Origin: Catenovulum agarivorans DS-2
Lineage (GTDB): Bacteria; Pseudomonadota; Gammaproteobacteria; Enterobacterales; Alteromonadaceae
Direction of reading: 5' to 3'
NCBI RefSeq assembly: GCF_000568405.1
Contig: NZ_ARZY01000018.1
Coordinates: 1-64,000, forward strand
DNA length: 64,000 nt
Position 1 is the stretch's first letter, and each line of letters opens with the position of its first letter. Positions 1 through 64,000 of this stretch are shown piece after piece. Position numbers and translations under genes: made by a program. The notes below the pieces were generated by a model that was given only the letters and a program-made list of their open reading frames with translations, did not search any database and had not been told where the DNA came from.

Positions 1-24
1 TGAGAGTAGCACACTGCCAGGCTT
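1..24 (+). rRNA. rrf: 5S ribosomal RNA, 3' end only
   Basis: The first bases match the 3' end of the complete 5S gene that follows: the conserved GAGAGTAGCACA stretch and then a closing CTGCCAGG, which would pair with the 5' end of its own copy. The gene is cut by the window edge. It shows that this rRNA operon ends in two tandem 5S genes whose closing stems differ (GCCAGG here, TATCAGG in the next copy). Confidence 0.85.
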
Positions 25-66
25 ATAATTCATTAAACATAAGAAAAACTAGAAATTACCCAGTTT

Positions 67-183
67 TTCCTGATGACGATAGCATTGTGGCACCACCTGA
101 TCCATTTCGAACTCAGAAGTGAAACACAATAGCGGCGATGGTAGTGTGGGGTTTCCCATGTGAGAGTAGCACATTATCAGGTC
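67..183 (+). rRNA. rrf: 5S ribosomal RNA
   Basis: A complete 5S rRNA gene. The central blocks CGAACTCAGAAGTGAAAC and GATGGTAGTGTGGGG are almost identical to E. coli 5S. The 5' TTCCTGATG pairs with the 3' TATCAGG to close helix I, and the length of about 117 nt is normal. Ends are set by alignment to the known gene and may be off by one or two bases. It is the distal gene of the rRNA operon and is followed within ten bases by a terminator. Confidence 0.95.
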
Positions 184-192
184 CATATTAAT

Positions 193-218
193 AACCCAGC
201 CCATTGGCTGGGTTTTTC
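193..218 (+). terminator. Rho-independent terminator of the rRNA operon
   Basis: A 9-bp stem AACCCAGCC / GGCTGGGTT with a CATT loop is followed by a T-run. The right arm with its T-run is repeated directly (CATTGGCTGGGTTTTTT, 218-235), which looks like a small duplication of half the terminator. Confidence 0.9.
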
Positions 219-270
219 ATTGGCTGGGTTTTTTGTATATATAGCTGAAATTCCATTTGGAAGTGTATCG

Positions 271-332
271 ATGCACAACCGTGTTTCCCAAGATCCTATT
301 TGGTATGTCTACATGATACGAGCAGACGATAA
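271..332 (+). pseudogene. GIY-YIG endonuclease (YhbQ/UPF0213-like), 5' fragment
   Basis: ATG at 271 with GGAAG seven bases upstream opens a frame that encodes 20 residues ending in WYVYMIRADD, the first half of a GIY-YIG motif (YVY). The frame then runs into the prophage. Joining base 332 to base 34845 restores an intact 98-residue protein that continues NSLYTGVTTNVERRF, the second half of the motif. The prophage therefore sits exactly between the two halves of the catalytic signature, and the host gene must be inactive. The family is known as small, single-domain putative nucleases of poorly defined role. Confidence 0.9.
327..332. repeat. Target-site duplication, left copy
   Basis: CGATAA, identical to 34839-34844 at the other end of the prophage. 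One copy is part of the interrupted GIY-YIG gene (codons for Asp-Asn). With both prophage ends fixed at TGAT, the duplication is 6 bp rather than Mu's 5 bp. Confidence 0.88.
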
Positions 333-372
333 TGATCTAACTTAAGATAAATAACCAATAAATTTGCGAAAA
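333..372 (+). other. attL: Left prophage end with transposase binding sites
   Basis: The terminus begins TGAT. AGATAA lies at offset 13-18 (345-350) and CGAAAA at offset 35-40 (367-372), a 22-bp spacing. The right end read inward shows CGAAAA at 13 and CGATAA at 35. In Mu the right end also has CGAAAA at offset 13, so these are read as the core of MuA-type binding sites. Further CG-rich, A-run motifs continue to about 415, with no gene there. Confidence 0.75.
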
Positions 373-449
373 ATTGCGGGAATATGTGAAATTAAGTGGG
401 ATTGCGTGTGACATAATATAATTAAAAAATAAAATACGTAACCATTGAA

Positions 450-476
450 GGGCTGGCTAATTACCAGCCCTTTTTT
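450..476 (+). terminator. Terminator at the left prophage edge
   Basis: A 7-bp stem GGGCTGG / CCAGCCC with a 7-base loop is followed by TTTTTT on the plus strand. The loop contains the stop codon of the last early gene, which reads leftwards. The T-run favours stopping transcription that enters from the upstream rRNA operon; leftward early transcription may also end here but has a poorer T-run. Confidence 0.75.
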
Positions 477-939
477 GATTTTTGAGCTTGTTGAAGTGTT
501 CTTGTTGTTGAGCTGCTAATTCAGCAGCAGTGTATTGGCGAGTAGTGGCTTGAATAGAGCCGACAGTTGATTGCGTTACACTGTGATAGTCATTTTTTCG
601 AGTCTCTATCACGCTTTTTAAATAAGCGTGGTCTTTTAATGGTTTTGCACTTCCTTCGACGCGTTTAGCTCGTATTTGCTGTACCGTGGCGTCACACGAT
701 TCTGATAAGAGTTTGCGGTGTGGGTGCATCATTAATACCTCTTGTAAAAGCTTTAATGCTCTAGCGTTGTTTAAATCGCTTTTAGCTGGTTTAAATAACG
801 AGAGATAGGACAGCAATGAGGGAGCTGCCCAACCTTCAAGCTTTGCCACTTCAATTAATAGATCTCGTCCCGCCTGGTCTTCAACTAGTGACAGCAAATC
901 AATGTGGGTGTGGCATACAGGGCAACGAGCAAGTTTCAT
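457..939 (-). CDS. Phage early protein of unknown function, zinc-binding N-terminus
   Basis: 160 residues. The N-terminus has CPVCH at residues 6-10, half of a zinc-ribbon or a similar metal site; no clear second pair follows, so metal binding is uncertain. The rest is helical and ends in a Gln/Ala-rich and basic tail. It is the last gene of the leftward early operon, overlaps mor by four bases (ATGA arrangement) and ends only about 125 bp from the prophage terminus. Proteins in this position in Mu-like prophages of marine bacteria are annotated as hypothetical. I do not recognise a function. Confidence 0.7.
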   Translation of the reverse strand: MKLARCPVCHTHIDLLSLVEDQAGRDLLIEVAKLEGWAAPSLLSYLSLFKPAKSDLNNARALKLLQEVLMMHPHRKLLSESCDATVQQIRAKRVEGSAKPLKDHAYLKSVIETRKNDYHSVTQSTVGSIQATTRQYTAAELAAQQQEHFNKLKNQKRAGN

Positions 940-1310
940 GCGTCCCCCTGATAGAACATATCAGCTTGTGGCAAGTCGTTATGCTCGCGTTTATGCTGCA
1001 AAATTTGTTTATAAATGCGGTAAATATGTTGGATAGAATAACCGTATTTTTTAGCCAGCTCTGCTTGGTTGTTGCCAGTAAACTCTTCAAAAATTTTCAT
1101 TTGTTGCAGCACAGCGTCCAAGTTTTTGCCTTTTGGGATATATAACACCAAACCACCATGCTGTTTACGCACATAATCAACCGCATCCCACGCACATTTA
1201 TTGGCCGTTTCTTCACTGACGCCAGCCTTTATTAAAGACTCAGCCAGCTGAGCAGACATACACATTAAAAACTCAGAACCTTGTTTTTCTTTTACGACAG
1301 AATCAGCCAT
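936..1310 (-). CDS. mor: Mor/C-family middle/late transcription activator
   Basis: 124 residues starting at the ATG at 1310, chosen because it is preceded by GAGG on the coding strand and gives a family-length protein; the frame is open further upstream inside gemA. The C-terminal half shows the Mor signature: a beta-strand segment (GGLVLYIPKG), then a helix-turn-helix with AELAKKYGYSIQHIYRIYKQ. Mor proteins bind as dimers to an inverted repeat upstream of the middle/late promoter and recruit RNA polymerase. Only one Mor/C-type gene is seen in this prophage, whereas Mu has two. Two near-identical sites at 11956 and 19806 are its likely targets. It overlaps gemA by eight bases. Confidence 0.9.
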   Translation of the reverse strand: MADSVVKEKQGSEFLMCMSAQLAESLIKAGVSEETANKCAWDAVDYVRKQHGGLVLYIPKGKNLDAVLQQMKIFEEFTGNNQAELAKKYGYSIQHIYRIYKQILQHKREHNDLPQADMFYQGDA

Positions 1311-1797
1311 TTGCAACCTCTTGCATGCGTCTTTTTTGCCATTTTTTAAGGCGGTTAACGATAGGATGAATGCATTTAGTTGGTATGTTGTTGAGTGTGC
1401 GTGGTTTAGCAACTTTCTCTGGCCAGTTGTCTTTTAATTGATTCCAAGTGTAATTAAAAATTGCTTCCTCAGAGCGAGACTCTATAAAACCAGCATCGCA
1501 CATTTCAAACCAAACAGAACGTAGCTTGTCATGAACAGTTCCGCGACCTTTAGGGCTGAAATAGCCAGCAGGCTTTTTGCTAGTACGTTTTTTAGAGGTT
1601 GCTTTAAACCCAAGGTTTTTCAAATGTTCTAAGTAATTAGCCAATTCAAGCCGAGTCATTTTGGTTGTAGAATTGGTTCGGTTGCTGGAAAAATGCAAAC
1701 AGTTCACGCGATGAACATCATCGTCAATTTTAAGCTGCGACTTGGCAATATGAATTAATTGTATATACTGGCTTTGTTGCTTCAAAAATGTCTTCAT
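1303..1797 (-). CDS. gemA: GemA-like regulatory protein (gp16 family, DUF1018)
   Basis: 164 residues. The N-terminal IQLIHIAKSQLKIDDDVHR motif and the MTRLELANYLEHLKNLGF segment match the DUF1018/GemA family, which in Mu affects host gene expression and DNA topology. The central part is rich in Lys/Arg (TSKKRTSKKPAG). It lies in the early operon between the PapB-like regulator and mor, the same place as in Mu (gemA-mor). Confidence 0.88.
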   Translation of the reverse strand: MKTFLKQQSQYIQLIHIAKSQLKIDDDVHRVNCLHFSSNRTNSTTKMTRLELANYLEHLKNLGFKATSKKRTSKKPAGYFSPKGRGTVHDKLRSVWFEMCDAGFIESRSEEAIFNYTWNQLKDNWPEKVAKPRTLNNIPTKCIHPIVNRLKKWQKRRMQEVANG

Positions 1798-1831
1798 AAA
1801 ATCCTGCCCTCAATCAGTTAACCGATGTAAA

Positions 1832-2089
1832 TTAAATTTGTTTTTTGAAATGTGCCCAGTCTAGTTCTTTGATTTGCTCAACTATTTGGGCTATTGAATT
1901 AAGTTTTTTGTACGCACGAACAAAGTTTTGCTGCTGTACGTTATTGATATGAGCTGCATGGCTGGCCTTAAACCCTCTAACCAAGTGGTCATGCAAAGCT
2001 GCTTTTATATCCTCACTCTCAATTTTAGTGAGCTTTAAAAGCAACTCTAAACGTGCTGCAGATTCATTGCCTTGTACTAAATAGTTCAT
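1832..2089 (-). CDS. PapB/FocB-like DNA-binding regulator
   Basis: 85 residues. The pattern LELLLKLTKIES, then ALHDHLVRGF, then a helix ending in IAQIVEQI resembles the PapB/FocB adhesin-regulator family, small helical DNA-binding proteins that act as oligomers on fimbrial promoters. The match is from reading, not a search. Its place between HU and gemA suggests a role in phage or host gene control. The four-residue spacing and helix breaks (KASHAAHINN) fit the usual helix-turn-helix of the family. Confidence 0.6.
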   Translation of the reverse strand: MNYLVQGNESAARLELLLKLTKIESEDIKAALHDHLVRGFKASHAAHINNVQQQNFVRAYKKLNSIAQIVEQIKELDWAHFKKQI

Positions 2090-2125
2090 TGAAGTTCCAA
2101 TGCCCCCGAAGGGGCAAAATTAAGA

Positions 2126-2401
2126 TTAAGAATTCACCGCGTCTTTTAAGTTTTTGCCAGGCTTAAACTTGGGCAATCTAGCCGCTGGAATAGTGATGGC
2201 TGCACCTGTTGAAGGGTTGCGGCCTTGGCGTTCTGCACGTTCTGACACACTAAAGGTACCAAAGCCAATCAGTTCGACTTTGCCGCCGCTGGCCAATTCA
2301 GTTTGAACCGTTTCAATAATTGAGTTTAAAGCACGTGTTGCACTGGCTTTAGAAATATCAGCACCTTCAGCGATAGCAGTGATTAATTGAGATTTATTCA
2401 T
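2126..2401 (-). CDS. HU-family DNA-binding protein
   Basis: 91 residues, the usual HU length. It has the N-terminal [12 protein letters not shown], the [11 protein letters not shown] core and the [15 protein letters not shown] arm that enters the minor groove. HU proteins bend DNA; Mu transposition needs host HU and IHF to assemble the transpososome, so a phage-borne copy may supply this function. Ordinary HU genes sit elsewhere in gammaproteobacteria, and this one lies inside the early operon downstream of the transposition genes. Confidence 0.95.
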
Positions 2402-2454
2402 AATAGATTTCCTATTTTTGGTTTATGTAAAAGATTTAAAATTTAAGCTGGCAC

Positions 2455-3075
2455 TTACGCGCCAGCCAGGTCTAACGAAATTGGTACATACTGCTGGCTG
2501 TCGCCAACACGTTTGTACAAACGTATGTAACTTTTGCTGCCAACAACTTGCAAAGCTTCAGACACAGCGGTCATTGCAGTTAACCAGCGTTTGTCTTTAA
2601 TATCTAAACGACGTAACCCCAAAACACGAGCCGTATTAATTTTGCCTTCTTTGTCTACATCAAAGGCGCGATCAATAATGGCTTTAAGCTCTGGCACACT
2701 GTCTTTTGTCCATTCTTTAAGGCACTCGTCAATCAATTCGCGAGCTGCTTGTAAGCGTTCATCAAAGGCGATGTGTTCTTGTATTGCGCGAACAATTTTG
2801 AATTGACCATCAAAGCTGTGCAAAGTCACGTTGCCTTTTTTACCACCCAACTTAACGTCATATTGTTCAGCAGATAGCTCAACAAAAGCGTCAATATCCG
2901 CAAACGTTGAGGCTCTAAATTTAATTAGAGCCTCTTGCAACTCTAAAGCTTTGCTAACAACTTCTAAAACTAAATCATTGCGTGCTTTATCTATGGGTTT
3001 AACCATGTTTTCGGGTACAAGCGAACCCTTAGCGTCTTGCCAGTAACCGTCAGGTATTTCTTTTTTATCTAACAT
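2455..3075 (-). CDS. DUF3164 phage protein
   Basis: 206 residues from the ATG at 3075, which has GAGG eight bases upstream; the frame is open to 3114 but that region overlaps the preceding gene. The sequence IPDGYWQDAKGSLVPENMVKP at the start and the repeated helical middle match DUF3164, a family found just downstream of A and B in many Mu-like phages. Its role is not known. The start overlaps the end of the small zinc-ribbon gene. Confidence 0.85.
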   Translation of the reverse strand: MLDKKEIPDGYWQDAKGSLVPENMVKPIDKARNDLVLEVVSKALELQEALIKFRASTFADIDAFVELSAEQYDVKLGGKKGNVTLHSFDGQFKIVRAIQEHIAFDERLQAARELIDECLKEWTKDSVPELKAIIDRAFDVDKEGKINTARVLGLRRLDIKDKRWLTAMTAVSEALQVVGSKSYIRLYKRVGDSQQYVPISLDLAGA

Positions 3076-3220
3076 CTGAGTCCTCACGCTTTTTATTTTG
3101 ATCTTCACCGTCACCGCAGCAGCTCGGGCAAGTTAACTCATTATCAACAATAACCAACTCGCCTGTAACACCGTGCCAGCCGCACAAATCACATTGCAGT
3201 TTCTCTTGAATAACACTCAT
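3065..3220 (-). CDS. Small zinc-ribbon protein
   Basis: 51 residues, ATG at 3220 with a strong GGAGG six bases upstream. Two pairs of cysteines (CDLC at residues 10-13 and CPSCC at 31-35) form a typical zinc ribbon, followed by an acidic then basic tail. It fills the gap between B and DUF3164 and its stop overlaps the DUF3164 start, as expected for translational coupling. No function is known; short zinc-ribbon genes are common in early regions of transposable phages. Confidence 0.75.
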   Translation of the reverse strand: MSVIQEKLQCDLCGWHGVTGELVIVDNELTCPSCCGDGEDQNKKREDSDVR

Positions 3221-3239
3221 GTTTGCCTCCCAAAGCGGC

Positions 3240-4478
3240 CTAAGCCGCGCCTCTACATTTACGAATAATTGCAGCCGACACCAAAGGTTCAGACACTCTA
3301 GCGGCTATATTCATAGCTTCATTACATAAATTGTTAACGTGCAGCTGATAAGTCATATCAACAATTGAATTGCTACGGTTAATGCCGTTGCTGCGTGAGC
3401 CACACAAACGCTGTTTTATTGCGGCAATAGCATCATCTGAAAACACATCACCAAACGACTTACGAGCGCGGCTTAATTTAAACTCAATATAAGCTTGGGT
3501 TTCGTCACCCAGGGCGCGGGTTTCCATACGCTTACAGCGCCAGCTGAATTCGCGAGTGTTACTGCCGCTCAAAGTTTCGTGTAGCTCAGGTTGGCCCAGC
3601 AAAATAACCCCAATCACCTTAGTTAAATTACCCGCGGCCTCGCGCAAACATTTAAGCTGTTTGATCACTGAATAATGCAGGGCATGCGCTTCATCCACTA
3701 AAAACACAAAGCGCTTACCTTCTTTGGCTAGCTTCTTAACTTCACGGCGAATTAACCGATCGCGTTGTTCAATAGACTGAGGCACCGAATCAATATGCAA
3801 AGCTTCAAAAACCGCAGCAGTTACCGAGCTAGTGGTAATGCGGTGTCTGTCTAAAGTAGCAGGCTCAATAATGTCACAATACGGATGCTCAATTTCCAAC
3901 TCCTCAACAAACAACTCCTTTAAAATCGACTTACCGCTGCCGCACTCACCAATAATGCTGATCATGCCACCCGTTGTTGCAGCGCTTAGCATGGCTTCTT
4001 TATTCATTAATAAGCTTTGGTTTAAGTAAATGTCCTCTAAACAATTGATCTCGTTATCAAACGGCTGACCAGCTAAACCAAAATGTTTAAGTGTGTTTTG
4101 CTCCAGCATTTCATTCTCCGGTGCTATAAATTCAGTGGAAGGTGCCTCGGCTTGAGCCTTGGTTCGTTTCATATGCATGGCTTCGTGTACTTCAGTTACG
4201 GTTACGCCGCCTTTGGTATCTTCAGCCCAAATATCGCTAATGTTTTCAGCGGAGCACTCAAGCTTTTCAATAGCAAAAAGCTCACATGCATTTTTAATTT
4301 GAGCGCAAAAATTCTCACGTTTTGGCCATTCGTTGTTCTTAATAATGCGGTTAATAACCGCAGGGCTAACTTGAACCCCTATAGTTTTGGCAAACGAGCA
4401 AATATCTTTTTGATTAATGCCTCGTGCAGCCAATAGTCGCCCAAGCTTTAAATGCCAGGTCTTAGGTATTGCGGACAT
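3240..4478 (-). CDS. B: MuB-like transposition ATPase
   Basis: 412 residues. An N-terminal helix-turn-helix (about residues 10-60) precedes an AAA+ ATPase core: Walker A GECGSGKS at 177-184 and Walker B FVFLVDEAH at 257-265, with a sensor segment ILLGQPEL. MuB-type ATPases select target DNA, activate the transposase and give target immunity. The protein is about 100 residues longer than Mu B, mostly at the N-terminus, as in other phages with TniB/ExeA-like B proteins. Its start directly abuts the A stop codon. Confidence 0.92.
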   Translation of the reverse strand: MSAIPKTWHLKLGRLLAARGINQKDICSFAKTIGVQVSPAVINRIIKNNEWPKRENFCAQIKNACELFAIEKLECSAENISDIWAEDTKGGVTVTEVHEAMHMKRTKAQAEAPSTEFIAPENEMLEQNTLKHFGLAGQPFDNEINCLEDIYLNQSLLMNKEAMLSAATTGGMISIIGECGSGKSILKELFVEELEIEHPYCDIIEPATLDRHRITTSSVTAAVFEALHIDSVPQSIEQRDRLIRREVKKLAKEGKRFVFLVDEAHALHYSVIKQLKCLREAAGNLTKVIGVILLGQPELHETLSGSNTREFSWRCKRMETRALGDETQAYIEFKLSRARKSFGDVFSDDAIAAIKQRLCGSRSNGINRSNSIVDMTYQLHVNNLCNEAMNIAARVSEPLVSAAIIRKCRGAA

Positions 4479-6293
4479 CTAGTGGTCTCCAACTACTTTT
4501 AGTTGAGGTCGCGATAACGCGCCCGATTTAACATACTGTGCAATTTCGTTTAATTTCGATGGGTAAACCTCCTGGTCGTTAATCCACTCTGCCTCGGCAA
4601 CACTGAGTGGTCGGTCGATAATTTCGCTAATTTGCATACGAGCATCTAAAGCATCTAAGCGTTTTTCACCTTTTTCAGGTATAAACATTTCAGGTACATC
4701 AATTTCATGCCCCTTAGTTGCAAAAGCGGCTGTGTGCTGAATATCTTTTAAATGACTATGCGCATTTATCTCGCCGTTAAATGGTGTGTCATGTTTTTTG
4801 CGGGCTTTCTCTGCATCTTCTTGGCTCAAGCCAGCGTAAGCCAACGCATTGGCGGCTTTCTTATTGCCGTCAATTTGGTCATCTGCTAAAGCCGCGTAAC
4901 CCTCACCAATCACACTGCCAGCTAAACTAAAGCCAAACTCGTCTCGTTCGTCTACTTGCACCTGGTGCACAATCTCTTTGCCAGACAAAGGATCTTTAGT
5001 GAAAACTAAAATGTCGGTAGAGCCGTCCAAAATAATCGGCGCAACTCTGACCTTTTCACCAATTAACACCCCGAGCAAACCCTCCAACAAATAAGGTACG
5101 CTTGTGCCAATAGCCGGGTGAACAAAGGTGATCACATAATTGTTTTTAACCTTTCGCTCAACTGGTTCGTAGCTCAACATATAGCGGCAAATTTGCTCAG
5201 GTGGGCAAATACGCAAATGCTTGCTGTAAGCTGCAGTATGAATTGTGCGCCATACATCTAGGCGGCTTTTATTGGTTCTACTTAGTTTGGCGTCGTAGTT
5301 AGGAATAAGGTCTGCGTTGTAAGCGTTTTGCCAAGCAAATACAGCATCGTTCATTTCATCTACCGATTTAACTGGCTCTAGCAGCAAACGGCTCTCGAAG
5401 AGTTTTTCAACAATATTGTTGGCATTTTCAACCTGACCTTTTGCGCGTGAGTTACCAGTGTCATGCGTTCGCAGGTCAACATTCAGCGAATCACACAAAC
5501 GCTTAACTGGTTTAGCAATATTGGCCGTGCCTCGGTCTACATATAAAATGTACGGCAAACCATGTGCTTCACGTTCTTGCTGTTTAATCCAACACCATAG
5601 GATAAAGTCAGCAACAAGCTGCATACTTTCGCCCGCCGCGCTGTAATACTTAACCCATATATGCCCGCTGGTGTGGTCAGTACACACATAACGCCATACA
5701 CGTAATTTGGCTGTTTTACTAAATGAATCAGGCTTATTCTTATAAAAAGCAGATTCATCCGCCAAGTTTTGAAATACGTTTGAACCTTTCACCTTTTTGC
5801 TTTCAGGATCGTAGTAAATCACACAGAGCGAAGGGTCAATTTGATGCACATGATTTGGATGCAAACTGCGCAACTGGGTAGCAGCTGAATCGCGCTGCAT
5901 TGCCTTAGCATTCATATTACGTTCACGCAGCAGCCTATTCACAGTGCTTTTACTCATAAAGTTGTAACCGTTTTGGCTAAGAATAGAAATAGCATTAGGT
6001 ACTTCCATCATCTGTTTACCGTTGCTTCTACTGCCTGTATGCAAAGTCGCGGCAACCATTTCCAGTGCGGTTTCGTCTTGAGCCGTTTTGCCCTTGTCGC
6101 TTCTGGTTTTACGCTTGCTGTATTTCAGCCCATGTTTATCCATTTCTCGGTACAGCTTGTGGTGATTCGACCAGCCAAAATAAGCAAGCGCATCACTAAT
6201 GATGCTTTGTTTTGTGCCGTGGGCAGCTTTTTCTAACTTCAAAGCAAAGTTGCGTAAGGCATCAAAATATTCATGGTTTAAAGTGGCTGACAT
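4479..6293 (-). CDS. A: Mu-type DDE transposase
   Basis: 604 residues. Proposed catalytic triad: D153 (HVHQIDPS), D253 (YILYVDRGTA) and E289 (GQVENANN), with the usual Mu/retroviral-integrase spacing and the C-terminal beta-barrel Mu-C domain at about 385-450. The acidic C-terminal part would contact B. It cuts the phage ends and joins them to target DNA. The N-terminal helix-turn-helix is present but Mu's enhancer-binding domain is not obvious. It lies ten bases downstream of the coiled-coil protein gene. Confidence 0.95.
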   Translation of the reverse strand: MSATLNHEYFDALRNFALKLEKAAHGTKQSIISDALAYFGWSNHHKLYREMDKHGLKYSKRKTRSDKGKTAQDETALEMVAATLHTGSRSNGKQMMEVPNAISILSQNGYNFMSKSTVNRLLRERNMNAKAMQRDSAATQLRSLHPNHVHQIDPSLCVIYYDPESKKVKGSNVFQNLADESAFYKNKPDSFSKTAKLRVWRYVCTDHTSGHIWVKYYSAAGESMQLVADFILWCWIKQQEREAHGLPYILYVDRGTANIAKPVKRLCDSLNVDLRTHDTGNSRAKGQVENANNIVEKLFESRLLLEPVKSVDEMNDAVFAWQNAYNADLIPNYDAKLSRTNKSRLDVWRTIHTAAYSKHLRICPPEQICRYMLSYEPVERKVKNNYVITFVHPAIGTSVPYLLEGLLGVLIGEKVRVAPIILDGSTDILVFTKDPLSGKEIVHQVQVDERDEFGFSLAGSVIGEGYAALADDQIDGNKKAANALAYAGLSQEDAEKARKKHDTPFNGEINAHSHLKDIQHTAAFATKGHEIDVPEMFIPEKGEKRLDALDARMQISEIIDRPLSVAEAEWINDQEVYPSKLNEIAQYVKSGALSRPQLKVVGDH

Positions 6294-6302
6294 GGTGGCT
6301 CC

Positions 6303-7298
6303 TTACTCAGCATTTACAGGCGTAGCTAACTGTTTAATTAATTCCCAGTTTGCTTTCGGTTGGTTGGCAAAGTTACCCATGCTGTGATCAAACTCGTCAA
6401 ACAAGGCAGCAGCTCGTTGCAGAGCTTCAAAAAAAGCAGTGTGCGCTTGTGGTATGGCAATCTCTAACGCTCGTTCAAAAGCGGCCTCTTGTACTGGGTT
6501 ATTGCATTCCATCAGCTTGGTGTTTAGCTGTAGCGCTAAATCCGACATTTGCATACCAGCCTCAACCACTCTTAACGCAGCTTTTTTGGCTATTTCTTCA
6601 ATGTCTTTGGTCAACTGCGAATAGTCGTTAGGCTTGAGGCGCTTTTCTTCTAACTTAATTCTTAGTGCTTCAGATTCTTGCTGGGCCTTACTATACAAAT
6701 CGCGGTTGGCATTAAGGTTGGCTTTTAAACTGTCTATTTCTTTAGATTTATTCGCCAGTTCAGACTCTTTATCGTCTAACACCTTTTGGTGTTTTTCGTC
6801 CAAATCATTTATAAGCTGTTGGACGTCTTCTTTAGTCACTTCTGGTTTAGACGTATATTCAGCCACAATCGCTTGTTCGTCTTCTGGCAGTTTGCGAGCT
6901 AGGCGCAGAGTTTTGGTAGAAACTCCTATACGTTCGAACGTTTCCGCAGCTTCAATGCCAAACTGATTGGCGTTTTGTAGACGTTCATTTACTGTATTTT
7001 TGTGTGTGCCAATGAGTAAACAAAATTCATCAAAAGAACCGACCATCGGCCGTTTCTCGCCGTCAATGTCAACAATTCTTCCCTTTAAAGCCTTGTAAAG
7101 CTTATGTTCTTTGATGTATTGCAATTTTTGCAAAGAGACGACGTCGGTCATTTTTGAAAACGCCTCGGCCATTTGAATCTGGCCGATAAGCTGGTTTATT
7201 TCATCTCGGCCTTCACCATAACCATCGTTTAATTTTTGGTACAAAGCCGCTTCTTCGGCCGTGGTCATTTCCATTACATCTTTGTTATCTGTAGTCAT
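6303..7298 (-). CDS. Coiled-coil DNA-binding early protein
   Basis: 331 residues. Residues 1-160 are helical with a possible helix-turn-helix (FCLLIGTHKNTVNERLQNA), followed by a long coiled coil at about 165-225 (NDLDEKHQKVLDDKESEL and similar heptads) and a helical C-terminal domain. Similar proteins lie immediately upstream of the transposase in several Mu-like prophages; no function is established. The fold suggests a ParB-like or nucleoid-like DNA binder, which is an inference from composition only. Confidence 0.75.
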   Translation of the reverse strand: MTTDNKDVMEMTTAEEAALYQKLNDGYGEGRDEINQLIGQIQMAEAFSKMTDVVSLQKLQYIKEHKLYKALKGRIVDIDGEKRPMVGSFDEFCLLIGTHKNTVNERLQNANQFGIEAAETFERIGVSTKTLRLARKLPEDEQAIVAEYTSKPEVTKEDVQQLINDLDEKHQKVLDDKESELANKSKEIDSLKANLNANRDLYSKAQQESEALRIKLEEKRLKPNDYSQLTKDIEEIAKKAALRVVEAGMQMSDLALQLNTKLMECNNPVQEAAFERALEIAIPQAHTAFFEALQRAAALFDEFDHSMGNFANQPKANWELIKQLATPVNAE

Positions 7299-7307
7299 TA
7301 TTACCCC

Positions 7308-7601
7308 CTAAAAGCCAGCGTATGTAGACGCATCCTGGCGCAATTGCTCACGTGCAACACGCAGCGAATGTTCAACTTTATGTGAAAGACCACCCACTCT
7401 AGGGGTTAAACGATATAAACGATTATTGTGAGGGGTTTTCTCTGCCCACTCGGCTTGCATAAGGTTGGCAAGAATGCGGCCAGCCTCGGTGCTTTGTACG
7501 CCTAAAGCTCTGGCCAATTCAGCTTGGCTAATGCCGTGGCAAATATGCTCAGCTAAAAGTTCGATAGCAGATAAGGTTCTAATTATTTGATTGCTAGCCA
7601 T
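7308..7601 (-). CDS. IclR-type winged-helix regulator
   Basis: 97 residues. IRTLSAIELLAEH followed by ISQAELARALGVQSTEAGRI is the N-terminal winged helix of IclR-like regulators, without the ligand-binding domain of that family. It overlaps the upstream gene by eight bases. A small early DNA-binding protein; target unknown. Confidence 0.75.
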   Translation of the reverse strand: MASNQIIRTLSAIELLAEHICHGISQAELARALGVQSTEAGRILANLMQAEWAEKTPHNNRLYRLTPRVGGLSHKVEHSLRVAREQLRQDASTYAGF

Positions 7602-8073
7602 TGTGATCTCCTAACAAGCTAGGTTGCTTAAAATGTTCTAGTTCAGACTTGTGGTAAGCTAAATCTTGCAGCGCAGCCATAATCATGTTGGTTGTTTCGT
7701 CAACGCTGCATTCACCGTTGTAAAAGTTAATAATTTGGCTGCCTACTTGAGCCAGTGCGACTTGTAGCTCAGCCAGCTCTTTGGCTTCGGCTTTACGCCC
7801 TGTAGGGATTTTTACCAACATAAACCCCTGCGAAGCAGCGCTATACTTAGTAAACAAAGGAATGCCACAAGTTTGCTCAAACGCTATCAAACGGTTTACC
7901 GGTAATTTTGCATCCGCTAGGTAGCCATACATCTGCGACTTACTAGCCATTCCGAGCCTGTCCATAATGCGTTCTACGCTTAAATTGTGTTTCTCTTTGG
8001 CGTGCTGTAGGCATTTGTCTAATGCATCTACCGGGTCGTGGCCTGATACATACTTCCAATTGCGTCTAGGCAT
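7594..8073 (-). CDS. Phage early protein with helix-turn-helix
   Basis: 159 residues from the ATG at 8073, chosen because GGAGG lies six bases upstream and the longer frame overlaps the previous gene deeply. The segment LSVERIMDRLGMASKSQMYGYL looks like a helix-turn-helix that would recognise DNA; the remainder is helical with many Ala/Leu. Similar Mu-prophage proteins are annotated only as hypothetical or transcriptional regulator. Confidence 0.7.
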   Translation of the reverse strand: MPRRNWKYVSGHDPVDALDKCLQHAKEKHNLSVERIMDRLGMASKSQMYGYLADAKLPVNRLIAFEQTCGIPLFTKYSAASQGFMLVKIPTGRKAEAKELAELQVALAQVGSQIINFYNGECSVDETTNMIMAALQDLAYHKSELEHFKQPSLLGDHNG

Positions 8074-8488
8074 GTTTGCCTCCAGACATACTAATAACTG
8101 TTCGTCCGTTATCGTTGCGCTCACGCACAAAAACAAATTCGCAAATGTCCTGTTTCGATGTCACCAAACTGTTGCTTAAATTAGCTGCATACACATACAA
8201 CGAAAGAGCATCAAAATGGCTACCCGAATCGAAAAACCAACACAACTTCAACGTGAGCAAATTGGCTGGCCGAGTCAGCTTGGCTTTGTAAGGTTTACAC
8301 AAACTCGCAATGTGTTCATCAGTGGCAAGCAAATTAGCGAAGTTAGGTGTTTGCTCAATACTTTGCTGAGTTACGCGCCACAGCAACGTGTGCTCTGTGT
8401 TCAATTGGGTTTGAGCGCTAGGTGCAATGTAATGCTTGCGTTGCAAACTTTGGTTTGGCGTAAGTGGTGTACAAATAGCGCTAGCCAT
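8066..8488 (-). CDS. Hypothetical phage early protein
   Basis: 140 residues with no motif I recognise. It overlaps its neighbours by eight bases on both sides, the mark of a tightly packed phage operon, and its frame is open throughout. Composition is ordinary and no membrane segment stands out. Confidence 0.65.
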   Translation of the reverse strand: MASAICTPLTPNQSLQRKHYIAPSAQTQLNTEHTLLWRVTQQSIEQTPNFANLLATDEHIASLCKPYKAKLTRPANLLTLKLCWFFDSGSHFDALSLYVYAANLSNSLVTSKQDICEFVFVRERNDNGRTVISMSGGKHA

Positions 8489-8837
8489 ATTTCACCTCCG
8501 TGTTGGTGCAGCTACTTACTAGCGCCAATCGAACTGACGGAAAACACACAGCGGTTTTTTGTCGGCTCTCTAAGCAATGCGGAGGCGTAACCATGCCAAG
8601 TGATTCAAGCTTGCGTCGTAACTCGCGGCAGTACCTTTTGCTTACGCCAAGGGCGGCGGCCATGTCTTTAAACTTCATGTCGGTTTGGCAAAGTTTGGTT
8701 AAATTTCGCATTAAGCGGCGGTGCTCTGTGCTAATACGTTTTGCCAAAATTAGCGAGTGGCATGCTTGCAACTGTTGCCGTTGCTGGTTGCATAAATTAA
8801 TCAACTCAGCGTGGCTTAAATTATTTAAGTCGGTCAT
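8481..8837 (-). CDS. Phage early protein with helix-turn-helix
   Basis: 118 residues. The N-terminal helix (LSHAELINLCNQQRQQLQAC) is coiled-coil-like, and the middle DMAAALGVSKRYCRELRRKL is a convincing helix-turn-helix. It lies directly after the Ner-like gene. Likely an early regulator; target unknown. Confidence 0.65.
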   Translation of the reverse strand: MTDLNNLSHAELINLCNQQRQQLQACHSLILAKRISTEHRRLMRNLTKLCQTDMKFKDMAAALGVSKRYCRELRRKLESLGMVTPPHCLESRQKTAVCFPSVRLALVSSCTNTEVKYG

Positions 8838-8854
8838 TGGGGGCGTCCTTGTGG

Positions 8855-9124
8855 TTAGCTGGCTTGTGCGAATAATTCGCGCAATTCTGCAACTTTGGCT
8901 TTGCGGGCTTTGCCTACGCAGCGTTTTGAATTGGCAATGGCGGGAAATACTTCTTCCAGTGGCTTTTCAATTATTTTGCAAACGGCTTCTGCAATGGTGC
9001 GAGACTTGTTATGGCCACCAATTAAACCAGACACAGAGCCTAAGCTTACGTCTAACGCATCGGCGATCATGGACAAGGTGTAGCCTTTATCACTAATGGC
9101 TTGTTTGATTTCTTCGGAATTCAT
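8855..9124 (-). CDS. ner: Ner-like early regulator
   Basis: 89 residues, first gene of the early operon. The N-terminal half, IKQAISDKGYTLSMIADALDV then LIGGHNKSRTIAEAVCKIIEKP, follows the Ner/Nlp pattern of a lambda-repressor-like helix-turn-helix with the EEVFPAI closing motif. In Mu, Ner represses both the early and the repressor promoter to drive lytic growth. Position and divergent orientation to the repressor agree. Confidence 0.82.
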   Translation of the reverse strand: MNSEEIKQAISDKGYTLSMIADALDVSLGSVSGLIGGHNKSRTIAEAVCKIIEKPLEEVFPAIANSKRCVGKARKAKVAELRELFAQAS

Positions 9125-9202
9125 AGTAAATTACCTCTTTGGTTTACCCTGTTGCGTGGTTTTGGCGAACGGTTGCAGCAGGGTTTGATAAAGTTCGAGA
9201 TA

Positions 9203-9231
9203 AATATAGGGTGCATATTTGCACCTGTCAA
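9203..9231 (-). promoter_or_regulatory. Early promoter with operator in its spacer
   Basis: On the minus strand TTGACA (9231-9226) and TATATT (9208-9203) are separated by exactly 17 bp, a near-perfect sigma70 promoter reading into ner. The whole 17-bp spacer is the palindrome at 9210-9225 plus one base, so a protein bound there would block polymerase directly. Confidence 0.85.
9210..9225. promoter_or_regulatory. Operator O1
   Basis: Inverted repeat GGTGCA-TATT-TGCACC, perfect 6-bp arms. It fills the spacer of the early promoter. Its likely ligand is the repressor encoded next door. Confidence 0.8.
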
Positions 9232-9239
9232 TATAAAAA

Positions 9240-9255
9240 GGTGCAAATATGCAAT
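9240..9255. promoter_or_regulatory. Operator O2 overlapping the repressor start
   Basis: GGTGCA-AATA-TGCAAT, a second, weaker copy of O1 (right arm 4 of 6) starting 30 bp, three helical turns, from O1. It covers the Shine-Dalgarno (AAGG at 9238-9241) and the ATG at 9249 of the repressor gene, suggesting autorepression. Confidence 0.7.
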
Positions 9256-9647
9256 CTTTTTTGTTGTCTGAGAGAGAACGTCTCGGTTTAAAACAGAAAG
9301 ACGTTTTTGAATTTATAGGTGTAAATAAGGCGACTTATTACCGCTGGGAGTCTGGTAATCCAATTCCCTCAGACAAATTAAATGAATTGTCAAAGCTAGG
9401 CTTTGATGTGAATTACGTGGTAACAGGCCAGCGTGATTCGGTGGCTATAAACAAACAAAACTACGACAGAGCAATGCGTATAGTGATGTTGTACGTCATT
9501 AAATCAGGCCGAGAAGTGGCCGACCCAGACATGTTTGTGCAAGTGGTAAACGAGGTATATCAAGTTATTGAGTTTTGCGAACAAAATAACAAAGAAATTG
9601 ATCAAGTCGAAATTGGGGCAAAGGTAATAAATTTATTCGCAGCATAA
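9249..9647 (+). CDS. c: Phage repressor, Cro/CI helix-turn-helix
   Basis: 132 residues. The N-terminal Cro/CI domain is clear: LLSERERLGLKQKDVFEFIGV, then NKATYYRWESGNPIPS. The C-terminal half is helical and probably dimerises; there is no LexA-like Ser/Lys self-cleavage domain, so induction by RecA cleavage is not expected. It is divergent from ner with 124 bp between, containing both operators. It is taken as the lysogeny repressor by position. Confidence 0.88.
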   Translation: MQSFLLSERERLGLKQKDVFEFIGVNKATYYRWESGNPIPSDKLNELSKLGFDVNYVVTGQRDSVAINKQNYDRAMRIVMLYVIKSGREVADPDMFVQVVNEVYQVIEFCEQNNKEIDQVEIGAKVINLFAA

Positions 9648-9663
9648 CGGAAAAGGAGCAGTA

Positions 9664-10269
9664 ATGGACAACGATAATAAGATTGTTGAGGAGTTATTAA
9701 AAAACAACAACGTTCTATCGTTTGAAAAAATGTTGAAGCAAAAAAGGGCTAGCGGTGAGCGTTCGGGTACAACCATAGGCAACGGCAATATCATTGCCGG
9801 AGGTAGTATTTCCATTAACCAGCCGCCAGCTATTCAACAGATTATGGTAACGCCAGGCGAGCAACATATAACAGATGCTCAAGCGTATGAAATAAAAGAG
9901 TTGGTGCGTCAAATAGTTGTACTCGAAGCGCACGTAAAAGAAAAGCCCCGCGGCTATGCCGCTGTATGGGCTAGCTTTAAGCGCAAATTTAAATGCACTA
10001 AATACCAGCTATTAACGCAAGAGCAATTCGACCCTGCCATTAGTTATTTACGCCAAACAATTGGCCGTTTAAGTCGCTCTGTAAAAGCCAAGCAGTCGCC
10101 AGAATGGCGAAAGCGTAAGTATTCGTTTATTCATACCAATGTTAAAAAGTTAGGCATTGAGCAAGAACGAAAAGATTACATGGCCATTAACTTTGGAGCC
10201 GAGTCGATGAAAGAGCTGAGCGATAGAGAATTGGAACAGCTGTACAATTGGGTTGCTAAGTTGAAGTGA
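9664..10269 (+). CDS. ORF6C-like domain protein in the lysogeny region
   Basis: 201 residues. Residues 70-130 (ITDAQAYEIKELVRQIVVLE ... AAVWASFKRKFKCTKYQLL ... FDPAISYLRQ) follow the ORF6C domain found at the C-terminus of phage antirepressors; the C-terminal KELSDRELEQLYNWV resembles the last helix of GemA-type proteins. There is a Gly/Asn-rich segment (TTIGNGNIIAGGSISINQ). It follows the repressor by 16 bp with AAAGGAG upstream, so it is probably co-expressed in the lysogen. It may modulate repression or serve as a moron; this is inference. Confidence 0.7.
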   Translation: MDNDNKIVEELLKNNNVLSFEKMLKQKRASGERSGTTIGNGNIIAGGSISINQPPAIQQIMVTPGEQHITDAQAYEIKELVRQIVVLEAHVKEKPRGYAAVWASFKRKFKCTKYQLLTQEQFDPAISYLRQTIGRLSRSVKAKQSPEWRKRKYSFIHTNVKKLGIEQERKDYMAINFGAESMKELSDRELEQLYNWVAKLK

Positions 10270-10305
10270 ACTGAGTTTTACGTTTATAAATTACAAGGAT
10301 TAAAC

Positions 10306-10806
10306 ATGGCCGTTAAAGTAATAGAGTGCCCTGAATGTGGTAAAAAAAATGTCGCTAAGGCAGCAGAATGCATTAAATGCGGAACAGTATTAAATGAGAA
10401 TACGTATCAAAATAGGTTTAAACGCAACAAGCAAGGAAATGGAGTTTTTGCCAAATTGATACTTGGTGTTTGTGTACTTGCTGTAAGTGTTATGGCTGGG
10501 TTTATTTCAAATAAAATTTTCAGCTCTAATATATCGTTTTTCTCGGGTGAATATCAGCCGCTCGCTGAAATTGTGCAAATGTATTTGAAAGATCCTTCAA
10601 GTTACAAGCACTTGGAAACTCAAATTGTTGAATTAACGGAATATAAAATTTTAGTTACACTCACATACAGTGCCACTAATTCATTCGGTGCGCGGTTGAA
10701 AAGTTCTGCCAAGGCTACTTTTAACCTGAATGGAACGCTGATTGAATACCAAGAATCCCCGTTTTTTTGTAATTTGGATTTGTTGGATTGTCAGAATAAT
10801 TATTAA
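10306..10806 (+). CDS. Zinc-ribbon membrane protein
   Basis: 166 residues. An N-terminal zinc ribbon (CPECGKKNVAKAAECIKCG, residues 8-26) is followed by one membrane span at about 46-68 and an extra-cytoplasmic domain with LKDPSSYKHLE. The architecture, a cytoplasmic zinc finger tethered to a periplasmic domain, is frequent in phage and genomic-island cargo. Third gene after the repressor; function unknown. Confidence 0.7.
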   Translation: MAVKVIECPECGKKNVAKAAECIKCGTVLNENTYQNRFKRNKQGNGVFAKLILGVCVLAVSVMAGFISNKIFSSNISFFSGEYQPLAEIVQMYLKDPSSYKHLETQIVELTEYKILVTLTYSATNSFGARLKSSAKATFNLNGTLIEYQESPFFCNLDLLDCQNNY

Positions 10807-10917
10807 GGGGTATAAAGTAATTACATTTTCAATTAGCAGCATTGGAAAGTGCTGAGAGATTAAACGATAACTAACGGCTGTTTTATATGGTTTAACAATT
10901 GATATGAGGGTACGGTA

Positions 10918-11196
10918 GTGACTAATCTTTTGAAAAATCTTCTACCCCAACAGGGTGAAATTTTAACAATCAAGGAATTGCTAAAGCACTTCGAAGACAA
11001 CAATATTGTTGTATACAAGAAAAAAGGGCACGAAGTGGTTTTTGATGATTCATTTAGAAAGGATTTGGAAAGTTTATTGGAGAGCCAGTGCATCACGAAT
11101 TTACAAGGCCAAGCATCAATGCAGGAAATTGGTCTAAGAATTGGTGTCAAAGGGTCTTTAGTTATTGAGGATAATACACAGGTTCAAATTAATTAG
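10918..11196 (+). CDS. Hypothetical lysogeny-region protein
   Basis: 92 residues from a GTG start. A rightward frame in the cargo block between repressor and late genes; it contains no motif I know, begins with a helical segment (LLPQQGEILTIKELLKHFED) and is basic in the middle. The 110-bp gap upstream may hold its own promoter but none is obvious. A short GTG frame in AT-rich DNA, so it is less certain than its neighbours. Confidence 0.5.
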   Translation: MTNLLKNLLPQQGEILTIKELLKHFEDNNIVVYKKKGHEVVFDDSFRKDLESLLESQCITNLQGQASMQEIGLRIGVKGSLVIEDNTQVQIN

Positions 11197-11258
11197 GTTT
11201 AATTTAATCAGCTCAAAAGGGCAAGAGCCACGTGGTATAGGCAACGCAAAAGGTTTGT

Positions 11259-11909
11259 ATGAATAGTAAAGGGCTATTAATTTTTTTGGTTTCATCAGGA
11301 ATAGTGTACTTTCTTTTTGCAATTATGAAAATCTCGCAATGTGTATCGGTTGAATTAATGCAGTCGTTTGTCACTAGCTTGGCTGTTGGTATGCTTGCGT
11401 TGGGGGGGATTGTATATGCTCAATGGCAATTTAATATCCGCCAGGAGAAGCAGTTTGCAATGGACCACCAGCAAAAACTTGATGATGAGTTAAGGAGGCA
11501 TTTGTATACGCTGTATAAGGCTTTGGGTGAATTGGAAATTGTTATTTCTGACCAATGTGATATTGGTTTATCCAATCCAAACGTTACTGCTAAGGTTGCC
11601 AATAAAGTCGATGCTGCTAGGCGTGTACTGGAAACACAATTATTAGAATGCGAGAGTATAATAACAATTTTATGTTTTGATGAAAGGGCGCTCGGCTTAC
11701 ACAATTATATTGACGAACTTCGGACTATGGCCTCCTCTTATGTTAATTTATACGCAAGAAGCAGTAATAATAATTCGTTTTATGCTTTTGTTGGTAGCGC
11801 GTATACCACGATGCTATTTCGTTGGCAATCTACCTGCTACGCAACCTTAACAGACATAAGGCTAAGTATTGTGAGTACTGGGCGAAATATAAACGAATTT
11901 AAGCGCTGA
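11259..11909 (+). CDS. Two-span membrane protein in the lysogeny region
   Basis: 216 residues. Two N-terminal membrane helices (about 5-25 and 37-56) are followed by a long helical cytoplasmic domain. No family recognised. Inner-membrane proteins placed between a repressor and late genes are often superinfection-exclusion or anti-phage morons; here that is inference from position and topology. Base composition is more AT-rich than the neighbouring late genes. Confidence 0.65.
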   Translation: MNSKGLLIFLVSSGIVYFLFAIMKISQCVSVELMQSFVTSLAVGMLALGGIVYAQWQFNIRQEKQFAMDHQQKLDDELRRHLYTLYKALGELEIVISDQCDIGLSNPNVTAKVANKVDAARRVLETQLLECESIITILCFDERALGLHNYIDELRTMASSYVNLYARSSNNNSFYAFVGSAYTTMLFRWQSTCYATLTDIRLSIVSTGRNINEFKR

Positions 11910-11955
11910 TTTTTATTTTATAAACTCAGTCGGACATAAAAACACTGTTACATAG

Positions 11956-12013
11956 TAAAAACCTTTAACCCAAGTTACATGACCAAAATTAGCTAGCTAT
12001 TCCATTCTATAGC
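11956..12013 (+). promoter_or_regulatory. Mor-dependent promoter of the lysis and head genes
   Basis: ACCTTTAACCCAAGTTACAT then GACC (11961-11984) is repeated with few changes at 19811-19834. The core is an inverted repeat TAAC-N4-GTTA, the kind of dyad bound by Mor/C dimers, and is followed 20-25 bp later by a -10-like TCTAT (12007-12011). No -35 box is evident, as expected for an activator-dependent promoter. The upstream region 11910-11955 shows nothing else. Confidence 0.65.
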
Positions 12014-12041
12014 CACGTTTTTAAACAAACTCCGTGGCTAT
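12009..12041 (+). promoter_or_regulatory. Hairpin at the start of the endolysin gene
   Basis: A perfect 9-bp stem ATAGCCACG / CGTGGCTAT with a 15-base loop ends two bases before the ATG at 12043 and includes the alternative GTG at 12034. No Shine-Dalgarno is visible. If transcription starts near 12012, the hairpin is the very 5' end of the late transcript and could delay endolysin translation or stabilise the mRNA. Confidence 0.55.
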
Positions 12042-12042
12042 A

Positions 12043-12663
12043 ATGAATCCCCCAAAAAAACACCAAATTTTACAAGCTGAAAACCCAGGGTTTGATATTT
12101 CAAACTATCGGTTTTTAATGCAATACCCTAGTGCGTTTGTTGACGCAATACTCTTTGTATTGGTTGTTGAAGGCGCTTTAAAAAGTAATGGTGGCCAAAC
12201 CAACCAGCATAACGACAAAGGCGGTTTAACTCGCTTTGGCCTTAGCCAAAAATATAACCACGAAATTGACGTAACCAAGCTCACGTTAGAAAGCGCAGTG
12301 GCGCACTATCACAAAAAATATTACCTATACCCACGCATAAACCTACTACCTGTTTACCTGCAGCCGTCTGTATTTGGCGCATACGTTAATGCGGGTGTAG
12401 ATGAGTCGATTAAATTTTTGCAAATAAGCTGCGGTGCCGCGGCTGATGGTGTTATTGGCCCTCAAACCGTTAGCCATGCCAGCGGGCGAACGCCAAGCGC
12501 TTTACTGGCCGATTTTTTAAGCCGTCGGGGGGCGGATTATAGCCTGACTGCTGCGAGCGATTGCAGCCAGTCGGGCTATTTACGTGGTTGGTTACGCCGT
12601 ACCTATTTGCAGTTGCAATACTCCATTGCCATTAGCGAAGAACAGGAGGCCACCCATGGCTAA
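12043..12663 (+). CDS. Endolysin, GH108-type N-acetylmuramidase
   Basis: 206 residues from the ATG at 12043 (GTG at 12034 is an alternative). The pattern VVEGALKSNGG ... HNDKGGLTRFGLSQ, with the catalytic Glu in VVEG, and the C-terminal GVIGPQTV peptidoglycan-binding-like motif match phage lysozymes of the glycoside hydrolase 108 family, which cut the glycan backbone at the end of the lytic cycle. It is the first gene after the Mor-type promoter. It has no signal peptide, so it needs a holin. Confidence 0.85.
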   Translation: MNPPKKHQILQAENPGFDISNYRFLMQYPSAFVDAILFVLVVEGALKSNGGQTNQHNDKGGLTRFGLSQKYNHEIDVTKLTLESAVAHYHKKYYLYPRINLLPVYLQPSVFGAYVNAGVDESIKFLQISCGAAADGVIGPQTVSHASGRTPSALLADFLSRRGADYSLTAASDCSQSGYLRGWLRRTYLQLQYSIAISEEQEATHG

Positions 12664-12883
12664 AGTATTTCGCGCTGTACTTATTGCGGTATTAGAAAAA
12701 CTACTTATGGCCGCCATTACCGTTGATGTGTTGCTGCCATTGGCTATCAAGCTATTACGTAAAGCCGCAAAACTTTCTACCAACAAAGTGGATGACCAAT
12801 GGGTTGATGGCATTGAAAACAAGTTAATTGAAAACGGTGATTTACCACCCAAACCACACACCAAGGACACGCCAAATGGATAA
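12656..12883 (+). CDS. Small membrane protein, holin candidate
   Basis: 75 residues from the ATG at 12656, which is served by AGGAGG seven bases upstream; the frame is open upstream but overlaps the endolysin. A hydrophobic stretch (LIAVLEKLLMAAITVDVLLPLAI) can form one membrane helix, followed by a charged C-terminus. Position beside the endolysin makes a holin plausible, though the sequence does not belong to a holin family I know. Confidence 0.6.
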   Translation: MAKVFRAVLIAVLEKLLMAAITVDVLLPLAIKLLRKAAKLSTNKVDDQWVDGIENKLIENGDLPPKPHTKDTPNG

Positions 12884-13100
12884 CGCCGACAGAGCGCAAG
12901 ACTTAATAGAAATGCGTACAAACCATGCCTTGCAAGCCAATAAAGCTAAATTTAAAGGCGCGGATATAGACGAACCCTACTGCCTAGCGTGCGGCATTGA
13001 AATACCCCAAGCAAGACGCAAGGCCGTACATAACTGCGAATACTGCATTGACTGCCAGCAAGAACAAGAGCTGCGCCGTCGCCAGCAACTCGGGGGCTAA
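12876..13100 (+). CDS. TraR/DksA-like zinc-finger protein
   Basis: 74 residues from the ATG at 12876, which overlaps the previous stop. Cys-X2-Cys (CLAC) and CEYC-like pairs separated by 17 residues, with IPQARRKAV between, are the TraR/DksA zinc finger. Such proteins bind the secondary channel of RNA polymerase and mimic DksA/ppGpp. Common in the lysis region of Mu-like and P2-like phages. Confidence 0.85.
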   Translation: MDNADRAQDLIEMRTNHALQANKAKFKGADIDEPYCLACGIEIPQARRKAVHNCEYCIDCQQEQELRRRQQLGG

Positions 13101-13101
13101 C

Positions 13102-13413
13102 ATGGACTTTATTATGGAATGGTGGAAAGCCTTTATTGCCATAGCCTGCGCCATTGTTGGAGCAGGCGCACTGGCTTGGCTGCGTAGCACCTTTGTTAGC
13201 AAAAAAGAATTTGAGCAGCACAAGCAGCGTTTAACGGATATTGAAAAAACCATTGAAGACCTGCCCAGCTCAGAAGATTTACACGAACTGGACAAGCGCT
13301 TAATTGAAGTGGGCGGCAAAATAGACTCGCTCACCCCGCAATTAAACGACGTTAAAAAACTAACTGATTTACTAATGGAAAACGAATTAAGAGGTGCGCG
13401 CAATGGCGATTAA
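13102..13413 (+). CDS. DUF2730 protein (Mu gp25-like)
   Basis: 103 residues from the ATG at 13102. One N-terminal membrane span (WWKAFIAIACAIVGAGALAW) precedes a coiled coil (KKEFEQHKQRLTDIEKTIED). This is the layout of DUF2730, in the position of Mu gp25. Function unknown; a spanin-like or envelope role is possible. Confidence 0.8.
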   Translation: MDFIMEWWKAFIAIACAIVGAGALAWLRSTFVSKKEFEQHKQRLTDIEKTIEDLPSSEDLHELDKRLIEVGGKIDSLTPQLNDVKKLTDLLMENELRGARNGD

Positions 13414-13702
13414 CCAAATTAAGTCTGAGCATGTTCGGCTTAGCATTTTAATTGCATTAAGCGAAGACGCTGGCTATCAACTTAACAGCAGCATGATTGG
13501 CGACATACTCAAACACTATCACTTAAAAAGTAGTCGTGACGAAGTGCATACCGAGCTAGCTTGGTTAGAGCGCAATGGCTATGTAAAGCTTGAAAAACTC
13601 AGTGCCAACACATGGCTTGCAACTATTAGCCAGTCAGGTGTTGATGTGGTTGAAGGTTCAATTGTCGTGCCTGGTATAAAACGCCCAAGCCCGCGGAGCT
13701 AA
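13403..13702 (+). CDS. Mu gp26-like winged-helix protein
   Basis: 99 residues from the ATG at 13403, overlapping the previous gene by 11 bases. The sequence SEHVRLSILIALSEDAGYQL ... TELAWLERNGYVKLE is a winged helix-turn-helix. It matches the protein of Mu-like phages placed just before the small terminase gene (gp26 position). Confidence 0.8.
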   Translation: MAINQIKSEHVRLSILIALSEDAGYQLNSSMIGDILKHYHLKSSRDEVHTELAWLERNGYVKLEKLSANTWLATISQSGVDVVEGSIVVPGIKRPSPRS

Positions 13703-13704
13703 CC

Positions 13705-14301
13705 ATGACCGAATCAGTGCGCCGCGGTAAACCTAGCAAAGTAGATTTACTGCCAGAAGATATTAAAAAGCGGCTAGACGAAATGCTGCGCGACAAGCGT
13801 TTTAGCCAAAGCGAAATATTAGAAGAAGTAAACCAGTTAATTATTCAATCGGGCCTTGACGATGGCGCAACCATTAGCCGCAGCGGATTAAGCCGCCATG
13901 CGCAAAAAACCGAAGCCATAGGCCAAAAGCTGCGCGAACTGCGTGAGTCTACCAAAGCATTAACTGCAGAGCTGGGCGACAAACCCACAGGCGATACAAC
14001 AAAGCTGATCCTTGAAATGGGACGGTCTCAATTGTTTAAAGCCATGCAAAAGCAATTAATGAACCCAGATGATGACGATGATGTAGACATCGGCATGATT
14101 AAAGATGCCATGCTGGCTGCACAACGACTAGAAGCAACCGCAATGGCCGCGCATAAACGCCAGCAAGAAATTGAAAAAGCCTATGCCGAAAAACTAGCCC
14201 AAGAGCTAGATGAAAAAACCAGCAACGAGTTTGTGCCGCAGTCGCGTGAAGAAATGCTGGCGTTCTTTAAGCACGACATTTTGGGTTTAAAACATGACTG
14301 A
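13705..14301 (+). CDS. DUF3486 protein, likely small terminase subunit (Mu gp27-like)
   Basis: 198 residues. It opens with a basic helix-turn-helix (KVDLLPEDIKKRLDEML) with SGLSRHAQKTEAIGQKL, typical of DUF3486, and has long helices and an acidic run (DDDDDVD). By position it is the Mu gp27 equivalent, taken to be the DNA-recognition (small) terminase subunit. It overlaps the large terminase gene by eight bases. Confidence 0.85.
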   Translation: MTESVRRGKPSKVDLLPEDIKKRLDEMLRDKRFSQSEILEEVNQLIIQSGLDDGATISRSGLSRHAQKTEAIGQKLRELRESTKALTAELGDKPTGDTTKLILEMGRSQLFKAMQKQLMNPDDDDDVDIGMIKDAMLAAQRLEATAMAAHKRQQEIEKAYAEKLAQELDEKTSNEFVPQSREEMLAFFKHDILGLKHD

Positions 14302-15871
14302 GCAAGCCCCACTTTCTAAAATTGCGGGTTCGTTAGCAATTGCGCTGCAATCAGACATTTTATTTGGCTACCAAAAAGAGTGGATGCAAGACAAATCCGT
14401 TATCAAAATAGCGGATAAATCACGCCGAACAGGTTTAACCTTTGCTGAAGCTTGTGATGATGTAATGTGTGCATCGCAGCCGGTTAACGCGCAAAACACT
14501 TACTACCTTGGCTCAGATAAAGAAATGGCCAAAGAGTTTATCGATGCCTGTGCTTTTTGGGCGCGTAAACTCAATATGGTTATGACCGAAATTGAAGAAA
14601 GTATCTTTGAAGACGAAGATGAAGACGGCAATAAAAAAAGCATTAAGTCGTTTGAAATTAAGTTTCCACACACGGGTAAAAAAATACTCGCGCTAAGTTC
14701 AAACCCGCGCAACTTGCGTGGCCGCCAAGGCAATGTGGTTATTGACGAAGCGGCATTCCACGACAGATTAGACGAAGTATTAAAAGCCGCCATGGCTCTC
14801 ACTATGTGGGGCGGCAAGCTGCGTATTATCTCAACCCATAATGGCGTTGATAACCTGTTTAATACACTTATCACCCAAGCCCGTCGTGGCGAGAAAAACT
14901 ACTCGGTACACCATATACCCATTGATAAAGCCCTCAAACATGGGCTGTATAAGCGTATATGTTTAATTAGCGGTCAAGAATGGTCGCAGCAAAAAGAAGA
15001 TACCTGGCTAAAAGAGCAAGTTAACTTTTACCCAACCGAAGAAGCCGCCAACGAAGAGCTGTTTTGTGTACCCAGCCAAGGTGCAGGGCAGTATTTAAGC
15101 CGTAGAGTACGTGAGCGTGCATTATCCGAACATTGCAAAGTTGTGCGCTATACAGCACCACAAGACTTTGAAATATGGACAGAGGAGCAGCGCGTAATCG
15201 ATGTACAAAAATGGTGTGAAGAGCAGCTGCTACCATTGCTGGAAAAACTCAGCCCTGATTTAAGCCACGCATTTGGTGAAGACTTTGCGCGTAAAGGCGA
15301 TTTGTCTGTATTCAGTATTGGTGAGATTAAACAGGACACCAAGCTTGAAGTGCCCATTATGGTTGAACTGCGTAATGTAACTTACGACCAGCAGCGGCAA
15401 ATTATGTTTTACATAACCGAGCGTTTACCTCGTTTACGTGGTTTGGCTTTTGACGCCACAGGTAATGGCGGCTATTTAGCTGAAGCGGCCATGCTGAAAT
15501 ACGGTACAGAATTGGTTGATTGTGTTCACCTTTCGCAAAACTGGTACCGCGAATGGATGCCAAAAGTTAAAGACTACTTTGATATGAACAATATTGTTCT
15601 ACCCAAAGATCAGGATGTGTTAGACGACCTTGGCCAAATCAAACTTAAAAACGGTATAGCGCAAGTTGATAAGGGCAAAAACGAAGGTAGTGATGGCAAT
15701 AAGCGCCATGGCGATGCCGCGATATCTATAGCCATGTTAGTACGTGCCGCTGAAATGGACGGCAGTGCAATTGAATACACCAGTCTACCCGGCAAAGGCG
15801 GTTTGTACGGCCAAAATGATGACGATGATTTAGACGACCTACCAGCAACAGGCTCAGATGGCTGTTACTAA
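14294..15871 (+). CDS. Large terminase subunit (Mu gp28-like)
   Basis: 525 residues. A P-loop variant SRRTGLTFAEA, a Walker B NVVIDEAAFHD and a nuclease half with FDATGNGGYL and HGDAAIS are seen in gp28-type terminases, which cut and pump phage DNA into the prohead. The frame is intact. It precedes the portal gene by 17 bases. Confidence 0.92.
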   Translation: MTEQAPLSKIAGSLAIALQSDILFGYQKEWMQDKSVIKIADKSRRTGLTFAEACDDVMCASQPVNAQNTYYLGSDKEMAKEFIDACAFWARKLNMVMTEIEESIFEDEDEDGNKKSIKSFEIKFPHTGKKILALSSNPRNLRGRQGNVVIDEAAFHDRLDEVLKAAMALTMWGGKLRIISTHNGVDNLFNTLITQARRGEKNYSVHHIPIDKALKHGLYKRICLISGQEWSQQKEDTWLKEQVNFYPTEEAANEELFCVPSQGAGQYLSRRVRERALSEHCKVVRYTAPQDFEIWTEEQRVIDVQKWCEEQLLPLLEKLSPDLSHAFGEDFARKGDLSVFSIGEIKQDTKLEVPIMVELRNVTYDQQRQIMFYITERLPRLRGLAFDATGNGGYLAEAAMLKYGTELVDCVHLSQNWYREWMPKVKDYFDMNNIVLPKDQDVLDDLGQIKLKNGIAQVDKGKNEGSDGNKRHGDAAISIAMLVRAAEMDGSAIEYTSLPGKGGLYGQNDDDDLDDLPATGSDGCY

Positions 15872-15888
15872 AGCAACAGGAACCCACC

Positions 15889-17488
15889 ATGAAAACCAGC
15901 AAAATAGTAGATAAATGGGGCAACCCCATTAACCTTGAATTAGAAGAGGTTCAAACCGAATCTAGTGCCAAGCTCGCGCAATTACATAATCATTATGGCG
16001 ATCACCCAAGCGGCGGTTTAACCCCAGCTAAAGCTAACCCCAGCTAAAGCCGCCAGTATTTTACGCGAAGCCGAACGAGGCCAATTAATTGCTCAGTGTG
16101 AATTAGCCGAAGACATAGAAGAAAAAGACGCGCATGTACAATCAGAGCTAGGCAAACGCCGTTTAGCCATGCAGTCAGTGCCGTGGAATATAGTGCCGCC
16201 CCCTAATGCCAGCGCAGCAGAACAACGCGACGCACAAATGATAGAAGAACTCCTACGCAATGCCACCTGGTTAGACGAAGCCATATTTGATGCAGGCGAT
16301 GGCATTTTAAAAGGCTTTAGCAACCAAGAGCTGGTATGGGACTTTTACGACAACACCCATATTATTGAGGCGTGTGAATATCGCGACCCATCTTGGTTCC
16401 AGGTTAACCCAAATAACCGCAACGAGATAACTTTGCGCGACGGTTCGCATGAGGGTGAAGCCCTGCGGCCGTTCGGTTGGTTGGCACATCAACATAAATC
16501 AAAATCGGGTTACGTATCGCGGCATGGTTTAATTCGGGTGCTTGTGTGGCCATTCTTATTTAAAAATTATTCAGTGCGCGATTTAGCCGAGTTTTTAGAG
16601 ATTTATGGTTTACCGCTGCGCCTGGGTAAATACCCAGCAGGTGCCAGCGAAAAAGAAAAACTGACATTGCTGCGTGCAGTTATGAGCATAGGCCATAACG
16701 CAGGCGGTATTATACCCCAAGGCATGGCACTTGAATTTGAAAAAGCGGCAGACGGTGCAAGCGACCCTTTTATGGCTATGGTCAATTGGTGTGAAAAATC
16801 GCAGAGTAAAGCCATATTAGGCGGCACACTGACCAGCCAAGCTGACGGTAAAACCAGCACAAATGCGTTGGGTAATGTACACAACGAAGTGCGTACAGAA
16901 ATACGCGATGCCGATTTAAAACAACTGCAAAACACCTTAACACGCGATATTGTTTACCCGCTGTATGCACTGAATGGTAAGTCGTTTAACGGCCCAAGAC
17001 GCCACCCACGCTTTGAATTTGACACAACAGAGCCAGAAGAAATAGCGCAATTAGCTGAGCCACTGGCTAAGTTTGTTGAAATGGGCATGCGTATACCCAC
17101 CCAATGGTTACACGAAAAAACCAAAATACCAGAGGCAGGCAAAAACGAAGCCGTATTAAGTTTTAACAGCGGCTTTAACAATGCAAAGCCAGCAATAGAC
17201 CCTGCACAACTCAAAGGCTTTGCCGCTTTGCGCCGCGAAAGCATAGAGCCGTTTGCCGACCAATTGGCGATAGAGCAAGCGTTAGATAGTTTAAGCGCAG
17301 GCGAATTTGACCAGCAAATGCTGGGTATTTTAAAACCCTTATTTGATGCAGCAGAGCAAAACCCCGAAAGCTTAAAAGCGCAGTTAAGCCAGGTATGGCC
17401 AGCAATGGACGATGCCGAGTTTACCCAACGTTTAGCGCAAGTGTTATTTGTGGGCGAGCTGTGGGGGCAAATAAATGCCGACAGTTGA
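15889..17488 (+). pseudogene. Portal protein (Mu gp29-like, DUF935), frameshifted
   Basis: The gene starts at the ATG at 15889 with AGGAA upstream and reads MKTSKIVDKW onward to a premature TAA at 16045-16047. A perfect 16-bp tandem duplication at 16019-16050 causes this shift; removing one copy restores 527 residues in one frame (GGLTPAKAASILREAE across the joint), as in Mu gp29. Downstream the frame is intact to 17488, and translation could restart at the ATG at 16169 but would lack the first 88 residues. The portal forms the DNA-entry vertex and is essential, so this lesion should stop virion assembly unless the duplication is lost. Confidence 0.9.
16019..16050. repeat. Perfect 16-bp tandem duplication in the portal gene
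   Basis: TAACCCCAGCTAAAGC occurs twice in a row. Because 16 is not a multiple of three, it shifts the reading frame by one. Such duplications can revert by slippage or recombination. Confidence 0.98.
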
Positions 17489-18839
17489 TTTGCAAACAGC
17501 GTTTAAACAACCGCCAAAAGATGCGGTGGCTTATTTTCGCTCAAAAGGTTTTACCGTATCGGACAACTGGTGGGAAGTATGGCAAGGCGCACATGCTAAA
17601 GCTTTCACTGTGGCTAAAGCCATGCGAATGGATGTGCTAGAAGATATACGCAAAGGGTTAGATCAAGCACTCGCGCAAGGTAAAACCGCAAAACAGTTTA
17701 CTGATGAGCTTGCACCGCTTTTAAAAAACAAAGGTTGGTGGGGCAAACAAATATGGGCGGATAGCGAGGGCAATGCGCGTGAAGTGCAACTGGGCAGCTA
17801 CCACCGCTTACGCAATATTTACCGCATTAATTTACAAACTGCGTATATGTCAGGCCGTTATCGTCGCCAATTGGAAGGCGCTAAAACTCGCCCATACTGG
17901 ATGTATGTTGCCATATTAGACGGCCAAACCCGCCCAACGCACCGCACCCTAAACGGTAAAGTGTTTAGGTTTGATGACCCAATATGGCAAGTAATATACC
18001 CACCTAATGGCTGGGGCTGTCGTTGCCGCGTTCGTGCCTTAACCGAGGCGCAAGTTAAACGCATGGGCCTACAAGTTGAACAAGGCGAGCAATACATACA
18101 AGACATTCAAGCTGAAGCAGGCACAGACAAAACCACAGGCGAAGTGATAGAGGTTGACCACAAACAAATAAACTTACCCAACGGCAAAAGTATGCGCCCT
18201 GATGTGGGGTGGGCACATAACCCAGGAGAAGCCGCCTTTGGAACAGACATGGCCATAGCGCAAAAAATTGGCCGTGTGCAAGATATTGATTTACGTAGCC
18301 AAACCATACAGGCGTTAAATAATAGCCCTGAGCGCGAGGCAGTGTTTAGGCAATGGGTGTCACAAAAATTACAGAAAATAGAAAAGCATCAAGAGCTGCA
18401 AGCAGCCAGAGAGTTTGATCGTTTGCGTGAAATAGGCATGACACCAGAAGCCTCTGCAGTAGTGGGCTTTTTGCCCGATGATGTATTTAATTATTTAGCT
18501 GATAAAAAGGTAAATGCATCACGAGTTGTGATGATAAGTGAGCGACAATTAGCTCATGCAAATAGACCTAAGCACAAGCGTGATGATGTTGATGTGCCAT
18601 TGCATGAATACGAAAACCTTGTTGACTGGATAAACAACAGCAATGCACAAATTTTGTTTGAACCTGCAGGTAAAGCGTTAATTTATGTAATTGATAAGGG
18701 AGATGAGGCAATTAAAGTGGTTGTTAGTTTTAATGCAAAAAACAGCAAAGGTTTAGACATGTTTATTACAACGTATCGTACGCCAATGGATTCGGTAAAA
18801 AGTGACATATTAGGTGGAAAGCTTGAGGTTATACGGTAG
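17475..18839 (+). CDS. F: MuF head morphogenesis protein with nuclease-like C-terminal domain
   Basis: 454 residues. Residues 1-230 are the Phage_Mu_F domain (VAILDGQTRPTHRTLNGKVF and PPNGWGCRCRVRAL, the family signature) that joins the portal to the head. Residues 331-454 form a separate domain: ISERQLAHANRPKHKRD, ALIYVIDKG, IKVVVSFNAK and ITTYRTP resemble the phage BECR nuclease fold (PBECR families), which caps many MuF proteins as a polymorphic toxin. Conserved-looking H361, R364 and T/R in TTYRT are candidate active-site residues. The last 30 codons look unlike Mu. The stop codon overlaps the first tRNA-like gene on the opposite strand. The toxin activity is inference. Confidence 0.85.
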   Translation: MPTVDLQTAFKQPPKDAVAYFRSKGFTVSDNWWEVWQGAHAKAFTVAKAMRMDVLEDIRKGLDQALAQGKTAKQFTDELAPLLKNKGWWGKQIWADSEGNAREVQLGSYHRLRNIYRINLQTAYMSGRYRRQLEGAKTRPYWMYVAILDGQTRPTHRTLNGKVFRFDDPIWQVIYPPNGWGCRCRVRALTEAQVKRMGLQVEQGEQYIQDIQAEAGTDKTTGEVIEVDHKQINLPNGKSMRPDVGWAHNPGEAAFGTDMAIAQKIGRVQDIDLRSQTIQALNNSPEREAVFRQWVSQKLQKIEKHQELQAAREFDRLREIGMTPEASAVVGFLPDDVFNYLADKKVNASRVVMISERQLAHANRPKHKRDDVDVPLHEYENLVDWINNSNAQILFEPAGKALIYVIDKGDEAIKVVVSFNAKNSKGLDMFITTYRTPMDSVKSDILGGKLEVIR

Positions 18840-18906
18840 GGTGAGACTCGAACTCACATCACAGCGCCAAAGGCACTGCCCCTTTCCCATCGGGGAACAC
18901 TACCGC
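18833..18906 (-). ncRNA. tRNA-like RNA 1
   Basis: Read on the minus strand: acceptor stem CGGTAG / CTACCG, D-arm CCCC / GGGG with loop GATGGGAAA, T-arm GTGAG / CTCAC with loop TTCGAGT, and a central arm CAGTGCC-TTT-GGCGCTG. The length is 74 nt. The central hairpin is closed to a three-base loop, or a 7-base loop CCTTTGG with C instead of the invariant U33; the nominal anticodon is UUU. No CCA is encoded. Its 3' end overlaps the stop codon of the MuF gene. The pairing is seen; whether it is charged, processed or functional is not. Confidence 0.65.
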
Positions 18907-18913
18907 TTTAGTA

Positions 18914-18942
18914 ATTATAGTTTAAATTTTAGGAGCTAACAA
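18914..18942 (-). promoter_or_regulatory. Sigma70 promoter for tRNA-like RNA 1
   Basis: TTGTTA (18942-18937), 17-bp spacer, TATAAT (18919-18914), ending eight bases before the RNA 1 acceptor stem. It is antisense to the late operon. The same bases on the plus strand contain AGGAG and TTG, a mimic of the gpG start region. Confidence 0.75.
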
Positions 18943-18974
18943 TTGATACGTGTATACAAAAGAGATGTAATATG

Positions 18975-19047
18975 TGCGGTGGACAGGAATTGAACCTGCC
19001 TACGCTAGCAATGCTAGCCCCATCACCAGGTTTAGGCACACACCGCA
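18975..19047 (-). ncRNA. tRNA-like RNA 2
   Basis: 73 nt. Acceptor stem TGCGGTG / CACCGCA (7 bp, perfect), T-arm GCAGG / CCTGT with loop TTCAATT, and a central hairpin GCTAGC-ATT-GCTAGC, a 6-bp perfect stem. The D-arm is poor although a GGT is present. The anticodon position would read AUU with C at position 33. No CCA is encoded. It lies 13 bases downstream of RNA 3 with no promoter between, so the two are probably one transcript. Confidence 0.6.
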
Positions 19048-19060
19048 CAATTACAAAGTA

Positions 19061-19140
19061 TCGGTAGTGCAGGAATCGAACCTACATCAATACATGGCCT
19101 CGTCAGGCTTGTACCCCGTTACCAGTCCGGGCAACTACCG
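19061..19140 (-). ncRNA. tRNA-like RNA 3
   Basis: 80 nt. Acceptor stem CGGTAGT / ACTACCG (7 bp), D-arm CCCG / CGGG with loop GACTGGTAA (typical GG), T-arm GTAGG / CCTGC with loop TTCGATT. The anticodon region is enlarged: TACA / TGTA encloses a GCCT-GACG-AGGC hairpin, so no normal seven-base loop forms. No CCA is encoded. It shares the GCGGTAGT start and its promoter region with RNA 1, so the two are duplicates that diverged. Confidence 0.65.
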
Positions 19141-19149
19141 CGTGGATAA

Positions 19150-19178
19150 ATCATAGTTTAAAAAGTAGGCTTTAACAA
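19150..19178 (-). promoter_or_regulatory. Sigma70 promoter for tRNA-like RNAs 3 and 2
   Basis: TTGTTA (19178-19173), 17-bp spacer, TATGAT (19155-19150). The 30-bp region matches the promoter at 18914-18942 at 23 positions. Its -35 box lies one base from the gpG start codon, so antisense transcription would start within the gpG leader. Confidence 0.72.
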
Positions 19179-19179
19179 T

Positions 19180-19635
19180 ATGAGCAATCAAATACAGGTA
19201 GAACACAATAGCACAGCCGTTATTGATGTATTACAGCAAATAGCCGACAAAATGGACGACTTAACCCCAGCTATGCAAGAAGCAGCAGCAACGTTGGAAG
19301 ATGCTGCCGAGCAAGCTTTTTCCGATGAACGCGCACCCACAGGCGAGCCTTGGGAAGCGTTAAGCGACAATTACTTAAAACAAAATCCCAAACGTGTGGG
19401 TGGTCAAATACTGCAGGTATCGGCTGGCGGCTTAGCTGCAAGCATAGAATCAGACTATGGCGATACCTGGGCCAGTATTGGCAGTAACAAAGTATATGCG
19501 GCTATTCATCAGTTTGGTGGAACGCCTGAAATGCCAGCTGGCCCACGCAATATTCCAGCTCGCCCTTACCTTGGTTTAGATAGTCAGTCAGAAAATGATT
19601 TATTAGAAATATTAGGCGGTTTTTTACTAGATTGA
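19180..19635 (+). CDS. G: Virion morphogenesis / tail completion protein (Mu gpG-like)
   Basis: 151 residues. It follows the phage virion morphogenesis family pattern (QIADKMDDLTPAMQEAAATL, WEALSDNYL, IHQFGGTPEMPAGPRNIPARPYLGL). In Mu and P2-like phages it helps finish the tail and join it to the head. Shine-Dalgarno is weak (TAGG). It follows the tRNA-like cluster, which separates it from MuF by 340 bp; in Mu the two genes are close. Confidence 0.87.
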   Translation: MSNQIQVEHNSTAVIDVLQQIADKMDDLTPAMQEAAATLEDAAEQAFSDERAPTGEPWEALSDNYLKQNPKRVGGQILQVSAGGLAASIESDYGDTWASIGSNKVYAAIHQFGGTPEMPAGPRNIPARPYLGLDSQSENDLLEILGGFLLD

Positions 19636-19805
19636 TAAAATGCGCTAAAACGCCCTAAATCGCCTTTTAAGCGCACCATTTATTTTTTGCTTGTCATTGA
19701 GTGTTTTAAGATGAAACAATAGCTCAGAAATCGACAGAAATTAAACCAGCAATATTCCCGCAGCCAATTTTTACCAAACCCCGCAAAAATTACAAAATAC
19801 CCATT

Positions 19806-19858
19806 AAAAAACCTTTAACTCAGGTTATATGACCTAATCAGCTTTAGCCCATTAACCT
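19806..19858 (+). promoter_or_regulatory. Late promoter, second Mor-type site
   Basis: ACCTTTAACTCAGGTTATAT then GACC (19811-19834) repeats the site at 11961-11984; the TAAC-N4-GTTA dyad is kept. A -10-like TTAACCT follows about 20 bp later. The 269-bp gap it sits in (19636-19904) otherwise holds only AT-rich DNA with a short GC-rich stutter (CGCTAAAACGCCCTAAATCG) at 19652. Confidence 0.65.
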
Positions 19859-19904
19859 ACAGCTCAATCGAATTGATTTTGTTTAATCAACTTGGAGCTG
19901 AACC

Positions 19905-21008
19905 ATGTTTGAAAACCCGCTTGCCATATTAACCGCAACTCAAATGCCAGGTATGGCTGTATTAACCAGTGAGTTAAATACAGCAGATAACGACGGCTGG
20001 GTGCAGTTGTTACCAGATGGCGAGTTTAGTGCAATTGATGGCCGCCCACATGATGTGCCCAATAAAAAATGGAAGCTCACACCAGAGCGCGCACAGCAGC
20101 TTATTAGCCAAGCGCAATTACGCGCAAACGACTTAGTAATTGACTACGAACACCAAACCTTGCAAGCCGACAAAAACGGCAACCCAGCGCCCGCCAGTGG
20201 CTTTTTTAAAGATATGGAATATCGCCCAGGCAAAGGTTTGTACATAAAACCTAAATGGACAGAGCGCGCACAGGCTTTTTTAAAAAATGGTGAGTATCGC
20301 TATATCTCGGCGGTTTTTCCCTACGACAAACAAACAGGTGAGCCAACAGAAATACGCATGGCCGCGCTAACCAATTACCCAGGACTTGACGGCATGGATG
20401 CTATTGCTGCGCTGGCGGCTGAAAAATTTACCCAACACCCATCCAACACGGGAGCACCCGAAATGAACCAACACTTAAAAAACTTACTGGCCAAACTTGG
20501 TATTGAAGTTGGCGATGAAATGACAGACGAACAAGGTCTGGCCGCGTTAACTGCGTTAGCAGGTTTGCAAGCTAAAGCCAAACAAGCAGATGAGTTAACC
20601 GACCAAGTTGCTGCGTTAAAAGCCAGCCCAGGTAATGTCGATTTAGCCCAATATGTGCCTATTGCAACTTACAACGCAGTGGTTGGTGAATTGGCGGTAT
20701 TGCGCCAAGACTCAAACACCCAATCAATTGAAAGCTTAATTGCTGACGCTCAAGCCGAAGGCAAAATTGTAGCTGCCGAAACTGACTATTTAACCAAGCT
20801 AGGCAAAGAAAACGGTGTGGCCGTTTTAAAAGGTGTATTAGATGCCCGCCCAGCTATTGCAGCGTTAAAAGGCAAACAAACCACACAAACCAAACCGCCT
20901 CAAGATGATAACGCCAAGGGCAATTTAACCGCTGAAGATTTAGCTGTACTTAAAGCAACTGGTTTAAGTGAAGACGAATTTTTAGCCGCACGCAAAGCTC
21001 AGGCGTAA
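19905..21008 (+). CDS. I: Head protease with internal scaffold (Mu gpI/gpZ-like)
   Basis: 367 residues. The N-terminal half (DLVIDYEHQTLQADKNGNPA, AFLKNGEYRYISAVFPYD) is the Mu I protease domain. An internal ATG at 20463 with GGAG ten bases upstream begins MNQHLKNLLAKLGIEV and would give the scaffold protein in the same frame, as Mu Z does. The C-terminus is Glu/Lys-rich. GGAG precedes the gene start at 19905. It is the first gene after the second late promoter. Confidence 0.9.
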   Translation: MFENPLAILTATQMPGMAVLTSELNTADNDGWVQLLPDGEFSAIDGRPHDVPNKKWKLTPERAQQLISQAQLRANDLVIDYEHQTLQADKNGNPAPASGFFKDMEYRPGKGLYIKPKWTERAQAFLKNGEYRYISAVFPYDKQTGEPTEIRMAALTNYPGLDGMDAIAALAAEKFTQHPSNTGAPEMNQHLKNLLAKLGIEVGDEMTDEQGLAALTALAGLQAKAKQADELTDQVAALKASPGNVDLAQYVPIATYNAVVGELAVLRQDSNTQSIESLIADAQAEGKIVAAETDYLTKLGKENGVAVLKGVLDARPAIAALKGKQTTQTKPPQDDNAKGNLTAEDLAVLKATGLSEDEFLAARKAQA

Positions 21009-21051
21009 GCGCGGGTTTTGTTTCATTAACTTAATTTAAAGGTTTAAAAAA

Positions 21052-21426
21052 ATGCCAGCAAAACGATTAAGCGGGAAACGCGCCTACCCAGTAAAAGCAG
21101 GTGCAGTGTTAACAGGTAATCGCCCCGTGTTATTGGCCGCAGGTTTGGCTATTGCGGTAACGGATAACAACTCGGCGTTAAGCGCAGGTGTTGCAACCAT
21201 GCTTGCAGACAATGCCAATGGCGCAGATAGCGCAATTATGGTGGAAGTAGACACAGGCGAGCATAAGTTTGTATCGGCGGATATCACTATCGATGACGTT
21301 GGCAGTGATGCCTATTTTGTTGACGATTTGAATGTGTCGATAGACAGCGATACCGATGGTCGTGCCAAAGCCGGAAAGATTACCCAAGTCGACTCTGACG
21401 GCGTTTGGGTTGAGTTAGGCGTTTAA
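21052..21426 (+). CDS. Head decoration protein (DUF2190-like, Mu gp33 position)
   Basis: 124 residues, mostly beta-strand with many Asp and Ala (YPVKAGAVLTGNRPVLLAAG). Position between protease/scaffold and capsid, size and composition fit the small head-decoration or DUF2190-type protein. No catalytic motif is expected. Confidence 0.75.
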   Translation: MPAKRLSGKRAYPVKAGAVLTGNRPVLLAAGLAIAVTDNNSALSAGVATMLADNANGADSAIMVEVDTGEHKFVSADITIDDVGSDAYFVDDLNVSIDSDTDGRAKAGKITQVDSDGVWVELGV

Positions 21427-21473
21427 CCGCTTAACTAAAACTGTAACCAAATTTACAAATTTAGGAGCCAGCA

Positions 21474-22367
21474 ATGGACATTACTAAACAAACCTTATCG
21501 TCACTTTATACTGCAGTAAACGCCGCTTTTGCGCGTGGTATTGCTATGCACTCACCGCAGTGGGAGCGTATTGCAACCGAAATGCCAAGCTCAACCAGTC
21601 AAGAAAATTACGAATGGCTGGGGGAGTTTTCTGCACTTAAAAAATGGATTGGTGAACGTCAAATCAACAAAGCCAAAGCGCACAGCTATGCCATTAAAAA
21701 CGAAAAGTACGAAGGCACCGAAGGTATCCCAGCCGACTACATTGAAGATAACCGCTACCCAGCGTTAATGAAAAAGTTTGAAGATATGGGTTATGCGGCA
21801 CAAACCCATCCTGATCAGTTGGTGTTTGCTTTGCTGGCCAATGGATTTACCCAAACTTGTTACGACGGCCAATACTTTTTTGACACTGACCACCCTGTTG
21901 GTAAAGAAGGCCAAGAACAGTCTGTTTCAAACATGCAAGCAGGTTCAAACGCCGCATGGTTTTTGTTAGACACGCGCCGCCCATTAAAACCACTCATTTT
22001 TCAAAAACGCCGCGACTATCGCCTACAAGCTAAAACCGATGCAGGCAATTCAGATCATGTGTTTATGACAGATGAATACTTATACGGTGTTGATGCGCGG
22101 GTAAACGCTGGCTTTGGTTTTTGGCAATTAGCCTTTGGCTCAAAAGCTACGCTTGACGAAAGCAACTTTAACAGCGCAATGGAAACCATGATGGGCTACG
22201 AGTCAGACCAAGGCCGCAAGCTGGGTGTAATGCCTAACTTGCTTGTAGTTGGCCCTAAAAATCGTGCTAAAGCAAAAGCTGTGATTGAAGCCGAAAACAA
22301 AGCCCAGGGCGAGAGCAACACCAACTTTAAAGCCGTTGACGTGTTAGTTGTGCCTTGGCTTGATTAA
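21474..22367 (+). CDS. T: Major capsid protein (Mu gpT-like)
   Basis: 297 residues, close to Mu gpT. The motifs MDITKQTLSSLYTAVNAAFA, WLGEFSALKKWIGER and TDHPVG are characteristic of the Mu gpT/HK97-fold capsid family. GGAGCCAGCA provides the ribosome site. A terminator-like hairpin lies just downstream. Confidence 0.93.
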   Translation: MDITKQTLSSLYTAVNAAFARGIAMHSPQWERIATEMPSSTSQENYEWLGEFSALKKWIGERQINKAKAHSYAIKNEKYEGTEGIPADYIEDNRYPALMKKFEDMGYAAQTHPDQLVFALLANGFTQTCYDGQYFFDTDHPVGKEGQEQSVSNMQAGSNAAWFLLDTRRPLKPLIFQKRRDYRLQAKTDAGNSDHVFMTDEYLYGVDARVNAGFGFWQLAFGSKATLDESNFNSAMETMMGYESDQGRKLGVMPNLLVVGPKNRAKAKAVIEAENKAQGESNTNFKAVDVLVVPWLD

Positions 22368-22392
22368 TACCCTGTGCTCGCAAGGATGAACC

Positions 22393-22413
22393 TTGGGCAA
22401 GGCAGCCCATTTT
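22393..22413 (+). terminator. Partial terminator after the capsid gene
   Basis: A short stem TGGGC / GCCCA with AAGGCA loop is followed by TTTTT. The weak stem suggests partial read-through, which would make capsid mRNA more abundant than that of the connector and tail genes. Confidence 0.55.
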
Positions 22414-22461
22414 TATTAATACCTATCATTTTGTACAAACCTAACTAGGGGAAACCATGAG

Positions 22462-22719
22462 ATGGCGAAGAAAATTATTGTTATTAGCGGCGCACACGCT
22501 GGCTATCGTCGGGCGGGCGTTAAGCTCAATCAAGGTCGTAACGAGTTTGATGAAAGCTGGTTCTCAGCGCAGCAACTGGCACAGCTTAAAGCAGATGAAA
22601 AACTTAGCGTATCTGAAGTTGAAGATAAACCAGATTCAAGTACAGATACGTCGGGGAAGCTGGACGCTAACCCATCACCAACCGGTGTAACTGGTAAGTC
22701 TAAGGCGAAAGCGGAGTAA
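22462..22719 (+). CDS. HI1506-like head protein (Mu gp35 position)
   Basis: 85 residues from the ATG at 22462; another ATG five bases upstream is out of frame. It begins MAKKIIVISGAHAGYRRAGV and has the acidic, Ser/Lys-rich tail of the gp35/HI1506 family. Role in the head unknown. Confidence 0.78.
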   Translation: MAKKIIVISGAHAGYRRAGVKLNQGRNEFDESWFSAQQLAQLKADEKLSVSEVEDKPDSSTDTSGKLDANPSPTGVTGKSKAKAE

Positions 22720-22725
22720 CACACT

Positions 22726-23145
22726 ATGTATGCGACTTTAGTGGATATGGTGGCGCGTTTTGGTGAAGACGAGCTAATGCTATTGGCTCAGCGCGACGAC
22801 AGCAGCGTTGAATTTAACGAAGTTGTTGACCAGGCATTACAAGACGCAACCGCCGAAATAAACGGCTATATCGCGGGTCGCTATACATTGCCATTGGCCA
22901 ATACACCTGAAGTTTTAAAGCGCAATTGTTGCGACATAGCGCGCTATTTGTTAAGTGACGACCGTGCACCTGAGCAAGTCGAAAAACGCTATAACGCAAC
23001 CATTAGCTTTTTACGCTCTGTTGGTAAAGGCGAGTTAAGTTTAGGGCTTGCCAATAACCAACCTAGCGAAAGTGTTGGCACTGTGGCTGTGATGATGTCA
23101 GACGGCCACACCTTTAGCCGCCAAAAGAGCAAAGGGTTTATCTAA
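22726..23145 (+). CDS. DUF1320 head-tail connector protein (Mu gp36-like)
   Basis: 139 residues. DMVARFGEDELMLLAQRDD, YIAGRYTLPLANTPEVLKRNC and IARYLL are diagnostic of DUF1320, the adaptor-like protein of Mu phages. It overlaps the next gene by one base. Confidence 0.9.
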   Translation: MYATLVDMVARFGEDELMLLAQRDDSSVEFNEVVDQALQDATAEINGYIAGRYTLPLANTPEVLKRNCCDIARYLLSDDRAPEQVEKRYNATISFLRSVGKGELSLGLANNQPSESVGTVAVMMSDGHTFSRQKSKGFI

Positions 23146-23570
23146 TGTTGGATATTGGCGACGACTACTTAGCCGCAGAGCCGCATTTAATCAGCGTGCT
23201 TGAAAAGGTTGAAGGCTTTAAAGATGTTTGTTCAACAAACGACTTAGCCGAAGTTGAAGAACGCAGCCAAAAAGCACCTTGTGCCCATGTTATTTATTTT
23301 GGCGACCGTGTACCCGATGTTTCAAATGGCGGTATACAAACCCAGGTCATGCAAATTTGGCTTGTGGTAATAGCGGTTCGCCAAGGTCGTGACACCAATG
23401 CAGAGGCTGGAAAGTTAATACGTGCAACGTTAAAGCAACTGCAAAAAGACAGTTTTGTGCCAAATGTTGGCGCACTTAACCGAATTAATTCACCCGCAAG
23501 ACCACGATATACCAAAGGTTTTGCATATTACCCACTGGCGTTTAGCGTCAATTTTAGACTAAGAGGATAA
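23145..23570 (+). CDS. DUF1834 tail terminator protein (Mu gp37-like)
   Basis: 141 residues. The pattern PCAHVIYFGDRVPD ... VVIAVRQGRD ... TLKQLQKD and the Tyr-rich end fit DUF1834. By position it closes the tail tube. In the native gene order of D3112-type phages it is followed directly by the tail tube gene, as here. Confidence 0.88.
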   Translation: MLDIGDDYLAAEPHLISVLEKVEGFKDVCSTNDLAEVEERSQKAPCAHVIYFGDRVPDVSNGGIQTQVMQIWLVVIAVRQGRDTNAEAGKLIRATLKQLQKDSFVPNVGALNRINSPARPRYTKGFAYYPLAFSVNFRLRG

Positions 23571-23574
23571 CCAC

Positions 23575-24329
23575 ATGAATGGTTTATTATTATCAGGCGA
23601 CATCTTTATTGATCGTTTAAGCGACACGGGTGTAAGCCAGGGCAAAATTGGTCCGATTAACGTGACTCAGTTAGCAATTAATACGCCTAGCGAGCAAATG
23701 ACTCGAACATCAAAGAAAAAGCGACATTTGGCCAAGCGCTTGATTCGGTTTCAATTGCTCAGCCGTCAACCGTGTCAATTTCAATTGATGACCAGCCAGC
23801 AGAGTTATTAGCAATGGCCTTACTTGGTGATATTGCAACGGTAAACGAAGGTAGTGGTAATGTAACCGATGGTGCGGTAACTATTTTACCCGGTGGTCGT
23901 TGGACTCAACTGCCGAACAAAAACTTAGCTGCAGCAGGTATTAGCGCGAAATTAGCCAGTGATGACAGCCCAATCACCGAAGCAAATTACGAAGTTAACT
24001 ATGCGTTAGGTTTAATTCGTGCAACCGCAGGCGGCTCGTTGGAAGCTGGAGCGGATATTAAATTAACCTACCAATACAACGCAGTAACCGGCACAAAAGT
24101 TAAAGGCGGTATTAAAAGCCAAATTCGAATGAACATCACTGGAGATATGAAAAACCTAGCAACGGGTAAACCAGGTCGTTTAGAGATTTTTGAAGCGACG
24201 GTGGCACCAACTGATGCGGTTGATTTTATGGCCAGTGAATTTGTTAGCACAACTTTGTCAGGTAACTGCAAATTGGTGTCCGGTAAAGACTCACCATTTG
24301 AATATACCGACATTACCCCGTCTGAGTAA
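23575..24329 (+). pseudogene. Siphovirus-type tail tube protein, frameshifted
   Basis: The first frame from the ATG at 23575 encodes MNGLLLSGDIFIDRLSDTG and ends at 23811; the rest of the protein is in the -1 frame (ATFGQALDSVSIAQPSTVSI at 23721 onward) to 24329. The switch lies at the A-run 23716-23720 (codons AAA AAG CGA). Adding one A gives a continuous 251-residue tail tube protein. A -1 slip on G-AAA-AAG could also produce it, but programmed slips in tail genes are usually elsewhere. A one-base mutation or an assembly error is most likely. Tail tube loss would block infectious virions. Confidence 0.82.
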
Positions 24330-24361
24330 CACATTTAATTTTTAAAATAAATATGTAACTA

Positions 24362-24383
24362 ATGAAGGGCTTTTGCCCTTCAT
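24362..24383. terminator. Hairpin between tail tube and tape measure genes
   Basis: ATGAAGGGC-TTTT-GCCCTTCAT, a perfect 9-bp stem, not followed by a T-run. More likely a 3'-end stabiliser or processing site for the abundant tail tube mRNA than a full terminator. Confidence 0.5.
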
Positions 24384-24414
24384 CTATTCCGTTAAAACTT
24401 GCGCAGGGTGAACT

Positions 24415-27024
24415 ATGGCTAAAAATCTAGCGTTAGAAATTGCAATTAAAGCTAAAAACTTAGCAAGCACTGCATTTGATAAGGTTAAACAATCATTAGA
24501 AAACACCTCTAGCACAGCAGATAAAACTGAAAAATCGTTAGACGATTTAAGTAAAACTCTTGATGGCATTGGTGAAAACTCTGCCGCGATAGATGAATTT
24601 AAACAACTTAATACTGAAATAGAAAACTCAGAAAAAACCACTAAAGAATTAAAGGCGGAACTGGCCGAATATGAAAAACAAGCGGCTGAATCTGGCAACG
24701 ACACCGCTGAGTTTAAGCAAGAAATTACTCACCTAAAAACCGAAATTGAAAAAGTTGAAGCAGCAATAAAAGGCAAGCGTGTTGAACTGGATAAAACCGT
24801 TAAATCGCTTAAAAATGCTGATGTAAACACAGATGAACTCAAGCGTGCTGAAAAAGAATTAGCAGCTGAAGCCAAAGATGTACGCCAACAAATAGCGGCA
24901 AAAAATAAAGCTTTAGGCGAGCAAACACGCGCTTTAACAGGAGCAAACGGCGGCATTGCCAGCTTAACCAAAACCGTTGTGGGTTTAGGCGCAGCTTATG
25001 TTGGCTTAGATAAAGTACGTGATAGTTTGGTGGGTATTTTGGGCGCTGGTGATAAAGCGCAGGCTTTTGCCAGCCAAATGACAGCATTAATGGGCAGTAT
25101 TGAAAAAGGCGACCAAGCAACCAAATGGATTACTGATTTTGCAAATAACACGGGGACCAGGTTAGAAAATGCCCGCGAAGCTTTTACCAGTTTAAAAACC
25201 TTTGGGTTAGATCCAATGAATGGCTCTATGCAATCATTGGTAGATTACAACGCCAAATTAGGTGGCAGCCAAGAAAAGTTAAACGGCATTATATTAGCAG
25301 CTGGCCAAGCCTGGGCTAAACAAAAGCTGCAAGGTGAAGAAATATTGCAAATGGTTGAGCGTGGCGTACCCGTGTGGGACTTGCTCGCCAAAGTAACAGG
25401 TAAAAACACGGTTGAGCTGCAAAAAATGTCGGAAAGCGGCGAACTCGGCCGCGAGACAATGCAAAAACTGTTTGACGAAATGGGCAAACAAGCCGAAGGA
25501 CAAGCCGCAAAAAGCCTAGATAGACTCAGTGGCCAAATTGCGTTAATCAGCAATAAGTGGGAAGGTTTTAAAGTAAAGATGGCTGATGCGGGTGTTTATA
25601 AAGTTGCTATCGACTTTATGAAACAACTGAATCAAACATTTGACTCATTAGTTAAAGACGGAACTATAGACCGCGCAGCCAAAAAAGTGAGTGACTTTTT
25701 TTCAGGTATGGTTGCAAACGGCGGCCAAGGCATTAAAGCCCTGCTTGATAACATTAATGCGTTTTTAACAGGTGCTGAGCGCATAGTTGCGGGTTTTAAA
25801 TTTGTTTTTAATAGCTTTACCGCGGGCTTAAAAGGCATTGCCCAAGCCTCTACCTTGTTAATTAGTGAAGTATTGGCAGGTTGGGCAAAAGTATTTGAGT
25901 TTATGGGCGCAGATACTTTAGCGCAAAAAGCTCAGCAACAATCAAAAGCTTTGCTTGCTGTTTCTAACGCGTTTAAAACCGAACTTGAAAAAGATATTCA
26001 AGACGTACACACAGCCTGGGAAACCATTACCCAAAGCAGTAACGAAACTGTTACTAAAAATTACCAACAAACGGCTGAGCAACTTAAAAAAACAACAGAA
26101 GCTCAAAAACAAAGCATTGAAACCGTTGACGAGACAGCTAAAAAATCAGTTGAAGATTTAAGCTTGGTTATGAGCAAAGCAGGCATTGTGACCACTAAAT
26201 CCTTACAAGACACCGAAGCAAAAGCAAAAGAAACCTATGAGCAAATTAACAAAGCTCACAAAAACGGTGAAGTTGGCGTATACGAGTTAGAACAAGCATA
26301 TAAAAAGTGGGAAGAAGCTGCCAATGCAACAGCCAAAGCAACCAAAGGAATTGTTGACCCAGCATTAAAAGCTGCGCGTGCAAATTTAAACTTAAAAGAT
26401 TCAAATGAACAAGGTGCAGACTCTGCCAGCGCAAACGCCAAAGAAATTGCAAGGTTGCGAGAGGAACTGCGTTTACTTCAACTGCAATTGCAACAAACCA
26501 ACGGTGGTTTGCAGCAGCAATTAGATATACAAACCCAGCTAAACAACCAACGCAGACAATACAGCGCCGAAAATAGCCGCAATAACTTAACCGAGTCGCG
26601 CACCTTAACAACAACCAGTGGCGAGTCAGTTGACATTGAAAAGCTCAGTGCTCGTGAATTATCAGACTTACGTGCTCAGTACAATAAGTCGGCATCTACC
26701 ACTAAATTTGCCCATATGCGTGACCACTACGCCAAGCAAATTGCCATTGTAGACGAACAATACAACAAGGTTACCGATGCCGCACGCAAACAGCGCACAA
26801 ACAGTAATTCCAACAATAGTTCAAGCGCTAGCAGCTCAAATAACCAAAGTTCAAACGCAAATTCAAACAACAGTGCCCGTGTTGTTGGTGCAGATAGCAG
26901 CACAATAACAGACAACACCCGCGCATTGCGCCAGCTTACTGAATCACTTGATTTATTGCGTTTTAGCATGGAAGGCCAGTCAGATTTTATCAGCGAGTTA
27001 GAAAGAATTAAGAGCACATCATGA
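24415..27024 (+). CDS. Tail tape measure protein
   Basis: 869 residues. Residues 20-190 are long coiled coils (ELAEYEKQAAESGNDTAEFK), followed by the tape-measure N-terminal domain with GVPVWDLLAKVTGKN, hydrophobic patches and a C-terminal Asn/Ser-rich linker (NSNSNNSSSASSSNNQ). Tape measure length sets tail length; 869 residues implies a tail of roughly 130 nm by the usual 0.15 nm per residue. It overlaps the next gene by four bases. Confidence 0.92.
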   Translation: MAKNLALEIAIKAKNLASTAFDKVKQSLENTSSTADKTEKSLDDLSKTLDGIGENSAAIDEFKQLNTEIENSEKTTKELKAELAEYEKQAAESGNDTAEFKQEITHLKTEIEKVEAAIKGKRVELDKTVKSLKNADVNTDELKRAEKELAAEAKDVRQQIAAKNKALGEQTRALTGANGGIASLTKTVVGLGAAYVGLDKVRDSLVGILGAGDKAQAFASQMTALMGSIEKGDQATKWITDFANNTGTRLENAREAFTSLKTFGLDPMNGSMQSLVDYNAKLGGSQEKLNGIILAAGQAWAKQKLQGEEILQMVERGVPVWDLLAKVTGKNTVELQKMSESGELGRETMQKLFDEMGKQAEGQAAKSLDRLSGQIALISNKWEGFKVKMADAGVYKVAIDFMKQLNQTFDSLVKDGTIDRAAKKVSDFFSGMVANGGQGIKALLDNINAFLTGAERIVAGFKFVFNSFTAGLKGIAQASTLLISEVLAGWAKVFEFMGADTLAQKAQQQSKALLAVSNAFKTELEKDIQDVHTAWETITQSSNETVTKNYQQTAEQLKKTTEAQKQSIETVDETAKKSVEDLSLVMSKAGIVTTKSLQDTEAKAKETYEQINKAHKNGEVGVYELEQAYKKWEEAANATAKATKGIVDPALKAARANLNLKDSNEQGADSASANAKEIARLREELRLLQLQLQQTNGGLQQQLDIQTQLNNQRRQYSAENSRNNLTESRTLTTTSGESVDIEKLSARELSDLRAQYNKSASTTKFAHMRDHYAKQIAIVDEQYNKVTDAARKQRTNSNSNNSSSASSSNNQSSNANSNNSARVVGADSSTITDNTRALRQLTESLDLLRFSMEGQSDFISELERIKSTS

Positions 27025-27389
27025 TCATCATAGACGGCACTATAAATTTACCCGAATTCGTTTGGCAAAACCGCTACGGTTATAGCCCAGTAAACGCGCA
27101 AAACACCTATGCAACCGATGGCGCTTTATTTGTTGAACAGTCGCAAGTGCTAGCTGGTCGACCCATTATTTTAACCAGTGATAGCGAGCCAACGACGGTG
27201 TTTAACCAGTTAGAAAACCATGCCGCGGCGAATGCTGCAAGCGAATTTACCCTCAGCATTAATGGCACCAACTACAACGTAATGTATGACTTTAGCCAGC
27301 AAGCTGTTAGCGGTAGCCCAGACATTAATTTTGCAGATGCAGAGCCTGATTACATAAACAACATTATTCTAAGATTTATTGAGGTTTAA
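27021..27389 (+). CDS. Tail protein, B3/D3112-type distal tail region
   Basis: 122 residues, first gene after the tape measure, with an ATGA overlap. Beta-rich (TINLPEFVWQNRYGYSPVNA). Proteins of this size follow the tape measure in siphovirus-tailed transposable phages; I infer a distal-tail role from position only. Confidence 0.7.
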   Translation: MIIIDGTINLPEFVWQNRYGYSPVNAQNTYATDGALFVEQSQVLAGRPIILTSDSEPTTVFNQLENHAAANAASEFTLSINGTNYNVMYDFSQQAVSGSPDINFADAEPDYINNIILRFIEV

Positions 27390-27391
27390 CC

Positions 27392-30001
27392 ATGACGATT
27401 ACGCGCTCAGACATCAAGCTAGCCAAGTCACAAAAAATGACGGATGAAACCGACGCGGGCGGATTTCGCACAAGCAATATAGTTGAAGACGGTAAGCTTA
27501 ATGAGATATTTGATAACGTTGGCACAATAGATCACGCTGCGGGTAATGTGAGTTTTCGCAAAGTATTTGCAACGGTTGATACTGCAAACACATCTACCTA
27601 TGGCAACGCCCACATCATTATCGCTAAACCACCAGAAGATAACCGAGTTTCAGTAATGGCTTTTGTTGGCAGCACGGAAGCCGAGCAAAACTCAGGTGCA
27701 AAAGAACGAGCCGAGGGGTATGCAGGCCGTACCTTGGTGATTACCGATTCGCAAACATTAGACGACCAGTTCGCCAACGCAACCGCACTGTATTTAACAA
27801 CGGGTTATGATTTTGAGATAGACCAGGTTTACTACATTGGCATTGAGTACAGCCAACCAGAGGCAAACAACTTACCCAAGGGGGGGCAGTATTTTAAAGT
27901 AACTAAAGTCACAAACTTTGGCACATATCAGCAAGTTGAAATTGACCCACCACTCAATAAGGATTACCCCAAAACAGCCAATGTGTTTGACCCAACCGTT
28001 GGCCAAGCTGGTGCTATGGTTGAAATTCAGCCGACGGTATTGCGCCAAACATCCGAGCTGGTAGACAACGCACAATATGCAGGCGTGACTATTTTAGCCG
28101 ACGACATAACCGCGGGTGATGATGTTATTACGGTGAACGATACCCAAACTCAGTTGGTGCCTTTTATTAAGGGTGTATTTACTGAAGATTCAGCGGTTAG
28201 TGTGGAAACGTCTGATGCGTACAAACCGTTAAATGATGATGGCACGGGTAAAGTGCGAACCGCGAGTATTGTTGAAACCGTGTTTGCACAAACTAAAAAC
28301 GTTACAGTTGAAATAGCCGACGTACCTAAGCTAGGTAGCATTACAGCCGTTGCAACTTGGTCTGAAACTTATAGTGGTTTTTTGGGGTCGAGCACACACA
28401 AATTTATTTTAAAAGTAAACGAAGAAGGCACGAGTAACGGCACGGTTAGCTATACAAACGGCCAGCTTAAAGCTGTTTTTAGTAACAATGTACCAGGCAA
28501 TGCAAAAGTTACATTTAACTATATAAGCCAGAGTGCCTACCCGCCGACAACAACCGACGACGTAACACCAGATGCCAACGACGCCAATTTGTATAATTAC
28601 GACTTGCCAGCAGACACCGCCATTGTTGAAGGTAGTTTGTTGTTTGAACAAGTCACCTCGGCAACATCTACCAGCAAAACCATAGAACGTTTATACGATA
28701 AAGCAGGCGATATTTTGAAAAAATCGACTGTGCAAAACTTTGGTACCTACTTTAGTCAAACCACAACTTTAACCAATGTGGGCAGTATAGATTACCAATC
28801 GGGTGATATTCGCTGGACTGAAAATAACACCAGTTTGCCGCTTGAGTTGTTTAACAATATGTACTTAAAAAACTTGTTAGCAACAACCAGCAACTTAACG
28901 TTCAACATTACAACCGATGAATTTAAGCGTGAATCACTTAATATTCGTGCGACTTTGCCGAATGACAATTTAGTTAGTTTATCGGCTGATGCGAATGGCG
29001 ACATTACAGGTACTGGCGGCTCGGGCACCGTGTCGCTAGATGGTTTGGTCAGTGTTACTTTTGATTCGCCTGTGTTGGCTGAGTCTATCCAATACGATTA
29101 TGTTTTTTATAAAGATACGGCGGTACCAGAAGCATTAACTGGAATTGATCCTGTTCGTTTGCCGACAAATGGTCGTGTGCCTTTTATCCGTCAGTTTGAT
29201 GTGATCGTTATTCACAACACTCAAGAACAAGCATTAGCCACGCCAGCCATTAACGATACCATTGATTTAGGCCGTATTAATGTCGGCTGGGTAGATATTG
29301 TGGATGCAAACGGCATTAGTTTATATACCGCCGACGATCAGCATTATTCACTCGACCAAGCCACAGGTATTGTAACTGTTAATACTGATTGGTTAGCCCA
29401 AGGTTTCACCGCTCCGTTTACCGCCTTTGACATGATAGAAGAAACTGTTTTAGTCAGCGGTGTGCAAGGCAACCGAGTGTATACCGCATTGCCGATTAGC
29501 CGCAATTATACCGCTGGTGATACCTATATTAGTACCGCACTGCAGCTTGGTGATTTATTCGCTCAGGTTAAACATGTATTTGACCAAAATGTTTGGCTAG
29601 GTAACTGGACGAATGACGTTTCAGGCGAACCAGCCGACGCGGGTTTTGACAACATCAATAATCCAATCACGGTAAATAACCGCAGCGCAATAACAGAGCG
29701 TTGGCGCATTGAGTTTTTAGATTCTGATAATTTTGAACTGTATGGCGAGCAGCTTGGTTTAGTTGGCACTGGTAATAAAACGGTCGACTTTAGCCCAATA
29801 AACCCACAAACCAGCTTGCCATATTTTACAGTGCCCAGCGCTGGTTGGTCAGGCGGCTGGAGTATCGGCAATATTCTGCGGTTTAACACAATTGGTGCAG
29901 CCAAACCCATATGGTTTGTACGCTCGGTGTTGCCAAGTATTGCATCTATTGAACAAGACGATATCCGCGTGCAGATACGCGGCAATATTACACAAGCTTA
30001 A
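27392..30001 (+). CDS. Large tail/baseplate protein
   Basis: 869 residues, by coincidence the same length as the tape measure. Mostly beta-strand with many Asp/Thr/Asn, beginning MTITRSDIKLAKSQKMTDET. It has no membrane segment. Proteins of this length and order (tape measure, about 120 aa, large beta-rich) occur in B3/D3112-like phages. It is probably a baseplate or tail-tip component; the exact role is not established. Confidence 0.75.
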   Translation: MTITRSDIKLAKSQKMTDETDAGGFRTSNIVEDGKLNEIFDNVGTIDHAAGNVSFRKVFATVDTANTSTYGNAHIIIAKPPEDNRVSVMAFVGSTEAEQNSGAKERAEGYAGRTLVITDSQTLDDQFANATALYLTTGYDFEIDQVYYIGIEYSQPEANNLPKGGQYFKVTKVTNFGTYQQVEIDPPLNKDYPKTANVFDPTVGQAGAMVEIQPTVLRQTSELVDNAQYAGVTILADDITAGDDVITVNDTQTQLVPFIKGVFTEDSAVSVETSDAYKPLNDDGTGKVRTASIVETVFAQTKNVTVEIADVPKLGSITAVATWSETYSGFLGSSTHKFILKVNEEGTSNGTVSYTNGQLKAVFSNNVPGNAKVTFNYISQSAYPPTTTDDVTPDANDANLYNYDLPADTAIVEGSLLFEQVTSATSTSKTIERLYDKAGDILKKSTVQNFGTYFSQTTTLTNVGSIDYQSGDIRWTENNTSLPLELFNNMYLKNLLATTSNLTFNITTDEFKRESLNIRATLPNDNLVSLSADANGDITGTGGSGTVSLDGLVSVTFDSPVLAESIQYDYVFYKDTAVPEALTGIDPVRLPTNGRVPFIRQFDVIVIHNTQEQALATPAINDTIDLGRINVGWVDIVDANGISLYTADDQHYSLDQATGIVTVNTDWLAQGFTAPFTAFDMIEETVLVSGVQGNRVYTALPISRNYTAGDTYISTALQLGDLFAQVKHVFDQNVWLGNWTNDVSGEPADAGFDNINNPITVNNRSAITERWRIEFLDSDNFELYGEQLGLVGTGNKTVDFSPINPQTSLPYFTVPSAGWSGGWSIGNILRFNTIGAAKPIWFVRSVLPSIASIEQDDIRVQIRGNITQA

Positions 30002-30018
30002 TTGGGGAGTTTTTACGT

Positions 30019-31128
30019 ATGGCTTTAGATACAACAAAGTTTTTGGGCGGTGATGGCTCAGCGGTTAATCCTTACATTATTCATAATGAAGATGCGTTGT
30101 TAGCTTTGATTGGTGATGAGCATTCGGATGGTAGTGCACAGAGTAAGTATTTTGAAGTTGTTGCAGATATAGACATAACCTATCTTTCTATTTTTACGCT
30201 GAAAATCGCTAGCATTGATGGCAGTGTGATTAATGGTAACGGACATAGCCTATATTTTCCGATACTGCATTCAAATAGCGGATTTGACTGTTTATTTATA
30301 GGGGTAAATACAGCTGAGATTTACAACCTGCATATAGACGTTGAAGGAAAATCCGGTGTATCGTCTTATGGCCCAGTTCGTCGTTGTAAGTTATACAATT
30401 GCATGTTAACCGGAAATTATGGTGACATTCGAGGGGCTACGCTTGATACGCCACCTCAAAATTTACAAAATTGTTTGTTCAATTTGCAAGGGTCTACGCT
30501 TGATAAATTATCAACGAGTTCAAGCTATTCGAGTGTTACGTCATATTATGTTGAAGGCTCGGCACCTATTACGTCAACAGCCTCAGAAGGACTTGTTTTA
30601 AATGCAGATAAATTGTTAGCTGCATCTTACCCAAATCTAGCTCCAGAACACTGGAACGTTGTTGACGGAGCATTACCCACATTAAAAATAAAACCATACA
30701 GTGGTTTACCAGTCACCCGAGTTGCAGGCATATCTAAATTAGACGGCGTACCTGCCAAACGCCGAATTACAGTGCAAGACTTCAATGGTGGTCGTATTGC
30801 TCGCACTTATAGTGACGAGTTAACAGGCGAATTTAGTATTCAAACCAGTCCTTACAAAACAGGCGTCACTGTAATTGTTGACGATGAAATTGGCACTGAA
30901 ATTCAATCTAGTAAAGCTTACACAGTCGGTCAAATTGTTCACCACGCGGACTATGCAGGCATTGCTTATGTTTGCACGACAGCTGGTACAACAGGTGCAA
31001 CATTGCCAGAAACCAACACTTACCCTGAAAGCGGCACCGTTACCATTGGCACAGCCGTATTTGCTGCCAAGCCAATAAACAAGCCGCAAATATTTAGCCC
31101 TGTTAAACCTGAAGTTATTTTGGAGTAA
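30019..31128 (+). CDS. Putative tail-tip or receptor-binding protein
   Basis: 369 residues. Residues 10-200 repeat short strand-turn units (IHNEDALLALIGDEH, then VINGNGHSLYFPI, GVNTAEIYNLHIDV) typical of a right-handed beta-helix as in GLUG-like and phage tail-spike proteins. The C-terminal 150 residues form smaller beta domains (KRRITVQDFNGGRIARTY). Such a fold suggests receptor contact. Base use is slightly more AT-rich than in the adjacent tail genes, which fits exchange of host-range genes. Confidence 0.6.
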   Translation: MALDTTKFLGGDGSAVNPYIIHNEDALLALIGDEHSDGSAQSKYFEVVADIDITYLSIFTLKIASIDGSVINGNGHSLYFPILHSNSGFDCLFIGVNTAEIYNLHIDVEGKSGVSSYGPVRRCKLYNCMLTGNYGDIRGATLDTPPQNLQNCLFNLQGSTLDKLSTSSSYSSVTSYYVEGSAPITSTASEGLVLNADKLLAASYPNLAPEHWNVVDGALPTLKIKPYSGLPVTRVAGISKLDGVPAKRRITVQDFNGGRIARTYSDELTGEFSIQTSPYKTGVTVIVDDEIGTEIQSSKAYTVGQIVHHADYAGIAYVCTTAGTTGATLPETNTYPESGTVTIGTAVFAAKPINKPQIFSPVKPEVILE

Positions 31129-31130
31129 AC

Positions 31131-31874
31131 ATGGGCTTTAAGTACTTATACAACCCGCAAAGCTTAGACTCAGATAGCACAGAGCGAGCATTTAGTTTAA
31201 CTGGGTGCATTGAGTTTCTAGGTGAGGCCGCGGAGGACTTACGTGAGCCATACAATCCAAGTGCAAGCCAACTCGAAAGTGATAACAGCGCTATTACCGA
31301 ATTATTTACCAGTGTTGAATCAAACGTTATTGGCTCAGGCGAACCCGCTTTATATTTACTTGGTGGTCAAACACAAGAGCAAAACCAAAACGTATCGCGG
31401 CCAATTGTGGTTAATCAGTATTTAAACGGCAATATTACGCAGGTTGGCGCTGGACAAAGTCGTTCGGGCGATGGTGGTTTTACCATAGGTTTATACACAA
31501 CGTCGGCAACACATTTAATTGCGACAAGTTGGCAGCAGTTTGGTGATGTATTTGGGGCGTTAAAATTGGTGATAGTTGGTGAGGTTGTTCGGCCAAGTAT
31601 CGCCAACGGGTTTGTTTACCATGTTTTGAATAATGGCAGTTTGGGCGCAGTAGAGCCGAACTGGCCAACACAAGCAGATGAACAAATTACCAGTGGCAGT
31701 GTGACGCTCAAAGCGGTTGTGTATTTTCAGCCTGTTGCACATGCGCCATTAACAGCTGAAAAGAATTATGCATCAGGTGCGTTTCCTGCCGAGGTTCGAC
31801 AAGCTGACTCATGCCCTGTGTTTGATCCTGATAGTTTTGAGCTATCAGCCGATGTACGGGCGATGTTCGCATGA
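31131..31874 (+). CDS. Tail protein of unknown function
   Basis: 247 residues, beta-rich with Gly/Gln-rich stretches (LLGGQTQEQNQNVSRPIVVN). Two bases separate it from the previous gene and it overlaps the next by four (ATGA). No family recognised beyond its placement in the distal tail block. Confidence 0.65.
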   Translation: MGFKYLYNPQSLDSDSTERAFSLTGCIEFLGEAAEDLREPYNPSASQLESDNSAITELFTSVESNVIGSGEPALYLLGGQTQEQNQNVSRPIVVNQYLNGNITQVGAGQSRSGDGGFTIGLYTTSATHLIATSWQQFGDVFGALKLVIVGEVVRPSIANGFVYHVLNNGSLGAVEPNWPTQADEQITSGSVTLKAVVYFQPVAHAPLTAEKNYASGAFPAEVRQADSCPVFDPDSFELSADVRAMFA

Positions 31875-33661
31875 TATTTAATTTCACTAATCTCAGCTAT
31901 CAACCACCTATACCTTTGTTATTTAACTTTGGTGTGGATGATGTTGTGGTTATTGAACCAGCAGCGCCACCACCCAATACAATTACCCCTTTGCTATTTA
32001 GTTATAAACAAAACCAAGGTATTGATGCTGATTTAAACGTGCAATATTTGCAGCCAATGGAGCAAGCAAACGATTTGGTAAATACTTTTTGGCAAGAAAT
32101 TGCGCCTGCTATTGTCTATTTAGGGACTGACTTTTTACACATTGAGCAGACCAATTCAACAGCGGTAAAAATGCAGTGGAGCCATAAAGCCGATGACGCA
32201 ACCGATTTAACTTCTATATATAGAGAAGTAGACGCATTGGTAAATGGCGTTGTATCTTTGTTTAAACATAGCAAGGTACTCGCTGCTAAATTACAAACCA
32301 CTTATCAGCTACCACCCAAATTTGAAACCGCATTTAAATTTGGGTACCAGGATTTAAAAGCACAAAGTGTTCACTATAACGCACGCTTTAATCATGTAGA
32401 GCAAGTAACCGACACCACCACAATTTTGTGGGGGCCTGTACCGTACTTTCATATCTGCCATTATGAATATATTCCTCCAGGGCCAAGCCAGGTTAAATTC
32501 AACTTTTGGGATAACTCATTGTCATCACTCACATTTAACTTTGATGGCCAGCAAAACCCGAAAGTCTGTGTAACGGGTGGTAGCTATTTTGTGCCAACCA
32601 CATCAGTACCCACAATAGACAAGCCAATCATAACAACGGTTTATCGCAGGAGAGTTCACAAAGTGATCCACTCATTAAAATGTTTTAGAGATTCTGATAA
32701 TGCGCCTGTGCATATCACTTCTTTCAATATGAATACCAGCCGTGACCAGTGGGGCTTTAGTTTTGCAATGCAATGCGCCAGCAAAGGCGAAGCAGCTAAA
32801 CTTGCCCACGTAAATGGCGAACCTGTGGACGTTCGCATTGAGTTAAACGGCCATGTTATTCGCGGCATTGCTGAAAATATAAGCCGCAGCAAAGCATTTG
32901 GCAGCAACAAGTTTAGCGTTTCTGGTCGTTCTATTGTTGCAAGGCTCGCGCAGCCTTTTGAAATTCCAACCGCTTATGCGAACTCAAGCGCAATGAATGC
33001 AACGCAAATTATTAATGACGTGCTTACTGGTACGGGTTGGACGTACACATTTGATTTAACCGATTGGCTTATCCCCGCAGGCGCATTAAACCTACAATCA
33101 GCATCAACCATTGATGTTATCACTACTATCGCAAAAGCCGCAGGCGGCATAGTAATCGCCGATACTGACTTTAAAGACATTCAGTTATTGCCGCGAAATA
33201 AAGCACCGTACTGGACACTTGGCCAAGCAACCGAAGACCACCAGATTAATGATTCAGTGATATTTAGCCAGAGCGACAACCCAGCCAATACACCCTTATA
33301 TAACGCGGTTTTTGTACGTGGTGAGCAGCAAGGCGTATCAACCAAAATTAAACGTAATGGCACATTGGGCGACAAATTGGCCACGGATGTTGTTGACTCA
33401 CTCATTACCCATATAGATGCCGCAAGACAGCGCGGTACCAGTGAGTTAGCCGAAGCTGGCAAAGGCGCAAATTTTAGCTACACAACCACCATTATGGATG
33501 GCTTGCCCATTATTAAACCAGGTGCGCTGATTGCGGTGGACGAGTCAGCCGAGCAATACAAAGTTATTTGTGATGCGGTGAGTGTATCGGCCCAAGTTTC
33601 TAACAAAGGGCTGTTAACCGTGCGCCAATCAATTACAGGGTATCGAAGTTATGAGCAATAA
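31871..33661 (+). CDS. Tail hub-like protein
   Basis: 596 residues. The C-terminal half (DVRIELNGHVIRGIAENISR, KFSVSGRSIVARLAQPF, ASTIDVITTIAKAAGGIVIA, LPIIKPGALIAVDESAEQYK) has the layout of phage hub proteins (gp27/gpD-type beta domains) that start the tail tube. The N-terminal half is a separate beta-rich module with Pro-rich EPAAPPPNTITP. Good order for the central hub, before two small terminal genes. Confidence 0.72.
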   Translation: MIFNFTNLSYQPPIPLLFNFGVDDVVVIEPAAPPPNTITPLLFSYKQNQGIDADLNVQYLQPMEQANDLVNTFWQEIAPAIVYLGTDFLHIEQTNSTAVKMQWSHKADDATDLTSIYREVDALVNGVVSLFKHSKVLAAKLQTTYQLPPKFETAFKFGYQDLKAQSVHYNARFNHVEQVTDTTTILWGPVPYFHICHYEYIPPGPSQVKFNFWDNSLSSLTFNFDGQQNPKVCVTGGSYFVPTTSVPTIDKPIITTVYRRRVHKVIHSLKCFRDSDNAPVHITSFNMNTSRDQWGFSFAMQCASKGEAAKLAHVNGEPVDVRIELNGHVIRGIAENISRSKAFGSNKFSVSGRSIVARLAQPFEIPTAYANSSAMNATQIINDVLTGTGWTYTFDLTDWLIPAGALNLQSASTIDVITTIAKAAGGIVIADTDFKDIQLLPRNKAPYWTLGQATEDHQINDSVIFSQSDNPANTPLYNAVFVRGEQQGVSTKIKRNGTLGDKLATDVVDSLITHIDAARQRGTSELAEAGKGANFSYTTTIMDGLPIIKPGALIAVDESAEQYKVICDAVSVSAQVSNKGLLTVRQSITGYRSYEQ

Positions 33662-33881
33662 CTTACAGCGCTTAACCGCCCTAGTTGGCGATAACCAAAG
33701 TAAAACGGTTGCGACTGTAACCGCGGTAAATGCTGATGGTACCTGCAAAGTGCAGCTAAACAGTGGCGTGGCAATAACTGTATTTGGCGAAGGTTACGCC
33801 GTATCAGACAAGGTTTATATAGAAGCTGGCAGAGTGTTGGCGAAAGCCGCCGATTTGCCTTATACCGAGATAGAGATATGA
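33651..33881 (+). CDS. Small tail-associated protein
   Basis: 76 residues, overlapping the hub gene by 11 bases. All-beta with a KTVATVTAVNADGTCKVQLN core resembling the short OB-like domain that phages place after the hub. Function unknown. Confidence 0.65.
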   Translation: MSNNLQRLTALVGDNQSKTVATVTAVNADGTCKVQLNSGVAITVFGEGYAVSDKVYIEAGRVLAKAADLPYTEIEI

Positions 33882-34168
33882 AAGTTGATTATGAGTTTGA
33901 AGAGATTGGCCATTTTGTTCGACTTAACCTAGACAGTGATACATTCAATGGCACGCTATTAGTCCAGTACGGCATATATGATGAAGCAACGATTAAAGGC
34001 CTATCATGCCAAGGCTTAACAATCAGCTTACTACGCCCATTAATCAAGTTCCTAGCCCAACGCGGCATCAAAACAATCCACTACGAACGCCGAAAGCACG
34101 GCAAGACAATCAAAAAATCACAATCGATAGAGTTTTTTATAAAACGGTTTAAAAAGATAGGCAGTTAA
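33878..34168 (+). CDS. Last gene of the late operon, unknown function
   Basis: 96 residues, ATGA overlap with the previous gene. Starts acidic/beta (MKVDYEFEEIGHFVRLNLDS) and ends very basic (RRKHGKTIKKSQSIEFFIKR). No motif recognised. Small basic proteins close late operons in several transposable phages; the Mu mom methylation gene, found here in Mu, is absent. Confidence 0.65.
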   Translation: MKVDYEFEEIGHFVRLNLDSDTFNGTLLVQYGIYDEATIKGLSCQGLTISLLRPLIKFLAQRGIKTIHYERRKHGKTIKKSQSIEFFIKRFKKIGS

Positions 34169-34193
34169 GTTATGTTGTTCTGTCTTAACTTTT
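34163..34193 (+). terminator. Terminator of the late operon
   Basis: AGTTAAG / CTTAACT, a 7-bp stem with a 14-base loop, followed by TTT. Weak, AT-rich stem; it overlaps the last stop codon. Confidence 0.5.
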
Positions 34194-34229
34194 GTAAAGG
34201 ACAGTAAATTAATACTGCTATTGATTCTA

Positions 34230-34724
34230 ATGACTCTAACACCCTCAGACGTAACCGCTATATGCGCAACTTTTATAGCTTTATTAGCACTAGTTGTATC
34301 TCTTGTTCAACTTAAAATACAGAGAAAGCATAATCAGCTTTCTTTGAGACCGTACTTAAATTGCAATTTTAGGTTTGATACTGCTAAGCCAATATCCTTT
34401 CGGGTTGAAAATAAAGGCCAAGGGGTAGCTATAATCAAGGCGCTTGTTATGGTTAATTTAGGTAAGAGGAAAATAATAAAGAATCACTTCGATATGGAAA
34501 GTGCTTTTCTTGAAGCAGGCATTGATCTTAATAAAGTTTCTTTTTCAGGTTCTATTCCCGCTCGAGAGGGCTATCTAATGCCTGGAGATAGCCTTACTTT
34601 GATAGAGTTTCATGAATCAGCAAAGGATACCGGTTTGTATAAATTTTTAAATGAGAAGTTAGACCCTGTCCATTTTGAAATTGAGTATGAATGTGTGTAT
34701 CAAAAACGGTATAGTACCCATTGA
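34230..34724 (+). CDS. Membrane-anchored protein at the right prophage end
   Basis: 164 residues from the ATG at 34230 (a TTG at 34221 is also possible; no good ribosome site is seen for either). One N-terminal membrane helix (VTAICATFIALLALVVSLVQ) is followed by a cytoplasmic beta-rich domain (SFRVENKGQGVAIIKALV). It stands after the late terminator, close to the right terminus, the classic position of cargo genes such as those of the mom region in Mu. AT-rich. Function unknown; host-benefit or exclusion role is a guess. Confidence 0.65.
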   Translation: MTLTPSDVTAICATFIALLALVVSLVQLKIQRKHNQLSLRPYLNCNFRFDTAKPISFRVENKGQGVAIIKALVMVNLGKRKIIKNHFDMESAFLEAGIDLNKVSFSGSIPAREGYLMPGDSLTLIEFHESAKDTGLYKFLNEKLDPVHFEIEYECVYQKRYSTH

Positions 34725-34798
34725 TTTTGTTTTGCGAGTATTTTTCTAGTTACATATGTTACTTTTTGATGATATTTTGATTTTTTAAATTTTCGCAC

Positions 34799-34838
34799 TT
34801 ATCGCAGTTTAAAGGTTGTTTTTTCGCGGCTTGCATCA
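34799..34838 (-). other. attR: Right prophage end with transposase binding sites
   Basis: Read inward from 34838 the terminus starts TGATGCAAGCCG, with CGAAAA at offset 13-18 (34826-34821) and CGATAA at 35-40 (34804-34799). Mu's right end also has CGAAAA at offset 13. The left end has the same spacing. Bases 34725-34798 hold no gene. Confidence 0.78.
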
Positions 34839-34844
34839 CGATAA
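34839..34844. repeat. Target-site duplication, right copy
   Basis: CGATAA, matching 327-332. Confidence 0.88.
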
Positions 34845-35079
34845 CAGCCTATATACAGGCGTTACAACCAATGTTGAACGCCGTTTTCAAGAACACATGT
34901 CCCAAGCTAAACCTGCTGCTAAATACTTCAGAGCTAGAAAGGCGATTTCAGTTGAACTATCGCATGCCTGTATATCCAAAAGACAAGCTTATCAACTTGA
35001 ATACAAAATAAAACGTTTAAATAAATGCTTGAAAGAACAACTGGTGAGAGGTTTATTAGATATAAACCAGTTATTGTAA
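34839..35079 (+). pseudogene. GIY-YIG endonuclease (YhbQ/UPF0213-like), 3' fragment
   Basis: From base 34845 the frame reads NSLYTGVTTNVERRFQEH and on to LLDINQLL, 78 residues with no proper start of its own. The YTG half of the GIY-YIG motif, the Arg in ERRF and the Glu in YQLEYKIK are where catalysis would occur. Spliced to 271-332 it gives 98 residues, the normal family size. The intact gene would have been the first gene after the rRNA operon. Confidence 0.9.
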
Positions 35080-35091
35080 CCACGTTAATCG

Positions 35092-35694
35092 TTAGCTGTT
35101 TCGCTCTCTTTTATTATCAATTGTTGGCTCACAGCCTTGTAACAATCTTTTGATATTTGGAATATGTCTAATAATGATTAAAGCAGTTAACATACACACA
35201 GCGTAAGTATATTTAGGTTTTAGCAACCATACAAACAGAGGTGCAAGTGACACTGCAACAATAGATGCAATAGAAGAGTAGCGTGTTTTATAAGCAGTCA
35301 CTATCCAAGTTAATGCCAAAGCGACTCCAAGCTCCAAACCTATAGGTAGTAATACTCCAAAGGCTGTCGCTACGGCTTTTCCTCCTCTAAATTTGTGATA
35401 GATTGGGAATATATGGCCAATACAGCAACTGATCGCGATTAAACCTAATTCCAATGGTTGGAAGCCTAAAAAATAAGCGCCCCACAATGGGATAGTCCCT
35501 TTAAATACGTCAATAGTGAAAGTACAGATAGCAGGTTTAAAACCAGCTATTCGATACATATTGGTCGCTCCTGGGTTTTTTGAACCGTGTTCAATTGGAC
35601 TAGATGTATTGAATAGGCGGGATGTTATGCGAGCGCCAGACATCGAACCGATTAAATAGGCAGCAACTAGCATAATTAATAGGGATGTTGACAT
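35092..35694 (-). CDS. plsY: Glycerol-3-phosphate acyltransferase PlsY
   Basis: 200 residues from the ATG at 35694, matched to the family start MSTSLLIMLVAAYLIGS; the frame is open 14 codons upstream. The conserved GSKNPGATNMYRIAG and KFRGGKAVATAFG motifs are present, with about five membrane spans. It transfers an acyl group from acyl-phosphate to glycerol-3-phosphate, the first step of phospholipid synthesis. It is divergent from folB, the same arrangement as in many gammaproteobacteria. Confidence 0.95.
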   Translation of the reverse strand: MSTSLLIMLVAAYLIGSMSGARITSRLFNTSSPIEHGSKNPGATNMYRIAGFKPAICTFTIDVFKGTIPLWGAYFLGFQPLELGLIAISCCIGHIFPIYHKFRGGKAVATAFGVLLPIGLELGVALALTWIVTAYKTRYSSIASIVAVSLAPLFVWLLKPKYTYAVCMLTALIIIRHIPNIKRLLQGCEPTIDNKRERNS

Positions 35695-35803
35695 AGAGTT
35701 AGGTTTTTTCCAAAGATAAAACAGGGTAAACTGCACAAGCTTAGAGCTTACAATATTTCTTAACTCAATTCACCAAGCTGTCATAATTAATTTAGGTGCA
35801 AAA

Positions 35804-36154
35804 ATGAAGGACATTGTGTTTATTCACAATTTGACCATAGAAACCATTATCGGGGTTTTTAATTGGGAGCATAAAATTAAACAAAGTTTAATACTTGATT
35901 TAGATATTCAGTGGGATAATTCAGCACCTGCTGCTAACGATGATTTATCATTAGCACTTGACTATTCAGCAGTTGCCGACTTTACACAAATCTATTGTAG
36001 TGCTCGTCAATTTGAGTTGATAGAAACCTTAGGTGAAAAGTTGTGTCAGGTCTTGTTCAAAAAATTTCCAATAGAAGAGATCAGGTTAAAAATAACTAAG
36101 CCGGATGCGCTTGAAAACGCTCGTGTAGGAATAGTAATTGAGCGGGCGCGTTAA
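35804..36154 (+). CDS. folB: Dihydroneopterin aldolase
   Basis: 116 residues. IETIIGVFNWEHKIKQSLIL at the N-terminus (with the catalytic Glu) and a LALDYSAVADF segment are FolB signatures. It makes 6-hydroxymethyl-dihydropterin for folate. Its last base overlaps the folK start, so the pathway enzymes are coupled. Confidence 0.95.
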   Translation: MKDIVFIHNLTIETIIGVFNWEHKIKQSLILDLDIQWDNSAPAANDDLSLALDYSAVADFTQIYCSARQFELIETLGEKLCQVLFKKFPIEEIRLKITKPDALENARVGIVIERAR

Positions 36155-36642
36155 TGACATTAGTAGCAGTTAGCCTAGGCACAAACAAGCAAACTGAATT
36201 TCATCTAAAAAAAGCAATCTTCTTGCTTCGGCCTTTTATTGAAGATATGTCTATATCTCCAGTATATGAGAGCGAGCCGGTGAAATTCGGCGGAGAGAAT
36301 TTTAACAACATCGTTTTTGGTGGTAATACTGAATTGACTCTAAACCAATTGGTAAGATTACTAAAATCGGTAGAGAATCAATATGGACGTAACCGGAGTG
36401 CGCAAAACAAATCTGAGATCACCTTAGATTTAGATTTATTGTTTTACGGGAATGAAGTCACAGAGCAACCTTTGAGTCTACCAAGAGGCGAAATAACAGA
36501 AAATGCATTTGTTTTATTTCCACTGTGTGATATTTACCCTAGTCAACTTCACCCTAAACTGAATAAAACTTATAGTCAGTTAAAGGCTGAGTATAACAAC
36601 CCACAACAAAAACTTTGGACTATTAACTTTCATTGGGATTGA
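36154..36642 (+). CDS. folK: 2-amino-4-hydroxy-6-hydroxymethyldihydropteridine pyrophosphokinase
   Basis: 162 residues, the FolK length. AVSLGTNKQTEFHLKKAI, SPVYESEPV and the pterin/ATP site TLDLDLLFYG are seen. The next folate enzyme after FolB. The family NRSAQNKSEITLDLDLL motif supports the call. Three bases precede uppP, giving a folB-folK-uppP unit. Confidence 0.95.
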   Translation: MTLVAVSLGTNKQTEFHLKKAIFLLRPFIEDMSISPVYESEPVKFGGENFNNIVFGGNTELTLNQLVRLLKSVENQYGRNRSAQNKSEITLDLDLLFYGNEVTEQPLSLPRGEITENAFVLFPLCDIYPSQLHPKLNKTYSQLKAEYNNPQQKLWTINFHWD

Positions 36643-36645
36643 TAG

Positions 36646-37443
36646 ATGTCGATTATAGAAATTATTGTTTTAGCATTAATACAGGGACTCACCGAGTTTT
36701 TACCCATATCAAGCTCAGCGCATTTGATTTTACCTTCACAAATTTTAGGGTGGCATGACCAAGGGTTAGCGTTTGATGTAGCTGTTCATGTTGGCTCTCT
36801 TGCCGCGGTTGTTATTTATTTTAGAAAAGAAGTAAAAACTATATTGGCAGCCATGCTACGGCAACTAACGAATAAAACATCTTCAGCGGATGCTAAACTT
36901 GGCTGGTTAGTCGCGCTGGCGACAATTCCTGCTTTATTATTTGGACTCGCTTTTAAAGATATAATAGAGGTTTACGCTCGCTCTACCGCTGTTATTGCAA
37001 CCACAACTATAGTATTTGGTTTATTACTTTGGTGGGCTGATGCAAAAGCAAAACAAACACTATCAATGAATCTGTTAAGTTGGCAAAAGGCTTTAATTAT
37101 TGGCATTGCTCAAGCGATTGCGATGATACCTGGAACATCTCGTTCCGGCATAACTATAACGGCTGGATTATTGCTAGGGCTAAGCCGCAGTGAAGCGGCA
37201 AAATTTTCTTTTTTGATGTCGATTCCAATTATTTTAATTGCTGGTTCTTATCAGACACTCAAATTAGCCACAGGGACTGAGCTTGTAGATTGGAATGCTA
37301 TTATTTGGGGAACTTCTTTATCTTTTGTTAGTGCTTATGCATGTATTTACTTTTTCTTGTCGGTAATCGAAAAGATGGGCATGTTGCCTTTTGTGGTATA
37401 TAGACTGATTTTGGGTGGGATACTAATAGCGCTCATGTTCTAG
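36646..37443 (+). CDS. uppP: Undecaprenyl-diphosphatase UppP (BacA)
   Basis: 265 residues, with seven to eight membrane helices. The active-site motifs [14 protein letters not shown] and [10 protein letters not shown] are complete. It recycles the lipid carrier for peptidoglycan and gives bacitracin resistance. It ends in convergence with yaaA, 36 bp apart. Confidence 0.96.
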
Positions 37444-37479
37444 TAGCGCTATTAGCTGGTTAATGCAATTGTTGTTTGG

Positions 37480-38253
37480 TTATTGCTCTTTACGACAAAA
37501 AACAGGCTTGATGTCCGTAGAGAGCTCTGGGCTATACTGATAACCTGCCATTTCAAATTTGCGTAATCCATCGAGCGTTTCAATTTCGTTTTCAATTAGG
37601 TATCGAGCCATCAACCCCCGAGCTTTTTTAGCAAAAAAGCTGATAGTTTTGTACTGTCCATTTTTCCAATCTTTAAATTCTGGGCTAATAATTTTTCCGT
37701 TAAACTCTTTAGCTTTTACTGATTTAAAATATTCATTCGAAGCTAGATTTACCAAGGTTTTTCCGTTTACTTCATCAGCTAACTCATTTAGCTTATTAGT
37801 AATAATATTGCCCCAGAATTGATACAGATTTCGCCCGCGCGGGTTTTCAAGTTTAGTCCCCATCTCTAAACGATAAGGCATCATTAAATCGAGTGGTTTT
37901 AGCAGGCCATACAATCCAGATAATATCCTTAAGTGTTGCTGAGCATATTCAATTGCAACAGGTTTTAAGTTGTATGCATCTAACCCCGTATAGACATCAC
38001 CATTAAACGCAAACAGAGCTTGTTTGGCATTGTCTAAGGTAAAAGTATCGGTCCAGTCGGCAAAGCGAGCAGCATTCAAACCTGCTAATTTGTCGCTAAT
38101 GCCCATTAGGTTTGACAAATCAAGCGGTGTTAACTTTTTGCATACATCAGCAAGGTCTTTACTGTCGGCTAATAGCTCAGGCTGAGTATATTCTGATGTG
38201 GGCACATCTGTTTCGTAATCTAAATTTTTAGCTGGAGAGATAACTATAATCAT
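37480..38253 (-). CDS. yaaA: Peroxide stress protein YaaA
   Basis: 257 residues, full length. [15 protein letters not shown] and the C-terminal [18 protein letters not shown] are the DUF328/YaaA family signature. In E. coli YaaA lowers free iron under H2O2 stress. It is a single gene preceded by a possible promoter region of about 70 bp (38254-38326). Confidence 0.95.
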
Positions 38254-38326
38254 AAAACAACTAGACTTTAATAAACTAAAGTCTAAGTGTAACTCGAAAT
38301 ACCGTTAGTTTACAGAGGCTTTCGAC

Positions 38327-39874
38327 TTAGAATTCGTCGGGGTTTAGTTCTCGTATAGTGGTAAATAATTCATAATTTTCCAACATGATATCAACGAGTC
38401 TGGGCTCAAATTTTTTCCCAGATTCTTCTTTTAATAATGCTTTAATTCTGTCATCACTCCATGGCTCTTTGTAGCTGCGCCTTGAGCCTAATGCATCAAA
38501 CACGTCGGCTATTGCGACTATTCTGGCTTCAAGTGGGATTTTCTCCCCAATGAGTCCATCTGGGTATCCAGTTCCATCCCAATTTTCATGATGATGCCTG
38601 GCAATTTTTGCGCCCGCTTTGGTTATTGGTTTGCGAGAGTTTTTCAGTAAATCACCTCCTATTTCTGCATGCCTGAGCATAATGCTCCATTCCTTTGCAT
38701 CTAACTTGCCGGGTTTATGCAGAATTTGCTCTGGTATCGCAATTTTACCAACATCATGCAGTGGCGCTGCGTGGGTTAGAGTGCTAACAAATTTTTCATC
38801 GCAGCCATACAAACTCGCTAGTTCATGGCAAATTAAAGAAACGCGTTTAACATGTGCGCCAGTTTCTTTACTGCGCATCTCAATAGCATCGCCTAGTATA
38901 TATATCAATTCAGCTTGTGTAGTTGTCAGGTCTTCTCGGTAGGTTACATTTTCGAAAACGAGCGCTATATTGGTCGCGTAGATTTCTAATAAACGAATAT
39001 GGAATTCATCAACTGGCTGTGTAAATTGTGCCAAAAGTACTGACTCAGTTAGATCAGCTGTTTGATAGTAGCCAACATAAATATTCTCATCTATGTACGT
39101 TTTTTTATTGGCGAACGCACTGTCTATAAGCGCTTTAGATTTATCCGAAATATTGATACTGCTGTAGTTGTGACCGTAGCCAACGTAATTACCTGTTGCA
39201 CCGAGTATGATTTTATCGTCGTCGGTATATTTGTCAGTTGAAGTGTGAGCGACATACAGTGATGAGCATTCAATTTCTAATAAATCGAAAAGTTGTATAA
39301 GTGAAGCGGAACCAAATTCGATTATAGAGTGCGTTTTTAGAATGTTAGTTGACGCTGACACTAGCCGTTGGAACCCGTTTAGACTCTTTTCTATGGTGAC
39401 TATGTCTCTGTAAGACCTTATGCCTGAAAAAACACATGTTGCAAGTTTGCGAGCGGTTAGCTCTGTTTTTTCCTTGTAATCGTTAATGTCGTAATCTCTA
39501 ATAACTTGCTCTTCAGGGGCTGTTCCTGCTTGGCCGGTGCGTAAGATAAGGCGGATAGATTTGTTTTGTAATTCGGTTCTTATCCAATGGACTAAGTCTA
39601 ATCCGGCGTGATCGGTTTCCATGACAACATCAACAAAAGCCAGTGCGATATCTTGCTCTTGTTGTAAGATTGCTTTAGCTTCCGAGCCGCTATATGCGTT
39701 GAGTAACTGGAGCTTTCTTCCTTCGATTTCCAGATCGTTTAACACTAACCCTGTAACCTGATGAATAAAGTTATCATCGTCAACCACTAATATTTTCCAA
39801 TATTGTGTTTCTTTTTGTTCAGTAATCGTGTCTTCGGCAAACTCAAATAAGTCGTTATCACTCATGTTTAACAA
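38327..39874 (-). CDS. Response regulator with DUF3369 and HD-GYP phosphodiesterase domains
   Basis: 515 residues. An N-terminal receiver (KILVVDDDNFIHQVTG, LAFVDVVMETD with the phospho-Asp, LILRTGQ) is followed by DUF3369 (about 180-340) and an HD-GYP domain with LHDVGKIAIPEQIL and HHENWDGTGYPDG. HD-GYP enzymes hydrolyse cyclic di-GMP, controlling motility and biofilm. No partner histidine kinase is adjacent. HDVGK and DGTGYP are intact, so activity is expected. Confidence 0.92.
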   Translation of the reverse strand: MLNMSDNDLFEFAEDTITEQKETQYWKILVVDDDNFIHQVTGLVLNDLEIEGRKLQLLNAYSGSEAKAILQQEQDIALAFVDVVMETDHAGLDLVHWIRTELQNKSIRLILRTGQAGTAPEEQVIRDYDINDYKEKTELTARKLATCVFSGIRSYRDIVTIEKSLNGFQRLVSASTNILKTHSIIEFGSASLIQLFDLLEIECSSLYVAHTSTDKYTDDDKIILGATGNYVGYGHNYSSINISDKSKALIDSAFANKKTYIDENIYVGYYQTADLTESVLLAQFTQPVDEFHIRLLEIYATNIALVFENVTYREDLTTTQAELIYILGDAIEMRSKETGAHVKRVSLICHELASLYGCDEKFVSTLTHAAPLHDVGKIAIPEQILHKPGKLDAKEWSIMLRHAEIGGDLLKNSRKPITKAGAKIARHHHENWDGTGYPDGLIGEKIPLEARIVAIADVFDALGSRRSYKEPWSDDRIKALLKEESGKKFEPRLVDIMLENYELFTTIRELNPDEF

Positions 39875-39948
39875 GTGTCAATTATTAAAACTTATTAAAA
39901 GTGTAGACCAATTTATTAAGATGCGACTGTAAATCAATAGATTTAATT

Positions 39949-39971
39949 AAGGCCAGATAGACACTGGCCTT
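39949..39971 (-). terminator. Terminator downstream of proS
   Basis: AAGGCCAG / CTGGCCTT, an 8-bp stem with a 7-base loop just after the proS stop, followed on the minus strand by AATTAAAT rather than a clean T-run; moderate. Confidence 0.55.
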
Positions 39972-39989
39972 AGATTGGAGAGTTGAAAA

Positions 39990-41708
39990 CTAGAGGAGGT
40001 TTTTAATGAAATCGAAAACTTGATCAATTTCAAGTGACTGTTTTTCACCAGTCATACGGTTTTTATATTCAACTTTGCCTTCATCTAGGTTGCGTTCACC
40101 AATAACAACCACATGTGGTACACCCACTAGTTCCATATCAGCAAACATAACACCTGGGCGCTCCTTTCTATCATCGAATAAAACATCTATACCCGCATCT
40201 TGAAATGCTTGGTATAACTTATTTGCAACTTCAGGAATACGATGCGATTTGTGCATGTTCATTGGTAATATACCCACTTGGAAAGGGGCTATTGCAGCAG
40301 GCCATTTTATTCCATATTTATCGTGGTTTTGCTCGATCGCTGCGGCAACTATGCGTGAAACACCTATACCGTAACAACCCATAGTCAGTGTTTCATGTTT
40401 ACCTGATTCAGTTAAAACACCGGCTTTCATAGCTTCGCTGTATTTGGTGCCCAATTGGAATATGTGTCCAACTTCAATCCCTCGTTTAATACTGAGTGTC
40501 CCTTGGCCACATGGGCTTGGGTCACCTTCAACAATATTGCGAATGTCTGCTGTTTTATAGTTATTGATATCTCTATCCCAGTTTGCGCCAGTTAAGTGAA
40601 AACCTGTTTCATTTGCACCGCAAACAAAGTCTGCTAAATGCGCAGCGCTATAGTCAACAATAACAGGGACACTTAAACCTACAGGGCCGATAGAACCCGC
40701 ATCACAATTAGCTGTTTGTTTAATTTGTTCTTCGGCAGCAAAGGTTAATGGAGCAAAAACTTCTGGGAACTTTTCTGCTTTAACTTCGTTTAACTCGTGA
40801 TCACCACGCAGTACTAATGCAACAACACCTTCAGCTTCACCTTCGTCATTTGCTCCAACAACTAATAGCGTTTTAACGGTTTGTTTATGGTCGACTTTTA
40901 ATAATTCGCTTACTTCTGCAATACTATGGGCATTTGGCGTTGCTACTTTGTTTAATTGTTCGTTTGCTTGTGGACGTTCACCTTCAGGTGCCAGTGCCTC
41001 GGCTTTTTCTATGTTGGCTGCATAGTCGCTGCCATTACTGAAGACGATGGCATCTTCACCTGACTCGGCTAAAACATGGAATTCGTGTGATGTACTTCCA
41101 CCAATTGAACCTGTGTCAGCTAGCACTGGCCGATACTCTAAACCTAAACGGTCAAAAATATTACAGTATGCTTGATGCATTGTTTGGTAAGTTTTTTCTA
41201 AACAATCGCTGTCTAGATGGAATGAATAAGCATCTTTCATTAAAAACTCACGTGAACGCATAACCCCAAAACGAGGGCGAACTTCATCACGGAATTTAGT
41301 TTGCACTTGATACAGATTAATCGGCAGTTGTTTGTAACTGCTTATTTCCTTACGAACTAATTCGGTAATAACCTCTTCGTGAGTCGGGCCTAATAAAAAA
41401 GGTCGTTGATGTCTGTCTTGTATACGAAGTAACTCTGGCCCAAATTTATCCCATCGTCCTGATTCTTCCCACAGATCTGCAGGCTGCACAACTGGCATCA
41501 AAACCTCGATGGCTCCAGCTTTGTTCATTTCTTCGCGGACGATGTTTTCGACTTTGCGTAAAACTTTTAACCCCGAAGGTAGCCAAGTGTATAAACCTGA
41601 TGCAAGTTTGCGGATCATACCCGCTCTAAGCATAAGCTGATGGCTGATTACCTCAGCATCGGAAGGGGTTTCTTTTTGTGTAGCTAATAAATATTGAGTA
41701 GTGCGCAT
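39990..41708 (-). CDS. proS: Prolyl-tRNA synthetase
   Basis: 572 residues, bacterial type. Class II motifs ([31 protein letters not shown]) and the inserted YbaK-type editing domain (about 230-385, with [12 protein letters not shown]) are complete, followed by the anticodon domain with [16 protein letters not shown]. It charges tRNA-Pro and clears mischarged Ala-tRNA-Pro. Single gene on the minus strand with 73 bp to the next. Confidence 0.97.
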
Positions 41709-41781
41709 TTAAGCAAATTCCATGAATAAAACGAAAAATGAGTATCTATATCTGTTAGGTGTATATTTTATGCCAGTAAAT

Positions 41782-42417
41782 CTATTTGTCATCTAAATAC
41801 TGTTCGTCGTAAAAGGTCCTTACCCAAGAAGGGGCATAAATTATCCCAATTGTCATGGTCATACCATTTAAAAGTGCTTCAGGGAAAGCGAGCAAAACCA
41901 GTAAAATAAGGTAATTGTCGAATACAAGTTCCCAGCTATATTGGCCTGTTAGTGCCAATATGCCAGAAATACTGAGCATTTTTAAACAAATCGATAAGGC
42001 ACCAGCAAAAAATCCACAAATAAATACATAGATAAAAAAGTGCCGCGGCAATTTATGATAGCTAATAACATAAACCAGGTAGGTTGTTAGTGCCGGAATA
42101 CATACACCACAGATTAGTTGCATATAGGCATTATCCCATTGATAGCTGCCGAGCATGCAATTGATTAATGTTGCAATAAAACCTGCATAAATAGCTAATC
42201 GGGGGCCAAGAAACAATGTGCAGGCCGACATCCACAAAAAGTGAACTTCTAAGCCATCATAGATACTCGCTTGAATTGACCATAATATGGTAAGCAATGC
42301 TGTATAACCGAAAAGAAGGTGTTGTTTGTTTTTCTCTGTCATTAAAAGCCGAAGTGTACTTTTATCAAAAGCTAAGTAAGCGACAGCAAAAAATACCAAG
42401 AGGTTTAACAGCATCAT
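41782..42417 (-). CDS. CbiM-like membrane protein
   Basis: 211 residues with six or so membrane helices. GLEVHFLWMSACTLFLGPRLA and LILLVLLAFPEALLNGMTMT resemble the CbiM/energy-coupling-factor permease fold of cobalt and nickel importers, but no ATPase or T-component gene is near. Such solitary CbiM-like proteins occur in Alteromonadales; substrate unknown. It follows xthA within seven bases on the same strand, so the two may be cotranscribed. Confidence 0.6.
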   Translation of the reverse strand: MMLLNLLVFFAVAYLAFDKSTLRLLMTEKNKQHLLFGYTALLTILWSIQASIYDGLEVHFLWMSACTLFLGPRLAIYAGFIATLINCMLGSYQWDNAYMQLICGVCIPALTTYLVYVISYHKLPRHFFIYVFICGFFAGALSICLKMLSISGILALTGQYSWELVFDNYLILLVLLAFPEALLNGMTMTIGIIYAPSWVRTFYDEQYLDDK

Positions 42418-42423
42418 TTTACC

Positions 42424-43230
42424 TTATTTAAAAGTTGTCCAAATTGGCGCGTGGTCAGAGGGTTTTTCGATACCACGCAACTCGTAGTCAATGTCACTTT
42501 CAACCGCTCTCGCACTCAATGCTGGAGTGGCTAATACTAGGTCAATTCGCAGGCCTCTGTTGTCGTCAAATCCTCTAGAGCGATAGTCAAACCAGCTATA
42601 TCTCTCAGTCGTTTGTGGATGTAAGTTTCTGTATGTGTCAGTAAAGCCCCAAGCTAATAAAGTATTCAACCATGCTCTTTCTTCAGGTAAAAATGAACAC
42701 TTACCAGTCTTTAACCATCTTTTGGCGTTGGCTTCACCAATACCTATGTCTAAGTCTGTATGTGAAATGTTCATGTCTCCAATTATGGCAATGTTTTGCT
42801 CTGGTGAATAATTGTTATTAAGCTCAGCCATTAAATCTTGATAAAATTTTTCTTTTGCTGGAAATTTTATTGGATGATCGCGATTTTCACCTTGTGGGAA
42901 ATAACCGTTAAATACAGTCACATCTTGTCCTTGCTCGTCTTGGTACGTAGCAATGATCATTCTTCTTTGCGCATCTTCATCGTCGGTTTTAAAGCCTTTT
43001 TGCACAAAAGTTGGTTTTTGCTTAGACACTAAAGCTACGCCATAATGTGCTTTTTGACCGAAAAATTCGACGTGATAGCCCATGTCTAAAATTGCTTGCA
43101 AAGGAAAAGCATCGTCATGGACTTTTATTTCCTGCAGTCCAATCACATCTGGTTGATGTTTATCTATTACTGCTTGTAATTGGTGTAAGCGAGCTCTTAA
43201 GCCGTTTATGTTGAATGAGATAATTTTCAT
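42424..43230 (-). CDS. xthA: Exodeoxyribonuclease III
   Basis: 268 residues from the ATG at 43230 (the ATG at 43239 adds three residues). [18 protein letters not shown], the metal-binding [23 protein letters not shown] and the SDHAPIWT end are complete. It is a base-excision repair AP endonuclease with 3'-5' exonuclease action. Confidence 0.95.
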
Positions 43231-43362
43231 AAAATGCATTAATTAAATTTAGTTTGTGTGAAGTTTAGGGATTTGTTTTTGCCTTGGCAAACTTAAGGCG
43301 AGTCAATTTGTTCGAAAAAACGGCAAACGTAAGGTTATTTTTAATTTATTTGGCATTTGTGG

Positions 43363-43390
43363 CTTGAAAAGGCTAAATGCAGCCTTACTT
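43363..43390 (+). promoter_or_regulatory. Heat-shock (sigma32) promoter of dnaK
   Basis: CTTGAAA (43363-43369), 13-bp spacer, CCTTACTT (43383-43390), close to CTTGAAA-N13-CCCCATNT. It lies about 130 bp before the dnaK start in the 283-bp gap 43240-43522, which holds no other gene. Confidence 0.65.
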
Positions 43391-43522
43391 ATAGGTCAAG
43401 GCTATAAAGCAGACGACTTTTAGCAACAAATTTTTTTTAGTATGGGTATTGAATACTGAATAGAAAGACCCCACTAAAAAAGCAGGTTTTTAACACATTT
43501 AATTTATTCGGAGATTTTCCAA

Positions 43523-45454
43523 ATGGGCAAAATCATCGGTATTGACTTAGGTACTACCAATTCATGTGTTGCTGTTTTAGACGGCGACAAAGCAAAAGTT
43601 ATTGAAAATGCAGAGGGTGATCGCACAACTCCTTCAATTATTGCATATACAGAAGATGGCGAAACTTTAGTAGGTCAGCCTGCTAAGCGCCAAGCTGTAA
43701 CGAATCCTCAAAATACGTTATTCGCGATTAAGCGTCTAATTGGTCGCCGTTTTACAGATAAAGAAGTGCAACGCGACGTAGATATTATGCCATTCAAAAT
43801 TACTCAAGCAGACAATGGTGATGCTTGGGTTGAGGTGAAAGGCGAGAAAATGGCACCACCTCAGGTTTCTGCAGAAGTTTTGAAAAAAATGAAAAAAACT
43901 GCAGAAGACTATTTAGGTGAAAAAGTAACTGGTGCAGTAATCACTGTTCCTGCTTACTTTAATGATGCACAACGCCAAGCAACTAAAGATGCTGGTCGAA
44001 TTGCAGGTTTAGAAGTTAAGCGTATTATCAACGAACCAACTGCTGCTGCGTTAGCGTACGGCATGGACAAAAAGTCTGGCGATAACGTTATTGCTGTATA
44101 CGATTTAGGTGGTGGTACGTTTGATATTTCAATCATCGAAATTGACGAAGTAGACGGCGAGCATACGTTCGAAGTATTAGCGACTAATGGTGATACTCAT
44201 TTAGGTGGTGAAGACTTTGATAATCGCTTAATTAACTACTTAGTTGATCAGTTTAAAGCTGACCAAGGTTTTGATTTACGCAAAGACCCATTAGCTATGC
44301 AGCGTTTAAAAGAAGCTGCTGAAAAAGCTAAAATTGAGTTGTCTTCTGCGCAACAAACTGAAGTGAACTTGCCATACATTACAGCTGATGCATCAGGTCC
44401 TAAGCATTTAAATATTAAAGTAACTCGTTCCAAATTAGAGTCTTTAGTTGAAGATATGGTTAAAGCATCATTAGAGCCAGTTAAGCAAGCACTTAAAGAT
44501 GCAGACTTATCTGTAAGCGACGTAAATGACGTGATTCTAGTGGGTGGTCAAACACGTATGCCACTAGTTCAAAAAACGGTTACTGAGTTCTTCGGTAAAG
44601 AACCTCGTAAAGACGTTAACCCTGATGAAGCTGTTGCCGTAGGTGCTGCTGTCCAAGGTGGTGTGCTTTCTGGTGATGTTACTGACGTATTATTGTTAGA
44701 CGTAACGCCATTGTCTCTAGGTATTGAGACTATGGGTGGTGTGATGACAGCGTTAATCGAGAAAAACACGACTATCCCAACTAAGAAGTCGCAAACTTTC
44801 TCAACTGCTGATGATAATCAATCTGCGGTAACGGTTCACGTTATCCAAGGTGAGCGTAAACAAGCGAGTGCGAACAAATCTCTAGGTCAATTTAACTTAG
44901 AAGGTATTCGTCCTGCACCACGTGGCGTACCACAAATTGAAGTTACATTTGATATTGATGCGGATGGTATCTTACACGTATCTGCTAAAGATAAAGATAC
45001 TGGTACAGAGCAGAAGATTACCATTAAAGCTTCTTCTGGTTTATCAGATGAAGAAGTGGAAAAGATGGTACGAGAAGCAGAAGCTAATGCCGATGCTGAT
45101 AAGAAATTTGAAGAGTTAGTGCAAGCTCGTAACCAAGCTGACGGTTTAGTGCATGCAACTAAGAAACAAGTTGAAGAAGCGGGTGCAGAATTAGCTGCTA
45201 ATGATAAAGAAGCTATTGAATCAGCTATTGCTGATTTAGAAACTGCGCTTAAAGGTTCAGACAAAGATGAGATTGACGCTAAGTCGCAAGCTTTAGTTCA
45301 GGCTTCGCAAAAATTAGTTGAAATTGCACAAGCAAAAGCGCAAGCACAGGGCGGTGATGCAGGTGCTCAAGCTGGAGCAGAGCAACCACAATCTCAAGCA
45401 GCAGATGATGTTGTTGATGCTGAATTTGAAGAAGTTAAAGACGATAACAAGTAA
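43523..45454 (+). CDS. dnaK: Chaperone DnaK (Hsp70)
   Basis: 643 residues. [65 protein letters not shown] and the C-terminal EEVKDD are the standard Hsp70 features. ATP-driven chaperone that works with DnaJ and GrpE. Upstream GGAG. grpE is not in this window. Confidence 0.98.
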
Positions 45455-45478
45455 TTTGTAGTCGAGTCTTTACGTATG

Positions 45479-45503
45479 GAAACGGGTGCATGCACCCGTT
45501 TTG
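45479..45503 (+). terminator. Hairpin between dnaK and dnaJ
   Basis: AAACGGGTGCA / TGCACCCGTTT is an 11-bp perfect palindrome followed by TGTAC. It likely reduces read-through into dnaJ or protects the dnaK mRNA. Confidence 0.65.
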
Positions 45504-45538
45504 TACGTTTAGCCGTAAACATAACCTAGGCGAGATAT

Positions 45539-46663
45539 ATGTCTAAACGCGATTATTATGAAGTTCTGGGACTAGAAAGAAGTGCCAGCGAAAGAGATAT
45601 CAAAAAAGCCTACAAGCGCTTGGCGATGAAATATCACCCAGACAGAACAAAGGGTGATAAAGATTTTGAAGAAAAATTTAGAGAAATTAAAGAAGCGTAT
45701 GAAGTTTTAACTAACGCCGAATTAAAAGCCCGTTATGATCAATATGGTCATGCAGGTGTGGATCCGCAAATGGGCGGTGGTGGCGGTGGCCATCAGGACT
45801 TTTCTGATATCTTTGGCGATGTTTTTGGCGACATATTTGGCGGTGGTGGCCGCAGACAGTCTAGAGCGCAACGAGGTTCAGACTTAAGATATAACTTAGA
45901 ACTTAGCCTTGAAGAAGCTGTTAAAGGCAAAAACGTCGAAATTAAAGTACCAACTTGGGTTAGTTGTGAGACGTGCGATGGTTCGGGTGCAAAACCGGGT
46001 AGCAAACCACAAGTTTGTTCTACTTGTCATGGCCAAGGCCAAGTACAAATGCGCCAGGGCTTCTTTGCGGTACAACAGACTTGTCCGACATGTCATGGCC
46101 AAGGCAAAATTATTAGTGATCCTTGTAGTAGCTGTGGTGGACAAGGTCGAGTTCAGAAGAATAAAACCTTATCGGTTAAAATTCCAGCTGGAGTGGATAC
46201 TGGCGACAGAATTCGTTTAGCTGGTGAGGGTGAAGCTGGCGCTCATGGCGCACCAGCAGGTGATTTATATGTACAAGTACATGTAAAAGAACATGCTATC
46301 TTCGAGCGTGATGGCAGTAATTTATATTGTGAAGTGCCAATTGGCTTTGCGACTGCTGCATTAGGCGGTGAAATACACGTACCAACTTTAGATGGTAAAG
46401 TTAAACTGAAAATACCATCAGAAACGCAGACAGGCCGCATGTTTAGAATGCGTGGTAAAGGTGTGCGTTCTGTTAGAGGTGGTATTGAAGGCGATTTAAT
46501 TTGTAAAGTTGTGGTAGAAACACCAGTTAACCTAACCGATTCACAAAAAGAGCTACTTCGCCAACTAGACAGTGAAATGGAAGAGGGCAGTGCCAAGCAT
46601 AGACCAAAAGAAACTGGATTTTTTGACGGAGTGAAGCGATTCTTTGACGACCTTCGCAGTTAA
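45539..46663 (+). CDS. dnaJ: Chaperone DnaJ (Hsp40)
   Basis: 374 residues, full length. The J-domain (residues 1-70) has HPD in KYHPDRTKG; a Gly-rich stretch (75-105, FGGGGRRQS) precedes four CXXCXGXG zinc modules at 145-205 and the C-terminal substrate domain. It loads unfolded proteins on DnaK. It lies 84 bp after dnaK. Confidence 0.98.
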
Positions 46664-46676
46664 ATTGTTTATGATT

Positions 46677-46703
46677 AAAGCCACTTTTTAGTGGCTTTTT
46701 TAT
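46677..46703 (+). terminator. Terminator of the dnaK-dnaJ operon
   Basis: AAAGCCACT / AGTGGCTTT stem with TTTT loop, followed by TTTTTTAT. Confidence 0.88.
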
Positions 46704-46795
46704 TTACATCTATCCAAGGGACAGTTGGCCCTTGATCTACAAACTTTGCTAGAATACAAAAAGTAACTCTCTTCAGCTATTAAGGGAAATTTTAA

Positions 46796-47578
46796 ATGAA
46801 ATTTGTTCGCTTGTTATCTTTGTGCCTGATTACCACTGTGTTATTTAGTTGTGCTAAATCACCAACTGGGCGTAGCCAATTTATCATGTTTGATGCTGAC
46901 AAAATGTCGAAAATGGGGATTGATAGTTTTGAAGCCATCAAGCAAGAGCAAAAAATTTCTACCGATAAACAAACCAATCAATATGTCGACTGCGTTGCTG
47001 ACGCTATCATTCGTGTTTTACCATCTGACTGGCAGCATGGGTGGGAAGTGGTTGTATTTGAAAGCGAGCAAGTAAATGCATTTGCATTACCAGGACGAAA
47101 AATCGGTGTATATACCGGCATATTGGGAGTCGCAGAGAATGCTGACCAATTGGCCGCTATTATGGGACATGAGGTAGGGCATGTTATAGCAAATCATGGC
47201 GGTGAGCGAGTTTCTCAAAATACCGCTGCAAATGTGGTGCTGCAAGGTGCGGCTGTTATGACACAAGGCTCAGAATACCAACAAGCGACTATGTCAGTGT
47301 TGGGCTTAGGTGCACAATACGGAGTTTTATTACCTTATAGTCGTACTCATGAGTCAGAGGCCGATGTTATTGGTTTGAAGTACATGATTGAAGCTGGCTT
47401 TAAGCCAGAAGCATCAATGAAGCTTTGGGAGAATATGAATAAGTTGGGTGGCAATAAGCCAATGGAGATTTTATCTACGCACCCTGCACCAGAAACACGA
47501 ATTGATAACCTAGCTGAGCATATTCAGAAGTTCCGTAGCAATGGTGTAAAGCCTTTGCATGCAAGACCAAGCTGTTAG
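46796..47578 (+). CDS. M48 family lipoprotein metalloprotease (LoiP/YggG-like)
   Basis: 260 residues. A lipoprotein signal ends LFSC (Cys19), so the mature protein is anchored to the outer membrane. The zinc site HEVGH (IMGHEVGHVIANHG) and the second ligand in ESEADVIGLKYM are intact. LoiP degrades damaged outer-membrane proteins. Adjacent genes do not form an obvious operon with it. Confidence 0.9.
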   Translation: MKFVRLLSLCLITTVLFSCAKSPTGRSQFIMFDADKMSKMGIDSFEAIKQEQKISTDKQTNQYVDCVADAIIRVLPSDWQHGWEVVVFESEQVNAFALPGRKIGVYTGILGVAENADQLAAIMGHEVGHVIANHGGERVSQNTAANVVLQGAAVMTQGSEYQQATMSVLGLGAQYGVLLPYSRTHESEADVIGLKYMIEAGFKPEASMKLWENMNKLGGNKPMEILSTHPAPETRIDNLAEHIQKFRSNGVKPLHARPSC

Positions 47579-47582
47579 TGAT

Positions 47583-48017
47583 ATGCTCAATAGCAGTCGA
47601 ACATATAAATTAATTCGCATTGTAACTTGGTCGGTTGGCATAACGTCACTGGCCATTTTTTACGTATGGTTTGAGTATTTACGTCCGTCAACTGTGGCTG
47701 ACTTAAACCAAGGTATGGTTGAATCTAGCTTTAATCCTTTTGTATGGGCAAAAGGCCGTGCCGACTATTCAACAACAAATCCAAGACAAGCCTTGTATAT
47801 AGATGTGTTGCGCAACCACATTGCAACTGGTTTGAGCGTAGAGCAAGTCGAAGCAAAATTGGGTTTGCCAGATTCTACCTCACAGCCCAGACAGCACAAT
47901 TACCTACTGTCTTTTGATATAAATACAGGCATATACCAGTATTTAGTGATTCAGTTCGATGCGAATCAAAAAGTTGTTTTGTATTATCGCTATGAGGTCA
48001 ATCACGCAATAAAGTAA
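47583..48017 (+). CDS. Inner-membrane anchored protein, BamE/SmpA-like fold suspected
   Basis: 144 residues from the ATG at 47583, four bases after the upstream stop; an in-frame ATG at 47559 would overlap it. One membrane span (VTWSVGITSLAIFYVWFEYL) precedes a domain with ATGLSVEQVEAKLGLPDSTS, a segment reminiscent of the SmpA/OmlA repeat. Similarity is weak and from reading. Its end overlaps the convergent M16 gene by 20 bases. Confidence 0.55.
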   Translation: MLNSSRTYKLIRIVTWSVGITSLAIFYVWFEYLRPSTVADLNQGMVESSFNPFVWAKGRADYSTTNPRQALYIDVLRNHIATGLSVEQVEAKLGLPDSTSQPRQHNYLLSFDINTGIYQYLVIQFDANQKVVLYYRYEVNHAIK

Positions 48018-50796
48018 TGGCGCTGATGTTCGATTGCAGTGCTTTTCTGATTACTTTTGCTGAACCTTTAATCAATATTGCAGAGTCATTGCGCACGCCA
48101 TCATTTTGTTTTGAAGCGGTTAAGTTCACCATGCCTCTTTCTCCGCCTGGTGCAAAGAGCTCTGACATTTCTTCCAATACGTCATCAAATGTTAAAGATT
48201 CAATCCACTGGCATATTTCTCGAGTGCGCCTAAAACTGTGATCTTTTAAACCGATAGACATCCAAAGTCTCTGAGCGCTTGCTCGCAAACTATTATCTTT
48301 TTCGTTTAACTGGTGGATTAAACCTTTCTGGATGTTTTGCCACTGATCTTCGTCTAACTGGCTTAGATAAGACGGTATTGACTGATAAAAATGTTCTAGT
48401 TGTTCTAATATGCTTGTTTCATTATGGTTGTCTGACTGAACATAAATGACAACGCCAGGCACAATGTTAATTGGAAAATAAGCACTACCAACTAAATAGC
48501 CCAATTGCTTTTGTTTTCTAAGGTCATGAAACACAATCGGTGACAATAATTGGTTAATCAGCATAAAGCAGGCTGTGGCTTTGGCGGAACTATCGTTTGC
48601 TTGAAAGTAATGAACTACAGCTGTGTCTTTGTTGTCAATCGGCAAGGTTAGGTGGCAATCAAATTTGTGTTCATTTAGCTGAAACACTTTGCGCGCCACT
48701 TCGGCAGAAGGTTTACTGCGCTGAAATATTATTTTTTTGATGCCTTCACCTAACTGCAGTGCTTGGGTTAAATCCCAATCACCATAAGCAAAAGCCTCTA
48801 CATTCACTCTGTCAAACAACTGCACACTAAATTCGGCGTATTCACCATATTCAATGTCTTTTAATTGTTCTACCAACGACTCAGCAGGATATTGGTTGTT
48901 TTGCAAGCTTTGTGTGAGCAGGTTAAATGCTTGATTAGCTGGTTTGATTTTGCTTTGGTTGTACCATGCATTTAATAATTTAATTTTAGTTTGATTAAAA
49001 TCTCGCTCGGTCACAGCACGCAGTCGAAGTTGACCGAGTAAATTTAGTACAAACTTTTGTTGTTTTTCAGAGTAGCCTTGGACATGCAATGTTAAGCCGC
49101 CTTGGTGAGGCGTAATGGTATAGCTCAAACCGGCTGTTTCTGCTTGATAATTCTCACCGAGGATATTGTCCAACACCAGTTCAACATAAAGTCGAGTGAG
49201 TGCCTGCTTTTTTGCACTACCTTGGCTATTGGGTAAATCTAACCCTATGTACACATGAGCGTGTGGTAATTTAAACACTTGGTCTTGTTTAAACCACAAG
49301 GTCATGCCTTTATCATTAATTATCTTCTGTGGGGTTGAGTCTATGTGTGAAGATTCAAGGGCCGTTGTACGCTCAGGAATATAAGGGTTTGGTGTTGGTA
49401 AAGTTAAACTGGTTAATTGATACGACTTTAATTGGGCCTGACGGTCAGACGAAATTTTTTCAGTTCGGTATGGCGCTTGGTACCATTGAGATAAATAATC
49501 GAAAGAGTGGTTTGGGTTTAATATAACCAATCTTAATTTTGAAGGGCAGAAGCAGGCTAATGCTTGATTTAGCCAGTCAGTATTGATGCCCGTCATGATA
49601 AAGTCACCAGATATTACGTCTTCAGCATCGTACACTTGAAGTTTTAGTGCAAGCTCGGCAACCCACTCAATGGTTTTCTTGGGTTCAAGATGCTCAAATG
49701 CTAACTGGTTCATCTTTGCTTTTTCAGCATAAATATATTCTACAAAGTCCGTTGTTTTTAACGCATTTAGGTAAGAAAAGATCACCTCAGAGATTTTTTT
49801 TGTGCACTCAACACCAGCCGGTGTCAGCTGTAAGCTAATGTTAAAGTCAATTGTTTGACCGTCGTCTATACCGCAACCAGCGGTTAAATTAACAATCAGC
49901 CCTTGTGACTTCAACAACGCAAATAAACTACCATGGCTTTCGTCACCTAAAATTGCTGACAAATAATGAACTGTTTTACTTTTGTAATCAGCCCCTTCAC
50001 TTGGGAGTACAAAGGTGTAAATGGCTCTATATATCTGCTTAAGTGGTTTGACTTGAATGGTCAGTGCAAGATCTTGCGGTCGATACAAAGGTGGATAGTC
50101 AATTCTGTTGCGACTGGTTGTTGGGATCTGTGCAAAATATTGTTGAGCTTGCTGTTCGACAACTTCGGCTGCAAATGGAGAGGCAATTACTAGCTTCATT
50201 TTATCGGCGCTAAAACAATGATTAAAATGTTGCATTAAAGCGTCTTTGAGGGCGTTTAGATCTGAAGTTAAAAACGTTTGTTTGTTGCCGACACTAAATT
50301 TGCTAAATGGATGTTCTGGATTGCTAGTTTCTTTATGTACTTCATTGAGTCTACGTAATTCATCACGAACTTTTAATTTAAACTCCGCATCAATCGCATT
50401 TACTTCTTTTTCGAGTTTATTCAGCGCAAATTCAGGACAAATAAAAAATTGACTAAATTGATGTAGACTATTTTCAAAGGCACTTGCATGAGCATCATAA
50501 TAGAAGTTCATTAATTCGCCACTTGTCCAAGCGTTTGCTTTACCGCCATATTGAGCAAGCATTTGACTGAAGTCTACTTGTTCGCTTGGAAAGGTTTGTG
50601 TGCCTTGAAATAGCATGTGTTCTAATAAATGAGTGAGCCCAGGGTATTCTTTAGGGTCGTCAAATTGGCCAGCGGCAATCGACATTGCAGCGGCAATCCG
50701 ATTACTGTTTGGTACATGGACATGTAAAAGAGGTAAGCCGTTTGCAAGTGTGAACATTTGATACTGATAGGTATCTTGTTTACCTGTTTTAATCAC
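47998..50796 (-). CDS. Insulinase-family (M16) protease
   Basis: 932 residues, size of pitrilysin (protease III). The inverted zinc motif HLLEH in LTHLLEHMLFQGT and the downstream Glu in EKEVNAIDAEFK are present in the first M16 domain; the other three domains are inactive as usual. There is no convincing signal peptide, so cytoplasmic or unconventional location is likely. E. coli ptrA is periplasmic, so this may be a distinct Alteromonadales form. Confidence 0.9.
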   Translation of the reverse strand: MIKTGKQDTYQYQMFTLANGLPLLHVHVPNSNRIAAAMSIAAGQFDDPKEYPGLTHLLEHMLFQGTQTFPSEQVDFSQMLAQYGGKANAWTSGELMNFYYDAHASAFENSLHQFSQFFICPEFALNKLEKEVNAIDAEFKLKVRDELRRLNEVHKETSNPEHPFSKFSVGNKQTFLTSDLNALKDALMQHFNHCFSADKMKLVIASPFAAEVVEQQAQQYFAQIPTTSRNRIDYPPLYRPQDLALTIQVKPLKQIYRAIYTFVLPSEGADYKSKTVHYLSAILGDESHGSLFALLKSQGLIVNLTAGCGIDDGQTIDFNISLQLTPAGVECTKKISEVIFSYLNALKTTDFVEYIYAEKAKMNQLAFEHLEPKKTIEWVAELALKLQVYDAEDVISGDFIMTGINTDWLNQALACFCPSKLRLVILNPNHSFDYLSQWYQAPYRTEKISSDRQAQLKSYQLTSLTLPTPNPYIPERTTALESSHIDSTPQKIINDKGMTLWFKQDQVFKLPHAHVYIGLDLPNSQGSAKKQALTRLYVELVLDNILGENYQAETAGLSYTITPHQGGLTLHVQGYSEKQQKFVLNLLGQLRLRAVTERDFNQTKIKLLNAWYNQSKIKPANQAFNLLTQSLQNNQYPAESLVEQLKDIEYGEYAEFSVQLFDRVNVEAFAYGDWDLTQALQLGEGIKKIIFQRSKPSAEVARKVFQLNEHKFDCHLTLPIDNKDTAVVHYFQANDSSAKATACFMLINQLLSPIVFHDLRKQKQLGYLVGSAYFPINIVPGVVIYVQSDNHNETSILEQLEHFYQSIPSYLSQLDEDQWQNIQKGLIHQLNEKDNSLRASAQRLWMSIGLKDHSFRRTREICQWIESLTFDDVLEEMSELFAPGGERGMVNLTASKQNDGVRNDSAILIKGSAKVIRKALQSNISAITLLRD

Positions 50797-50845
50797 TATA
50801 GTAGCCCCGTGAAATACGCTGAAAATTTATCTCAAATAATAAAAC

Positions 50846-50896
50846 CATACCTAGGTATTATAAAAAAGTGTAATACGGACTACTCAGCTAGGTATG
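50846..50896. promoter_or_regulatory. Palindromic elements upstream of the M16 and sixA genes
   Basis: ATACCTAGGTAT (50847-50858) is a perfect 12-bp palindrome; CTAGGTATG recurs at 50888-50896, so the left half forms a 9-bp inverted repeat with it. They lie in the 290-bp gap 50797-51086 between divergent genes, which is otherwise AT-rich with no gene. Possible operator, no known protein. Confidence 0.4.
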
Positions 50897-51086
50897 TTAT
50901 TAAAATCCTGCTGTTTTTTATTGTAGCACCGAATTTTTCTTAAGTTTTACTATATTTTTTTATCTAACTGTTTTATTTTATCTACATAGCAGTTGTGTGT
51001 TGCAGATTGGTAATATACGTAAGTTGTATTAATTAGCAACCAGACTGACCCATGTTTGTATATGTTTTGGTCAGATAGAGTAGGGT

Positions 51087-51566
51087 ATGCAGTTATTTAT
51101 CGTTCGTCACGGGGAAGCTGACCTTATCGCATCGTCAGATAGCGTTCGCCAACTTAATGAAAATGGAGCACTTGAAAGTGCACAAATCGGTCAATGGATT
51201 GCGCATCAATGTAAGCAATTTGATTATGTATTGGTTAGCCCATACGACCGAGCAGTGCAAACTTGGCAAGCCATTGAAAAGCAAGGTATTGTTGCAAAAG
51301 AATTGCTTCAGTTGTCAGAGCTAGAGCCTGAAGCAGATGTGCAGAATTGTATCAATTTAATGCACGGTTATTGTTCTGAGGCTAATTCAGTATTGGTTGT
51401 GTCGCATTTGCCGCTTGTGTGCCATTTAGTCGATGGGTTAGTAGCGGAAACCTGCCCATTATTTGTTACAGGTGGCGCGGTTGAAATTGAATTGAATGAC
51501 AATCTGGTTAGAGGTCATTTAAAATCAGTGGTTTCACCCGACCAAGCTGTAAACTTGTGTGCTTAG
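51087..51566 (+). CDS. sixA: Phosphohistidine phosphatase SixA
   Basis: 159 residues. The histidine phosphatase signature MQLFIVRHGEAD and the second His in VVSHLPLV are present. SixA removes phosphate from HPt domains, and in E. coli from NPr. Its final bases overlap smrB on the other strand by four. Confidence 0.92.
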   Translation: MQLFIVRHGEADLIASSDSVRQLNENGALESAQIGQWIAHQCKQFDYVLVSPYDRAVQTWQAIEKQGIVAKELLQLSELEPEADVQNCINLMHGYCSEANSVLVVSHLPLVCHLVDGLVAETCPLFVTGGAVEIELNDNLVRGHLKSVVSPDQAVNLCA

Positions 51567-52087
51567 CTTAAATCTATCAGCACCAGTAAAGCGCCTTTTC
51601 CACCCCATTCTAAAGAAGCCTGGTGGATTGCCAATACGCTAGGGTGTTGCACTAGCCAAGCTGGTGTTTTTTGTTTGAGCACACCACTACCAAGCCCATG
51701 GACGATACAAACACATTCGACCTGCTGCTTGATCGCTTCTTTAATCAGCGCTGCAATTTCTATTTTAGCTTGTTGCTGAGTTAACCCGTGAAGATCCAAA
51801 ATTAGATCTGGGTAATAGTGACCTTTTCTAAGTTGTTTTGCCAAATCTTTGGCATGCCCTGGTTGTACATAACTAATGCTATTTGGATCAGAAAAATGAG
51901 GGGCGTATTGATCCGAAAAGTAAAAGTTAGCTTCTCGACTGGCGTTTTTCTGTTCTAAAACCAGTTTATCTTTTTTTACTTTTTTAGACGACAACACAAC
52001 CGTATCTTGTTTAAGCGGCTTTACTCCGCGCATTTGTTCAGCAAAGTTGTCGTTATCTTCTTCTGGGGAGTGTGATTTTTCCGTCAT
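51563..52087 (-). CDS. smrB: Endonuclease SmrB (Smr domain)
   Basis: 174 residues. The C-terminal Smr domain has DLHGLTQQQAKIEIA and the VHGLGSGVLK loop typical of SmrB, which cuts mRNA on collided ribosomes for rescue. The acidic N-terminus (SHSPEEDNDNF) is disordered. In Alteromonadales smrB lies beside prmB, divergent as here. Confidence 0.93.
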   Translation of the reverse strand: MTEKSHSPEEDNDNFAEQMRGVKPLKQDTVVLSSKKVKKDKLVLEQKNASREANFYFSDQYAPHFSDPNSISYVQPGHAKDLAKQLRKGHYYPDLILDLHGLTQQQAKIEIAALIKEAIKQQVECVCIVHGLGSGVLKQKTPAWLVQHPSVLAIHQASLEWGGKGALLVLIDLS

Positions 52088-52146
52088 AAAACAAAAATCT
52101 AGTGTACAATAGCGCGCTATTATTCATAAGTTAGTGCGTTATTTCA

Positions 52147-53076
52147 ATGTTAGAGTCTCAAGCGGCTGAACAAGCCTGTAAACAGTTGAATACAGTGTTC
52201 GATTTTGTCCGTTGGTTAGTGTCACAATTTAATCAGTCAGATGTTTATTTCGGCCATGGTACCGACAACCCATGGGACGAGGCATATAGCTTAGTATATC
52301 AAGCGATTGGGTTGCCTGTAGATCCAAAAGATAAAATAGATCAATGCAACTTAACCGATACTGAAAAACAAACGATCGTCGCTTGGGCCGAGCAGCGTAT
52401 TAATCAACAAGTACCGTTAGCCTATTTAACTAATACCGCGTGGTTTTGTGGTAAAGCATATTACGTAGACGAGCGCGTTTTGGTGCCTCGTTCCCCCATA
52501 GGTGAGCTGATTCAGAATCAATTTGATGGTCTTATTCCTCAAGCACCCCAACGAATTTTAGATTTGTGTACTGGCAGTGGTTGTATTGCTATTGCATGTG
52601 CATATGCTTTCCCGCAAGCTGAAGTAGACGCAGTTGATATCAGTTCAGATGCGCTTGAAGTCTGTGAAATGAATATTGAGCATCATGGCATGTGGCAGCA
52701 AGTTATACCGATTCAGTCTGACGTATTTAGTGGTGTTGCAGAACAAAAATATGATGTGATAGTTTCAAATCCACCCTATGTTGATGCTGAAGATATGGCC
52801 GATTTACCCAGCGAGTTTCACCATGAACCTGAACTCGGATTAGCTGCGGGGGTTGATGGCTTATCAATTGTAAACACTATATTAAGTGAAGCTGCTGAGC
52901 ATTTATCCGAAAATGGTGTACTAATTGTTGAAGTTGGAAATAGTCTAGTTCACATGGAACAAGCGTTTCCTGGTGTAGAATTTAATTGGATCGAATTTAA
53001 ACATGGTGGTATTGGGGTATTTATGTTTACCCGCAGTCAATTACTGCAGTATCGCGATGCATTTGTGCAAGAATAA
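52147..53076 (+). CDS. prmB: Ribosomal protein uL3 glutamine methyltransferase
   Basis: 309 residues. [18 protein letters not shown] (SAM site) and the catalytic NPPYVD are as in PrmB/HemK. It methylates Gln of ribosomal protein uL3. It is 14 bp before aroC, an order kept from E. coli through Alteromonas. Confidence 0.96.
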
Positions 53077-53090
53077 AAACAGAGGTTAAG

Positions 53091-54185
53091 ATGTCTGGTA
53101 ACTCTATTGGTAAATTGTTTAGTGTTTCAACGTTTGGTGAAAGCCATGGTAAGGCTTTGGGCTGTATTGTTGATGGTTGCCCTCCAGGAATTGAGATTAC
53201 AGAAGAAGAGATTCAGTTAGAATTAGATCGCCGAAAGCCAGGTACTTCACGTTACACAACCCAAAGGCGTGAACCTGACCAAGTGCAAATTTTATCGGGG
53301 ATCTTTGAAGGTAAAACCACCGGCACTTCCATTGGTATGATAATTCAAAATACTGATCAGCGAAGTAAAGACTACTCAAATATTATGGATTTATTTCGCC
53401 CGGGCCATGCCGATTATACTTACCATCAAAAATACGGTATCAGAGATTATCGTGGTGGTGGCCGTTCTTCAGCTCGGGAAACTGCAATGCGCGTAGCTGC
53501 AGGGGCTGTTGCTAAAAAATACCTGTTGCAAAAGTTTGGTATTGAAGTACGCGGTTATTTGTCGCAATTGGGCCCAATCAAAGCTGAAAATCTTGATTGG
53601 TCACAAGTCAACCAAAATCCATTCTTTTTCCCAGACGAGTCTAAGTTAGATGATTTAGACCAATATATGCGTGATCTGAAAAAAGAAGGCGACTCAATTG
53701 GCGCTAAAGTAACCGTATGTGCATCCAATGTGCCTGTTGGTTTAGGTGAGCCAGTATTTGATAGATTGGATGCAGAAATCGCTCACTCGCTGATGAGTAT
53801 CAACGCTGTTAAAGGCGTTGAAATTGGCGCGGGGTTCGATTGTGTTGAGCAGAAAGGTTCGCAGCACAGAGATTTAATGACGCCAAATGGATTTACTTCA
53901 AACAATGCTGGTGGCATTTTAGGTGGCATTTCAACTGGCCAAGAAATCATTGCAAGTATTGCGTTAAAACCAACGTCTAGTATTTCCGTACCAGGCGAAT
54001 CTATTAACACGAAAGGCGAAACGGCTGAAGTGGTCACCAAGGGTCGCCACGATCCATGCGTTGGTATTCGTGCTGTCCCTATTGCTGAAGCAATGCTGGC
54101 ATTAACACTTATGGATCATGTTTTACGTCACCGCGCACAAAACATCGATGTGCAAACTGAGACTCCGGATATTGCACGTAAATAA
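53091..54185 (+). CDS. aroC: Chorismate synthase
   Basis: 364 residues. [40 protein letters not shown] and [17 protein letters not shown] are the three aroC signature blocks. It makes chorismate, the precursor used by the trp operon located further right. Confidence 0.97.
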
Positions 54186-54190
54186 CTTTA

Positions 54191-55360
54191 ATGTTTGCTA
54201 ACTCTACCAAAGCGAGACTATCCCAAATATACTTTAGTTATTTCACGATTATTGGGGTGGTCTCTCATTATTTAGGTTTATATCTAGACTCTCTTCAGTT
54301 ACCCGCAACGACTATTGGCAGCATATTAGCTGTCATGACTATTGGTCGCATCCTTGGTCCGAGCACATGGGCACACCTCAGTTGGCTAAATAAAAACACT
54401 CATTTACGTATTCAACTAGGTTGTTTATTCGCGTTACTATTTTTTAGTTTGCTGTTATTTAAACACAACACCCTATTTATCTATTTAGCTTTAGGGGGCT
54501 TTGCATTTTTTTGGTCGGCTGTGTTGCCGCAAATCGAAACCTTAACCCAAGCAAAGTTAGAGGGCGATGCGAGTGCGTACAGCCTAGTTCGAATGTGGGG
54601 TAGTATAAGTTTTATTTTATTTGTGATCATCGCAGGTTGGTCTTTTGAACATTTTGGTGTAACCCAAAGTGTTGAGTATATGACCATGGTTTTGCTTGTT
54701 ATTCTTTTGTTTAACAGTGTACGTTTACCGCAACCTCAAGTGAAGCACAGTGCGGTTGTTTCTTCTTCAAAACTATCATTTCAAAAGCGACTAAAACAAA
54801 AACATGTCGTCGCATTTTTAGTTTGTTCAATGTTGATGCAGTTTAGTTTTGCACCATATTATGGATTCTTTTCCATTTATATGCAGGACATTGGCTATAC
54901 AGGGTACCAAACAGGAATGTTTATTTCTGTGGGGGTTGTGGCTGAAATAGTGATCTTTTTCTATGCCGGCAAGCTTGTTAAACAGTTTGCGCTTAATTAC
55001 CTAATTGCATTTTGCTTGGCACTAACAGCTTTGCGCTGGTTTACTTTAAACAGTTTTGCTGAACATGTATTACTGCTGATCTTGATTCAAACCATACACG
55101 CTTTCAGCTATGGGTTGTTTCATGTCTGCGCGCAAAAATTCATGCACAATGAGTTTGTTGGTGATGCATTATCAAAAGGGCAGGCATTTTATTTGTCGGT
55201 ATCTTTCGGTATAGGTGGAGCGTTGGGCGCGTGGTGCGCCGGTTGGGGTTGGCACCTTATTTACGATGCTACTTACTATTTTGCAGCTGCTTTTGCACTG
55301 TTAGGGGCGGTTATTGGACTGCAAGCAAAAAGCATTGAGTCTAGTGCAACTACTCGGTAA
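54191..55360 (+). CDS. MFS transporter (HcaT/LacY-type)
   Basis: 389 residues with 12 membrane helices. The pattern [15 protein letters not shown] and the [18 protein letters not shown] loop resemble the 3-phenylpropionic-acid (HcaT) branch of MFS transporters. Substrate unknown. It follows aroC by five bases and overlaps convergent yfbR by 11. Confidence 0.82.
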
Positions 55361-55952
55361 TTGCATCTAAACTCAGGCTAAACCCAGGTTCGAACATATT
55401 TAGAAAAAATTCGACTTCGGGCATTTCAAGTGCTTGTAAATTTTCTTGTAAACGCAGTTGAGCGCGACTAAATTCATGATTTCCCGCATTCAGCTCTTCT
55501 ATGGTCTTTAAGTACGCGGATAAAATATCTGCGGCTTTCACAAGCTTATATTCTTCCGGATTGTGGTGTTCAGAACAAACTAATGGTTGGTAATATTTTT
55601 GCAATCGCTCTGGCAACAATCCAACTAATTTATCTTCGGCAATTTTTTCTATTTTTTTATATTCTTTGGCGATTTCGGCATTAAAGTATTTAACTGGGTT
55701 GGGTAAATCACCAGTTAAGACTTCAGAGGCATCATGGAATATCGCTAATGTTGCTATACGTTCAGGATTGGCATTTCCTTGATAGTATTCATTGCGAATG
55801 ACTGCAAGCGCATGGGCAATCATAGCAACTTGCAAGCTATGCTCTTGTACATTTTCAATTTGGGTGTTTCGCATTAGTGGCCATCGATTTATTAATTTCA
55901 TTCTGGCCATGTATGCGAAAAAGTGACTAGGGTTTATCGATTCATCCTTCAT
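55350..55952 (-). CDS. yfbR: 5'-deoxynucleotidase YfbR
   Basis: 200 residues. The HD metal site is seen in [18 protein letters not shown] and [18 protein letters not shown]. It dephosphorylates dNMPs. It is 12 bp after alaA on the same strand; yfbR and alaA are also neighbours in E. coli. Confidence 0.95.
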
Positions 55953-55964
55953 CTTATTTACACC

Positions 55965-57179
55965 TTATTGTCTATATCTTTTTAAGAAGCGCTCTAGCTT
56001 ATCCAATGCAATTTCTAACTGCTCGATATGCGGTAACGTTACAATTCTGAAGTGATCAGGTTTGTGCCAATTAAATCCGCTGCCGTGAACCATTAAAATC
56101 TTTTCTTGGCGGAGAAAATCTAAGATAAATTTTTGATCGTCGGTTATATTAAATTTTTCAGTGTCGATTTTTGGAAATACGTACATAGCGCCTTTTGGTT
56201 TAACACAAGACAAACCTTCAATTTCATTAATTCTGCGCCAAGCGAACATGGTTTGTTCGTACAAACGACCACCTTCACCGATTAATTCGTTAATACTTTG
56301 ATATCCACCCAATGCTGTTTGAATTGCATATTGGCAGGGTACATTGGCACATAACCGCATGGATGCAAGCATATCAAGCCCTTCTATATAGTTTTCGGCT
56401 AAATGCTTGGCACCGCTTAACATCATCCAGCCCGCTCTAAACCCTGCAATACGGTAGTTTTTTGACAAACCACCAAAAGTGACAGTTAGAATGTCGTTGC
56501 TAAAGCAAGCGGTTGGTTTGTGGGTGACATTTTCATAGAGCACTTTGTCGTAGATTTCATCACTAAACAAAATTAGTTCATGCTCTCTGGCCACTTGAAC
56601 TAGTTGTTGTAAAATATCATCAGAATAAACGGCACCAGTTGGATTGTTGGGATTAATTAAGACAATGCCTTTGGTTTTGTCTGTTATTTTGCTACGAATA
56701 TCTTGAATATTTGGGTTCCAGTCGTCCTGTTCGTCGCATTGGTAGTGAACCGGCGTACCACCTGACAATGCAACAGCAGCAGTCCAAAGCGGATAATCTG
56801 GACTAGGGACGAGTATTTCGTCACCTATATTAAGCAATCCCTGCATCGCCATAACGATGAGTTCACTCACACCGTTACCAACATAAATATCTTCAATATC
56901 TATGTCGCGGATACCTTTTTGCTGGTAGTACTGCATAATCGCAACGCGTGCTGAGTAGATCCCTTTTGAATCACAATAACCTTGAGCAGTTGGTAAATTA
57001 CGAATAACATCTTTCAAAATGTCATCAGGCGCTTCAAATCCAAATGGAGCAGGGTTACCTATGTTTAACTTTAAAACCCGGTGCCCTTCTTCTTCTAGAC
57101 GCTTTGCTTCTTTTAATACGGGCCCTCGTATGTCGTAACATACGTTATTCAACTTTGACGACTGCTCAAATAGTTTCAT
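55965..57179 (-). CDS. alaA: Glutamate-pyruvate aminotransferase AlaA
   Basis: 404 residues from the ATG at 57179, matching E. coli AlaA closely at the start (SSKLNNVCYDIRGPVLKEAK). The PLP lysine lies in FGGLSKNYRIAGFR, and GYCDSKGIYSAR and NPNNPTGAVYS are conserved. It makes alanine. Confidence 0.96.
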   Translation of the reverse strand: MKLFEQSSKLNNVCYDIRGPVLKEAKRLEEEGHRVLKLNIGNPAPFGFEAPDDILKDVIRNLPTAQGYCDSKGIYSARVAIMQYYQQKGIRDIDIEDIYVGNGVSELIVMAMQGLLNIGDEILVPSPDYPLWTAAVALSGGTPVHYQCDEQDDWNPNIQDIRSKITDKTKGIVLINPNNPTGAVYSDDILQQLVQVAREHELILFSDEIYDKVLYENVTHKPTACFSNDILTVTFGGLSKNYRIAGFRAGWMMLSGAKHLAENYIEGLDMLASMRLCANVPCQYAIQTALGGYQSINELIGEGGRLYEQTMFAWRRINEIEGLSCVKPKGAMYVFPKIDTEKFNITDDQKFILDFLRQEKILMVHGSGFNWHKPDHFRIVTLPHIEQLEIALDKLERFLKRYRQ

Positions 57180-57200
57180 TCGTGCATTTTCCAATAACAA

Positions 57201-57544
57201 CTAACGCAAAAATATAAGATACCGCCTGTTACAGGGGTTGTGAAGAGGTGGACATTTGATTTACGCATTTTTCTATAAAAGCTTGCATCAATTAGCTTTA
57301 TTGGTTGATTTTTGAACACTTTGTATTGGCAGTGGCTGGCTGAGCAGCAATAAACTTATTGCAATAAGGTTAAAAAGGTTAATTTTTTTGTAACTTTGGC
57401 AATGCCTGTCTATATTTAAATTAGCTCAATCTTTATACACAAGATTTGTTGTAAAGAAGAGCACTACTTTCTTGGATGATTAAAAGACAATTAGAGTTGT
57501 AATTAGATGTGGTTGGACAGATTAAAAGCTATGGGGAATAGATT
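57201..57544. other. Intergenic region between alaA and the DUF2189 gene
   Basis: 344 bp, AT-rich, with no gene I can support. It must hold divergent promoters for alaA and the DUF2189 gene, but no clear -35/-10 pair is visible. GGGGAATAG just before 57545 is the ribosome site. Confidence 0.6.
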
Positions 57545-58336
57545 ATGTCACATACAATGCGCAAAGAAGAAAACGCACTCCATGATAACGAGTTAGGTAG
57601 AGTTATCCCATGCAATGCGTTGGACTGGAGTGATCCATTTAATTGGTTACGCTTAGGTTTGATGGATATGACTAAAGCACCTTTGGTTACCTTGTTTTAC
57701 GGTATTATTTTTACCTTAGTGCCGATCGGTATTATGTACTTAGTGTCGTTAACTGAGAATCATTTGGTTATTGCACCAGCCATTGTTTGTTTTATGCTGG
57801 TTGGGCCTTTTTTAGCTGCTGGTTTATATGATGTGAGTTGGGAGTTTGAAAAAGGTCATAAACCAACATTGTGGCATAGCATTAAAGCTATGAGTCGCAA
57901 TAATGTTCATGAGTGGGCGTTTGCAATTTTGTTGTTAGTTATTATGATTTTTTGGTTACGCATTGCGTCATTGATTCATGCACTTTACCCGCCTTATATC
58001 TCTGACGATTTTAGCGAGTTGTTACCATTCTTAGCATTAGGAACGGGTGTTGGTGCTTTGTTATCCGCGTTTGTTTTCACGATAAGTGCGTTTACTCAAC
58101 CAATTTTGGTTGAGCGTAAAGTAGATCTAATGACTGCAGTATTATCTAGCATCAATGCGGTGTGGAGTAACAAAGGGGTTATGGCTGTTTGGGCCGCAAT
58201 AATAGGTGTGGGAGTGGTAATTGGTTTTCTAACTCAGTTTATTGCGTTTCTTGTTATTATGCCGTTGTTAGCATTTGCTACTTGGCATGGTTATATAGCC
58301 ACCATCACGACTAAACGCAAACGCCGTTTTGAGTAA
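57545..58336 (+). CDS. DUF2189 inner-membrane protein
   Basis: 263 residues with six or seven membrane helices. The LGLMDMTKAPLVTLFYGIIF and LVGPFLAAGLYDVSWEFEKG motifs are the DUF2189 signature. Often found near cytochrome oxidase genes; role unknown. It has its own terminator. Confidence 0.88.
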   Translation: MSHTMRKEENALHDNELGRVIPCNALDWSDPFNWLRLGLMDMTKAPLVTLFYGIIFTLVPIGIMYLVSLTENHLVIAPAIVCFMLVGPFLAAGLYDVSWEFEKGHKPTLWHSIKAMSRNNVHEWAFAILLLVIMIFWLRIASLIHALYPPYISDDFSELLPFLALGTGVGALLSAFVFTISAFTQPILVERKVDLMTAVLSSINAVWSNKGVMAVWAAIIGVGVVIGFLTQFIAFLVIMPLLAFATWHGYIATITTKRKRRFE

Positions 58337-58361
58337 AAATGATTAAACTGTTTTAAATTGA

Positions 58362-58398
58362 TAAAACCAGCTAGTTAATTGATTAACTAGCTGGTTTT
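58362..58398. terminator. Bidirectional terminator
   Basis: AAACCAGCTAGTTAAT / ATTAACTAGCTGGTTT, a 15-16 bp almost perfect palindrome with a T-run on both sides. It separates the convergent DUF2189 and yciI genes. Confidence 0.9.
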
Positions 58399-58401
58399 TT
58401 A

Positions 58402-58701
58402 TTATGGCAAAGCGATTTTGAAAGGCTTGACCGTAACTGATTTATACACACCAGCTTGGATGTATGGGTCTTTGTCGGCCCAAGCTTGGGCATCAGCTAA
58501 GCTATCAAATTTCGCGATAACAGTTGATCCGGTAAAACCAGCTTCACCTGGGTCTTCTGAATCAACTGCTGGATTTGGGCCTGCGACCAATAGTCGTCCT
58601 TGGTCTTTCAATTCATTTAAGCGGCCAAGATGGGCTGCCCGAGCTGTTTTTCGTAGTGGTAGGCTGTTTTCAACGTCTTGGCTATAAATTAAGTACCACA
58701 T
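58402..58701 (-). CDS. yciI: YciI-family protein
   Basis: 99 residues. The conserved His-Asp pair is seen ([35 protein letters not shown]). Small ferredoxin-like enzyme family of uncertain reaction. It overlaps yciB by one base. In E. coli yciI and yciB also lie near trp. Confidence 0.92.
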
Positions 58702-59249
58702 TATTGATTATCCTCTTTATTTTCTTTGGGTAGGTGAGGGTAGATATATGCAATGGTGGCTATCGTAAATGCAAAAGTTAACCCCATTAACCCGAATAAT
58801 TTAAAGTTTACCCAAAAGTCTTGTGAAAAGTTGTATGCAACATATAGGTTTAACACGGCAATGGCTGCAAAAAAGCCAGCCCAGGCGTAAGAAATTTTCG
58901 CCCACAAAGCTTTTGGCAATGCCAGCTCTTTGCCGAGTAAAGATTCCATCGGACTGACTTTAAATACTGCCTGACTGATAAAAATACCCACAGCAAACAA
59001 GCCGTTTACTACGGTTACTTTCCATTTTATAAATGCATCATCTTGAAAGTATAATGTTAAGCCACCCATGATTAACACGATTAAAAACAACGACATTTGT
59101 TTTTTCGGCATGCTTTTTTGTTTAATCCATTCATAGATTAAATGCAACCCAGTTGTCCCTATTAGGGCGGCAGTCGCCCAATAGATATCAACCATTTTAT
59201 AGACAACAAAAAATACGCCTATATGTAAAAATTCAAATATATTCGCCAT
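58701..59249 (-). CDS. yciB: Septation protein A (YciB)
   Basis: 182 residues, five membrane helices. [20 protein letters not shown] and [19 protein letters not shown] match the YciB/IspZ family, which acts at the envelope during division. It is seven bases after trpA. Confidence 0.94.
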
Positions 59250-59255
59250 AAGACT

Positions 59256-60065
59256 TTATTTTCCTGTCGCGGCTTTCATAACTCGAACAAAATCAGTTAT
59301 CTCAGTAACCATTTTTGTTGGATTGTCTAAATTGGTTTCGATAAGCTTAACGACGGCTGAACCACTGATTGCGCCTGCTGCACCACTTTCAATTGCGGCT
59401 TTAACATGCTCAGGCTGTGAAATGCCAAAACCTAATAATGCTGGTGGTGCATTGTAATTGTTCAATGCAGCAATAACGGTTTCGATTGGCATGTTGGCTA
59501 CGGTTTCTGTACCAGTAACACCCGCACGACTTAGTAGGTAAGTATAGCCTGAGCCTTGTTCAGCGATGTGTTTTAATGATTTTTCACTGCCGTTTGGTGG
59601 CGCAATAAATATGGCGTCAACATCGTGCTTCTCTGCCATTTGTTTAAATGGCGCACTTTCGCGTGCAGGTACATCTGCAACTAATACTGAATCGATGCCG
59701 ACGTCAGCACACAATGCGTAAAAGTCATTGAGTCCTTTTGCAAAGATGAGGTTGCTGTATAAAAGCAACCCAATTGGAATATCTGCATTGTATTGACGTA
59801 TTTGTTTGATTAATTCAAAACAGTCTTTTGGTGTGACTTTAGCTTCAAGCGCACGAATATTGGCTTTTTGAATAGTTGGCCCATCGGCAATTGGATCAGA
59901 ATAAGGAATCCCTAATTCAAGTGCATCGGCACCACCGTCAATTAAACCTTTAATAATGTCTAAAGACGTTGCTAAGTTTGGATCACCAATAGTTACAAAA
60001 GGGACAAATGCACCTTGTTTTTGTTCTTTTAACTTGGCGAACATTTGATTATATCTATTACTCAT
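59256..60065 (-). CDS. trpA: Tryptophan synthase alpha chain
   Basis: 269 residues. [18 protein letters not shown] and the active Glu/Asp pair are present, with [10 protein letters not shown] at the phosphate site. It cleaves indole-3-glycerol phosphate and passes indole to TrpB. It overlaps trpB by eight bases. Confidence 0.97.
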
Positions 60066-61251
60066 AGTGACCCCCTTGCTCTAATACTCGGTGAACATGG
60101 GCAAGGTCTTTATCGCCACGTCCTGATAAATTAACCACGATAATTGTTTCTTCCGTTGCTGCTTTGGCAATGTCTAATGCATGCGCAAGCGCGTGAGACG
60201 ATTCAAGTGCAGGGATAATACCTTCACAGCGACATAAGGTTTGAAAAGCTTCAAGCGCTTGTTCGTCAGTGGCTGCAACATATTCTGCACGGCCTGTTGC
60301 ATGTAAATATGCATGCTGAGGGCCTACTGCAGGGTAATCTAAACCAGCTGACACTGAATATGATTCTTCAATTTGACCATCGTCATCTTGCATTATGTAG
60401 GTCACTGCGCCGTGTAAAATACCTTTGGTACCTTTACAAATGGTCGCGCCATGTTTAAGGGTCGATAAACCGTGACCGCCTGGCTCAACACCTATTAATT
60501 TTACGTCTTTTTCGTCAATGAAGTCTGCAAACATGCCAATTGCATTTGAACCTCCACCAACACAAGCAACAACATAATCCGGTAATCTACCTTCAGCTTG
60601 AACAATTTGCTCTTTTGCTTCAATGCCGATCATTTTTTGGAACTCACGAACCAGTGTTGGGAATGGATGAGGGCCAGCGGCTGTTCCTAATAAATAATGA
60701 CTGTCTTCATAAGTTGCAGACCAGTCGCGTAGCGCTTCGTTTACCGCATCTTTTAATGTACCAGAACCTGCATCGACAGGGATAACTTCAGCACCCATCA
60801 ATTTCATTCTAAAGACATTTGGTTGCTGGCGTTCACAGTCTTTTGCACCCATGTAAATGCGGCACTCTAAGCCTAATAATGCACAAGCTAGAGCTGTTGC
60901 AACACCGTGTTGGCCCGCACCTGTTTCGGCGATTACACGAGACTTGCCCATGCGTTTAGTTAATAACGCTTGGCCTAAAACTTGGTTAGTTTTATGTGCG
61001 CCACCGTGCAATAAATCTTCACGTTTTAAATAGATTTTTGCTAATGGATTTGGCGAAAAATTACGGGTTAAGGTTAATGGCGTTGGACGACCAGCATATT
61101 CTTTTAATAAGCTTTCGAATTCTTGTTTAAAAGCTGGATCGTTTTGTGCTGCAATAAATTCTTGTTCTAATTGCTCTAAAGCTGGAACTAAAAGCTCTGG
61201 AACAAACATGCCACCAAACTCGCCAAAATAGGCGTCTAATTTCTGTGTCAT
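60058..61251 (-). CDS. trpB: Tryptophan synthase beta chain
   Basis: 397 residues. The PLP lysine is in [30 protein letters not shown] and [12 protein letters not shown] are conserved. It joins indole and serine. It is 13 bases after trpCF. Confidence 0.97.
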
Positions 61252-61264
61252 ACTTTCCTCGGTA

Positions 61265-62629
61265 TTATCGTAATTCGTTAAAAACAGCGGTTAATTTTGC
61301 TGGGTTTTTAATGCCTGGTGCGTCTTCTGCGCCTGAATTAATATCTAAACCCAATGCACCTTGTTTCGCGGCTAGTTTGGCATTTTCTTCACTAATACCG
61401 CCCGCTAACATAAATGGAATTTCAAAGTTTATTTTTGACAAAACTTGCCAATCAATACTTTTGCCTGTGCCACCTGGCTGTGCTTTTGTACCTGAATCTA
61501 TCAACCAGCGATCAATTTTAGTTAATTTAGGCAAGGGTGAAAGAGTCGGGTTATGTGCTTTCCAAATTTGCACATCGTCTGGCAATTTAGGACGCAGTTT
61601 ATCGATATATTCTTGCTCTTCTTCGCCATGTAATTGAATGGCTGTTAAGCCTAATTCTTTGCATGTATCGGCTACTTTTAACACGGGGGCGTTTACAAAA
61701 ACACCGACGTAATTTAATTCGGCTGCAGCGATAACTTGCTTGGCTTTTTCAATATCTACACAGCGTGGTGATTTTTCCGCGAAAATCAAACCGCCATACA
61801 CAGCGCCTGCTTGTTTAGCAGCTATGGCATCTTCTGTACGGGTTAAACCACACACTTTGTTTTCACCAACCACTAACTTATGCACGGCTTGTTTTAAGTT
61901 GGCTTGTGCCATTAACGAGCTACCGACTAAAAAGCCTTTTGCATAGTTAGATAGCTCAGATACATGGTCGTGGGTATAAATGCCAGACTCTGAGATGATA
62001 ATTCGGTCTGCTGGAATTTTTGGTGCTAAATCGCGTGTCGTTTGTAAATCAGTCGATAAATCGCGCAAGTTACGGTTGTTGATACCAATAATTTTTGCAT
62101 TCAGTTTAATTGCGCGCGCTAGCTCTTCTTCGTTCGATACTTCAGTTAAAATATCTAACTTGTAATTATCCGCTAGCGCAGCTAATTTTGCATATTCTTC
62201 ATCGTTTAATACAGACAACATCAATAAGATGGCATCAGCATCGTAATAACGCGCTAAATGTACTTGGTATTCGTCAACAAAAAAGTCTTTGCACAAACAA
62301 GGTTGAGTTACCTTGGCTCGTACATACTTTAAATACTCATGATCGCCTTGAAAGTATTTTTTATCGGTTAATACCGAGATGCCACTGGCATAAGGCGAAT
62401 ATGCGTCGATAATTTCATCTAAATTGAATTCGGCTCGAATTAATCCTTTCGATGGACTGGCTTTTTTACACTCTAAAATAAAACCCTTTTGTGGTTTAGA
62501 TAGCGAGTCAAATAAACTTCTATCAGATGGTGTTAAGCCTTCAACAAAACTTGCTAACGGTTTTGCTAGTTTTTGTGCGGCAACTTCTTCACGTTTATCC
62601 GCACAAATTTTTTCTAATACATTAGCCAT
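61265..62629 (-). CDS. trpCF: Bifunctional indole-3-glycerol phosphate synthase / phosphoribosylanthranilate isomerase
   Basis: 454 residues from the ATG at 62629, chosen for GGAG upstream. TrpC half ([28 protein letters not shown]) is residues 1-250; TrpF half ([33 protein letters not shown]) follows. The fusion is usual in Gammaproteobacteria. It overlaps trpD by eight bases. Confidence 0.96.
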
Positions 62630-63629
62630 TCGACAGCTCCACAAACTTGTTTAAGGTTGCTAGTGCTTTGCCAGATTGCATTGCATCCAGCGCGATTTGT
62701 GTGCCTTGTTTTAAATCAGTCGCTAAACCTGCCATATATAAAAGTGCAGATACGTTAATGGCTACTGCATTTAAATGCGCTTGTTCACCTTTGCCGGATA
62801 ACATGTTGAGACAAATCTGTTTGTTTTCAGCTGGAGTGCCACCTTTAATGTCGCTTAAGGCACATTCGTTTACACCAAAGTCAGCAGGGCTTAGGCGATA
62901 TTGACTGATTTGACCGTCTTTAAGTTCGCACACTTGTGTTTCGCCATGTAAAGCGATTTCATCTAAACCTGAACCATGAACCACCATAGCGCGTTTTAGA
63001 CCAAGCTGTTTTAAAGTTTCAGCGATTGGCTTAAGCAAATCTGCCGAATACACACCTAGCAGTTGAATATCGGGTGCTGCTGGGTTAGCTAATGGGCCTA
63101 AAATGTTAAAGATTGTACGTGTTTTCATGGTTTGGCGCACTGGCATTGCGTGTTTTACACCCGAGTGATATTGCGGGGCAAAGAAGAAACAAATACCAGC
63201 TTCATCTAAACATTTGCGTGACTGCTCAGGGCTAGGTGTTAGATTGATGCCTAAACCTTCTAACAAATCAGATGAGCCTGATTTACTCGAAACACTGCGG
63301 TTGCCATGTTTTGTCATTTTTAAACCACAAGCAGCGGCAACAATAGCCGTAGTGGTTGAAATATTGATTGTGTCGGCACCGTCACCACCCGTACCGCAGC
63401 TATCAGCAATGAGATAATCAGGGCGGTTAAATTCAAGTGCATTTGCGCGCATCGCGCCTGCTGCGCCTGCAATTTCTTCAGGTGTTTCACCTTTTACTTT
63501 TAATGCACCTAACACGCCTGCTAGTAAAATAGGCTCGACGTCACCTAACATTACTTGGTTAAAAAATGCTTGAGTTTGCTGTTTGTCAGAGTTTTCTCCG
63601 GCAAAAGCGTTGTTGATAAATTCTTGCAT
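62622..63629 (-). CDS. trpD: Anthranilate phosphoribosyltransferase
   Basis: 335 residues. SCGTGGDGADTINIST, KHGNRSVSSKSGSSDLLE and LGPLANPAAPDIQLLGVY are the family signature. It acts as a separate enzyme, not fused with trpG as in E. coli. Twelve bases separate it from trpG. Confidence 0.97.
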   Translation of the reverse strand: MQEFINNAFAGENSDKQQTQAFFNQVMLGDVEPILLAGVLGALKVKGETPEEIAGAAGAMRANALEFNRPDYLIADSCGTGGDGADTINISTTTAIVAAACGLKMTKHGNRSVSSKSGSSDLLEGLGINLTPSPEQSRKCLDEAGICFFFAPQYHSGVKHAMPVRQTMKTRTIFNILGPLANPAAPDIQLLGVYSADLLKPIAETLKQLGLKRAMVVHGSGLDEIALHGETQVCELKDGQISQYRLSPADFGVNECALSDIKGGTPAENKQICLNMLSGKGEQAHLNAVAINVSALLYMAGLATDLKQGTQIALDAMQSGKALATLNKFVELSNG

Positions 63630-63641
63630 AATGAATCCTTA

Positions 63642-64000
63642 TTATTCTGCAGTGCGGGTTAGGTAGTTCAAACTCTGTTTAAGCAGTTTTGAACCAAAAG
63701 TGGTTAAAATGCTTTCAGGATGAAATTGATAACCTAATACGCGGTCTTGCTCGTTAATCACCGCCATTGGAATGTCATTTACTTCGGCGATCAATTCGAG
63801 TGAATCAGGTACTGTCGTTGCCATTAATGAATGATAACGGGCAACAAACAATGGGCTAACCATGTCTTCAAATACCGGATGGTGATTATGGCTAATGGCC
63901 GAAGCTTTACCATGCATAATTTCACCTGAAGTGCCCACAGTGCCGCCATAGGCCTCAACAATTGCTTGATGACCTAAACATATACCTATGATAGGAAAAT
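63642..64000 (-). CDS. trpG: Anthranilate synthase glutamine amidotransferase subunit, partial
   Basis: The 3' part of a gene that continues beyond the window. The reading frame runs to the window edge as [20 protein letters not shown], which includes the catalytic Cys, and ends with the HPESILT His/Glu. There is no start in the window; the ATG at 63938 is internal. trpE and any attenuator would lie further right. Confidence 0.93.

Follow-up and report, generated by a model that had tools for sequence, protein, structure and literature searches.

A probable two-protein repressor and a variable cargo slot in a transposable, Mu-type Catenovulum agarivorans prophage

Introduction

In phage Mu, the c repressor gene is divergent from ner and the transposase gene. 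Phage anti-repressors, a second group of regulators relevant here, carry an N-terminal Bro-N, KilA-N or AntA domain. Genes behind the repressor have been described for individual phages: in phage Fc02, an accessory gene in this position is transcribed in the lysogen (PMC9936078), and in Burkholderia phage KS10, one of the two hypothetical genes between the repressor and the lysis genes is listed as lacking a significant match (PMC2628397). In the literature searched by titles and the openings of abstracts, neither a split transposable-phage repressor nor an ORF6C half of such a repressor is described.

Here, we analyze a window of 64,000 nucleotides from C. agarivorans DS-2 (contig NZ_ARZY01000018.1), in which a Mu-type transposable prophage carries four open reading frames (ORFs) behind its repressor gene. 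An earlier note had treated these ORFs as a single block of exclusion or anti-phage cargo. Sequence comparisons suggest that the locus is probably a lysogeny module with a two-protein repressor, of which the first ORF would encode one part, followed by a swappable cargo slot holding probable morons.

Results

Four co-directional genes behind the repressor

The four ORFs lie on the + strand, co-directional and downstream of the XRE-type repressor gene (9249-9647): gene 1 (9664-10269, 201 aa), gene 2 (10306-10806, 166 aa), gene 3 (10918-11196, 92 aa, with a GTG start and GAGGG upstream) and gene 4 (11259-11909, 216 aa). The coordinates and direction given in the earlier note hold, and every ORF carries coding signal. 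When the codon score of the true frame is compared with 500 base shuffles, gene 1 reaches z = 8.0 (gene 1 was itself in the training set), and genes 2, 3 and 4 reach 4.5, 4.1 and 5.4. A consensus scan, of a kind that proves nothing, found no terminator-like site on the + strand from the repressor to 11909.

The labels originally attached to these genes are borne out. Pfam ORF6C (PF10552) matches residues 66-130 of gene 1 at 27.8 bits against a gathering cut-off of 22, and gene 4 shows two hydrophobic stretches (residues ~3-26 and 33-55) with a helical soluble part, as expected of a two-span membrane protein. Gene 2 has a single membrane span (residues 44-73) and a zinc ribbon that scores slightly under the Pfam cut-off (24.8 vs 25); its C-terminal domain bears KDPxS and NSFG motifs. 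Gene 3 has no membrane span.

The repressor gene and its putative operator region

The DNA-binding half of the proposed repressor (9249..9647, + strand) consists of an XRE helix-turn-helix and a tail of ~70 residues. It matches HTH_3 (E 4e-7) and related XRE families; the Mu-type DNA-binding domain PF02316 is not among its matches at E up to 1, and its PADLOC matches are weak ones to RmrA alone (E 0.008 and 0.011). Facing it is a Ner-like regulator (8855..9124, - strand; phrog_769 transcriptional repressor, E 2e-10), with which the divergent early (transposition) operon opens.

A candidate early promoter, TTGACA-17-TATATT (9203..9231, - strand), agrees with consensus at 11 of 12 positions and is the best of the promoter-like sites, of which 7 were found vs 10.7 expected by chance. 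It is overlapped by an operator-like palindrome, GGTGCATATTTGCACC (9210..9225), and a second, GGTGCAAATATGCAAT (9240..9255), lies 30 bp from the first and overlaps the repressor start. The score of this pair exceeds all 40 shuffles. Sister prophages keep the paired-palindrome layout with different half-sites; paired palindromes 29-33 bp apart occur in 11 of 12 regions tested, and in 9 they score above all 40 shuffles. Both palindromes lie over the divergent promoters and are the probable binding sites of the small XRE subunit. In several phages with fused repressors, the palindrome spacing seems different, at 18-19 bp (raw spacing, uncontrolled). By eye, FAA and LVA endings bring to mind ClpXP-type C-terminal degrons.

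Gene 1 as the probable second half of a split repressor

Gene 1 begins 16 bp downstream of the repressor gene, and a single PHROG profile, phrog_17822, spans both: positions 12-95 match the repressor (E 2e-6) and positions 70-262, the C-terminal two thirds of the profile, match gene 1 (9664..10269, + strand; E 5e-39). Other phages make "CI-like" repressors in one piece, and gene 1 matches their C-terminal half. No helix-turn-helix is found on the gene 1 polypeptide; it is encoded by the separate gene at 9249-9647. The fused form is present at full length in Pseudomonas phage Gregale, as ORFs in five genomes (from searches of 369 and 394 genomes that partly overlap), and stop-free on nine IMG/VR contigs, eight of them distinct and one identical to Gregale over the match. 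At four of the five fused-repressor genome loci, a Ner-like relative opposes the repressor.

Split pairs were found in four cases (the window prophage, C. sediminis, G594 and G878), and in all four the gene 1 relative begins 10-22 bp after the repressor gene. In G878 the first gene encodes a DNA-binding protein of the Mu type (HTH_Tnp_Mu_1, E 2e-18), and therefore the second half has been paired with an unrelated DNA-binding half. The repressor of one sister prophage (L026) has an S24 peptidase (E 4e-22) instead of the ORF6C-like half. In a tree of the split and fused forms, one change would suffice (support 65/87, with long branches meeting).

Among 13 sister prophages, a clear ORF6C half stands behind the repressor in two (L024 and L029) and a marginal one in L025 (E 0.03); none is seen in the other ten, so small repressors can exist without this half. 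The tail of the window repressor was not recognized as the partner-associated type (0.7 bits). In leave-one-out comparisons this tail type holds for L024, L025 and L093 (E 3e-4 to 1e-3 for 1000 sequences) and is weak in L029 and L032 (0.15-0.16); a rule by which tail type predicts the partner is not claimed, as it fails for the window itself.

Because of the shared PHROG profile and the occurrence of fused and split versions, gene 1 is most likely the second, regulatory subunit of the repressor rather than cargo, as judged from sequence. The c repressor would then be made as two proteins from the neighboring genes 9249-9647 and 9664-10269, which would physically associate. From where gene 1 lies and how it is built, its most likely role is to join the DNA-bound repressor or to tune it, through cooperativity or by sensing an induction signal, and it would take the place of the S24 peptidase domain seen in the one sister.

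ORF6C also occurs in anti-repressors, so gene 1 could instead oppose the repressor. Several PHROG anti-repressor families match its ORF6C-like stretch (E 4e-6 to 0.013), and the absence of this half from most sisters would suit a protein that is no co-repressor but inactivates the repressor, as an anti-repressor or an induction switch. However, Pfam gives no match to Bro-N, KilA-N or AntA in gene 1 at E up to 1, in other phages the homologous half belongs to the repressor polypeptide itself, and gene 1 is placed for co-production with the repressor, an odd arrangement for a constitutive antagonist. We therefore regard an antagonist as unlikely, while giving it some weight. If the repressor is indeed split, the role of ORF6C in immunity and induction becomes directly testable through one small gene, since the regulatory half occurs separately, fused, and with an unrelated DNA-binding domain.

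Predicted fold of gene 1

The gene 1 model comprises two helical bundles behind a low-confidence hinge (pLDDT < 50 at residues 27-64). The hinge holds a GNGN motif (residues 39-42; 9778..9789, + strand), which reads GNHN in the C. sediminis sister; a motif of this type in the gene behind the L032 repressor was not confirmed by pattern match. The best BFVD fold match to the model is an ORF6C protein (E 8e-7), and two phage RecT proteins match weakly (E 0.04 and 0.5) and were given no weight.

The ORF6C core (residues 69-139; 9868..10080, + strand) overlays on the C-terminal domain of the annealase Sak80alpha (8qe9_1A) with Z 9.3 and rmsd 1.6 over 66 residues, and the second bundle (residues 144-201; 10093..10266, + strand) on that of lambda Red-beta (6m9k_F) with Z 7.9 and rmsd 1.7 over 54 residues, values that helical bundles reach through common arrangement. 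A possible assignment of 8qe9 chain 1A to Stl was dropped; we infer that it is Sak80alpha, since the structure's paper gives this name to chain 1B and the length of Sak is 207 residues. The second bundle also shows a weak likeness to GemA (E 0.012, below cut-off; phrog_286, E 3e-5).

A Foldseek search of the model against solved structures returned nothing at E 0.001 or better, the best being the same 8qe9 at E 0.75. The protein sequence found nothing among solved-structure sequences at E up to 1, and its profile found two unrelated matches alone (E 0.22 and 1.7). In direct sequence comparisons with 37 other phage proteins as controls, neither Red-beta nor Sak80alpha stands out: Red-beta is absent from the best 12 matches, and Sak80alpha gives a domain E of 2.7, close to the structural register. 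As sequence and Foldseek searches give no support, the model-based resemblance of the bundles to annealase C-terminal domains stays speculative.

A more specific idea builds on this resemblance, namely that gene 1 is the sensor subunit of a two-protein repressor and consists of two annealase-type C-terminal domains. Binding to the SSB tail, or to an SSB partner, would then couple derepression to exposed single-stranded DNA. We consider this a long shot. If true, it would allow prophage induction without RecA-driven self-cleavage, and the gene 1 surface could hinder the recombinases of invading phages, as with SaPI2 Stl2.

A variable slot between the lysogeny module and the endolysin

Genes 2-4 (10306-11909) occupy a slot between the lysogeny module and a GH108 endolysin (12034..12663, + strand, by domain match), which forms its right border. 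The content of this slot differs from that of the window in all 13 sister prophages compared. Variability across sisters had been set beforehand as a check, and the outcome that would have counted against cargo, a constant block, did not occur because the content differs in every sister.

The closest sister prophage, in C. sediminis, gives a finer view. Nucleotide identity by blastn is 83.9% over 5217-8852 and 84.6% over 11957-17164, and the intervening segment, 8853..11956, lacks continuous identity; within it, a single block of 123 bp reaches 75%, and other pieces are weaker, among them 9104-9251 (68%). This sister keeps a gene 1 relative beside its repressor but has other content in place of genes 2-4. 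Base composition is AT-rich for genes 2-4 (GC 0.355, 0.351 and 0.384), and gene 1 (0.422) is closer to the ten other phage genes measured (0.42-0.47, except the repressor at 0.386). Composition alone cannot split module from cargo, since the repressor gene is also AT-rich.

These comparisons bear on the original proposal that all four genes, gene 1 included, form one exclusion or defense block. Their shared direction behind the repressor and the variability of the whole stretch against C. sediminis fit it, and the SaPI2 Stl2 repressor is reported to double as an antiviral protein (PMC11846896). In contrast, fused repressors contain a half homologous to gene 1; gene 1 also lies next to the repressor in four of four split pairs, stays with it in C. 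sediminis, and is closer in composition to the rest of the phage. A single four-gene block is thus very unlikely: genes 2-4 do belong to a variable slot, and gene 1 most likely does not belong to the same unit.

Alternatively, genes 2-4 might be passengers, neutral or in decay, that serve neither host nor phage. Gene 3 is small, and searches of phages and plasmids returned no relative of it, a single stray match (E 0.13) being found in its own genome and C. sediminis. Gene 4 likewise gave none in the phages and plasmids searched, just its own record in IMG/VR, and none convincing in 118 family genomes, where one match at E 0.006 has internal stops. Pfam identities for gene 3 (4HFCP_synth, E 0.06) and gene 4 (AnfO, E 0.19) are weak and meaningless, and fold matches to the single-sequence model of gene 4 (mean pLDDT 65) are generic four-helix bundles that were left unused. 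Yet all three genes are open frames with coding signal, a gene 2 relative (39% identical over most of its length) lies right before the endolysin in the matching slot of another Catenovulum prophage (L031), and slots of some sisters hold multi-gene systems. A passenger origin is accordingly improbable. We give as little credence to genes 2-4 being late, lysis-associated genes expressed with the endolysin during lytic growth. Two membrane proteins do lie directly before it, in the same direction, but no gene 3 or gene 4 relative is found in the slots of the 13 sisters, eight of which have a homologous endolysin. Moreover, conserved DNA restarts at 11957, leaving 77 bp up to the endolysin start, and may itself hold the late control region.

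Genes 2-4 are instead read as probable lysogenic-conversion genes (morons) that would be transcribed in the lysogen. The most plausible site of action of the two membrane proteins and the small protein would be the envelope; superinfection exclusion is one example, with which the membrane spans and the position are compatible.

Defense-family searches

The earlier note could name no defense family for these genes, and profile searches agree. Genes 1-4 have no match in PADLOC-DB 2.0.0, whose content ends in 2023, at E up to 10, and nothing above curated cut-off in NCBIfam; a hit of gene 1 to Flk (E 3e-4) was discarded at 20 bits against a cut-off of 353. Neither DS1_1 nor DS1_2 matches any gene of the window. 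The location, described earlier as typical for exclusion and anti-phage genes, fits the content of some sister slots: two of 13 (L029 and L032) hold relatives of the anti-phage pair DS-1 that have diverged and score below curated cut-offs, and one (L033) holds a RelA/SpoT protein, a synthetase from a candidate defense family. Part of the sister cargo is not defense-like (Reg_prop and LAPAL families). Thus, an exclusion or anti-phage role fits the slot for genes 2-4, as far as sequence can indicate, and is probably wrong for gene 1. The slot is a compact place to seek anti-phage genes in transposable prophages, since anti-phage pair relatives occur there in some sisters and many of its genes lack an assigned function.

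Comparison with known systems

The closest described counterpart is the CI-like repressor of phage Gregale (OR683403, Casadabanvirus; phrog_17822), which has the same order of helix-turn-helix, hinge and ORF6C-like part and likewise faces Ner and the transposase. It is one protein of 267 residues, whereas the window has two, and it is the end gene of its record with no cargo behind it, whereas the window has cargo. The divergent immunity-repressor layout is common to Mu and the window; Mu c has a Mu-type DNA-binding domain where the window repressor has an XRE domain, and G878 pairs the Mu-type domain with an ORF6C partner. Compared with ORF6C anti-repressors, gene 1 shares the domain, above its gathering cut-off, but lacks their N-terminal domain and has, in addition, a hinge and one more helical bundle. 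The C-terminal domains of Sak80alpha and lambda Red-beta overlay on the two modeled bundles, although gene 1 is without an annealing domain. With respect to cargo, the DS-1 pair (NCBIfam NF053868 and NF053869) has its diverged two-gene relatives in sister slots and none in the window. The two hypothetical genes that KS10 carries between repressor and lysis genes (PMC2628397) resemble the slot described here by arrangement.

Genomic setting and variability of the slot

The four ORFs lie where the earlier note placed them, behind an XRE-type repressor gene (9249-9647) and in the same direction, and all four carry a coding signal. Gene 1 (9664-10269, +) encodes an ORF6C-like protein and is followed by genes 2 to 4 (10306-10806, 10918-11196 and 11259-11909, +). 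The four genes sit within a Mu-type transposable prophage, with Ner (8855-9124) beside the repressor, genes for a transposase, AAA ATPase, HU, DUF3164 and GemA leftward, and the endolysin (12034-12663) and large terminase rightward of the four-gene interval. Within the structural-gene region, ARAGORN predicts a tRNA-Lys (TTT) at 18832-18906 (-), which overlaps the end of an ORF at 17475-18839 by a few bases.

The closest sister prophage is in the same-genus genome G003, taken as Catenovulum sediminis WS1-A, in whose record the terminase is 96% identical to that of the window. At DNA level the two prophages are 84% identical as far as 8852 and 85% identical from 11957 onward, and the interval between these positions contains just short, weaker aligned blocks. 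Protein identity is kept there for the repressor HTH (60%) and gene 1 (55%); genes 2 to 4 have no counterpart in the C. sediminis slot (the interval between lysogeny module and endolysin), where five other genes are found. Across 395 genomes of the family, 15 other transposase matches were obtained, and the slots of 13 sisters were readable while those of genomes G140 and G337 were not. The variability expected of a cargo slot was confirmed, its content being unlike the window's set in all 13 sisters.

Gene 1 as a probable part of the repressor

The view that gene 1 belongs to the cargo was not upheld, since PHROG family 17822 (267 positions) spans both the repressor (profile positions 12-95) and gene 1 (70-262), and fused repressors occur elsewhere. 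Among 50,697 phage records, the sole relative of gene 1 at E <=0.001 is the CI-like repressor of Pseudomonas phage Gregale. Two partly overlapping genome sets, one drawn from the class (369) and one from the order (394), were searched for the family and also returned HTH-only matches. The second half, meaning the gene 1-like C-terminal half, was found in eight of these genomes: in five it is fused to the HTH in one full-length polypeptide (G922, G1111, G1096, G960 and G1028, two of which share one genus), and in three it is split off as a neighbouring gene (the window's own genome, G594 and G878). The split case of C. sediminis comes from a separate search, in which 2 of 98 genomes matched, the window's own included. 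In all four split cases the second half begins 10 to 22 bp downstream of the DNA-binding gene. IMG/VR yielded 12 loci, three HTH only and nine fused; the latter are stop-free open frames, two of them mutually identical and one identical to Gregale. Four of the five genomes with a fused form have a Ner relative opposite the repressor, and a short protein near the G878 repressor is Ner-like by eye; no Ner ORF was picked at the G594 repressor locus.

In G878, the first gene of the split pair encodes the Mu-type DNA-binding domain PF02316 (E 2e-18), so the second half is paired there with an unrelated DNA-binding half. At the equivalent position, the repressor of sister L026 carries an S24 peptidase domain (E 4e-22). 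Together, the family match, the fused and split cases, the G878 pairing and the L026 domain indicate that gene 1 is most likely the regulatory part of the repressor.

Of the 13 sisters, two have an unambiguous second half, L024 (C. sediminis) and L029; L025 has a marginal one, and the other 10 have none. Because a small repressor can thus occur without this half, the likelier role of gene 1 is to modulate repression, not to bring it about. The direction of effect could also be the opposing one, with gene 1 acting as an anti-repressor, as ORF6C is found in anti-repressor families too.

Two further observations concern the repressors themselves. Among the small repressors of the window and its sisters, several end in FAA, LVA or VA, endings reminiscent of ClpXP degrons. 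Directly downstream of the fused repressor of locus L098 (oriented 6492-6740), an 82-residue ORF shows a below-cut-off likeness to part of an S24 peptidase domain (E 0.001) and may be what is left of a repressor C-terminus that was replaced.

Predicted structure of gene 1

Gene 1 was modelled from 10 sequences with a mean pLDDT of 75, and from residue 71 the values are for the most part around 90. The model has two bundles: the first (residues 69-139) superposes on the C-terminal domain of Sak80alpha (Z 9.3, rmsd 1.6 over 66 residues) and the second (residues 144-201) on that of lambda Red-beta (Z 7.9, rmsd 1.7 over 54 residues), with unrelated helical proteins close behind (Z 7.7 and below). 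The Red-beta domain is described as binding SSB (PMC8303780), and that of Sak80alpha as coordinating with its own phage's SSB and as the part that Stl2, the repressor of SaPI2, holds (PMC11846896). Because helical bundles reach such Z values through a common arrangement, Foldseek alone gave E 0.75 against the Sak80alpha structure, and sequence comparison gave no support for likeness to either domain, we treat a kinship of the modelled bundles with annealase C-terminal domains as a speculation of low probability.

Putative operators

An operator-like palindrome, GGTGCATATTTGCACC (9210), lies over the best early-promoter match, and another, GGTGCAAATATGCAAT (9240), over the repressor start, 30 bp apart. 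A lone pattern of this kind, with <=3 mismatches, is not unusual in the 64 kb (2 found vs 1.5 expected), whereas the pair is rare. Using an internal start as reference for L025, L031 and L036, and leaving out L026 and L035, pairs 29-33 bp apart were found upstream of the repressor in 11 of 12 regions (the window and 11 sisters, with L027 lacking one). They beat all 40 shuffles in nine of the 11, and half-sites differ between regions. This pattern fits heteroimmune repressors, each with two putative operators three helical turns apart. Upstream of fused repressors, the spacing of the pairs seems shorter, 18-19 bp rather than 29-33 bp, as the best pair in L097, L101, L103 and L107 and the second-best in L098, L004 and L099; this spacing was not seen in L094 or L095.

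Genes 2 to 4 and the cargo of sister slots

Along most of its length, gene 2 is related to one protein, 39% identical and encoded directly upstream of the endolysin in L031, from another Catenovulum genome. BLAST matches one part of gene 2 to slot proteins of L032 and L037; by eye, an L026 protein has a similar layout and an L030 protein a similar C-terminal motif. The C-terminal stretch of gene 2 recurs in a 345-residue protein of Aeromonas phage LPM4 (31% over 67 residues, E 2e-4), which has DUF4875 and zinc-ribbon matches below cut-off and is again encoded downstream of a regulator, with two genes in between and an integrase gene following. The stretch is also present, in a different setting, in Erwinia phage EtG. 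For genes 3 and 4, no convincing relatives were found in the collections searched.

Some sister slots encode defence-like proteins. In L032, a YejK-type protein matches DS1_1_antiphage (E 3e-26, 92 bits, cut-off 330) and its neighbour DS1_2_antiphage (E 4e-22, 79 bits, cut-off 315), and a protein with an HSDR_N domain is also present; in L029 the matches to the two are weaker (E 3e-11 and 2e-7). For both DS1_1 candidates YejK is the better match (E 8e-53 and 2e-48, under the YejK cut-off too), which argues against close kinship with DS-1; it is the DS1_2-like neighbour that points to DS-1 as a candidate. The DS-systems paper describes a YejK nucleoid-associated domain as newly validated in defence (PMC13092281), in a system that, judging from NCBIfam names, would be DS-1. 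An L033 RelA/SpoT protein matches PDC-S33 (E 7e-13); in L026, SLATT and 2TM-effector are matched weakly (E 5e-4 and 4e-3). Matches of an L032 protein to CARF_TM (E 0.003) and of the L025 partner to PDC-M09A (E 0.008) were too weak to use. Of the 88 sister slot ORFs listed, a number that counts in repressors, endolysins and doubtful ORFs, 20 were run through PADLOC, which makes the observed share of defence genes a minimum.

Part of the sister cargo is not of a defence type, namely the LAPAL family protein of L024 and two large homologues, one of 975 residues in L027 (5320-8247) and one of 901 residues in L035 (5560-8265). These two proteins fill their slots, and Reg_prop repeats were found in the 975-residue one, which was searched for domains. 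A small protein precedes each of them; the two small proteins are homologous and, judged by eye, begin like a signal sequence. Behind the repressors of L028, L030, L033, L036 and L037 lies an opposite-strand cassette of a small protein and a membrane protein (spans by eye), the latter homologous across all five, weakly for L028; the L028 protein, the one tested, had no Pfam or PADLOC match. In L028, L030 and L033 the cassette adds a small Gly/Asn-rich peptide. A 359-residue protein adjoining the L033 RelA/SpoT protein (oriented 8067-10108) had no PADLOC or NCBIfam match, and the two are possibly a toxin-antitoxin or defence pair.

Proposed mechanism and comparison with known systems

In the lysogen, the repressor and gene 1 would be produced together, the XRE subunit would bind both putative operators, and gene 1 would modulate the DNA-bound repressor. 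Genes 2 to 4, lying behind them, could share their promoter. The zinc ribbon of gene 2 would face the inner side of the membrane and its KDPxS/NSFG domain the outer side, and the helical bundle of gene 4 would also lie on the inner side; a natural guess for genes 2 to 4 is a role at the envelope, for instance in exclusion. In phage Fc02, an accessory gene downstream of the repressor is described as transcribed in the lysogen (PMC9936078). Gene 1 itself is related to the CI-like repressor of Gregale, which is a single 267-residue protein with the HTH in front.
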